From Roseivirga sp. (GTDB taxonomy: Bacteria; Bacteroidota; Bacteroidia; Cytophagales; Cyclobacteriaceae): a stretch of 35,579 bases of DNA. The position numbers and the translations under genes were made by a program. Positions 1 through 35,579 of this stretch are shown here, one piece after another. Where the stretch lies: the NCBI GenBank assembly GCA_029262895.1, contig JAJCYM010000071.1, positions 1 through 35,579 of the forward strand, in the 5' to 3' direction. The first letter of the stretch is position 1, and each line of letters starts with the position of its first letter. The notes below the pieces were generated by a model. The model was given only the letters and a program-made list of their open reading frames with translations, was not told where the DNA came from and searched no databases.

Positions 1-885
1 TAGCTGTGGGGAACGCCCTGTTAGCATTACATACATTCGAATGCCCAATTTACCGGCATCTTTAAACCGTTGAAGGCGATCAATTGTGCCTTGTCCTGAC
101 CCAGCGTCATGAAAACTTGTTATTCCCTTTTCAAGACACTCCTGTATGCCCATTTCCAGGGCCATTTCATTGCGTAATTCATCGTTTTGAGGTACCAACC
201 GACCTACCAGGCCAGAAGCACGTTCAGTAAAAATACCGGTCGGGTTGCCTAGTTCATCTTTGATGATTTCTCCGCCTTCTACACTTTCGGAGAGGCTCTC
301 CATGCTCAGTCGGTTGACTCCAGCCAATTGCATGGCCTTGGCATTGGCGAAGGTGGCGTGGCCACTTGCATGCCTGAGGTATACAGGATTGTCCGGGGAA
401 ACAGCGCTCATCTTTTCGTGGGTTTGAAACCCATTAACCTCTTTGTCGAGAGGTTCTATCCATTTGCTTTGATGCCATCCTCGACCGGTAATCCATTGAC
501 CGGGTTCTGCCTTTTCTACGGCCTCAGCTACCTTGTCTACCAGCTCATCATAAGTTTTCACATACATCAAATCCAGCTCGAGCTTATTATAGCCAATACC
601 CATAATATGGCCGTGAGACTCTATAAAGCCGGGTGTCATTGTTTGGCCGTTGAGGTCAATCACTTCAGTGTCAGTTCCTTCATGAGCCGATACGCCATCT
701 GAGCTACCCACATAAATGATCATGCCGTCTTTAACTGCAACGGCCTGTGCTTCAGGAGTACCATCGTCCATAGTATAGACTTTGCCATTTTTGAAAACGA
801 TGTCAGCAGTTTCTGCGGAGTCATTTAATCCGCACGAAACGATAATGAAAACAAGAAATAGAAATAGGGGAAATGCCTTCTTCAT
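1..885 (-). CDS. Amidohydrolase family 3 (YtcJ-like) lipoprotein, 3' part outside window
   Basis: The frame is open from the ATG at 885 to the window edge, giving 295 codons of the N-terminal half. The protein begins with a short basic start, a hydrophobic stretch and a lipobox (IVSC, Cys18), so it should be exported and lipid-anchored. Residues about 28-75 look like the N-terminal beta-sandwich of amidohydrolases (DIVFKNGKVYTMDD), followed by GFIESHGHI, whose HxH provides metal ligands in the family. The long insert after the HGH motif fits the Amidohydro_3/YtcJ group (usual length about 550 residues) better than imidazolonepropionase. Substrate cannot be told. Next gene on the same strand is 100 bp upstream. 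Reading frame and lipobox are seen; family assignment is from remembered motifs. Confidence 0.85.
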   Translation of the reverse strand, partial: MKKAFPLFLFLVFIIVSCGLNDSAETADIVFKNGKVYTMDDGTPEAQAVAVKDGMIIYVGSSDGVSAHEGTDTEVIDLNGQTMTPGFIESHGHIMGIGYNKLELDLMYVKTYDELVDKVAEAVEKAEPGQWITGRGWHQSKWIEPLDKEVNGFQTHEKMSAVSPDNPVYLRHASGHATFANAKAMQLAGVNRLSMESLSESVEGGEIIKDELGNPTGIFTERASGLVGRLVPQNDELRNEMALEMGIQECLEKGITSFHDAGSGQGTIDRLQRFKDAGKLGIRMYVMLTGRSPQL

Positions 886-984
886 AGTTATTAAGGTTAA
901 TCTGACGTAAAAGCTAAGCTATTTTAAAAGCTTACGCAATGTTTGTTGGAAGAGTGGTTTTGATGGTGGAGGGCTATGTTCCAA

Positions 985-2979
985 TCAAAAACTAAATCGC
1001 AAATAAGAATTGAGGTTTCTGCCCATTCCTCTTATCCTCGCTCCAAAAGGAAAGTAATTTGAATTGGTAAGGTTAGTAACCGATAGGCCTAGAGAAAGTC
1101 CTTTGCTTATGGAGTTCCAGCTAGCTTCTATTTTGATGCTGGCCAGCCAATAAGATGCTGTCTCTATAGTTCCAAAGGTTTGTCTAATAGGTCCATTGGG
1201 AAGTCTTTGCAGGGCAGAGACCCTATCCAAACTGAAGTAGGAGTTGGCAGAAAGCTTATCCGAGACTTTCTTTTTATAATCGATGCCCCATCTCAGTCTC
1301 ATTGAGGGAATTCCAATAAGTGGCTCACCTTTTGAGAATAAGCCTTCTTCTCCCAAATTATCACCTTGAATAAAAGAATTAGAGAAAGAGATTCTCATTT
1401 CATCCTGCCCAAACGGTTCTGGCCATAGATAGGAGAGGCGTCCTTCAAAGCCGAAGGTACGGGCCCGAGCTATATTTTCGTAGGTGAATTCTCCACCTCC
1501 CAGTGGAGCCTCGGTGATACGGTTGTCGAAGATAGCCAGCCAGCTCTCCAGGTTGTATTCCCATCGGCCTGAATAGCCCACGAGATTCCACTCTATTTGA
1601 TGACTGAATTCAGGTTTGATTTCGGGGTTCCCCCTAAAGATTCCACGACCACCAAAGAGAATTCCCACTGATTCCTGCTGAGAGGGATATCTGAATTGCC
1701 GACTAAGACTGATTGTATTTTTCAGATGTCTTGAGCCTAACCATTCCAATTCGAGGCCTCCCGATAATGCTTGAAAATCAAGCGATTGTTCTTTGTCTCC
1801 TATGGCCGCTATGTCTCCTCTCATGGCAGCACTCAAGGTTATATTTCCCTGCCTATACCTGACCATGGCAAAGGCTCCGGCCATTTTTTCAATACGATTG
1901 CTCAAAGTTTCATTGGAAAAAACAGGGTTTAGGAAATCCTGAATAGAAATCTGTTCTTCCAGCCAGGAACCAGTTAAGTCAGCACCTACCTTAATATTCC
2001 AATATTGGTTTGAAGAGAATTGGATATTGGCGCGGTAACCTGCCGATTGCTTATCGTATAGACGAATCTCCTGTGAATTGAGGGATTGAAAATTGGCATC
2101 GAAACTGTTTCTTATTTGATCCGTTTTCAAAAAAAGCCCCCAAAGACGCTGCTCAAAAACTGCCTTGTTTTTAAGTTCGATCCTCGTTCGAAAATCACTC
2201 TGATAGGTAAATCGATTCTTAAAAGAACGCAGGTCAAAAGGGTTGTTTTGGAAGCCCTGCGGACGTTCTAAAAGACCATTACTGAACTGATGGTTCCAAA
2301 CTGCATTGAAGGTCTTATCAGCATTGTTGAGTGCTGTCGAAAATGATAGGTTATTTTGATGGTATGCAGAGTTCAGTGAGATTTCGTCATTCGGAAACCT
2401 AAAGTTCTCCGCATCATTTCTTCTGCCCGAGAATCTTATTCCAAACCGTTCTGACTTTTTAGCCAATGTTAATCCGAAAACCTTTGCCCGGTTGTTGCTG
2501 GAATAACTGGAATAAGCACTATTTGGGCTGTCGCTAGTAGCATCTAACTCGTCAATCCTAATCACACCACCGATAGCTCCGCTGCCAAAAAGAATCCGTT
2601 CAATACCCTTAACCACTTTGATGCTCTGCAGATTTTCAGGGTTTACGTCATCAACTAAATAGCCCTGATCTACCACTCCGGTTCTTAAAACCCCATTGCG
2701 TTCGATGCGAACTCTATTGCTGTGCATGCCACGGTAAACCAATGGATATGCCGTATCATGAATTTTGAATATGCCCTGAATATGGTCTAATGCATCAATC
2801 AAATTAGGATTGATGCCTTGACGAAGGTGTGATGGAACAGACTGTGCCGCTCTGCCAAAAACAATGACAGAGTCCAGTTCTACTGTGACACTATCCTTGT
2901 TTTGACGATTAGAATTGGATTGTGAAACTAACTTGAACGGAATAGTTAATACCAGAAAAAGCAGAAAAACAATCCGCAT
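985..2979 (-). CDS. TonB-dependent outer membrane receptor
   Basis: Outer-membrane active transporter of 664 residues. The first in-frame ATG (2979) gives a good Sec signal peptide (MRIVFLLFLVLTIPFKLVSQ); a longer version would need a TTG at 3006 inside the preceding gene and spoils the signal. Residues about 35-140 form the plug domain (LDSVIVFGRAA, then VDDVNPENLQSIKVVKGIERILFGSGAIGGVI, given here only in outline), and the rest is beta-barrel ending in a terminal aromatic (SYLRFSF). It starts 4 bp after the stop of the lipoprotein gene at 2984, so the two are one operon. Length is typical for a siderophore/heme/metal receptor and shorter than SusC. The ligand is not identifiable; the neighbouring HmuY-like protein makes heme or a metal chelate a reasonable guess. 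Confidence 0.9.
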   Translation of the reverse strand: MRIVFLLFLVLTIPFKLVSQSNSNRQNKDSVTVELDSVIVFGRAAQSVPSHLRQGINPNLIDALDHIQGIFKIHDTAYPLVYRGMHSNRVRIERNGVLRTGVVDQGYLVDDVNPENLQSIKVVKGIERILFGSGAIGGVIRIDELDATSDSPNSAYSSYSSNNRAKVFGLTLAKKSERFGIRFSGRRNDAENFRFPNDEISLNSAYHQNNLSFSTALNNADKTFNAVWNHQFSNGLLERPQGFQNNPFDLRSFKNRFTYQSDFRTRIELKNKAVFEQRLWGLFLKTDQIRNSFDANFQSLNSQEIRLYDKQSAGYRANIQFSSNQYWNIKVGADLTGSWLEEQISIQDFLNPVFSNETLSNRIEKMAGAFAMVRYRQGNITLSAAMRGDIAAIGDKEQSLDFQALSGGLELEWLGSRHLKNTISLSRQFRYPSQQESVGILFGGRGIFRGNPEIKPEFSHQIEWNLVGYSGRWEYNLESWLAIFDNRITEAPLGGGEFTYENIARARTFGFEGRLSYLWPEPFGQDEMRISFSNSFIQGDNLGEEGLFSKGEPLIGIPSMRLRWGIDYKKKVSDKLSANSYFSLDRVSALQRLPNGPIRQTFGTIETASYWLASIKIEASWNSISKGLSLGLSVTNLTNSNYFPFGARIRGMGRNLNSYLRFSF

Positions 2980-2983
2980 AGAT

Positions 2984-3646
2984 TTATTCGATGGCGTCCT
3001 GTGCAAATCTACTCCATCTCAGGAAAGTTGGGCCACCATTTTCTCTACGAATCATCTGAAACTTAAATAGGGCCCCGGTTCTGCTTTGAACCAAAAACAC
3101 AGGCTGCTCGGCTTCAGTGAGATTTACAATTTTATCTCCAATCAACAAGCGTCCATAGGCAGCGGTAAGCAAAGCAAGGTCAGGTTTTCCTGAGCCATCA
3201 ACGTCTGTTGTTGGGTCAAAGCCGAATACACCATCTGCCGCTAGTGCGTCCTGCATGGCGGTTGTCACTGTAGTGAACCCATCAAAGCCCGCGCTGGCCA
3301 AACCTTCACCACCATTGGCTGATACGTTCAAGGCCTTTACTGAGCCTGCCGTTTCGGCATCACCGAAGAGTAGGATACCTGGTCTACCTCCCATGCTAGT
3401 GCGGTAGGTGATGATTTTAATGTCCCAGACAAAGTCTGTTTCAATATCGAGTTGTGCTACGTTTCCCGTATCACCCAGAGTAAGACTAAGGCCACCACCG
3501 GCCGGAAAGTTATTGGGATTGATATTGAAAGAACCTTCAAAAGTATCTGTGGAGAAAATGGGACCTGTCGGGTCGTCATCGCCACAAGAGCCAAGGAAGA
3601 AAACGGTCAAAAGGGCTAAGTAGAGGGGATAATGCTTTGATTTCAT
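2984..3646 (-). CDS. HmuY-like lipoprotein, partner of the TonB receptor
   Basis: A 220-residue protein with signal peptide and lipobox (FLGSC, Cys21) followed by acidic GDDD, a spacing common in surface-exposed Bacteroidota lipoproteins. Residues about 70-95 read FVWDIKIITYRTSMGG, resembling the WDIxFxxxxxxTNGG stretch of the HmuY heme-binding family, and the C-terminus is beta-rich (GALFKFQMIRRENGG). Family HmuY proteins pair with a TonB receptor, as here: the receptor ATG follows the stop by 4 bp. Assignment to HmuY is an inference from this resemblance and from context; it may instead be an unrelated ligand-binding lipoprotein. Confidence 0.6.
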   Translation of the reverse strand: MKSKHYPLYLALLTVFFLGSCGDDDPTGPIFSTDTFEGSFNINPNNFPAGGGLSLTLGDTGNVAQLDIETDFVWDIKIITYRTSMGGRPGILLFGDAETAGSVKALNVSANGGEGLASAGFDGFTTVTTAMQDALAADGVFGFDPTTDVDGSGKPDLALLTAAYGRLLIGDKIVNLTEAEQPVFLVQSRTGALFKFQMIRRENGGPTFLRWSRFAQDAIE

Positions 3647-3801
3647 AGAGTTTGGTTATTTCGATTGATTGAGTGAATTAAATATACAGGATTTTGATCC
3701 ATTAATTTTTATCCTGTAAGTAATTATAAAAAAAGTCATTTAACCATAAAAAAATTATATTATATTGATTAGCAGTAAAGCCGAATTAATCAACCAAAAC
3801 T

Positions 3802-6642
3802 ATGACCAAAAAATCTAAGAAGCGGGCCGTGGTCCGTGAAGAAAAGAAGGAGAATCTCTTGAATAGCCGAAGAGATTTTTTCAAGAAATCAGCATTGGGT
3901 GCTGGCGGGCTGGCATTGGCCGGTAGCGGCACTTTAGCGGGATGTGCTCCCCAAAACTCTAACGGAGGCATGAAAACCACACGGGCAGGTGGCTCATCCA
4001 CTAATGAATGGTACGCTCCTCCGGAAATTAACTTAACAAAAGACAGCAACAAGGCGCTGGCTACACTGCCGAATTTTAAAGCGCTTCAGGGTGACCCCGA
4101 AGTTCCTTTCGATACAATGCCACATACCCTGATTGTAGATAAGAATATTACTGAAAACACACCATCAGGGGTGGATCCTTTGTTCGGATATAATGGTACC
4201 GTTCCAGGCCCAACTTTTAGGATCAGGGGTAGTCAGGATTTGGAAGTGTTGTTGATCAATAGCCTCTCTGGAAATAACGGGTATTGGGCGGTAAAATCCG
4301 ATGCACGAATTGCCTCAGAAGACCCCGCCTTGAACGACCAGCGAGTGAACCCCGACACGCTAGACTGGCAGATTGATCATCATTTGTATGGCCCACATCA
4401 GCAACATGTCACCAACCTGCATACCCACGGTTTGCATGTGTCACCAGGACAATTCAAAAGCACTTCCGGAGCGGAAAGCGATATTGTACATTCTGACAAT
4501 GTATTGCTTCGCGTAATTCCCTTCGAGGACTATGTAAACAGAGTTGTAGAAGGAAATGGGCCGCCACTGATGGATAATGAAATCGTGGGTTATGCCCGCT
4601 ATAAATTTCATTTGCCAAGACCTGATGGTACACCACACTATGCCGGTACACACTGGTATCATCCTCACCCACATGGTGCCACTTTTGATCAGGTAGCAGG
4701 GGGTATGGCAGGATTCCTGATTGTGGAAGGAGAGATTGATGACTTTATCGCAGATCAGTTTAAAGACAACTATTATAAAGAGTTGCCTTTGCTGGTTCAA
4801 CGTGTATTTGTAGGAGGCCCCACAGAAGGGGAGACCCCAGTTGATAAGGGTACCAAAAAGAAAGACAAAACCTCTGCACTTACGGTGAACGGACAGCGCG
4901 TTGGAGGAACAGATCCAATGCCTAATATCACAGTACAGTCCAATCAGGTTATCCGTTTGAGGGTATTGAATGGAAGTGTTGACGGAAAGGGATATATCCG
5001 ATTTATGGTTTGTAGTGGTACTACAGCACCAAGTCTGATTAACCCCAATTCAAACCTATATACTGATAGTCGTTGTAGCAAGAATGGCAACTTGCCAAAG
5101 AATGCAAGTGCTTCGGCCAAAAGATGGTTTACCGATCAGGTGAGTGATAATCGCATTTGCCTTAATAACATTGCCTATGACGGTATTAACCTTATTGATA
5201 AAGATGGTAATTATACCGATATGCCTTCAGAATGGTGTACCATAGGGGTGGCTAATCGCGCTGATTTTCTAGTCAATATTCCTGCTGATGCGCAACCGGA
5301 TGATGTATTTACCATTTGGGGTCAGGAAATGAATGAAGCTGTGGATGCCGATGGCGCCAAAACCACAGCTGACAATTTGCAAATTGCGACTTTTACGGTA
5401 GGGAGTGCTACAGGTGGAGGGGCAGCACCTGTGCCGCCAATGAACGCTGATGGCTCACTGAATATTCCGTGGGCCCAGGCGGGTAAAATTGAGGATATGC
5501 TGTTGCCGATAAAAGATGCGGAAATTACTATTGACGACAATTCCGAGACCACCGATGCTTATCTGCCGCCAAGCCCGACTAACTTGCAGGGCGATTCTAT
5601 CACGATGAAAGCTTCGGGTAATTCCGGATCTGCAATCCGTGCACGTAGGCTGGTGTATTCAGGTTTTGGACATGCTTCTGTGCTGGGTGCAGCCTTTGAT
5701 CCGAATGAAACTGTCACTACTCCGGATGGTGTTACAACTACCTTGCATACCATGTATAACGCAATGCTTATAGACGGTAAGAAGTATGGATCTGATACTT
5801 CGATGCATCAAGGGTGGGATGCTGCCCAACATAAGATGAAGGTAGGTACTGCAGAGGAGTGGTCGATATACAATTACTCCATGACGGTCTATATGAAAGA
5901 CTCTACCGCGGACAATACTGACGAAAGCAATTATGTGGTGGGTGTACCTTCTTATAAAAATGCTAATGGAAGTACAATTCCCGGCTTAGGGGCTAATTCT
6001 CTATTGAGATCTAAGGGAGTGCATCATCCATTTCATATTCATCAAAATCCTTTTTATGTACGAAGTATACAGGATTATGAGGGCAACGAATTACTGCCGC
6101 TCGATGACAATGGTGATCCGATTCCACGTTGGCAGGACACTGTGTACTTGCCTCACAATGGCGGTAGAGTGATCTTCCGAAGTCGTTTCTGGGATTATGT
6201 AGGTAAATATGTGAACCACTGCCATCTACTTCAGCACGAAGATTGGGGCATGATGCAGGCGATAGAAGTAGTAGATGGCGTTAACACTAAGGCCAATTAC
6301 ATTCCATTGCCAGTCACTGACGGACTAAGTCAGAATGTCTTCCCGGCATTGAGCCTGAAACAGATGTTTACATTGGATATCGGTTGGGTGAAGGACATAC
6401 TCGCTAGCAGTCCGGCTAAGATGCTGTGCTATGACCCGGGCACCACTACCTTTTTTCATCAGAATCCAATCACAGAACTGACGGCCAAAAAGGTGGATGC
6501 AAGCTATTTCACCAATACAGCTGCTCAAAATCAAACGGTCAATGTGCAAAATGTAGGATATCTCCTTACGCCTGTGCCTTTGGAGGATACACCCTATCCA
6601 GGATGGAATAATGACTTTAAATCCAGCGAGCAGATTATTTGA
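3802..6642 (+). CDS. Tat-exported multicopper oxidase lipoprotein
   Basis: 946 residues. A twin-arginine motif (SRRDFFKKSALG, RR at 23-24) precedes a hydrophobic segment and a lipobox (LAGC, Cys48), predicting Tat export of a folded copper protein and lipid anchoring. All four copper-binding motifs of multicopper oxidases are present: HTHGLHVS (207-214), HWYHPHPHG (284-292), HPFHIH (742-747) and HCHLLQHEDWGMM (806-818), giving the Cys-His bridge (Cys807) between T1 and T2/T3 copper and a Met at the axial position (817). This predicts oxidation of a substrate with four-electron reduction of O2 to water. Family members usually have about 500-650 residues; the excess lies mainly between motifs 2 and 3 and in a C-terminal tail of about 120 residues. 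Divergent from the HmuY/TonB pair. Substrate (metal, phenolic or other) unknown. Confidence 0.93.
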   Translation: MTKKSKKRAVVREEKKENLLNSRRDFFKKSALGAGGLALAGSGTLAGCAPQNSNGGMKTTRAGGSSTNEWYAPPEINLTKDSNKALATLPNFKALQGDPEVPFDTMPHTLIVDKNITENTPSGVDPLFGYNGTVPGPTFRIRGSQDLEVLLINSLSGNNGYWAVKSDARIASEDPALNDQRVNPDTLDWQIDHHLYGPHQQHVTNLHTHGLHVSPGQFKSTSGAESDIVHSDNVLLRVIPFEDYVNRVVEGNGPPLMDNEIVGYARYKFHLPRPDGTPHYAGTHWYHPHPHGATFDQVAGGMAGFLIVEGEIDDFIADQFKDNYYKELPLLVQRVFVGGPTEGETPVDKGTKKKDKTSALTVNGQRVGGTDPMPNITVQSNQVIRLRVLNGSVDGKGYIRFMVCSGTTAPSLINPNSNLYTDSRCSKNGNLPKNASASAKRWFTDQVSDNRICLNNIAYDGINLIDKDGNYTDMPSEWCTIGVANRADFLVNIPADAQPDDVFTIWGQEMNEAVDADGAKTTADNLQIATFTVGSATGGGAAPVPPMNADGSLNIPWAQAGKIEDMLLPIKDAEITIDDNSETTDAYLPPSPTNLQGDSITMKASGNSGSAIRARRLVYSGFGHASVLGAAFDPNETVTTPDGVTTTLHTMYNAMLIDGKKYGSDTSMHQGWDAAQHKMKVGTAEEWSIYNYSMTVYMKDSTADNTDESNYVVGVPSYKNANGSTIPGLGANSLLRSKGVHHPFHIHQNPFYVRSIQDYEGNELLPLDDNGDPIPRWQDTVYLPHNGGRVIFRSRFWDYVGKYVNHCHLLQHEDWGMMQAIEVVDGVNTKANYIPLPVTDGLSQNVFPALSLKQMFTLDIGWVKDILASSPAKMLCYDPGTTTFFHQNPITELTAKKVDASYFTNTAAQNQTVNVQNVGYLLTPVPLEDTPYPGWNNDFKSSEQII

Positions 6643-6673
6643 TTAATAGCTCGGAGATTTGAAAAGATAAAAT

Positions 6674-6700
6674 GCCTCAGCGATTGCTGGGGCTTTTTTT
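6674..6700 (+). terminator. Rho-independent terminator of the multicopper oxidase gene
   Basis: An 8-bp stem GCCTCAGC/GCTGGGGC with one G-T wobble and a GATT loop is followed directly by seven T. It begins 32 bp after the stop codon. The T run is only on the plus strand side. Confidence 0.9.
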
Positions 6701-6725
6701 GGTTATCGACAAATGGGAGTCTTGT

Positions 6726-7274
6726 TCAGGCAATGAGCAACGCAATAATCAGCCAAGGCAAATAACTCATCAGAACGTTTAGCAAGGCCATACCATAACT
6801 AAATTTTTGAACCTTAGATACTCCAATGATGAGTAAACTAAATGACCATAACCATAGGCTATAACTTACCCCTTCGTTTACGTGCCCAAGTGTTTGTTCT
6901 TGTCCAAGAACGAGCAGGACAAGTTGATAAATAATGATTGAGCTGAATGGGATAAACGAGATTGCCCAGACATTAACCAGCTGTCTCATGGTTGCTGACC
7001 CTTTCCATATTCTCCCAACCCACATGATCAGTCCTGGAAGTAGTAAGCCAAAGGCTAAAAATATCGTCCCGATCCCTACGGGAACAGCTATTAATAGGCC
7101 CCATAAAAAATTATCTTCCCCAAATAGAGCTCCAAGTTGAGGTGCTAAATTTAAGGCAGAAATCAACCCAAGAGTGAGTATGGGCAGAACAAATAGTGGC
7201 TGCCGTTTATTATTCAGAACAAATTCTTCAAATGTTCGCTTAGGGGCTAGCCATATGGTTTTGTAGGGGTTCAT
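6726..7274 (-). CDS. Yip1-domain integral membrane protein
   Basis: 182 residues. The N-terminus (MNPYKTIWLAPKRTFEEFV) is the usual opening of bacterial Yip1/YIP1-family proteins, where a short cytoplasmic lead with a proline-rich 'xPxxTF' turn precedes the membrane domain. Five hydrophobic segments can be seen, at about 28-48, 58-85, 100-125, 135-152 and 160-181. Function of bacterial members is not established. It lies alone on the minus strand between the convergent oxidase gene and the TIR/SLATT block; 194 bp upstream hold no convincing gene. Confidence 0.75.
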   Translation of the reverse strand: MNPYKTIWLAPKRTFEEFVLNNKRQPLFVLPILTLGLISALNLAPQLGALFGEDNFLWGLLIAVPVGIGTIFLAFGLLLPGLIMWVGRIWKGSATMRQLVNVWAISFIPFSSIIIYQLVLLVLGQEQTLGHVNEGVSYSLWLWSFSLLIIGVSKVQKFSYGMALLNVLMSYLPWLIIALLIA

Positions 7275-7468
7275 GTGCAGATTATTAGAGATAATCGTAA
7301 ATTGAAGAGTAGTGGTTTTGGAGTACTTAACCTGTCTATCAGTAATTATTGTGATACTAGAGGCAAACCATTACGATTAAAGCTTTCGGAACGACCTCTA
7401 ATAAAAATGTTTGCAACAGTTTTTGGTTGCTATTTCCCATCTAATCATTTTGACGTTATTATTCGGAT

Positions 7469-10462
7469 TTAATTACCCAAATATTTTAACTTTTCATCAT
7501 TTCTCAAAGGTCGTCCGGCTTGCAATTTGGCTACCCGAATAAGTTCGTCCGGATTAATTGTCCAATATCTAATTGTTCCATCGCTGCCTCCAGATATTAG
7601 GAATTGGCCATCATCGCTAAATTTTAAACCTCCAATCTCTGTAGTGTTGATAAAATTGGTTGGAACTACTTGACCTTGTTCATCATGCGAGTATAAACCA
7701 GGACGGCTTGAAAGATCATGTCCTATGAAAGGAGAGCCAATTTGAAGGAAGTTGTCCAAACTCCATAATCGAATAGTCCCATCTTCGCTTGAGGAGGCTA
7801 TAATTTTTTTCTTCGGGTGAAACGTTAAAGAAGTTATACCCTCTTCATGTCCAGTAAGTCGGACCGGTAAAATATTAAACTTAATGGCATCAATTAACAG
7901 TATCTCACCGCTAAATTCATCGCCTAATGCAATTAAAGTCCCTTCATTATTATATGATATTTTAGAAAAATTGTCATCTTCAGCTAGCATTATTTGTTTA
8001 ACAATTGTTCTTTTTTTCAGGTCAAAGAAAATAATCTTACCACCATCGGTTAGAAGGGTTAAAAGACCAGTTTTTGCTTGAAACTCAAGATTAATAATCC
8101 CCTCCCCTTCAAATGAACTGTCCTCTATTAAATAATTGGTCTTATTATGAGCACTGTAGATATTTATTAGAGTTCCTGTTTCGTCTAAAGTTGCAATAAT
8201 ATTGTTGGTTTCATCTGAAATCATCGTATACGGTACGAAATCATTATCAAATATTAGAGTATCAACCAATCTGTTATCAACTAAATCGTAAACAATAATT
8301 CCTTCTTCATCAAGTAAACAATATAGTTTACTCTCAAGAATTTTAATACTATAAACTGGTTGATCATAGGCAAACTCAAAACTACTGACAGGTATCGGTT
8401 TTGATCCAAATTGTAATGGCTCCCTTAATTCTGTTGCTTTCTTTAAATCCCAAAATCTTATACTACCGTCATAGCCGGATGAAATAATAAGATTATTGTT
8501 ATGATTAAAAACAACATTTGTTATATCCCCAATATGGCCATATAATGGCTGACCTGTTTCATGTCCTTCCTTGCTAACATTCCAAACACTAATATTGCCG
8601 TCATTCCGAGCTACGGCAAGTCGCTTCAGAGCTTTGCTGTAGGCAATTTTTGCATTATATTTTTCATTATAAATCCAGTCCTGGCCGTAATTAGTTGAGG
8701 TAACTGTGCTGTTTTTCCAATCCCAAACCAAAAATATGCCGTTTGGATACATTGCAACCAATAGAGAGTCCGACTGATTTAAAAAAGAAATGTCTGTTAC
8801 GCTTGAGAATCCATAATTACCGTAAACAGGCAATGGTAAAGCCAAACTATCTATAGATTTGTTTTCTGACAAATTCCATAGTCGAACAATACCGTCTGCT
8901 CCCCCTGAAGCTATAACACCCTGTTGATTGTTAATTGCAGCGGAATAAACATTGTAGTTAGAAAATATACTAGGAACCACCTTACCCATATGTTCTCCCA
9001 ACAATTTATCAAGTAGCTTGTTTTCTATGTCCCAAACTTGAATGTCGCCAGATTCATCGCCTGTTATCAATTTGTTTCCATTACTACTTAAGCTAAGAGA
9101 ACCTACCCCATATAAGTTGTAATGTTGATTATCGCTATTATTCATTACAACTAGGCTATCCATCAAAGTCAAATCCTCATCAGATACCTTCCATATATAA
9201 ACCTTGCCATTTGTACAGCCACTAAATAATAGATCTCCATCAGGACTAAATTGGAGTGACGAAAACTTTGAAATGTCATTATTTGATTTTGCTTGGAAAC
9301 CATACTCTTTTTCGACCAATTTATTTGTACTGTAGTTAATTAGCCTAATTGTCGAGAAATAGTTAGAATCGATACCGGTAAGCGCAATTAGTTGGTTTTG
9401 ATCATTGAACGTCATTTGATCAATTCCTGTAAGGCCATTTTCAAATACTTTTACGGCAGCCTGAGTCTCCTGACCACTCTTGATGTCCCAATACCTAACA
9501 TATCCATCTAAGCCTGCTGAAATTAGTATATTGTCCTTTTCGTTGAATATGATGCTTGAAGCCGAACTGGTCGCATCTTCGCCATCAGTGCCATGTAACA
9601 TGGCTTCAAGTTGAGGCCTTAGTTGAGGGAGATTAAGTAAAAGGGAGTAGGCTTCATCTGTTGGCCATATTTCATAAGCTTCAATTGCTAATAAGTTGGC
9701 CAATTCAGGGTCATCCAATGATAGACGTTGAGCAATAATGGCTAAATACCTTGACTCGGCTATTGCTTTTTCCCTCAGCGCATCATTTCTCTGAAATAAG
9801 GCAAAGACAGTTAAAAAGGACAACATTAGAATTGTTATTCCAATAGCAACTCTAAAGGCTCGCTTTGCGACTAAAGCTTCCTTAATTATTTCATCTGGTT
9901 TTTTCCCCAGTAATAGCGCCTTTATTTTGGCAATTTCCCATTGATAATAAGCATTGTTTTTATCTACCTTACCTTGCAGTATATATTGCCCAATATTTCC
10001 CCAAATGGGTAAAGACTTAAAGAGTTTTGTCTCGAATGAGGGTAGTGCGGTTGTTTTTAGCTTATTGAAATCTTGATTTTGGTAATCCCATTCAACTACA
10101 TCATCAATTAGAACAAAATTAAAATTGGTAATAAAACCTTCTTCATCATAGTTCAATTTGTGCCATTGAATTATTTCTTCCTTAACCCATTTGGATGCTG
10201 CCGAATTTTTTGAAGCAATTACTATCAGGTAATTCGAATTTTTAAGTCCGTTAACGATTTGATCCGTTAGGCTTCCCGACAGTGGGATTTTTCGCTCATC
10301 GCGGAAAATATGAACATTAGTCTGCCACTTTTTATAGAAGGGCAAACCTAAGGTCTCTATAGATTTTTGAATTTGCGTAGCAAATTCCCTATCGGTATGC
10401 GAGTAGGAAATAAATGCGTCATATTTTTTGTTATGGGCTAAGTTTATTTTGTTTGCTTCCAT
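7469..10462 (-). CDS. TIR - transmembrane - WD40 repeat protein
   Basis: 997 residues. Residues about 13-155 are a TIR domain: YDAFISYSHTD at 14-24, a BB-loop-like region near 54-65, and SKWVKEEI (90-97) with glutamates in the position of the catalytic Glu of TIR NADases. One membrane helix follows (about 204-222), then a linker (SRYLAIIAQRL, LANLLAIEAYEI) familiar from signalling proteins that carry WD40 sensors. From about 300 to 985 there are at least twelve recognisable blade ends (YWD, IWK, VWD, LWN, VWD, VWN, FWD, YDL, FDL, LWS, YWT), enough for two seven-bladed propellers. TIR should sit on the cytosolic N-terminal side; whether the propellers are periplasmic cannot be settled from sequence. 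The start lies 32 bp inside the SLATT gene, so translation is probably coupled. No NTPase domain is present. Expected role: sensor-effector in a conflict system (inference). Confidence 0.85.
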   Translation of the reverse strand: MEANKINLAHNKKYDAFISYSHTDREFATQIQKSIETLGLPFYKKWQTNVHIFRDERKIPLSGSLTDQIVNGLKNSNYLIVIASKNSAASKWVKEEIIQWHKLNYDEEGFITNFNFVLIDDVVEWDYQNQDFNKLKTTALPSFETKLFKSLPIWGNIGQYILQGKVDKNNAYYQWEIAKIKALLLGKKPDEIIKEALVAKRAFRVAIGITILMLSFLTVFALFQRNDALREKAIAESRYLAIIAQRLSLDDPELANLLAIEAYEIWPTDEAYSLLLNLPQLRPQLEAMLHGTDGEDATSSASSIIFNEKDNILISAGLDGYVRYWDIKSGQETQAAVKVFENGLTGIDQMTFNDQNQLIALTGIDSNYFSTIRLINYSTNKLVEKEYGFQAKSNNDISKFSSLQFSPDGDLLFSGCTNGKVYIWKVSDEDLTLMDSLVVMNNSDNQHYNLYGVGSLSLSSNGNKLITGDESGDIQVWDIENKLLDKLLGEHMGKVVPSIFSNYNVYSAAINNQQGVIASGGADGIVRLWNLSENKSIDSLALPLPVYGNYGFSSVTDISFLNQSDSLLVAMYPNGIFLVWDWKNSTVTSTNYGQDWIYNEKYNAKIAYSKALKRLAVARNDGNISVWNVSKEGHETGQPLYGHIGDITNVVFNHNNNLIISSGYDGSIRFWDLKKATELREPLQFGSKPIPVSSFEFAYDQPVYSIKILESKLYCLLDEEGIIVYDLVDNRLVDTLIFDNDFVPYTMISDETNNIIATLDETGTLINIYSAHNKTNYLIEDSSFEGEGIINLEFQAKTGLLTLLTDGGKIIFFDLKKRTIVKQIMLAEDDNFSKISYNNEGTLIALGDEFSGEILLIDAIKFNILPVRLTGHEEGITSLTFHPKKKIIASSSEDGTIRLWSLDNFLQIGSPFIGHDLSSRPGLYSHDEQGQVVPTNFINTTEIGGLKFSDDGQFLISGGSDGTIRYWTINPDELIRVAKLQAGRPLRNDEKLKYLGN

Positions 10463-10880
10463 TTTTCTTATGAATATATTTATTCCAAGAAGAGTTTTCT
10501 TTGCTTATCAAGCTTTCTATTCTTTCTACAAACACACTGAATGCAAAATCTTTTATATTATAAGGTTCTGCATTAGTTAGATAAAGAAATTTCTCGTGCT
10601 TCACCGTTTCAACTGTAGTTCTATATTCAATCCATTTCTTTTCTAATTTGAGCATTGAAGATATTCCAGTTATTATAGTTATTAAGAGACCAAAAATGGC
10701 AATGATATAATTTATGTTAAATTCTTTTGATTGTATACCTGCTAAAAAAGGTATGAGGGCGGCAAAAATAATTACTAAAATCTCTTTCCAAACGAACATT
10801 CGCTTGTTGATCTTAGCTTTCTTTTCATACCAATTTATTTGATCATCAACTCTATCTAAAATGTATTCTTTTTCGGTCAT
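10431..10880 (-). CDS. SLATT / DUF4231 two-TM membrane protein
   Basis: 149 residues. It shows the pattern of the DUF4231/SLATT family: a leading RVDDQINWYEKKAKINK helix, two hydrophobic helices (about 33-47 and 55-72), then LEKKWIEYRTTVETVKHEK, and a C-terminal FVERIESLISKENSSW. SLATT proteins are proposed pore-forming effectors in nucleotide-centred conflict systems, usually beside a sensor or nucleotide-making enzyme. The ATG at 10880 is preceded by GGAGAAAC at a good distance. Its 3' end overlaps the TIR-WD40 start by 32 bp, which ties the two into one unit. Family assignment is strong by motif; the pore role is inferred from published analysis of the family. Confidence 0.85.
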   Translation of the reverse strand: MTEKEYILDRVDDQINWYEKKAKINKRMFVWKEILVIIFAALIPFLAGIQSKEFNINYIIAIFGLLITIITGISSMLKLEKKWIEYRTTVETVKHEKFLYLTNAEPYNIKDFAFSVFVERIESLISKENSSWNKYIHKKNGSKQNKLSP

Positions 10881-10948
10881 TTGTTTCTCCGGTTATTAAT
10901 TGCATTCCAGCTAAAAAGCGCTGCTGTCCAAAGGGCAACTATGATTTT

Positions 10949-11098
10949 TTAGCCATTGATATATGCTTTTATTAATTCATCTTTTATCTCTTTTATCCAT
11001 TCAATATCTTGATTCCTTTCTTCTCTGATCTCTAGAAATTTTTGAATGTTATTTGCTGTAGTTTTTGGTTCCCATTTTTCCCTTATGCATATGAGCAC
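10949..11098 (-). pseudogene. Small ATG-less reading frame, possibly a gene remnant
   Basis: Between the TIR gene and the SLATT gene the minus strand has an open frame ending at TAA 10949-10951. It has no ATG; the only starts are GTG at 11098 (49 residues) or TTG at 11113 (54 residues). The encoded peptide is charged and helical (FLEIREERNQDIEWIKEIKD), has coding-like composition and a natural-looking C-terminus. It could be a small protein using a rare start, or the C-terminal remnant of a deleted gene. No family recognised. Confidence 0.35.
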
Positions 11099-11120
11099 TT
11101 TAATATAAAACAATACGGTT

Positions 11121-11513
11121 TCATTTTGTGGCTAATTCTTGTAATCGCTCTTCACTCCAGTCGTAAAGAAAAATCCCATTGTCTTCTAAGGCTTTAGGCT
11201 TTTTGCCATTGGTATCCTTTAGCCTAATAGCGTATACTGGTTTTTTATTGGCGATAGCCATTTTGACTTCTTCTCGAACCCATCCACTTGAATGTGTCTT
11301 TTCACCGACAAACACAATTGTCCGTGATGTTCCAGTCATGGCTTTGGTTATTGCTTGACGTATAACGGAACCATCTTCTGTATTCCATCTTTTTAATAGA
11401 TCCTTAACAAGAAAATTTAAATTATTATAGAAGGGATTAACCGCACGCCCCTTTGTTGTTAATACAACACCTCGATCGGCTTCTGTAAAACTGAAAAATA
11501 CTACGTTTGGCAT
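11121..11513 (-). CDS. ThsB-type TIR-like protein (DUF1863/MTH538 group)
   Basis: 130 residues, a stand-alone domain. It has VVFFSFTEADR at the N-terminus, a central TSRTIVFVGEKTHSSGWVREEV and PVYAIRLKD, matching the layout of the MTH538/ThsB TIR-like family: strand A with SF-x-x-x-D, strand D with a conserved E-K-T, a W-V-x-E-E helix and an AIRL strand. ThsB proteins of Thoeris systems make cyclic-ADP-ribose-type signals from NAD on phage infection and activate a partner, ThsA. No ThsA (SIR2-SLOG) gene is adjacent, so the partner, if any, would be one of the neighbours. It sits 64 bp downstream of the DrHyd-like gene on the same strand. Confidence 0.8.
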   Translation of the reverse strand: MPNVVFFSFTEADRGVVLTTKGRAVNPFYNNLNFLVKDLLKRWNTEDGSVIRQAITKAMTGTSRTIVFVGEKTHSSGWVREEVKMAIANKKPVYAIRLKDTNGKKPKALEDNGIFLYDWSEERLQELATK

Positions 11514-11577
11514 ATCATTTATTTTAAGTTAGTAATCATTGTTCTTCTGTATTGCGTTCATAGATAATTAGGATCAG

Positions 11578-12315
11578 TTATTTTTTATCCAGTGATATTC
11601 TTCCAGTATTTCCTTTTGTTTCTACATATGAAACATTCCAAGGAATGATATCCAAGTCTTTTATTGGGTCATCTTCACTAACATAGAGTAATTGAGGGTC
11701 TATCTTCTCAGTAGGCTTATCTATACGGAACTCGTTGAAATGGAAAATCAATTTGATAAGTCCGTGACCAATATGAGGACTTTCAATCTTGAAATTATAT
11801 AGGTTATTTTCTTTGCCAACAATCTTCTTTGAAAAGAATATGGTCTGACTTTCTTTTAAATCTATTCGGTAGGAATCTCTTGAAGCTTCGGAAAAAGTCT
11901 TTTCCAAATCATCCTTTAACTCATTGAGTCCTTCATCCGAATCTTCATAGAGAATGCATCTAAATTGTTTAAGGTCAAATGGGACAAACTTAATATCCTG
12001 TGCTACCATCACTACTTTTCCCATTTCTTTCACAGAATGGGCAAGTCCTAACTCATAAAACACATTTGCATTTAAGTCCGTTAGGTCGGCAATTATGAAC
12101 TCTGATTCAATTATTTGGTCTAAAATAGTCTGTAGTATATGCGGTCTATGAACGTCATCACCACGAACGCACATAAGATTAATTTTTTCAGATTGCAGTG
12201 TGTTTTTGAAAATTTCATAGACCTTATTAAACTTATGTGCGAACGGCATAATTACAAAGCAAGAGCCCTTTCTAATTTTTCTCTTCTGGCTGTCAAAGTA
12301 ATTTTTTGGATACAT
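11578..12315 (-). CDS. Nucleoside 2-deoxyribosyltransferase-fold (DrHyd-like) protein with C-terminal extra domain
   Basis: 245 residues from the ATG at 12315 (a GTG two codons earlier is also possible). Residues about 17-125 form a Rossmann-like domain: CFVIMPFA (19-26), FIIADLTDLNANVFYELGLAH (outline only; Glu88 in the ELG motif) and FVPFDLKQFRCILYE. This matches nucleoside-deoxyribosyltransferase/DrHyd proteins, in which that Glu is catalytic, and which occur as NAD- or nucleotide-hydrolysing effectors next to TIR and SLATT genes. Residues about 155-245 are a beta-rich region not recognised. Likely first gene of the block; a probable terminator of the upstream molybdoenzyme lies 70 bp before it. 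The enzymatic activity is not demonstrated by the sequence. Confidence 0.7.
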   Translation of the reverse strand: MYPKNYFDSQKRKIRKGSCFVIMPFAHKFNKVYEIFKNTLQSEKINLMCVRGDDVHRPHILQTILDQIIESEFIIADLTDLNANVFYELGLAHSVKEMGKVVMVAQDIKFVPFDLKQFRCILYEDSDEGLNELKDDLEKTFSEASRDSYRIDLKESQTIFFSKKIVGKENNLYNFKIESPHIGHGLIKLIFHFNEFRIDKPTEKIDPQLLYVSEDDPIKDLDIIPWNVSYVETKGNTGRISLDKK

Positions 12316-12385
12316 TTTCACTTTCTAATTGGTACCAAGGGTTACATAATCCCCAAAAACCCCACTCGATTTTAAATGGTCTTTC

Positions 12386-12430
12386 AAAAAGGCTTATCAG
12401 ACCCCTCATCAGGTTCCATAATGAGCCTTT
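12386..12430 (-). terminator. Possible terminator after the molybdoenzyme gene
   Basis: On the minus strand, AAAGGCT and AGCCTTT form a 7-bp stem around a 29-nt loop, followed by TTTTT in total. It lies 28 bp after the stop codon at 12459. The long loop makes it weaker than a textbook terminator, but its position and T tract fit separation of the purine-type operon from the TIR block. Confidence 0.4.
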
Positions 12431-12458
12431 CGATCAATTCACATCCACCTCCTTCCCC

Positions 12459-15400
12459 TTATTTACCCTCCAAATTCAAATCAGCCAGCGTCACCTTACA
12501 GGCGGTTTGTATCTTTTGCGTGGTGGCCGGAGCGGTAAGCTCCACCCAGCCTTGATGTCCTTCTTGTTTATAGTAGGCCAATATAGCCTGCTTAATGGCA
12601 AAGAATACCGTATTGCCTAAGACCAATGGCGGCTCTCCAATGCCCTTGGATGATTTAACCGCAGAGGCATGCAATGCTGGCCCTTTCTGCCGCACCACTT
12701 CTCCGGAGTTATCATAAATGCTTACCCTGAAATCTTTTGGAATTGACTTTGATCCCGGTGGCTTATACTCCCAGGTGTTCACCGAGGAGAAGGCTTCTTC
12801 AGGAAGTCCTAGCACAGGTGCCTGTTGTGGCCCTTGAACCAGCATTTCTTCCGAGGTGACATAGCCGGCACCCTGTACAAATCCGCCTTCAATTTGGCCA
12901 ATATCAATCAGGGGATTCAGGCTCTTGCCAAGATCAAATAAGATGTCGGTGCGCAGAATTACATGATCGCCTGTCAGCACGTCAATTTCCACTTCGCTTA
13001 CTGCAGCCGCGTAGGTATAGTAGAAGAATGGCCTTCCATAAGGTGTGCTATCCGTGACAGCCTGGTAATGTGGTGTTTTGTATCGGGCCTCAGCCGCAAG
13101 ATTAACTCTACCGGTGTAGGCGAGGGATACGACTATTGGCCAAACTTCTCCCCAATGATCTCGCCAATTGTTTACCACCGTTTTGATCTGTAGGATCAAG
13201 TCTTTATCCGCTGGGTTGGTATCAGAATTGGCAAAATAGAGGGAGTTCTCTTCCAGGTCTACACAGAACTGTTCTAGTCGTTTTCTTAGGATCAAACATG
13301 CCTTTTGGACTGCGCCACCATTCAGGTCAGAACCGGTGGAGGCAGCCGTTGGGCTGGCATCACTGATAATATTGGTATCGGTAGCCGTTTGCTTGATCAG
13401 CTCAATTGGGATCGCCAATGTTTCTGCCGCGATTTGCACCATCTTGGTCATAATACCCTGACCCATTTCAATGCCGCCATGATTAATAAGCACGGTACCA
13501 TCAGCAGCATAAGCTACTACATAGGCGCCCCCTTGATTAAGCGTTCCTCTCGGGCCGGTATAGGATACGCCATACTTAAGCGGGATCATGGAAATGCCTC
13601 GCTTACGGAAGCGATTGTTTTTATTGAATTCGTCTACCGCAATTTTCCGATTGGCAAAGTCAGATGATTCCTTAAGCTTATTCCAAAGCACATTGATCTT
13701 GTTCCATTTCAGGCCTTGCAGGTAAGGTGTATAATCATAGGAGGTGGTGCTATAATCCTTTAGGGTGATCAGCGCATCCAGATTTTGTGGGCCGAGGAAG
13801 GCGTTGATTTTGTTTTCGGCAATTGCCGCATCAAAAGCCTGCTCGCTCTCGTAGATTGAGCCTTGCATTTTCTTCAGGCTATCCAACGTGTCCTGATCAA
13901 ATCCATAAGGATGACTTTTTAAAATGGCAATGGTTTGATGAGTGACTTCAAAAGATTTCCATTCCACCATGCCATCCTTGTAGAAATTCCTTTCCCTTAG
14001 TTCTTCAGGCGCAATGCCCATATTAAAGGCAGTGTGTTCAATCGCCTCTTCTACAATATTGATTCCCTGCACCATGCCAAAGGAACGGAAGGCCGTGCTG
14101 CTGATCTGATTGGTCTGGCAGACGTTACCGGTGATTCTAAAAGTGTCAATATTGTAGACATTGTCCGCACTCATTACGGCCAGGTCCATTACAGGAAATG
14201 ACATATCGTAAGTGTTTCCCCCGTTGGAGAAATAATCTATGGCAAAGCCCTTGATAATTCCATTTGCATCATGCTTGGTGGCATACTTGGCAAAGAACGG
14301 ATGGCGGTTGCCACACATAATAAAGTTGGTATTTCGATCTAACTGTAGACGTACCGGGCGATTCAGCTTCCATGCTGCCACCGCTGAAGCGGTGCTAATA
14401 AAACGGGAGCGGGTTTGACGGCCTCCAAAACCTCCACCTTCGCGCTGAACAATCACACGCACACTACTCGTATGGACGCCCAGCAACATGGCAGCCACGG
14501 ATTGGTTGTCGGCTGCATTCTGTGTGGAAGTGTACAATTCCATTCCTTTGTTTTCAACTGGAACTGCCAGCGAAACCATGGTTTCCATGTAAAAGTGATT
14601 CTGGTAGCCCGTATCATGAGTTCCGGCAGTCACATTTCCTGAGGAAGCCGATTCACCGGGATTATTTCCGGTGAGCTTATCCATTTCCTTCTGCATCTCA
14701 GCCAGCACAGCCTTATCACTTCCCGGACGGGTCACCTCCTCAACATGGGTAAGCCCGGGATTGGTGGATGGAGATTGAGGGAAGAAATGTTTTTGGGCAT
14801 AAGCCGTATCAAAATCAAGTGCTTTGCGCTTTGTGAAATTGATGCAGTGATTGCGCACGAATACACTGATCTCTCGTGAAGCTTCTTGTGTTTCGGCTAT
14901 CACTAAACCAATGGGTGCACCCACAGAAGTAAGTTCATTCGGTTCGAAGAAACCATTCGATGCTGCGGCAGCCGCAAGAACGCTTTCCGGTATTTCTGCT
15001 CCTTCGGCAGGTACAAATATGGGGTCGTCCACGCCCATGCCCACCCAGTTGTTCGCCCTGGAATCGGCAGGGATATCCTCATAGGTAACCAGGGAATTGA
15101 ATTCAGGATACTTTTCCTTCAGGTATTCAGATAATTGGTCCGCTGTAGCGGCCTTTTCTTCACCAGGAATGCTAAAGTGATAGGTACCCCTTGCCACCAA
15201 ACTATAGATAAACGAGGACTCCAATGTATTGGCAGGTCGTTCTACATCGGTGCTGTATTTGGCTTCACCAGTAGCCTGCATAAAGGCGCCCAACTTGATG
15301 ATTGGCTCAGAAACGGGAAGTTCCTCAGGATAAGAATTATACTCCTGCACTCCAAATGACTCAGGGTCGGGTAGGTTTTCACCAATAGTGACTAAGTCTG

Positions 15401-17066
15401 CCGGAATACTTGGGTTGCCAATGTCCTCAGCTACTGAGATGAAAAATTTGTAGAACAGAGAGCTTGGCAGCAAAGCCCGATAGGAAAAGGGTACTTCTCC
15501 AATTTCAACATATTCGCCATTGACCTTGGGAGGCGTAAAGCGCTCTACTTCCTTGTTTATACTGGCCAGTGCTTTTTGTAATGTGTCGGCATTCCACTCG
15601 AGCCCTTTTACGACTTCGCTTGTGGCCTTCAGGTCAGTAGGGGTGAATTTAAGACCATAGGTGGTTGAGGAAAGCTCGTAATCTGCATTGATGCCATTAG
15701 TGACGAAGAAACTTTCTTTTACCCGGTTATTATTATCCAGCAACACCCGATAACCTGCATTCACTGTGGCGTGACAATCCTCATATCGTTTCCGTATTTT
15801 GTACGATTTGATATACTCGTTCTTCTCGGTAAATGGTATGCGTATGGAGTGATAAATGGCGTCTTTTGGTAGATCGCTTGTCAAAGGAATATCAAGCATA
15901 TCGTATTCATAAGACTTTTCCGATGTGGTGATGCGCATCTTTGCCCCTAAAGTGGCGAGTGTCAAAACGACATCAGAAAGAAAACCCAGGTTGGTGCCGA
16001 TAAAAATATTTCCTGCCAAACTTGCCTTGTTGCGTATCTGCTGATTGGCGACAACATCCAAATGCTCTTTTAAGGCACGGAGGCCTGTGGACTGGTGTTC
16101 CGGTAGCGTTTCAATAAGCTCTGTGGTAACTTCAAGTAATCTTGAAATAGTAATTTGAGCACCGACCGTTACATGGTCTTTATCCTGTTTGACTTCCTGC
16201 AATTCGGGAATAAAAGAGACATCTGCGAAAACGCTCTGGTCCAAGACCTTTTCATTATAAACCGGGCTGTCGGGATAAATGCCTATGGATGTATTGCCGC
16301 TGATCAACCTAAATTTATTACCTACAGGGCCGCGTTTCTCCATAATGTTATAGAGCTGCTTGAGACTAACCGGACGCAAATAAGTGTTGCCGTTTTTCTT
16401 AAATCGCAACGACTTCGGATTTTTCATATAAGGAATGAAATCCTTGGGAGGCTCAATTATAGTAGCCGACTTCTTCTTGACCGGAGGAGTGTAGTAGGGG
16501 TCAACTTTTATTTCAGCCGGGTTTGATGGGGGCTTGTAATCACAGCCGAATTGCTTGAAGCCATCCAGAATTGGCCGGTAACCGGTGCACCGACATATAT
16601 TTCCATCAAAGAGATCTTCTATCTCTTTTGTGGTCATCTCTTTGCCCTGCTGCAATGCAGTAAACATATGCATGGTAAAGCCTGGGGTGCAATACCCGCA
16701 CTGTGATCCGTTGTTGGCTGCTATCTTCCACTGCACCTCGTCCACCCCATCTTTAATATTGCCAATGCCCTGGGTTGTAGTGACCATCGCACCATCCAGG
16801 GTGGCTACAGGACGTAAGCAGGAGTTAATGGCCTTATGCACAATTTCCTCCCGGCCACTGTCCCAGGAGGTAAGCATCACAGTACATGCACCACAGCCTC
16901 CTTGTCCACAGGATAACTTTGTGCCTCCTTTGCCTACCTCAGGTTTATGTAGATAATCGATCAACCGGGTCTTTGGAGATTCGTTAACCAGTGTTATTTT
17001 CTCTCCATCGAGGTAGAAATTAACTTCTTTTTGAGACTTGGATTTACTCTTTTGCTTCTTGGCCAT
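12459..17066 (-). CDS. Single-chain xanthine-dehydrogenase-like molybdoenzyme
   Basis: 1535 residues, in the domain order of eukaryotic xanthine dehydrogenase. Plant-type 2Fe-2S cluster: Cys53, 58, 61, 83 (CGQGGCGAC). Second 2Fe-2S: Cys123, 126, 158, 160 (CGYC, CRC). FAD domain about 225-470 (RNKASLAGNIFIGTN). Molybdopterin part about 590-1535, with GGGFGG, TAFRSFG (Arg994) and GIGEPPL with the general-base Glu1478. No signal peptide, so cytoplasmic. Compared with the bovine enzyme as I recall it, Arg880 and Glu1261 are kept, but Glu802 is Thr913, Phe914 is Tyr1165 and Phe1009 is Arg1328; purine specificity is therefore uncertain. About 200 residues longer than usual, by insertions in the molybdenum part. 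Follows the nucleosidase-like gene by 57 bp. No XdhC maturation gene nearby. Confidence 0.88.
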   Translation of the reverse strand: MAKKQKSKSKSQKEVNFYLDGEKITLVNESPKTRLIDYLHKPEVGKGGTKLSCGQGGCGACTVMLTSWDSGREEIVHKAINSCLRPVATLDGAMVTTTQGIGNIKDGVDEVQWKIAANNGSQCGYCTPGFTMHMFTALQQGKEMTTKEIEDLFDGNICRCTGYRPILDGFKQFGCDYKPPSNPAEIKVDPYYTPPVKKKSATIIEPPKDFIPYMKNPKSLRFKKNGNTYLRPVSLKQLYNIMEKRGPVGNKFRLISGNTSIGIYPDSPVYNEKVLDQSVFADVSFIPELQEVKQDKDHVTVGAQITISRLLEVTTELIETLPEHQSTGLRALKEHLDVVANQQIRNKASLAGNIFIGTNLGFLSDVVLTLATLGAKMRITTSEKSYEYDMLDIPLTSDLPKDAIYHSIRIPFTEKNEYIKSYKIRKRYEDCHATVNAGYRVLLDNNNRVKESFFVTNGINADYELSSTTYGLKFTPTDLKATSEVVKGLEWNADTLQKALASINKEVERFTPPKVNGEYVEIGEVPFSYRALLPSSLFYKFFISVAEDIGNPSIPADLVTIGENLPDPESFGVQEYNSYPEELPVSEPIIKLGAFMQATGEAKYSTDVERPANTLESSFIYSLVARGTYHFSIPGEEKAATADQLSEYLKEKYPEFNSLVTYEDIPADSRANNWVGMGVDDPIFVPAEGAEIPESVLAAAAASNGFFEPNELTSVGAPIGLVIAETQEASREISVFVRNHCINFTKRKALDFDTAYAQKHFFPQSPSTNPGLTHVEEVTRPGSDKAVLAEMQKEMDKLTGNNPGESASSGNVTAGTHDTGYQNHFYMETMVSLAVPVENKGMELYTSTQNAADNQSVAAMLLGVHTSSVRVIVQREGGGFGGRQTRSRFISTASAVAAWKLNRPVRLQLDRNTNFIMCGNRHPFFAKYATKHDANGIIKGFAIDYFSNGGNTYDMSFPVMDLAVMSADNVYNIDTFRITGNVCQTNQISSTAFRSFGMVQGINIVEEAIEHTAFNMGIAPEELRERNFYKDGMVEWKSFEVTHQTIAILKSHPYGFDQDTLDSLKKMQGSIYESEQAFDAAIAENKINAFLGPQNLDALITLKDYSTTSYDYTPYLQGLKWNKINVLWNKLKESSDFANRKIAVDEFNKNNRFRKRGISMIPLKYGVSYTGPRGTLNQGGAYVVAYAADGTVLINHGGIEMGQGIMTKMVQIAAETLAIPIELIKQTATDTNIISDASPTAASTGSDLNGGAVQKACLILRKRLEQFCVDLEENSLYFANSDTNPADKDLILQIKTVVNNWRDHWGEVWPIVVSLAYTGRVNLAAEARYKTPHYQAVTDSTPYGRPFFYYTYAAAVSEVEIDVLTGDHVILRTDILFDLGKSLNPLIDIGQIEGGFVQGAGYVTSEEMLVQGPQQAPVLGLPEEAFSSVNTWEYKPPGSKSIPKDFRVSIYDNSGEVVRQKGPALHASAVKSSKGIGEPPLVLGNTVFFAIKQAILAYYKQEGHQGWVELTAPATTQKIQTACKVTLADLNLEGK

Positions 17067-17123
17067 GGTACTGGGTTAAATTTGTTAATAGGTAATGAAT
17101 GTGTTGACTGACTTAGTTGGGGC

Positions 17124-18185
17124 TTATTTTAGCTGACTATTGAGCACTGCCCAGGCTGCTAAAGCACCATTGAAACTGGTGTAGAATCCATAAGTGCTAT
17201 AGATGGCACCACCCCAGTTAGCCTGGTTATCACTAGAGAGGTCTTTGTTCTGTACCGGATCCGAGATATTCCTAAAAAAGCCAAACGGAACTTTGTGGGT
17301 GTTGCAGACCTTGCCAATAATGGCGTCATCCATTTCGATTACCGCGTAGTCTTTATATTCTCCACTCGTGGTGCCAACAACAAAGCTTTCTGCAGTGAGC
17401 AAAGACATTTTTTCCTTGGTGAAATTGTTCAGTTTGGGTTCCGGATCAGCCATGTTGACATTGCCAGGATTCAATTCAGCCAGGGTCAAACTCTCCTTAT
17501 AAAAGGCATTGTATTGTTTCACCAAAGACTCGAGGTCTTTTTCGGTGGTGGGTACTGGAAACAGTAGTTTGCTAAACTTAGGTTTTTCTATAGTCGACCA
17601 GTTCGCCTTCCATTTATTGCTGTAGGTGGGCCATTCTGAAGAAGGTTTTCCTTTAGGAAAGAGTGTGCCAGCGTTCACAACATTTACCGTACCCTCATGG
17701 TCTTCAGGCCTGGTACCTCCCGCGGTACCAATCGACAACAACACTTTAGGCTTTACATAGTCACAGACCTTATTGATGAATTCTTCAAGGTATTCTACGC
17801 CTGGGTAATCTAAGTGGGTGTTAGATTTGATGAGCAAAACCTTCTTGCCATTCATCTTTACCATGGTGTAATAGCACCAAAAATTCCAGCCGCTATAATC
17901 AGGTAGGTCTACATCAAATTTGTGCCAGCCACTCCAATAGCTTTTGCTTTTGTCTTCGTATGGCATTGGGGATTCACTACTGCAAAAGACTTGCTGAAGT
18001 GCTGCCCATTCTGCAGATGCCCAGGTAATGACTACTGCATCGGCCTTTGTGAGGCGATTGATTTTTGAATTAACCCTTTTGGGGGCTTCTGCGCCAATAA
18101 GGCTCCAGTCAATTGCCGGAAGGTCCGGTGTGTTGCTGATGGTTGGTTCAAATGACTTCTTAGAGGAATATTTATAATTGCTCAT
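17124..18185 (-). CDS. Nucleoside phosphorylase/nucleosidase superfamily protein
   Basis: 353 residues, no signal peptide. The C-terminal two-thirds show the MTA/SAH nucleosidase and purine phosphorylase pattern: KPKVLLSIGTAGGTRPED (the GTAGG phosphate/ribose loop), then AVIEMDDAIIGKVCNTHKV, with the E-M-D region where the family binds ribose, and PFGFFRNISDPVQN with the conserved Asp near the base site. An N-terminal extension of about 90 residues contains aromatic-rich sequence. Expected reaction: cleavage of a nucleoside-type glycosidic bond in the cytoplasm. Being first in a two-gene operon with a xanthine-dehydrogenase-like enzyme suggests it supplies the base that is then oxidised. Exact substrate is not determined. 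Confidence 0.7.
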   Translation of the reverse strand: MSNYKYSSKKSFEPTISNTPDLPAIDWSLIGAEAPKRVNSKINRLTKADAVVITWASAEWAALQQVFCSSESPMPYEDKSKSYWSGWHKFDVDLPDYSGWNFWCYYTMVKMNGKKVLLIKSNTHLDYPGVEYLEEFINKVCDYVKPKVLLSIGTAGGTRPEDHEGTVNVVNAGTLFPKGKPSSEWPTYSNKWKANWSTIEKPKFSKLLFPVPTTEKDLESLVKQYNAFYKESLTLAELNPGNVNMADPEPKLNNFTKEKMSLLTAESFVVGTTSGEYKDYAVIEMDDAIIGKVCNTHKVPFGFFRNISDPVQNKDLSSDNQANWGGAIYSTYGFYTSFNGALAAWAVLNSQLK

Positions 18186-18814
18186 GTATGTATTTCAGGT
18201 AGAGGTTTTATTCAATGATCTTGATCGGTCTGTACTCACTTTCGATCTATTAGATCGGTGTTGCGAGATGCTGGTGGTCAAGCCATTATAGAATATGGTT
18301 TAACAATGTTATAATTTAATAAAAATGATTTGTAATAACGATATCAAAAAGTATTTAAAATGGATTGGTACTAAGGCTGCTTAAATGGGGTGGTTTGGGG
18401 TGGGTGCCTTGGTCTATGGCTAAGTGCCATGAGCATAGAGTTACCAGACCGTGAGATCCTCCCCCTGCCCCCTCCGAAGGGGACAATAAGCATCTATGAT
18501 TCGATGGATTCGAATAAACTGAGTTGGTACTCGGCCAAGAAGCAAGCAAGTTGGGGTTGGCTTTGGCCAACCGGCCATCTAAGCACACTTGGACCGGCAT
18601 AGCCAGCTTTTAATGATTGAGAGTTTAAAGTGCCGACCTTGTCCCCCTCTGGAGGGGGCAGGGGGAGGATGGTTGAATGATACAAATACTTTCCTCTCTG
18701 TCATTGGGTAACAGCAGAGTGGTTGGCTGGAGTTTATTCTATGACCTGCTTTAAAGAAGGGGTAATCGGTATTTTGCTGTTTGAGAGGAGCACGAACAAG
18801 GACTAAAGGTTCTT
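18186..18814. other. 629-bp intergenic region with no convincing gene
   Basis: The first 170 bp are AT-rich upstream sequence of the nucleosidase gene, with a perfect odd palindrome CGATCTA-T-TAGATCG at 18243-18257, 58 bp before its ATG, a possible operator. From 18456 to 18670 lies an inverted-repeat element (separate entry). Open frames in this part are products of the GC-rich repeat and show no protein-like features. The last 140 bp before the HigA stop hold nothing recognised. Confidence 0.6.
18456..18670. repeat. Inverted-repeat element with C/G-rich arms
   Basis: The left arm (18456-18486) and right arm (18639-18670) are inverted copies: 20 matching bases beginning ATCCTCCCCCTGCC, a 3-4 base mismatch, then 8 matching bases ending GGGGACAA. 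Each arm is also internally self-complementary (GTCCCCCTC TG GAGGGGGC in the right arm). About 150 bp lie between, including a 7-bp hairpin GGTTGGC/GCCAACC at 18555-18572. It carries no gene. Similar pyrimidine-rich repeats are scattered in Bacteroidota genomes; whether this is a MITE-like mobile repeat or a structured spacer cannot be told from one copy. Confidence 0.65.
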
Positions 18815-19111
18815 TTAGGCAGCGTTAGTTATTGCTTTTATTTCGTTCAATTCTTCTGACTTCGTTCTTTGCTCCTCTTCAAGATCATAATCATCTTGAA
18901 GTCCCAGCCAGAATTTTGCTGACACTCCGAAATACCTGGCCAGGCGTAAGGCCGTATCAGCAGTGATTCTCCTTTTTCCTTTTACTATTTGACTGACTCT
19001 GGTTTGAGGAATAAAAGTATCCTTAGACAATTTGTAAGCGGAGATATTTAGAGGTTCTAGAAACTCTTCTTTAAGTATTTCTCCGGGATGTATATTATTC
19101 AGTCGTTCCAT
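18815..19111 (-). CDS. higA: HigA-type antitoxin
   Basis: 98 residues from the ATG at 19111, 10 bp after the toxin stop; a longer frame begins at a TTG inside the toxin gene and is unlikely. The sequence opens with IHPGEILKEEFLEPL, the signature of HigA antitoxins, followed by an XRE-type helix-turn-helix at about 21-65 (SAYKLSKDTFIPQTRVSQIV) and the ALRLARYFGVSAKFWLGLQ helix. It should neutralise the upstream-encoded toxin and repress the operon. The order toxin then antitoxin is typical of higBA. Confidence 0.92.
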   Translation of the reverse strand: MERLNNIHPGEILKEEFLEPLNISAYKLSKDTFIPQTRVSQIVKGKRRITADTALRLARYFGVSAKFWLGLQDDYDLEEEQRTKSEELNEIKAITNAA

Positions 19112-19121
19112 TTCATTCAAT

Positions 19122-19403
19122 TTAGTGGTAATCAATAATCTGCACCTCAAACGCATTATCGTTTTCCCAAACAAAGATGATTCGCCATTGCTTATTGACT
19201 CTAATGCTATAATACTCAGAAAGATTCCCGATCAACTTTTCCAAATGATTTGATGGAGGGATCCTTAAGTCATTGATATTTTGAGCATTATTGACCACCC
19301 TTAATTTCCTTCTCGAAATATTTTGAATCTCATTGGGAAGCTTTTTTGATCTAATGCCTTCCCAAATCTTCTCAGTTTCCTTATCTCCAAACGATTTTAT
19401 CAT
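19122..19403 (-). CDS. higB: HigB-type mRNA interferase toxin
   Basis: 93 residues, the normal size for HigB. Starts MIKSFGDKETEKIWEG and has the RelE-superfamily core: RRKLRVVNNAQNINDLRIPP, then LSEYYSIRVNKQWRIIFVWE and a final VQIIDYH with the C-terminal His-containing strand. HigB cleaves ribosome-bound mRNA in known cases. Read from a promoter region holding a 21-bp inverted repeat just upstream of the ATG, probably bound by HigA. Confidence 0.92.
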   Translation of the reverse strand: MIKSFGDKETEKIWEGIRSKKLPNEIQNISRRKLRVVNNAQNINDLRIPPSNHLEKLIGNLSEYYSIRVNKQWRIIFVWENDNAFEVQIIDYH

Positions 19404-19419
19404 TAGTGACGTATCAAGA

Positions 19420-19440
19420 TACTAACGTATGAAGTTAGTA
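19420..19440. promoter_or_regulatory. Probable HigA operator
   Basis: Perfect inverted repeat TACTAAC-N7-GTTAGTA, 17 to 37 bp upstream of the higB ATG on the minus strand. Position and symmetry fit autoregulation by a dimeric helix-turn-helix antitoxin. Inferred; binding is untested. Confidence 0.5.
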
Positions 19441-19520
19441 AATGTTTTGTAATTCATGAAACGACTCTGGATTAAGTGCGGTCAAACTGGTATAACCGTA
19501 GAGAGTTGGTAAATATACCT

Positions 19521-21770
19521 TTACTGTCCTGACAGGATTTCAGTTAGTTCAGCAATAACCCGATCCACATTCTCTTTGGTAAAGCACAGCGGAGGCTTGG
19601 TCTTTAGAACACTGTCGAATGGGCCATCTGTGCTGACCAGAATATGTCGGTTTCTAAGTTCGTTTTTAAGGTGCTGGGCCAGTTCGGTGTTTGGGGTGAG
19701 GTTGTCATCTTTGATAAGCTCCATGCCTATAAAAAGCCCGGAACCCCGGACATCACCTATTACAGGAAAGTCTCTTTGCAGATTGCGCAATTGCTCCATA
19801 TAATAAGCACCAACCTCAAGGGAATTTTGCTGGAGGGCTTCTTCTTCAATCACCTCCAGTACTGCTGAACCAATCGCGCAAGAAACCGGATTGCCTCCAA
19901 AAGAGCTAAAGAACTCCATACCATTGTCAAAGGCTTCGGCAATTTCATCGCTGCACACGACAGCACCCATCGGATGGCCATTGGCCATGGGCTTGCCCAA
20001 CACCACGATATCTGGAATTACATTGTGCATTTCATAACCCCAGAAATGTGTGCCCAATCTACCAAAACCGGTTTGCACCTCGTCACTAATGCAAACACCA
20101 CCGCAAGCCCGAATAAAGGGATAAACCTGCTTTAAATACCCATCAGCCAGTGGTACTTGTCCTCCACAGCCGACAATGGGTTCTGCAATGAAACCAGCCG
20201 TTGGGATTTCAGATTTTAGGATTTGGGATTTTAGATTTTCGGCATAGCGTAAACCGGCATTGTTATCTTGGAATTCCCCACGGTAAGTGTCTGGGATATT
20301 AGCCTCAATAATATGATCAGCCCTTCCCTTGCCGCCTTTGCTGGCATATTTATATTGACTGATATCAACACCCATTCGGGTATTGCCATGGTAGCCATGC
20401 TCCATCACTACCATTCCCTGTTGACCAGTGTAGTTTTGCGCTAATCGAACCGCCAAATCGCTGGCGGCACTGCCAGAATTTACAAAGTAGACTTTGCTTA
20501 AAGAGTCTGGAAACTTAGCAAGTAGTTTTTCAGCGTACTCAGCCAATTCATCATAGAGGTAGCGCGTGTTAGTATTGAGTTGCGCCATTTGTCTTTGACC
20601 TGCTTCAATCACTCTAGGGTGTTGATGGCCAACATGTGGTATGTTGTTATAAGCGTCCAGGAAGGTATTGCCTTGCTGGTCGTACATATACTGGAAGGCT
20701 GCTCCAGCCATATAGATAGGGTTCTTATAGGAAACCGATAGAATGGAGCTTATAGATTGATGCCTTCTTTGCAGGGCTTCTGACGGAGTGGATACAGGCT
20801 CGATTTCAAAACCGGCAGCTTTGTAAAACTGATTTTTAGCATAGATAGGATTGATGGTAATCCATTTCCTAAGCAAGTCCCAGGCAGGTGCTTCGCTAAG
20901 CACGATATATTGGTTGTCAGGTTGCACCTTTTTCTCATTCGCTGTAGTACATACGCCCATGCACAACCTTCCAGCAATCAGGTAGTAAAGTAGATCCAAC
21001 TCTTGCCGCAAAAGAGGGAATTCCTGGTGATAGCCTTCAATCAAGTAGCAGGCCCATTTGATAGGGTCTTCCTTGCCAAATAGGGCATATGGAGCTGCAA
21101 TGGCTAATTCATTGATGATTGGTGTTCGGGTGCAATCGCCAAAGTCGATAATTCCTGAAACCGAATCGCCATCAACTAGGAGGTTCCAATCATTGGCATC
21201 ATTGTGAATGATTGACTGTCTTAATAACGGTAACTTGGGATAAACATGTTGATCCCATTGTAAAAAGAAATGGTCGACCAGTTTCCGGTCTTCCGGTGCT
21301 GATACGTGATGTCTGAGCTGGCGACTTACATGGATATTCATTAAGTCCCAATCCAGTTCCCGAGCTTCGATCCCTACATTTCGAAAGTTCAGCAGCTGTT
21401 TATCCATTTTAGCAATAAATGCACCTATTGATTTGAACAGGGCAGGACTATGTTTTGCATCGGCTAGAAAGGTGCCTTCTACAAAGGAAAGGAGCCTCAA
21501 CATTTTCTCTTCTCCCTCAACTTTCGCTATGGTGACTATCTCATTTTTCCTATTCAATATAGGTCTGGAAACCTGGTCTCTCGATAAATAATCCAGCTGC
21601 TCAATGACGGCTGTTTCTGCAAGCACGTCCTCCTTTTCTGAAGTAGGGTAAACCTTTAAAACGAATACGCCTTGATCGGAATCAACACGATAATTTGTGC
21701 TGATATATCCCTCCATTTTCTTTAATGAAGTGTTCGACAAACCGTAATGTTCTAAAAGGAGTGATTCCAT
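19521..21770 (-). CDS. Fusion of APH-type kinase and class III aminotransferase / phospho-lyase
   Basis: 749 residues with two enzymes. Residues about 15-290: aminoglycoside/choline-kinase fold, with the catalytic loop SIIHNDANDWNLL (His189, Asp191, Asn196) and the metal-binding DFGD (209-212). Residues about 325-745: class III PLP enzyme, with GSAASDLA (433-440), SDEVQTGFGR (Asp563) and LGKPMANGHP, Lys593 being the Schiff-base lysine. In animals hydroxylysine kinase and 5-phosphohydroxylysine phospho-lyase, or ethanolamine phosphate phospho-lyase, belong to these same two families, so the fusion may phosphorylate an amino alcohol and then eliminate phosphate. A conventional transaminase partner is the alternative. 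Cytoplasmic, single gene, 84 bp before the sulfatase end. Confidence 0.85.
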   Translation of the reverse strand: MESLLLEHYGLSNTSLKKMEGYISTNYRVDSDQGVFVLKVYPTSEKEDVLAETAVIEQLDYLSRDQVSRPILNRKNEIVTIAKVEGEEKMLRLLSFVEGTFLADAKHSPALFKSIGAFIAKMDKQLLNFRNVGIEARELDWDLMNIHVSRQLRHHVSAPEDRKLVDHFFLQWDQHVYPKLPLLRQSIIHNDANDWNLLVDGDSVSGIIDFGDCTRTPIINELAIAAPYALFGKEDPIKWACYLIEGYHQEFPLLRQELDLLYYLIAGRLCMGVCTTANEKKVQPDNQYIVLSEAPAWDLLRKWITINPIYAKNQFYKAAGFEIEPVSTPSEALQRRHQSISSILSVSYKNPIYMAGAAFQYMYDQQGNTFLDAYNNIPHVGHQHPRVIEAGQRQMAQLNTNTRYLYDELAEYAEKLLAKFPDSLSKVYFVNSGSAASDLAVRLAQNYTGQQGMVVMEHGYHGNTRMGVDISQYKYASKGGKGRADHIIEANIPDTYRGEFQDNNAGLRYAENLKSQILKSEIPTAGFIAEPIVGCGGQVPLADGYLKQVYPFIRACGGVCISDEVQTGFGRLGTHFWGYEMHNVIPDIVVLGKPMANGHPMGAVVCSDEIAEAFDNGMEFFSSFGGNPVSCAIGSAVLEVIEEEALQQNSLEVGAYYMEQLRNLQRDFPVIGDVRGSGLFIGMELIKDDNLTPNTELAQHLKNELRNRHILVSTDGPFDSVLKTKPPLCFTKENVDRVIAELTEILSGQ
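20201..20240. repeat. Short degenerate repeat inside the fusion gene
   Basis: About 40 bp built from imperfect units of GGGATTT/AGATTTT type. It is in frame and encodes part of NLKSQILKSEIPT between the SDEVQ-upstream helix and the FIAEP strand. The unit resembles simple ATTTTGGG-type repeats seen between genes of Bacteroidota; here it lies in a coding region at a surface helix. Confidence 0.45.
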
Positions 21771-21854
21771 GCCTCGTTTTATCTGGCATGAAGATACGTA
21801 ATCAGCTATTTAGGCAATCATGTGAATTGCGTAAATATTAAACCGATTTTAACT

Positions 21855-23312
21855 TTAACCATCAGATAGCAGTTTAAGGATTAGGGCTGCTTCCACTTTA
21901 GGGTCATATTCCGGATTGCTTTGTGTAGGAACAGGGGCCTCCATTTTCTCCCGCCAGTCATTTAATTCTTTGAGTAAGTCACGAACAATCTCAGGATGTT
22001 GCTCTGAGACATCTTTGAGTTCCGTCAGATCTTCCTCGAGATTGTACAAGACTAATTCGTTTCTTTCAAAGTACTCATGGAGTTTCCATTTTCCCCTTCG
22101 TATAATCGATCCGGGTCTGGTTCGAAACAAAATGTCTCTGGAGCCATCATTCACTGGATCATAAGCTTCCAGGTAAATTGGGAAGTGCCAGATAAGTGCA
22201 CGCTGATTTGTCTCCTTGCCTAATATGGAAGGAATCAGGCTTTCTCCATCAAGACCTTCGGATTTCTCAATGTTAAGTATTTCGCTGAAAGTAGGGAAGA
22301 AGTCGAAGTTCATGGTTGGCGTATGATTCTGGCTTCCTTCAGGGATCACTTCAGGCCACCGCATTACTAAGGGCACGCGGATACCTCCTTCATAATAACT
22401 GCCCTTTCCCGCTCTTAGCGGCACCTGTGGGGAGATGGCTGCGATCCCACCATTGTCTGACGTGAAAATCACCAAAGTACTTTTATCAAGGTTTAACTCT
22501 CTCAGTGCAGACATTAGTCTGCCAATATTCATGTCCATTGCCTCAACCATGGCACCATAGATAGCCTGTTTTTGGCTTTGAATTCTGGGAAGTTCAAGGT
22601 ACTTGTCAATCAAGTCTTGTTTCCCTTGCAGGGGAGTGTGTACAGTGTAGAAGGGCAGGTAGGCAAAGAAAGATGTGTCCTGATTATCCCTCATAAATTG
22701 GATGACCTCATCCGTAAGTCGATCGGGTAAGTATTCCCCTTCAGGTCCGTCCTCAATATTGGGGACATTATAAGGTGAAAAGTATCCATTTCGTCCAGGG
22801 TTGCCATTTCTTCCGCCCGCAATGTTCTTATCAAAGCCCTGGAGCAATGGGTCTTGACCAACGTGCCACTTCCCAAAGGTTCCGGTTTGGTATTCGGCCT
22901 CCTGAAACAAATCTCCAATGGTAGCTTGATCATCCTCTAGAAATCTTGTGTTTTTGGTGGGGATCAGCCGCCTTGTCCTGGCATCGCCTCTTGCCGATGG
23001 GCTAACCGTGTAAATACCATGTTTAGGTGTGGCCATACCTGTCATAAGGCTCGCCCTGCTTGGTGCACAGTTGGATGCTCCGGCATAGGCCTGAGTAAAG
23101 ATCATTCCTTGTTTGGACAGGCTGTCGATATTTGGCGTATCAAACCATGGGTTTCCCATAAAGCCAAGGTCTTTCCATCCAAGATCATCAACCACAATAA
23201 ATAGGACGTTGGGTTTTGAAGGAAGTGTCGAATCACTGGAAGGGCTAGAGCATGAAATAACAGTTAAGACAACCAAAAAAGAAATGAAGTACGGCTTGAC
23301 TTGATTTGTCAT
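21855..23312 (-). CDS. Type I sulfatase lipoprotein
   Basis: 485 residues from the ATG at 23312; an upstream TTG would add 12 residues inside the previous gene and is rejected. Signal peptide with lipobox (LTVISC, Cys21). Alkaline-phosphatase-superfamily start PNVLFIVVDDLGW with metal ligands Asp42 and Asp43, and the formylglycine motif C-A-P-S-R at Cys82 (CAPSRASLMTG), the Cys form used by anaerobic or FGE-type maturation. GTFGKWHVG and FTSDNGG give further active-site residues. It hydrolyses sulfate esters, probably on an exported or marine polysaccharide (inference). The ATG is 1 bp after the SerB-SerA stop (TGATATG), so translation is coupled although no functional link is obvious. No maturase in the window. 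Confidence 0.92.
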   Translation of the reverse strand: MTNQVKPYFISFLVVLTVISCSSPSSDSTLPSKPNVLFIVVDDLGWKDLGFMGNPWFDTPNIDSLSKQGMIFTQAYAGASNCAPSRASLMTGMATPKHGIYTVSPSARGDARTRRLIPTKNTRFLEDDQATIGDLFQEAEYQTGTFGKWHVGQDPLLQGFDKNIAGGRNGNPGRNGYFSPYNVPNIEDGPEGEYLPDRLTDEVIQFMRDNQDTSFFAYLPFYTVHTPLQGKQDLIDKYLELPRIQSQKQAIYGAMVEAMDMNIGRLMSALRELNLDKSTLVIFTSDNGGIAAISPQVPLRAGKGSYYEGGIRVPLVMRWPEVIPEGSQNHTPTMNFDFFPTFSEILNIEKSEGLDGESLIPSILGKETNQRALIWHFPIYLEAYDPVNDGSRDILFRTRPGSIIRRGKWKLHEYFERNELVLYNLEEDLTELKDVSEQHPEIVRDLLKELNDWREKMEAPVPTQSNPEYDPKVEAALILKLLSDG

Positions 23313-23313
23313 A

Positions 23314-25218
23314 TCAATAAAGCACTCTGAACTTGATGGTGTGCTCAATATCTCTTAAGGCCTTGATCAGTTTCTTGTTATAAGCCTTGTCAATGTCAGT
23401 AATCACGTAGCCAATGAGTTCGTTCGTCTTAAGGTATTGACCAACAATGTTGATTTCGTGCTTTGCAAATACTTTATTCATTTGAGCCATGATGCCAGGT
23501 ACGTTCTTATGAATATGAATGAGGCGGTGGGCATTTTCCAAAGGAGGTAGTGCCAGGTTCGGAAAGTTCACACTGTTGGCAGTATTTCCCCTGTTGATAT
23601 AATTAATGATCTGATTGGGTACAAAATCAGCAATGTTTTCCTGAGCCTCCTGGGTACTTCCCCCTATATGCGGTGTAAGAATGGTATTAGGTAGGCCTCG
23701 TAATTCTGATTCAAAAGGCTCCTCATTGGTCTTAGGTTCATAAGGAAAGACATCAACTCCTGCCCCCGAGATTTTCCCTGATTCAATGGTAGCTTTCAGG
23801 GCAGCAATATCAACAACAGGACCCCTGGCCAGATTGATAAAGATGCTGCCTTTTTTCATCAGATTGAAGTGTCTGGCCTCAAAGAAATTTCCGTTTTCAG
23901 GACGGCCATCAATATGTAGAGAAACGACATCAGACTGTACCAGAAGCTCATCAAGGGTTTCACATTTGGTAGCATTACCTAGAGCCATACGCTCTACCAT
24001 ATCGTAGTAGCATACATCCATGCCCATACCTTCAGCCAGTACTGAAAGTTGTGAACCTATATTGCCGTAGCCCACAATGCCTAATTTCTTTCCGCGAATC
24101 TCATAACTGTTCGCAGCAGATTTGTTCCACTTGCCTTGGTGCATACTTGCACTCTTATCCGGGATACCCCGTGATAACATTATTATTTCTGCTATCGCCA
24201 ATTCAACCACCGAACGGGTGTTGCTATAGGGCGCATTGAAAACTGCTATTCCTTTGTGCAGGCACTCCGCCAGATCAATTTGGTTGGTGCCAATACAAAA
24301 GGCGCCTATGGCCATTAGCCGATCAGCGTTTTCTAGCACTTTTGCAGTAATCTGAGTTTTGGAACGAATCCCCAAAACGGACACGTCTTTAATTTTTTCG
24401 CAGAGTTCTTCCTCATCAAGTCCTCCCGGATATTCCTCTACTTGAAAACCGTCTTCCCTCATTTTATCCAGGGCATGAGCGTGTACATTCTCAAGCAAAA
24501 GCACTTTGATGCGGTTTTTAGGATATGACAAGGCACCATTCATTTTGTTATGGTACAAAATTTCATCGAAACTTGGAGCCACATGGTCAGCATTTTCTTT
24601 GACCGAACCACGTTCAATATTTTCAGTATAGGCATAAAACTTATTGGCAATCCCGGCTTTTTTTACCTCATAGTCGGTATAGCCGTCTCCAATCATATGC
24701 ACGTCTCCATTTAAATTGAGTTGCTCAATTTGCTTGACTTTCCCACCATTTGCCGAAAGCACATTGTCATGGTTGAAATCTATCAGGTTTCCCGATTCAT
24801 CGAAAACCATGTCGTTGGCAAACACATTTTCAGGCTTGACTCCATAAGGTGTGACTATCGGTGTGATAAACTCCTTGAAACCATTTGAAATGATATAGGT
24901 GTTTTCTGCATTTTCCTGAAAGAACGCCTTGTTTCGGTTGATGGACTTAGAAACCAATTCTGAAAGCCTTTCAACTAAAGGGGCCAAGTGACTTTTGTTG
25001 GCATTAAGTAGATTTATCCTCTCACTGAGTGACTCCTTGAAAGACAAAGAGCCGTCCATTCCCTGATCAGTAACCTCCTTTATTTTTCTAAGTCGCTCTT
25101 CCTTTTCAGGATGATTAGTCAAAGATATTTCTCCAAGAATATCCAACGCCTCCACTTTGGTGAAAGTACTATCAAAATCCATGACAAAGTACTTTTCTTG
25201 CCTTTCCTCAACGGCCAT
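23314..25218 (-). CDS. SerB-SerA fusion: phosphoserine phosphatase and 3-phosphoglycerate dehydrogenase
   Basis: 634 residues from the ATG at 25218; an earlier in-frame start is a TTG overlapping the preceding gene. Residues 10-215: HAD phosphatase of the phosphoserine phosphatase type, nucleophile and acid Asp14 and Asp16 (DFDST), ISNGF (110-114) and GDGYTDYE (177-184). Residues about 235-555: D-2-hydroxyacid dehydrogenase of the SerA type with GYGNIGS (383-389), NLARGPVVD (Arg465) and TPHIGGSTQEA (His517). Residues about 563-634: ACT domain, the serine-sensing part in long SerA enzymes. It joins the first and third steps of serine synthesis; the middle transaminase SerC is not in the window. 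Cytoplasmic. Part of a four-gene coupled run. Confidence 0.92.
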   Translation of the reverse strand: MAVEERQEKYFVMDFDSTFTKVEALDILGEISLTNHPEKEERLRKIKEVTDQGMDGSLSFKESLSERINLLNANKSHLAPLVERLSELVSKSINRNKAFFQENAENTYIISNGFKEFITPIVTPYGVKPENVFANDMVFDESGNLIDFNHDNVLSANGGKVKQIEQLNLNGDVHMIGDGYTDYEVKKAGIANKFYAYTENIERGSVKENADHVAPSFDEILYHNKMNGALSYPKNRIKVLLLENVHAHALDKMREDGFQVEEYPGGLDEEELCEKIKDVSVLGIRSKTQITAKVLENADRLMAIGAFCIGTNQIDLAECLHKGIAVFNAPYSNTRSVVELAIAEIIMLSRGIPDKSASMHQGKWNKSAANSYEIRGKKLGIVGYGNIGSQLSVLAEGMGMDVCYYDMVERMALGNATKCETLDELLVQSDVVSLHIDGRPENGNFFEARHFNLMKKGSIFINLARGPVVDIAALKATIESGKISGAGVDVFPYEPKTNEEPFESELRGLPNTILTPHIGGSTQEAQENIADFVPNQIINYINRGNTANSVNFPNLALPPLENAHRLIHIHKNVPGIMAQMNKVFAKHEINIVGQYLKTNELIGYVITDIDKAYNKKLIKALRDIEHTIKFRVLY

Positions 25219-25225
25219 ATTTGTA

Positions 25226-25579
25226 TTAGTCTTTTGCAAACAAGAGCTTTAATTGCTTGCCAGTAATGCCGGCAACACCTGCTGCCAATCCACCGATTAC
25301 ACCTGTAACCAGTGTGAGTAAAATGGTGTTTCCGCCAAGCGGCAGCAAGTTGGCGATTTTAGTGGAAAGCGTGAAGTCATTTCCTGCAGAAAGCATGTAT
25401 CCGTAAATCATCCAGACCAAGGCAACTCCGAGAAACGGTGCAAAGAAGACCGCACCTTTTTTTAGTGAGAAAGCAAAGCCGGTGATCACTGCAGCAAGCA
25501 TAACTGACCACCAGGGAAGAAACATGTTCAGCAATACAGCCAGCAGGGCCGTAACTATAAGGTTGGTGATGAATTTCAT
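25226..25579 (-). CDS. Small hydrophobic membrane protein, unknown function
   Basis: 117 residues with about four membrane segments (5-22, 25-45, 48-68, 82-107), Gly/Ala/Leu rich. No family recognised with confidence. Its ATG overlaps the stop of the acylase gene by 4 bp (ATGA), and its stop is 7 bp before the SerB-SerA ATG, so it is read as part of that unit. It may be an accessory of the acylase, but nothing shows this. Confidence 0.7.
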   Translation of the reverse strand: MKFITNLIVTALLAVLLNMFLPWWSVMLAAVITGFAFSLKKGAVFFAPFLGVALVWMIYGYMLSAGNDFTLSTKIANLLPLGGNTILLTLVTGVIGGLAAGVAGITGKQLKLLFAKD

Positions 25580-27999
25580 TTGCTTGAAGGATTAAGAGTT
25601 TGAGAAAAAAGTATTCTGTCAGAAACCTGATCCGCTGATTTCATAAACAGGGCTTCAAAGTACTTTCCGGCCGCCCAGTCATCAATCATATTGTCGTAAT
25701 ACTTACTACCGGGATTACCTGATTGACCTCCCGGATAAATGGCCCAGGCTTTTGGTGTCTCAGCTAATTCGACAATCATTCGCCAGGAAGGACCGTGGTT
25801 TCGGCTTGTAGCATTGACAATACCGCCATTGCCTCCAATAGGTAAGTTGAACCTGGAGAAAGCAGGTAAGGCCTGAAGCAAGTGGCCCACGAAGGTTCCC
25901 TTGTAATTTCCCCAATTGTATGAGCCCTTGTCTTTGAGTTTTTGCAAATCTTCTGCTGCCTCCAAAAAGGATTTAAGAAAGAGGTCTTTGGCCGTTTCAA
26001 CTTCAGAAGTTTCCATAATATCGAAAAATTGGAGATCCGGTTGATTCTTCATTAACCAGATGGTCTGATTGGATTTTGGAAAGTTCAGGGCGATGGAATC
26101 GATCTGCATCTCATCCCAAGCCATGACATACAGACGTTGCCACCACCTTTCCCAGATTGTTGGCCCATTTTCACCTATTTCATTAAAGTAGTTCCACTGA
26201 CTGACTTCATCGAAGAATGCTCTTTGGTCAGCCGTTAGCCCTGAAACATCAGTGCTGTCTAACAGCGTTGGCAATAGCATTGCGGCCTTGAGGTTGTAAT
26301 TGTTGTTGTGCAGGGCCTTAAAGTCATCCAGAGTTACCTTGTCTTTTGACCTGAAAAAATCATTGATCACCCTGTTTCTGTAAGCCTCATAGCTGTGGTC
26401 ATATACATAGTATGGGTAGTTCTCATCAGTAGGGTGTTGGTTGGCGGAACTTACAAAACCTCTTTCAGGGTTTTTCACATGTGCGTTGTGCTCCTGTGGT
26501 ATAAAGTCTTGCCATTCATGTTTGGAGGTCGAACCGTCCATTAAAAATTTACCCTGCTCAGGCCATTTATTAGCAAACTTACCCTGAACCCAAAGAGCAA
26601 TATCTCCAGTAGTGGAGGCAAAAACGAAATTTTGGGCAGGTGCAGAAAAGTGAACCAAAGCACTTTTATACTCCTCATAATTTCGGGCCTTATTCAGTTC
26701 CAAAAGAGTCTGTTGATTGTTACTTGGCATATGGCCTGTCCACTTCATGGCGTAGCCCACCTTCTCATTTGTACTGCCAAAGGAATGGTCATAACTCACT
26801 GGTCCGTGATGGGTGTAGATCACGGTGTCGTACACCGATTTGGCTCCTCGAACCTTAATTTCCTCGATAGTCTTAGTTGTTGCCCTCCAAGCTCCGTCAT
26901 AGCGATAGGCAGAACGCGAATCATCTTGAAATTCAATTTTGTACCAGTCTTTTACATCTCTTGTAGCATTGGTCACTCCCCAGGCAATGGAATCGTTGTG
27001 ACCAATGACTATGCCTAGTGCACCTGGTAAAGTGACACCGAATGTTCTTTTTTCTGGTGTTGACAGCTGCATGGAATACCAAATGGAGGGTAGGTTAAGT
27101 CCCAAATGTGGATCATTGGCCAGCATGGCGTTGCCGTTGGCCGATTTTTCTGGAGAAACGGCCCAGTTGTTACTTCCATTGTGGGGATGTGGTTTGTCCA
27201 TGGTTTGAGAAATGAAATCAGTGGGAAAGGTGGTTTCGGGTTTTTCAGGAATTGTACCATCTACATCACTCCAATCCTTTTCCCCTGGGATGACAGGATC
27301 CTGATTAGCATAAAAATCAGGATACAATAGATCAAAAACCTCTTTTCCCCAGAGTTTTAAGGCGTTGGTGTTTTCCAGGTCTGCATCTCCTCCAGCCAAC
27401 ATATCTGTCATATACATTAGGAGCAATGCGGTTTTTTCTAAAGTCCAGAGCTCTGGCTTGTAATCAAGAAGCTTGTATTCTACTGGAAGGTCAGCGTTTG
27501 ATAAAGTGTTTATATAACTATTGATACCATCCCTATAAGCCTCAATCAGTTTTTTCTGAGTTGGGTTTTCAGACATCATCTTCACGGTATTTTGAGCACC
27601 AAATACCATCCCCTTTCTGCGCTGACCCTTGTCATAATCGATGGCTTGGGCTCCAACAATTTCTGAGAGCCGTCCAGCTGAAGCGTGGGTTTGAAATTCC
27701 ATTTGCCAAAGCCTGTGCATTGAGGTGATATAGCCTTGTGCCCTGTAGAGGTCCTCATCGTTTTGAGCAAAGACATGAGGAATTAGCTTGTCGTCATAAT
27801 GCACGCTCACAGGTTGAGACAGTCCTTCAATGTTAATCGCCTCATTTGGGGAATCGGTTTCGGTGATTTCATTTTGCCAAAACCCATGAAAGGGATCGAG
27901 GAATTTTCCAAGTGGAGGGATAATCCCAAATTTGGTATTTAAGCCATAAAAAATACCCAGCGTAAGCAATAGGCTGAGTAAAAATTTCATGTATTTCAT
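25576..27999 (-). CDS. Penicillin-acylase-family (Ntn hydrolase) enzyme
   Basis: 807 residues from the ATG at 27999; a GTG at 28026 is possible but lengthens the protein past the hydrophobic N-terminus. A signal-anchor (FLLSLLLTLGIFYGL) suggests periplasmic or membrane-tethered placement. The alpha part has YRAQGYITSMHRLWQMEF and SAGRLSEI, typical of the family. Autocatalytic cleavage should expose Ser276 in GSNNW (nucleophile), followed by SPEKSANGNAMLANDPHLG and the conserved NATSRNHGPSWRMIVEL near the C-terminus. Homologues deacylate beta-lactams or acyl-homoserine lactones; substrate here is unknown. Its 5' end and upstream region are duplicated at 30730-30947. First gene of a run of four with overlaps of 4 bp or gaps under 10 bp. 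Confidence 0.9.
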   Translation of the reverse strand: MKYMKFLLSLLLTLGIFYGLNTKFGIIPPLGKFLDPFHGFWQNEITETDSPNEAINIEGLSQPVSVHYDDKLIPHVFAQNDEDLYRAQGYITSMHRLWQMEFQTHASAGRLSEIVGAQAIDYDKGQRRKGMVFGAQNTVKMMSENPTQKKLIEAYRDGINSYINTLSNADLPVEYKLLDYKPELWTLEKTALLLMYMTDMLAGGDADLENTNALKLWGKEVFDLLYPDFYANQDPVIPGEKDWSDVDGTIPEKPETTFPTDFISQTMDKPHPHNGSNNWAVSPEKSANGNAMLANDPHLGLNLPSIWYSMQLSTPEKRTFGVTLPGALGIVIGHNDSIAWGVTNATRDVKDWYKIEFQDDSRSAYRYDGAWRATTKTIEEIKVRGAKSVYDTVIYTHHGPVSYDHSFGSTNEKVGYAMKWTGHMPSNNQQTLLELNKARNYEEYKSALVHFSAPAQNFVFASTTGDIALWVQGKFANKWPEQGKFLMDGSTSKHEWQDFIPQEHNAHVKNPERGFVSSANQHPTDENYPYYVYDHSYEAYRNRVINDFFRSKDKVTLDDFKALHNNNYNLKAAMLLPTLLDSTDVSGLTADQRAFFDEVSQWNYFNEIGENGPTIWERWWQRLYVMAWDEMQIDSIALNFPKSNQTIWLMKNQPDLQFFDIMETSEVETAKDLFLKSFLEAAEDLQKLKDKGSYNWGNYKGTFVGHLLQALPAFSRFNLPIGGNGGIVNATSRNHGPSWRMIVELAETPKAWAIYPGGQSGNPGSKYYDNMIDDWAAGKYFEALFMKSADQVSDRILFSQTLNPSSK

Positions 28000-28085
28000 A
28001 GGCACTTCAAAGGGGTTAATCAGCACTAAATATAGACAAAACTATGCCATTTCAAGCCAACCAGATTCTTGTTTCGCATGATTCC
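27867..28085. repeat. Direct repeat copy A (5' end of acylase gene plus upstream)
   Basis: About 219 bp covering the first 44 or so codons of the acylase gene and 86 bp upstream. It is matched by 30730-30947 in the same orientation, roughly 90 percent identical by eye with one 1-bp indel. Copy A belongs to the intact gene. Confidence 0.85.
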
Positions 28086-28522
28086 TGATTGGGCTATTAT
28101 GATTGGGGAAAGCCCAAATTGAAATTTGTTCATAAACTGAAATGGTTTAAAAGGTAAGGCTCTTCTAATGAACGCTTATTTTTATATATTTAGCACTATC
28201 GTCTTTACTGTCTATGGGATTTCACACGCTCAATAAAGTCAAAACCAGAGTTAACCATAACTTATATCTTGAGATGCCACAAATACAGACAGAAACAATT
28301 ACTACTATGATGGAAAGTGGAGAAGAGTATTACCAAATTGATTATGGAGACAGATACAGAGGTTCTGAAAACATTTTTTCAGACCAATAAAATGCTTACG
28401 GATAGCAGGCAGACAGTTCGTGGTAGGTAATGGATATTATATGAATAAGGATTTCCAGAATAGTGCATGATTCCTTAGGAAAAAGATGGTAGCTTAAAAA
28501 AAAATAGACAGAATCGGTTTTA
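28086..28522. other. 437-bp intergenic region left of the glycan genes
   Basis: No complete gene. It begins with a 7-bp inverted repeat TTGGGCT/AGCCCAA (28089-28117, 15-nt loop) without a T tract. A 22-codon frame at 28168-28236 reads MNAYFYIFSTIVFTVYG before stopping; FTVYG starts resemble small EmrE-like membrane proteins of O-antigen clusters, so it may be a gene remnant. A 38-codon frame starts at about 28274. Neither is convincing as a functional gene. Many stops in all frames suggest decayed sequence. Confidence 0.45.
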
Positions 28523-29095
28523 ATGAATTTTTTTATTCACAAGTCCTCGTTTGTAGATGATGGCTGCACCATTGGTGCAGGTACTAAAGTTTGGCACTTT
28601 TCACATATAATGAAAGGTGCTGTTATAGGGGAAGGTTGTAATATCGGCCAAAACGTTGTGGTTTCTCCTGATGTAGTTCTAGGCAATAATGTTAAAGTAC
28701 AAAACAACGTTAGCATTTATACAGGAGTGGTTTGCGAAGATGATGTGTTCCTAGGTCCATCAATGGTGTTTACGAATGTAACTAACCCCAGGAGTGCAAT
28801 TATAAGAAGAGATGAGTATAAAAAAACGGTGGTTAGAAAGGGAGCTACAATTGGCGCTAATGCCACTGTAATATGTGGCAATGAAATAGGCTCGTTTGCT
28901 CTTATCGGGGCTGGGACCGTTGTTACAAAGTCAGTTGCAGCCTTTGCTCTGATTGTGGGAAACCCAGGCAAGCAAGTTGGATGGGTGAGTGAATATGGCC
29001 ACCGTCTGGATTTTAATTCAGAGGGTTTTGCCACGTGCGAGGAGAGTGGCCAGAAGTATGAATTAAGAGGTAACAAAGTTGTTCAAATTTCATGA
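28523..29095 (+). CDS. wbpD: WbpD/WlbB-like N-acetyltransferase (left-handed beta helix)
   Basis: 190 residues with the hexapeptide repeat pattern throughout (GAGTKVWHFSHIMKGAVIG, GQNVVV, VKVQNNVSIYTGV). The opening KVWHFSHI, the IYTGVVCEDDVFLGPSMVFTN stretch and the end EYGHRLDF with ESGQKYEL are typical of UDP-2-acetamido-3-amino-2,3-dideoxy-glucuronate N-acetyltransferase. The enzyme acetylates the 3-amino group to make UDP-di-N-acetylglucuronate, a precursor for surface glycan. Overlaps the next gene by 4 bp (ATGA). The WbpA dehydrogenase and WbpE aminotransferase of the pathway are not in the window. Confidence 0.88.
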   Translation: MNFFIHKSSFVDDGCTIGAGTKVWHFSHIMKGAVIGEGCNIGQNVVVSPDVVLGNNVKVQNNVSIYTGVVCEDDVFLGPSMVFTNVTNPRSAIIRRDEYKKTVVRKGATIGANATVICGNEIGSFALIGAGTVVTKSVAAFALIVGNPGKQVGWVSEYGHRLDFNSEGFATCEESGQKYELRGNKVVQIS

Positions 29096-30075
29096 AGACA
29101 TTTGCTTTAATAGGTGCGGCGGGATACATCGCTCCAAGACATTTTAGAGCCATTAAAGATACTGGAAATATTTTGGTTGCTGCTCTGGATAAGTTTGACA
29201 GTGTAGGGATTATTGATTCATACTTCCCCAATGCCGATTTTTTTACAGAATTTGAGCGTTTTGACAGGCATCTGGAAAAGAATAGACATAAGGGCGAAAA
29301 AGTTGATTATGTGTCTATTTGTTCACCCAATTATTTGCACGATGCACATATACGTTTTGCTTTAAGGAACAATGCCCATGCCATATGTGAGAAACCTTTG
29401 GTATTGAATCCTTGGAATTTGGATAGCCTCAATAATATTGAGAAAGAAACTGGAAAAACAGTATTTACTATTCTCCAATTAAGACTTCATTCAGCGGTTC
29501 GAGAATTGAAGAAGTATGTGGATAACAGTCCATCCGGAAAAATATTTAATGTTGACTTGACTTATATTACATCTCGGGGCAACTGGTACTATGCCTCATG
29601 GAAGGGAGATCATGCCAAATCTGGGGGGATAGCGACTAATATAGGAGTGCACTTTTACGATATGTTGGGTTGGATTTTCGGAGAAGTTAAATCCAGCGTT
29701 GTACATGAGCATACTCATGATAGGGCTGCGGGTTATATTGAATTTAACAAAGCACGCGTCAGATGGTTTCTTTCAATAAACTCGCAAACTTTGCCTAGGG
29801 AAGTGGCAGTGAGTGGTCAAACCACTTATCGATCGATTCAGGTTGAAGGGAGAGAGTTGGAATTTTCTAGTGGCTTCACTGATCTCCACACAGATTCTTA
29901 TGCAGATATATTAAATGGAAACGGGTTTAGACTAGAAGATAACAAAAGAGCAATTGAACTTGTGCACGGTATTCGCTTTGCAGACCCGATAGGTCTTAAG
30001 GGAGATTATCATCCTCTGGCAAAACGAAAAAATACTAATCACCCCTTTTTATCCAAGACGAATATAAGTGAGTAA
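29092..30075 (+). CDS. wbpB: WbpB/WlbA-like UDP-GlcNAcA 3-dehydrogenase (Gfo/Idh/MocA family)
   Basis: 327 residues. N-terminal Rossmann motif ALIGAAGYIAPRHFRAIK, then DYVSICSPNYLHDAHI and CEKPLVLNP (the EKP of the family, with the Lys involved in catalysis). The C-terminal part has LRLHSAVRELKKYV and GGIATNIGVHFYDMLGWIFG with a catalytic His. These stretches match WbpB, which oxidises the 3-hydroxyl of UDP-N-acetylglucosaminuronate for transamination by WbpE; WbpD then acetylates. Here the order is acetyltransferase then dehydrogenase, translationally coupled. Intact, unlike the next gene. Confidence 0.88.
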   Translation: MKTFALIGAAGYIAPRHFRAIKDTGNILVAALDKFDSVGIIDSYFPNADFFTEFERFDRHLEKNRHKGEKVDYVSICSPNYLHDAHIRFALRNNAHAICEKPLVLNPWNLDSLNNIEKETGKTVFTILQLRLHSAVRELKKYVDNSPSGKIFNVDLTYITSRGNWYYASWKGDHAKSGGIATNIGVHFYDMLGWIFGEVKSSVVHEHTHDRAAGYIEFNKARVRWFLSINSQTLPREVAVSGQTTYRSIQVEGRELEFSSGFTDLHTDSYADILNGNGFRLEDNKRAIELVHGIRFADPIGLKGDYHPLAKRKNTNHPFLSKTNISE

Positions 30076-30727
30076 TAAGCAAGACGATTGGGATCTGATT
30101 ATTGAGCCCAAAAGCTCCATTTTCGATCTTAAGACCAGAGAAATATTAAACTATAGAGACTTTCTGTTTGTGAGATATAGTTGCTCAGTACAAGCAGACT
30201 ATACTGGAGCCTCTTTGGTATTTCATACAACCCATCCTCACTACCCTGACATATACATTGATTTTCGGTAAAGTTGCAGGTCTGTCAACTGACGGGTTAC
30301 CAAAAAATCTCTTCTATTTGGCTGGGGTCACATGTTGGAGATATTTAGTACTGATTCACTGACTAAAACATCAGAAACCTTTACTCAGAATGCCGAGATA
30401 TATGGAAAGGTCTATTTTTCACGAGCCATCGTACCAATACTGGTCACTATTACCAACTTTATTACGTTTGGGATCCAACTTCTTCTTCTTTTCATAGCAA
30501 TTGGTTTTTATCGAATATCAGGAAATTTCAATGTAAGATTTCAGAATTAGGTCTTCTTATTTCCTATCCTCGTATTAATGATGATGCTTCTGGGACTCGG
30601 TTTTGAACTTTCGGCCTTGACGATGAAATATCGTGACTGGGAGTTTTTGATTGCTTTTAGCGTACAACTATAAATGTAAAGGACACCAGTGATTTATTCG
30701 CTATAGACAATACCTACAAAGTATAAG
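30068..30727 (+). pseudogene. Decayed Wzm-type ABC-2 polysaccharide export permease
   Basis: The pieces DDWDLIIEPKSSIFDLKTREI, AQYKQTILEPLWYFIQP, FGKVAGLSTDGLPKNLFYLAGV, TKTSETFTQNAEIYGKVYF and LSALTMKYRDWEFLIAFSVQL (each seen separately) together make an O-antigen ABC permease of about 280 residues. They lie in two reading frames: the first part is read from GTG at 30068, a shift near 30185 moves the frame, a second near 30328 moves it back. Stops follow at 30548 (TAG) and about 30670 (TAA), and others before TPVIYS. The C-terminal part is missing; the sequence runs into repeat copy B at 30730. No ATPase partner in view. Confidence 0.85.
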
Positions 30728-30729
30728 AT

Positions 30730-30947
30730 ATTCATTTTCCAAAACCCATGAAATGGATCAAGAAATCTTCCAAGGGGAGGGGTAATTCCAAATTTGGTAT
30801 TTAAGCCATAAAAAATACTCAGAGTAAGCAATAAGCTGAGTAAAAATTTTATGCATTTCATAGGCACTTCAAAGGAGTTAGTTAGCACTAAATATAAGTA
30901 AAAATATGCCATTTCAAGCCAACCAGATTCTTGCTCCGCATGATTCC
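30730..30947 (-). pseudogene. Direct repeat copy B: fragment of the acylase 5' end and upstream
   Basis: Second copy of 27867-28085, same orientation. It contains the start (ATG 30859-30861) and about 44 codons of an acylase-like N-terminus (MKCIKFLLSLLLTLSIFYGL), then a 1-bp deletion and a stop as it meets the permease remnant. The upstream part (30862-30947) matches the promoter region of the intact acylase. It is a non-functional fragment. From its end to kdsC are 54 bp with no gene. Confidence 0.85.
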
Positions 30948-31001
30948 GAATCATTATGTTAGATGGATATTTAATACTATTTTTGTTCAAACCTAGGCAC
31001 T

Positions 31002-31550
31002 GTGTCCATAGATTCAGACATTCTACAAAAAGCAAAGACCATTCGAGCCATCTTCTTTGATGTTGATGGGGTTTTAACTGACGGGGGAATTCTCTACGAT
31101 AATTCGGGTCAGGAATACAAAAGATTCAATGTCAAGGATGGTCAAATCATCAAATATTTGAGGCAATCGGAAATTATCACCGGTGTCATTACCGGGCGGT
31201 CTTCACAAGTGGTGAAAAACCGTTGTGAGGAGTTGAAAATTGATGTTCATAAGCATGGTGTAAAATACAAGCTGGAAGTGTTTGAGCAATTGCTTCTTGA
31301 ACAAGGCTTAGAAGCTGAACAAGTAGCATTTATTGGCGATGACATTAATGATCTTCCCGTTTTGATTACATGTGGACTGAGCGCCACACCGGCTGATGGC
31401 CATAAGGCTGTAAAGGACAATGTCGATATGGTATTGGAGACAAAGGGGGGGTATGGCGCACTGAGAGAGCTTGCGGATTTTGTACTACAAGCGCAGGGTT
31501 TATATGATGGTATAATCGAAAATTTGAAAAGGGGAGATGGAGCGATTTAA
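31002..31550 (+). CDS. kdsC: 3-deoxy-D-manno-octulosonate 8-phosphate phosphatase
   Basis: 182 residues, HAD family without a cap domain. FFDVDGVLTDGGI supplies Asp20 and Asp22; TGRSSQVV and GDDINDLPVL complete the active site. Size and the KHGVKYKLE stretch fit KdsC, which dephosphorylates Kdo-8-phosphate. The start is GTG at 31002; no ATG precedes the catalytic motif. It overlaps kdsA by 14 bp. Confidence 0.9.
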   Translation: MSIDSDILQKAKTIRAIFFDVDGVLTDGGILYDNSGQEYKRFNVKDGQIIKYLRQSEIITGVITGRSSQVVKNRCEELKIDVHKHGVKYKLEVFEQLLLEQGLEAEQVAFIGDDINDLPVLITCGLSATPADGHKAVKDNVDMVLETKGGYGALRELADFVLQAQGLYDGIIENLKRGDGAI

Positions 31551-32367
31551 AGAAGGCTTTCACATCACTGACGACATATATTTGGGTGGTGGCAAGATGG
31601 TTTTGTTCTCAGGACCATGCGCCATTGAAAGTTATGAGATTTGTGCACGGGTAGCAGAAAGGTTAAAGGAAATTTGCGAAACACTGGATATTCAATATAT
31701 ATTCAAAGCATCATTCGATAAGGCTAACAGAACTTCCGTAAATTCATATCGCGGAGGAGGGTTGGAAGAAGGGTTGAATGTATTAAGAAAGATCAAAGAC
31801 CAATTCGATCTTCCTATTGTCACCGATATTCACGAGCCAAATCAAGCTGGCCCTGTGGGTGACGTGGCGCAAGCATTGCAAATCCCCGCTTATCTCTGTA
31901 GACAAACCGACCTTTTGATAGCCGCAGGCAAAACTGGAAAAACCGTAAAAATTAAACGAGGCCAATTTATGGCACCTGAAGACATGCAATATGCGGTCGA
32001 CAAGGTTAAATCAACGGGAAACATGAAGGCCTGTCTGACCGAACGCGGTGCATCCTTTGGCTATCACAATTTAGTAGTAGATATGCGTTCCTTGCCCACA
32101 ATGAGACAATACGCTCCAACTATATTTGACGTTACTCATAGTGTGCAACAACCAGGCGGTCAGGGTGGAAGCTCAGGCGGGCAAAGAGAGTTTGCCGGCT
32201 ATCTGGCTCGTGCAGCCGCTGCGACAGGAGTGGATGGTTTCTTTGTTGAAACACACCCCGATCCAGAAAATGCCAAGAGTGATGGACCTAATATGATCCC
32301 ATTGAATAACATAAAATCCTTTTTGGAGATGTTAAAAGTAGGGTTTGAATACGGTAATTCGTATTAG
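31537..32367 (+). CDS. kdsA: 3-deoxy-8-phosphooctulonate synthase
   Basis: 276 residues, typical length. FSGPCAIES, FKASFDKANRTSVNSYRG, PIVTDIHEPNQAGPV and FDVTHSVQQPGG are the conserved KdsA stretches, covering phosphoenolpyruvate and arabinose-5-phosphate binding. It condenses these two to Kdo-8-phosphate for lipid A core. The ATG at 31537 lies inside kdsC and follows AAAAGGGGAG as ribosome site. Confidence 0.95.
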   Translation: MERFKEGFHITDDIYLGGGKMVLFSGPCAIESYEICARVAERLKEICETLDIQYIFKASFDKANRTSVNSYRGGGLEEGLNVLRKIKDQFDLPIVTDIHEPNQAGPVGDVAQALQIPAYLCRQTDLLIAAGKTGKTVKIKRGQFMAPEDMQYAVDKVKSTGNMKACLTERGASFGYHNLVVDMRSLPTMRQYAPTIFDVTHSVQQPGGQGGSSGGQREFAGYLARAAAATGVDGFFVETHPDPENAKSDGPNMIPLNNIKSFLEMLKVGFEYGNSY

Positions 32368-32421
32368 ATGGATTAGACCGCAAGGTTTAGGTATATATGG
32401 GTTCTGGTAAATTAAAATAAG

Positions 32422-33243
32422 ATGATTAAAAAGATAGTTGGGTTTGTGATTTTTGCGGCTTTAGTTTCTTCATGTATTCCCAATGAGAGGGTTATCTATT
32501 TGCAGAATAAGGAAGATGTTCCTGAGTTGGGTTTAGACACTTTGATTCAGTTGAATCGTCAAGAATATGTGCTACAGCCTAACGACAGAATTACTCTGTC
32601 CTTTTATTCTGAGCAAGAACAGTCGGTCGAAAAATATAATCGAACCGGTAGTGTCGCTGCTCTTGCGGCTAACAGAAGCAACAATAACCAGGCTCAAGGT
32701 GGTAGCGCGGAAGGCACCATAGCTGTCTTTGATTTGGATAAAGAGGGTTTTATTGAAATCAATACTTTGGGAAGAGTTGTGGCCTCAGGTTTTACATTGC
32801 GTGAATTAAAATTTGAACTTGAAAAGAAAATTCGAGAAGAGGCTGGGGTTAAGGACATCTTGGTTCGCGCTGGTCTCGCGGGTATTCCTTACACCATTTA
32901 TGGGGAGATTAGAGGTGGGGGATCCAGTACCATCTTTAAAAATGAAGCTAACATTATCGAGGCCATTTCCAATGCTGGTGGCTTGAATATCAATGCTGAC
33001 CGTGCACATGTTCAGATTTTCAGGCAATATCCTGATGGTGCCCGGGTGCATGAGGTGGATGTAACAGATAGAAATTTGATGACATCGAAATTCTATTACA
33101 TTCAACCGAATGACATGATTTATATTAAACCATTGAAAATAAGGGAGCTAGGAGCTGGCTCAGCAGGCCTACAGAATTTTTCTCTGATTATCGGTACCGT
33201 TTCCAGTGCATTCATCATAATTAATCTTCTCGGGAATAATTGA
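32422..33243 (+). CDS. Wza-like polysaccharide export lipoprotein
   Basis: 273 residues. Signal with lipobox (LVSSC, Cys18), then YVLQPNDRITLSFYSE, the poly-export domain entry, and a first beta-grasp part at about 45-150 with GFIEINTLGRV. YTIYGEIRGGGSSTIFKNEANI resembles the SLBB domain. C-terminal hydrophobic segment SLIIGTVSSAFIIINLL (255-271) should cross the outer membrane as in Wza-type proteins. It is followed after 1 bp by the Wzc-like gene, the usual order in Bacteroidota capsule and exopolysaccharide loci. Confidence 0.88.
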   Translation: MIKKIVGFVIFAALVSSCIPNERVIYLQNKEDVPELGLDTLIQLNRQEYVLQPNDRITLSFYSEQEQSVEKYNRTGSVAALAANRSNNNQAQGGSAEGTIAVFDLDKEGFIEINTLGRVVASGFTLRELKFELEKKIREEAGVKDILVRAGLAGIPYTIYGEIRGGGSSTIFKNEANIIEAISNAGGLNINADRAHVQIFRQYPDGARVHEVDVTDRNLMTSKFYYIQPNDMIYIKPLKIRELGAGSAGLQNFSLIIGTVSSAFIIINLLGNN

Positions 33244-33244
33244 T

Positions 33245-35579
33245 ATGACAGAAGATCCATTTGAGTTTGAACAGTTTGAAAACAATCAAGGAGGATCGAC
33301 TTTTGATATCAAGATCCTGATTTTCAAAATTCTAAGGAAAAGCCCCTTTTTACTTTTAAGCGTTGTCCTTGGGTTATTGACGGTATTTATTTACCACAGA
33401 TATACTGTGGAAAAGTACAGAGTAAGCTCTACTTTGCTTATACCGGAGGAGAATACAGCTATTAGTTCTTCCCTGCTTGAAAATTTCAGTCTTGATTTTA
33501 ATCCTGATTTCATGAATGAATTGGTGATTTTAGAATCAAAGGATTTAACCAGGGCAACTTTAAGTGAACTTGACTTCGGTATTAGTTATTATACCAAAGG
33601 GCGAATAAAAACTATTGAGGAGTATAAGACTCTTCCATTTATGATTTTACAAGGGCTTAATCATCCTCAAATTTATGGAAAGGAATTCAAAATTTCATTT
33701 TTAGAGAACAACCAGTTCAGAGTGACCTTAGGGGATGACCCCGATCATGATAGCAGTACTATTTACCCGCCATTTCAGAAAGTAGATACTGATAAATACT
33801 TTTTCACAGTGGTGTTTTTGAGATCAACTAATCTGGAGGGTAGGGAGTTTTACTTTAAGATGCACTCGCCAGAAGATCTTGTAAACAGATACAACAGTAG
33901 TCTGCAGGTCACTTATACAAGGGCGTTCACATCCATTGCGGACCTGTCTATAATTGAAACAAGTCCGAAAAAAGGAGCGGATTTTTTGAATAAACTGATG
34001 GAGGTTTATCGATCTAGAGAACTTAGAGAGAAGAACTTGACCGCTGAAAAGACAATTCGGTTTATTAATACGGAGATGGGACGGCTCAATGATACACTGA
34101 ATATTGTGGCATCTCAGCTAGACCAAGTCAAAGTAGAAAACCGTGTGCTGGATGTTGGGCAAATGGGAACAAGAATAACAAGTAGGCTCACCGCTCTTGA
34201 AGTACAAAGAGGTGTAACGGAGTCAGCACTTCAGAAACTTAATGAGAACGTAGATTTTCTGGACGATACCTCTAAGTACGATCAAATAGTGCTGCCACCC
34301 GCAATCTTGGAAATAGATTCTGACTTGGGGATTTATATCAATCGACTGACCCAACTCTCAGTGGAAAGAAGGGAAATGCGTAAGTCTTTGGCAGATTTCA
34401 ACCCCGAAATGAGGACGAAAAACGCAGAAATTGAAGGGCTGGCCGAGGCTATTAAAGATGCCGTTTTGACGAGAATCAGGGGCTTGGAAAATCAAAGAGA
34501 AACTATTCAAAAAGAGATCGATTCATATCAAGGACAATTTGAAAAATTCCCAGTGACAGAAAGGCGTGTTTCAGATATTCAAAGAGTCTATGACCTCTAC
34601 TATGGGATGTTCCTCTATTTTCAGCAGAAAAGGGCGGAGGCAGGAATTGTGATGGCTTCAAACTCGGCTAACACTGAAGTGGTCGATGCCGCCAACCCAA
34701 ATGTAAGACCATTTTTTCCTAATATACCAATGAACACTGCCTTTGGTGCAGGTATTGGTCTTGCTATACCACTTTTAATCATTGTAGTTCGCGAGCTTTT
34801 GAACGATAAAATTGAGTATCGAAAGCAAGTTGATCATTTGACCAATATACCAGTATTGGGAGTCATAGGCCATAATTCCAAACCGGGGAACCTTGCTGTA
34901 TTAGAGCACACTAAGGGTATGGTAGCGGAGACTTTTAGGTCGCTAAGATCGAATCTTTCGTATTTTGGAGCAAGGAACAAGATTAAAACTATTTTGATAA
35001 CCTCAAACGCATCAGGGGAAGGCAAATCTTTTTGTTCAATTAACCTGGCATCGATTCTGGCCATTGGTGGGAAGAAAACTATTTTGATTGGGCTTGATTT
35101 AAGAAAACCGAAGATTTTTGGTGATTTTGATTTGTCCAACGAAATAGGGATTTCGAATTACCTAGCAGGTTTTGTAGAGAAGAAAGATATTATCCAACCT
35201 ACCAAATTTGAGAATCTTGACATAATTGCTGCTGGTCCGGTTCCACCAAATCCTTCCGAGTTATTGATGCTTGATAAACTGAAGAATTTAATTGAAGAGT
35301 TGAAGACTGAATATGAATATGTCATCATTGATACTCCGCCCATTGGAATCGTGTCAGATACTTTCAATCTGACTATGCTGGCAGATTTAAGCCTTTTTGT
35401 GATTAGACAAAATTATACGGTCAAGCAGGTTTTCCAACATTTAAATGAACTTGTTCAAAAAGAGCAGATTGACAATGCAGCGCTTATATTAAATGACTTC
35501 AGAGCTGGAGGAGGTTATGGTTATGGTTACGGCTATGGCTACGGTCAAGGCTATGGTTATGGCTATGGCTATGGCTATG
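33245..35579 (+). CDS. Wzc-like tyrosine autokinase / chain-length regulator, C-terminus outside window
   Basis: 778 codons visible. A short cytoplasmic lead and membrane helix (SPFLLLSVVLGLLTVFIY, about 38-55), a long periplasmic coiled-coil part (about 60-490), a second membrane helix (FGAGIGLAIPLLIIVV near 500-515), then the cytoplasmic BY-kinase: Walker A SGEGKS (590-595), Walker A' IGLDLRKP (Asp618) and Walker B VIIDTPP (Asp696). From residue 757 the sequence is a Gly-Tyr tail, the autophosphorylated tyrosine cluster, running past the edge. It controls polymer length and export with the Wza-like protein. Starts 1 bp after the preceding stop. Confidence 0.93.
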   Translation, partial: MTEDPFEFEQFENNQGGSTFDIKILIFKILRKSPFLLLSVVLGLLTVFIYHRYTVEKYRVSSTLLIPEENTAISSSLLENFSLDFNPDFMNELVILESKDLTRATLSELDFGISYYTKGRIKTIEEYKTLPFMILQGLNHPQIYGKEFKISFLENNQFRVTLGDDPDHDSSTIYPPFQKVDTDKYFFTVVFLRSTNLEGREFYFKMHSPEDLVNRYNSSLQVTYTRAFTSIADLSIIETSPKKGADFLNKLMEVYRSRELREKNLTAEKTIRFINTEMGRLNDTLNIVASQLDQVKVENRVLDVGQMGTRITSRLTALEVQRGVTESALQKLNENVDFLDDTSKYDQIVLPPAILEIDSDLGIYINRLTQLSVERREMRKSLADFNPEMRTKNAEIEGLAEAIKDAVLTRIRGLENQRETIQKEIDSYQGQFEKFPVTERRVSDIQRVYDLYYGMFLYFQQKRAEAGIVMASNSANTEVVDAANPNVRPFFPNIPMNTAFGAGIGLAIPLLIIVVRELLNDKIEYRKQVDHLTNIPVLGVIGHNSKPGNLAVLEHTKGMVAETFRSLRSNLSYFGARNKIKTILITSNASGEGKSFCSINLASILAIGGKKTILIGLDLRKPKIFGDFDLSNEIGISNYLAGFVEKKDIIQPTKFENLDIIAAGPVPPNPSELLMLDKLKNLIEELKTEYEYVIIDTPPIGIVSDTFNLTMLADLSLFVIRQNYTVKQVFQHLNELVQKEQIDNAALILNDFRAGGGYGYGYGYGYGQGYGYGYGYGY
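35513..35579 (+). repeat. GGYTAY hexamer tandem repeat encoding Gly-Tyr tail
   Basis: Eleven hexanucleotide units GGTTAT/GGCTAT/GGTTAC, interrupted once by CAAGGC, encode a GY repeat of the kinase tail. It is open at the window edge. Confidence 0.9.

Follow-up and report, generated by a model that had tools for sequence, protein, structure and literature searches.

The window analysed here is a whole 35,579-nucleotide stretch of a Roseivirga sp. genome, and within it four co-directional genes form a block on the minus strand (Table 1). A first-pass annotation of this DNA had described four open reading frames, and an ORF check found all four at the positions given; the annotation had missed both the 32-bp overlap between the SLATT and TIR-TM-WD40 reading frames and the scar of a fifth gene, which occupies the only long gap in the block. 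The domain identities that it assigned to the four proteins were borne out by Pfam, PADLOC and NCBIfam, with DrHyd recognised through a weak PADLOC match, a motif and its fold.

Table 1. Features of the block and its borders, in window coordinates
Feature	Position	Strand	Remarks
DrHyd	12315-11578	-	245 aa from ATG at 12315; longer form 12321-11578, 247 aa from GTG
ThsB-type TIR	11513-11121	-	130 aa
Deletion scar of DrHyd-TPR-S gene (simplest reading)	11124-10949	-	tblastn match and start codons
SLATT_1/DUF4231 two-helix membrane protein	10880-10431	-	149 aa
TIR-TM-WD40	10462-7469	-	997 aa; shares 32 bp with SLATT gene
Weak terminator-like hairpin	12375-12445	-	between molybdopterin dehydrogenase gene and block; fold -17.9 kcal/mol, z -1.76
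Weak terminator-like site	7413-7430	-	directly after TIR-TM-WD40; simple terminator scan

Composition and borders of the block

The block had been noted to be more AT-rich than its neighbours, and no other 4.85 kb of the window is as rich in AT: when GC content was calculated over 4,850-bp segments in 50-bp steps, the lowest value (0.347; mean 0.420, sd 0.028) fell in the segment starting near 7,400. Individual block genes have a GC content of 0.28-0.38, versus 0.46-0.47 in the flanking genes for a multicopper oxidase, which lies with a Yip1-domain protein on one side, and a molybdopterin dehydrogenase on the other. This low GC content suggests that the block was probably acquired horizontally. 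Pfam recognised no mobility genes among 15 proteins of the window, and Rfam gave no match within it at gathering scores. An empty insertion site could not be demonstrated in the 4-6-kb stretches of four checked loci, L009-L012, among those that 39 related genomes yielded, where the molybdopterin dehydrogenase gave only 27-52% BLAST segments and the multicopper oxidase was not found. The terminator said to precede the block holds up in part: the hairpin and its U-tract are plausible, but the fold is weak, with 12 of 200 shuffled sequences folding equally well, and the terminator scan did not list it. Terminator-like sites in the region number four on both strands, against 3.2 expected.

Domain content of the four proteins

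The 245-residue form of DrHyd is present in the protein database, which fits the ATG start; at E 0.1, Pfam gives no match for the 247-residue form. Its identity is based on the PADLOC match (27.1 bits, to the CBASS-effector 'TIR'), an NVFYELG motif and the predicted fold, in which a nucleoside-deoxyribosyltransferase/TIR-like Rossmannoid domain (residues 15-144) is followed by an all-beta C-terminal part (148-244). This fold is nearest to SPARTA TIRs, DNPH1 and deoxyribosyltransferases and resembles TIR NADases and N-hydrolases to much the same degree; the comparison barely covered the C-terminal beta part, and we make no claim of a new fold. The protein has the predicted Rossmannoid fold and the conserved Glu, here Glu88, of the DrHyd class of NADases and nucleoside N-hydrolases, and in our main reading it would be a further stand-alone NADase- or nucleoside-hydrolase-like module.

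The second protein is a ThsB-type TIR by Pfam (PF08937, ThsB_TIR; 49.2 bits, cut-off 21.2) and has a solved relative, 8fz9 (E 6.1e-57 over 130 residues); its family profile also matches the solved structures 9b7d, named ThsB1 (E 2.9e-6), and 6lhy (DUF1863; E 3e-6). Glu82 in its WxxxE motif is invariant in all 39 aligned sequences, the window's included. An AlphaFold model of this protein was set aside at a mean pLDDT of 66.6.

The third and fourth proteins are predicted to be membrane-associated. The SLATT protein matches DUF4231 (83.1 bits) and SLATT_1 (46.6 bits) in Pfam and SLATT_1 in NCBIfam (120 bits), and it shows two hydrophobic peaks. TIR-TM-WD40 consists of a TIR domain, a single TM helix (one hydrophobic peak, at residue 205) and a WD40 beta-propeller (156.7 bits in Pfam), and Glu96 in its WxxxE motif is unchanged across all 11 sequences in the alignment, again counting the window's own. 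The conserved Glu of TIR and DrHyd enzymes, which we take to be catalytic after work on TIRs and deoxyribosyltransferases, is thus kept in all three enzymes of the block (DrHyd, the ThsB-type TIR and TIR-TM-WD40). The earlier view of a conflict locus centred on nucleotides or NAD is supported.

A probable deletion scar between ThsB and SLATT

The 240 bp that separate the ThsB stop from the SLATT start contain two short coding remnants. At the 5' end, an ATG overlapping the ThsB stop begins eight codons (11124-11101) that read MKPYCFIL; in a Desulfatibacillum locus (L020), an intact DrHyd-TPR-S gene lies directly after ThsB, and its protein, with the domains MAP3K_TRAF_bd and TPR-S, starts MKPYCFVL, a short match, at seven of eight residues, that is weak by itself. 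From the same point, in a different frame, run the last ~50 codons (11101-10949), which a tblastn search of the whole window aligned with the C-terminus of the L020 protein at 56.5% identity over 46 residues (E 5.6e-10). Residues 9-393 of this 442-residue protein have no counterpart in the gap, leaving about 385 codons missing. The same site was matched by five of ten DrHyd-TPR-S-like proteins (L020, L107, L108, L109 and L110; E 5.6e-10 to 3.8e-5) and not by the other five (L022, L111, L112, L113 and L115), the L022 partner being too diverged; Pfam confirmed TPR-S in L020, L022, L107, L108, L111, L112 and L113, and L109, L110 and L115 were taken by BLAST. The DrHyd part of DrHyd-TPR-S, taken alone, also matches the separate upstream DrHyd gene at ~34%.

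The simplest reading of these remnants is one internal deletion of a DrHyd-TPR-S gene, although a misassembly could mimic such an event, the block being known from one assembly. Because the scar follows ThsB where L020 has an intact DrHyd-TPR-S gene, the ThsB-type TIR appears to be the orphan of a ThsB/DrHyd-TPR-S pair whose partner was deleted. ThsB itself has a single private change at a conserved position (T86A); one or more such changes occur in 18 of the 39 aligned sequences, that of the window among them. The gene is therefore nearly undrifted and not visibly decaying, which implies either that the deletion is recent or that ThsB still serves; by its sequence, ThsB may still be functional.

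Partners of the ThsB family

The ThsB family has 705 protein matches at E 1e-3 or better, and the 119 besides the window's own among the matches listed (120 of 705) are 75-92% identical to it; the sequences in the alignment with the window's ThsB show 62-92% identity. Across 237 genomes of the host's class, ThsB was found at E 1e-12 in the host's own genome only; at E 1e-3, six of 148 genomes of the host's taxonomic family gave a match, its own included, the best matches in the other five being weak (E 6e-7 to 3e-4). A search of IMG/VR with exact 8-residue patterns from the window's ThsB, DrHyd and TIR-TM part turned up no relatives; phage records contained no relatives of ThsB, and plasmid records gave only distant matches (<60% identity).

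An exact 8-residue pattern scan of GTDB contigs located ThsB at six loci, and Pfam-checked neighbours fall into two classes. Directly downstream lies a DrHyd-TPR-S gene in two of the six (L020 and a Bacillus MAG, L022, whose TIRs are 77% and 72% identical to the window's ThsB) and a double SLATT_3-SLATT_1 protein of 290-311 residues in the other four (L021, L023, L024 and L025), with an additional TIR after the double SLATT in L021. TIR-WD40 was near ThsB in none of the six.

Partners of SLATT and TIR-TM-WD40

The window's SLATT is of the single, two-helix type, and it is 39-48% identical to the SLATTs of six loci (L084-L088 and L119) in which a Pfam-verified TIR gene is a same-strand neighbour. 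Such neighbours occur at these six, and hence at least six, of 24 SLATT places other than the window's own; at least three more (L063, L066 and L074) have a Pfam-verified TIR on the opposite strand, and none was verified at the other 15. These counts are lower bounds, Pfam having been run only on TIR-looking neighbours and most loci spanning only ~3.4 kb. The order SLATT then TIR on one strand is found in L084, L086, L087, L088 and L119, and also on plasmids of Staphylococcus chromogenes (with a 7-bp overlap) and Natronomonas. In Halocatena, by contrast, the neighbours of SLATT are a SAVED gene and Csm genes, and no TIR is listed in what is an incomplete gene table.

Ten close relatives of TIR-TM-WD40 are 52-63% identical to it across its first 290 residues; for one of them (P0247), the precomputed list shows no WD40. 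BLAST found SLATT beside none of four more distant TIR-WD40 relatives (L082, L083, L105 and L121), three of which came from overlapping samples, 296 genomes of the phylum and 237 of the class, and one from a Streptomyces plasmid. In L083, TIR-WD40 overlaps at its start with an upstream gene for a TrkA_N-RyR protein, which stands in place of SLATT. These observations, together with a ThsB that may still be functional, count against our main reading, in which SLATT and TIR-TM-WD40 form the core and ThsB is a left-over.

The pairing of SLATT with TIR-TM-WD40 is based on their 32-bp overlap and on analogy with plain SLATT-TIR pairs, of which the two genes look like a variant.

Mixing of the gene classes

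Operons with DrHyd, ThsB-type TIR and SLATT recur, in other orders. One locus (L113) runs DrHyd-TPR-S, TIR, TIR, double SLATT, TIR, and another (L119) runs SLATT, TIR, DrHyd, the last identified by BLAST only (E 3.6e-12). Clustering of these three classes is thus seen elsewhere, as is the company of ThsB with either DrHyd-TPR-S or double SLATT at all six ThsB loci. From the DrHyd side, a BLAST search with four SLATT queries found SLATT near generic DrHyd relatives in only one of 22 regions (L113), a sample that covers the surroundings of 23 of 43 places other than the window's own and lies outside the close family of stand-alone proteins of ~250 residues. The mixing is thus real but loose. A further locus, L084, was rejected as a proven DrHyd-TIR-SLATT set: its 167-aa gene is DrHyd-like by eye and matched nothing in Pfam or PADLOC.

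In the co-occurrence check proposed with the original description, ThsB was joined to double SLATT in four of six loci and to TIR-WD40 in none of the six, and generic DrHyd to SLATT in one of 22 regions. The exact four-gene combination as one system is not supported: TIR-WD40 lies near ThsB at none of six loci, BLAST gave no SLATT beside the four distant TIR-WD40 genes, and a fifth gene, which appears to be the partner of ThsB, has been deleted in the middle of the block.

Discussion

The block looks like a mosaic of separate modules with one broken, and not like an intact four-gene system, and for this reason a single four-gene system is not supported. Our main reading, to which we give a probability of about one half, is a composite conflict locus with SLATT and TIR-TM-WD40 as its core, ThsB left over from a broken module and DrHyd as a further module. 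From the sequences, we infer a function in defence. The WD40 propellers would sense an infection cue or a partner, upon which the tethered TIR, its Glu kept, would cleave NAD+; an NAD-derived product, or the loss of NAD, could then trigger the SLATT membrane effector, and its activation would lead to abortive infection. The ThsB-type TIR would be the remnant of a second module, ThsB plus DrHyd-TPR-S, whose second gene is seen in the sequence to be almost wholly deleted.

An alternative that we consider possible, if on the unlikely side, is that after the loss of DrHyd-TPR-S an NAD-derived signal made by ThsB drives the adjacent SLATT membrane effector, with TIR-TM-WD40 as an extra sensor. The intact, nearly undrifted ThsB and the four loci where a SLATT gene comes directly after a TIR of this family are consistent with this, but the partners at those loci are of the double type, whereas the window's SLATT, at 149 aa, is single and instead shares an overlap with the TIR-WD40 gene. 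Related to this, and rather unlikely, is an exchange of partners in which ThsB lost DrHyd-TPR-S by one internal deletion and was kept intact since its NAD-derived signal is now read by, or now controls, SLATT and the WD40-gated TIR. If true, the block would show partner swapping in NAD-signalling defence systems: one TIR family has two downstream partner classes elsewhere, and one of these has been erased here.

That the four proteins all work together in a single signalling system, as first proposed, we regard as improbable; the single strand, the lack of long gaps besides the scar, the common low GC content and the gene runs of L113 and L119 agree with it, but the deleted gene lies mid-block, TIR-WD40 accompanies ThsB at none of six loci and the ThsB family occurs with other partners. 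An inactive graveyard, an AT-rich insertion hotspot where every module is a relic, would account for the one broken module but is very improbable, given that the other four genes are relative-like in length and keep their catalytic residues where they have any.

Comparison with known systems

Among the four block proteins, Pfam, PADLOC and NCBIfam found neither a CD-NTase cyclase domain, as in CBASS, nor a ThsA (SIR2-SLOG or TM-macro). In the literature searched, no paper named 8fz9 and none paired DUF4231 with TIR or TPR-S with DRHyd, which is not to claim that these pairings are unpublished. DrHyd is only 12-17% identical to SPARTA TIRs and DNPH1-type N-hydrolases and differs from them by its extra C-terminal beta part; it would be an uncharacterised stand-alone enzyme.

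With Thoeris, in which ThsB TIRs make nucleotide signals for ThsA according to PMC11204291, the block shares a ThsB-type TIR (PF08937, and ThsB1 9b7d by profile), but the partner class of the window's ThsB family is DrHyd-TPR-S or SLATT. With the ThsB and DrHyd-TPR-S pair, the block has in common the TIR family and the partner's opening and closing codons, placed as in L020; the difference is that only these two ends of the downstream partner are left.

The closest counterpart of the proposed core is the TIR-SLATT pair, whose neighbourhoods were reportedly first described by Burroughs et al. in 2015. PMC9503650, which cites that work, describes such neighbourhoods for Firmicutes phages and presents SLATT as a signal-gated membrane effector by prediction, and PMC12632851 states that phage defence by DRT10 requires a SLATT gene. 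As in these pairs, a 2TM SLATT gene and a TIR gene are immediate neighbours in the window, and their frames overlap as they do in S. chromogenes; unlike them, the TIR here carries a TM helix and WD40 propellers in the same protein, and extra TIR and DrHyd genes lie upstream. If SLATT is indeed coupled to a WD40-gated membrane TIR, the two would make up a putative new form of the TIR-SLATT pair.

Conservation of the 130-aa TIR

Across the aligned relatives of the window's 130-aa ThsB-type TIR, sequence identity is maintained at 62–92%; the named sources include Psychroflexus, Vreelandella and Desulfatibacillum, among others, which belong to several phyla. Such conservation is unusual among defence-type TIRs. 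A structure of one relative of the window protein has been solved (8fz9), for which no paper was found in the literature collection searched.

Genomic settings of the relatives

Two loci mix DrHyd, TIR and SLATT genes. The first, in one genome of the class shared with the window's source, is a row of five in the order DrHyd-TPR-S, TIR, TIR, double SLATT, TIR; the second is a same-strand run of SLATT, ThsB-type TIR and a 402-aa DrHyd-like protein. In L093, the DrHyd gene is flanked on both sides by a pair of IS91-type transposase and phage-integrase genes (two copies, one of them checked by Pfam), resembling the cargo of a composite element. On a Halocatena plasmid, the neighbours of a DUF4231/SLATT gene are type III-A Csm genes and a gene with a SAVED domain.

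Coordinates of the features discussed
Feature	Locus	Positions
130-aa TIR	window	11121-11513
Kinase-aminotransferase fusion	window	19521-21770
Second lower-GC region	window	27500-35579
TrkA_N-RyR/TIR-WD40	L083	3545-8774
Flanked DrHyd	L093	2737-7936
SAVED/Csm/SLATT	L104	3962-8369
Five-gene row	L113	983-4907
Three-gene run	L119	4342-7444

Elsewhere in the window, an APH-type kinase domain is fused to a class-III aminotransferase, and the second lower-GC region (GC 0.36–0.43) carries several plus-strand ORFs, including a Gfo/Idh/MocA oxidoreductase.

A possible alternative partner for TIR-WD40

In L083, a gene for a TrkA_N-RyR protein, possibly another ligand-gated partner for TIR-WD40, overlaps the start of the TIR-WD40 relative, the position that SLATT occupies in the window.
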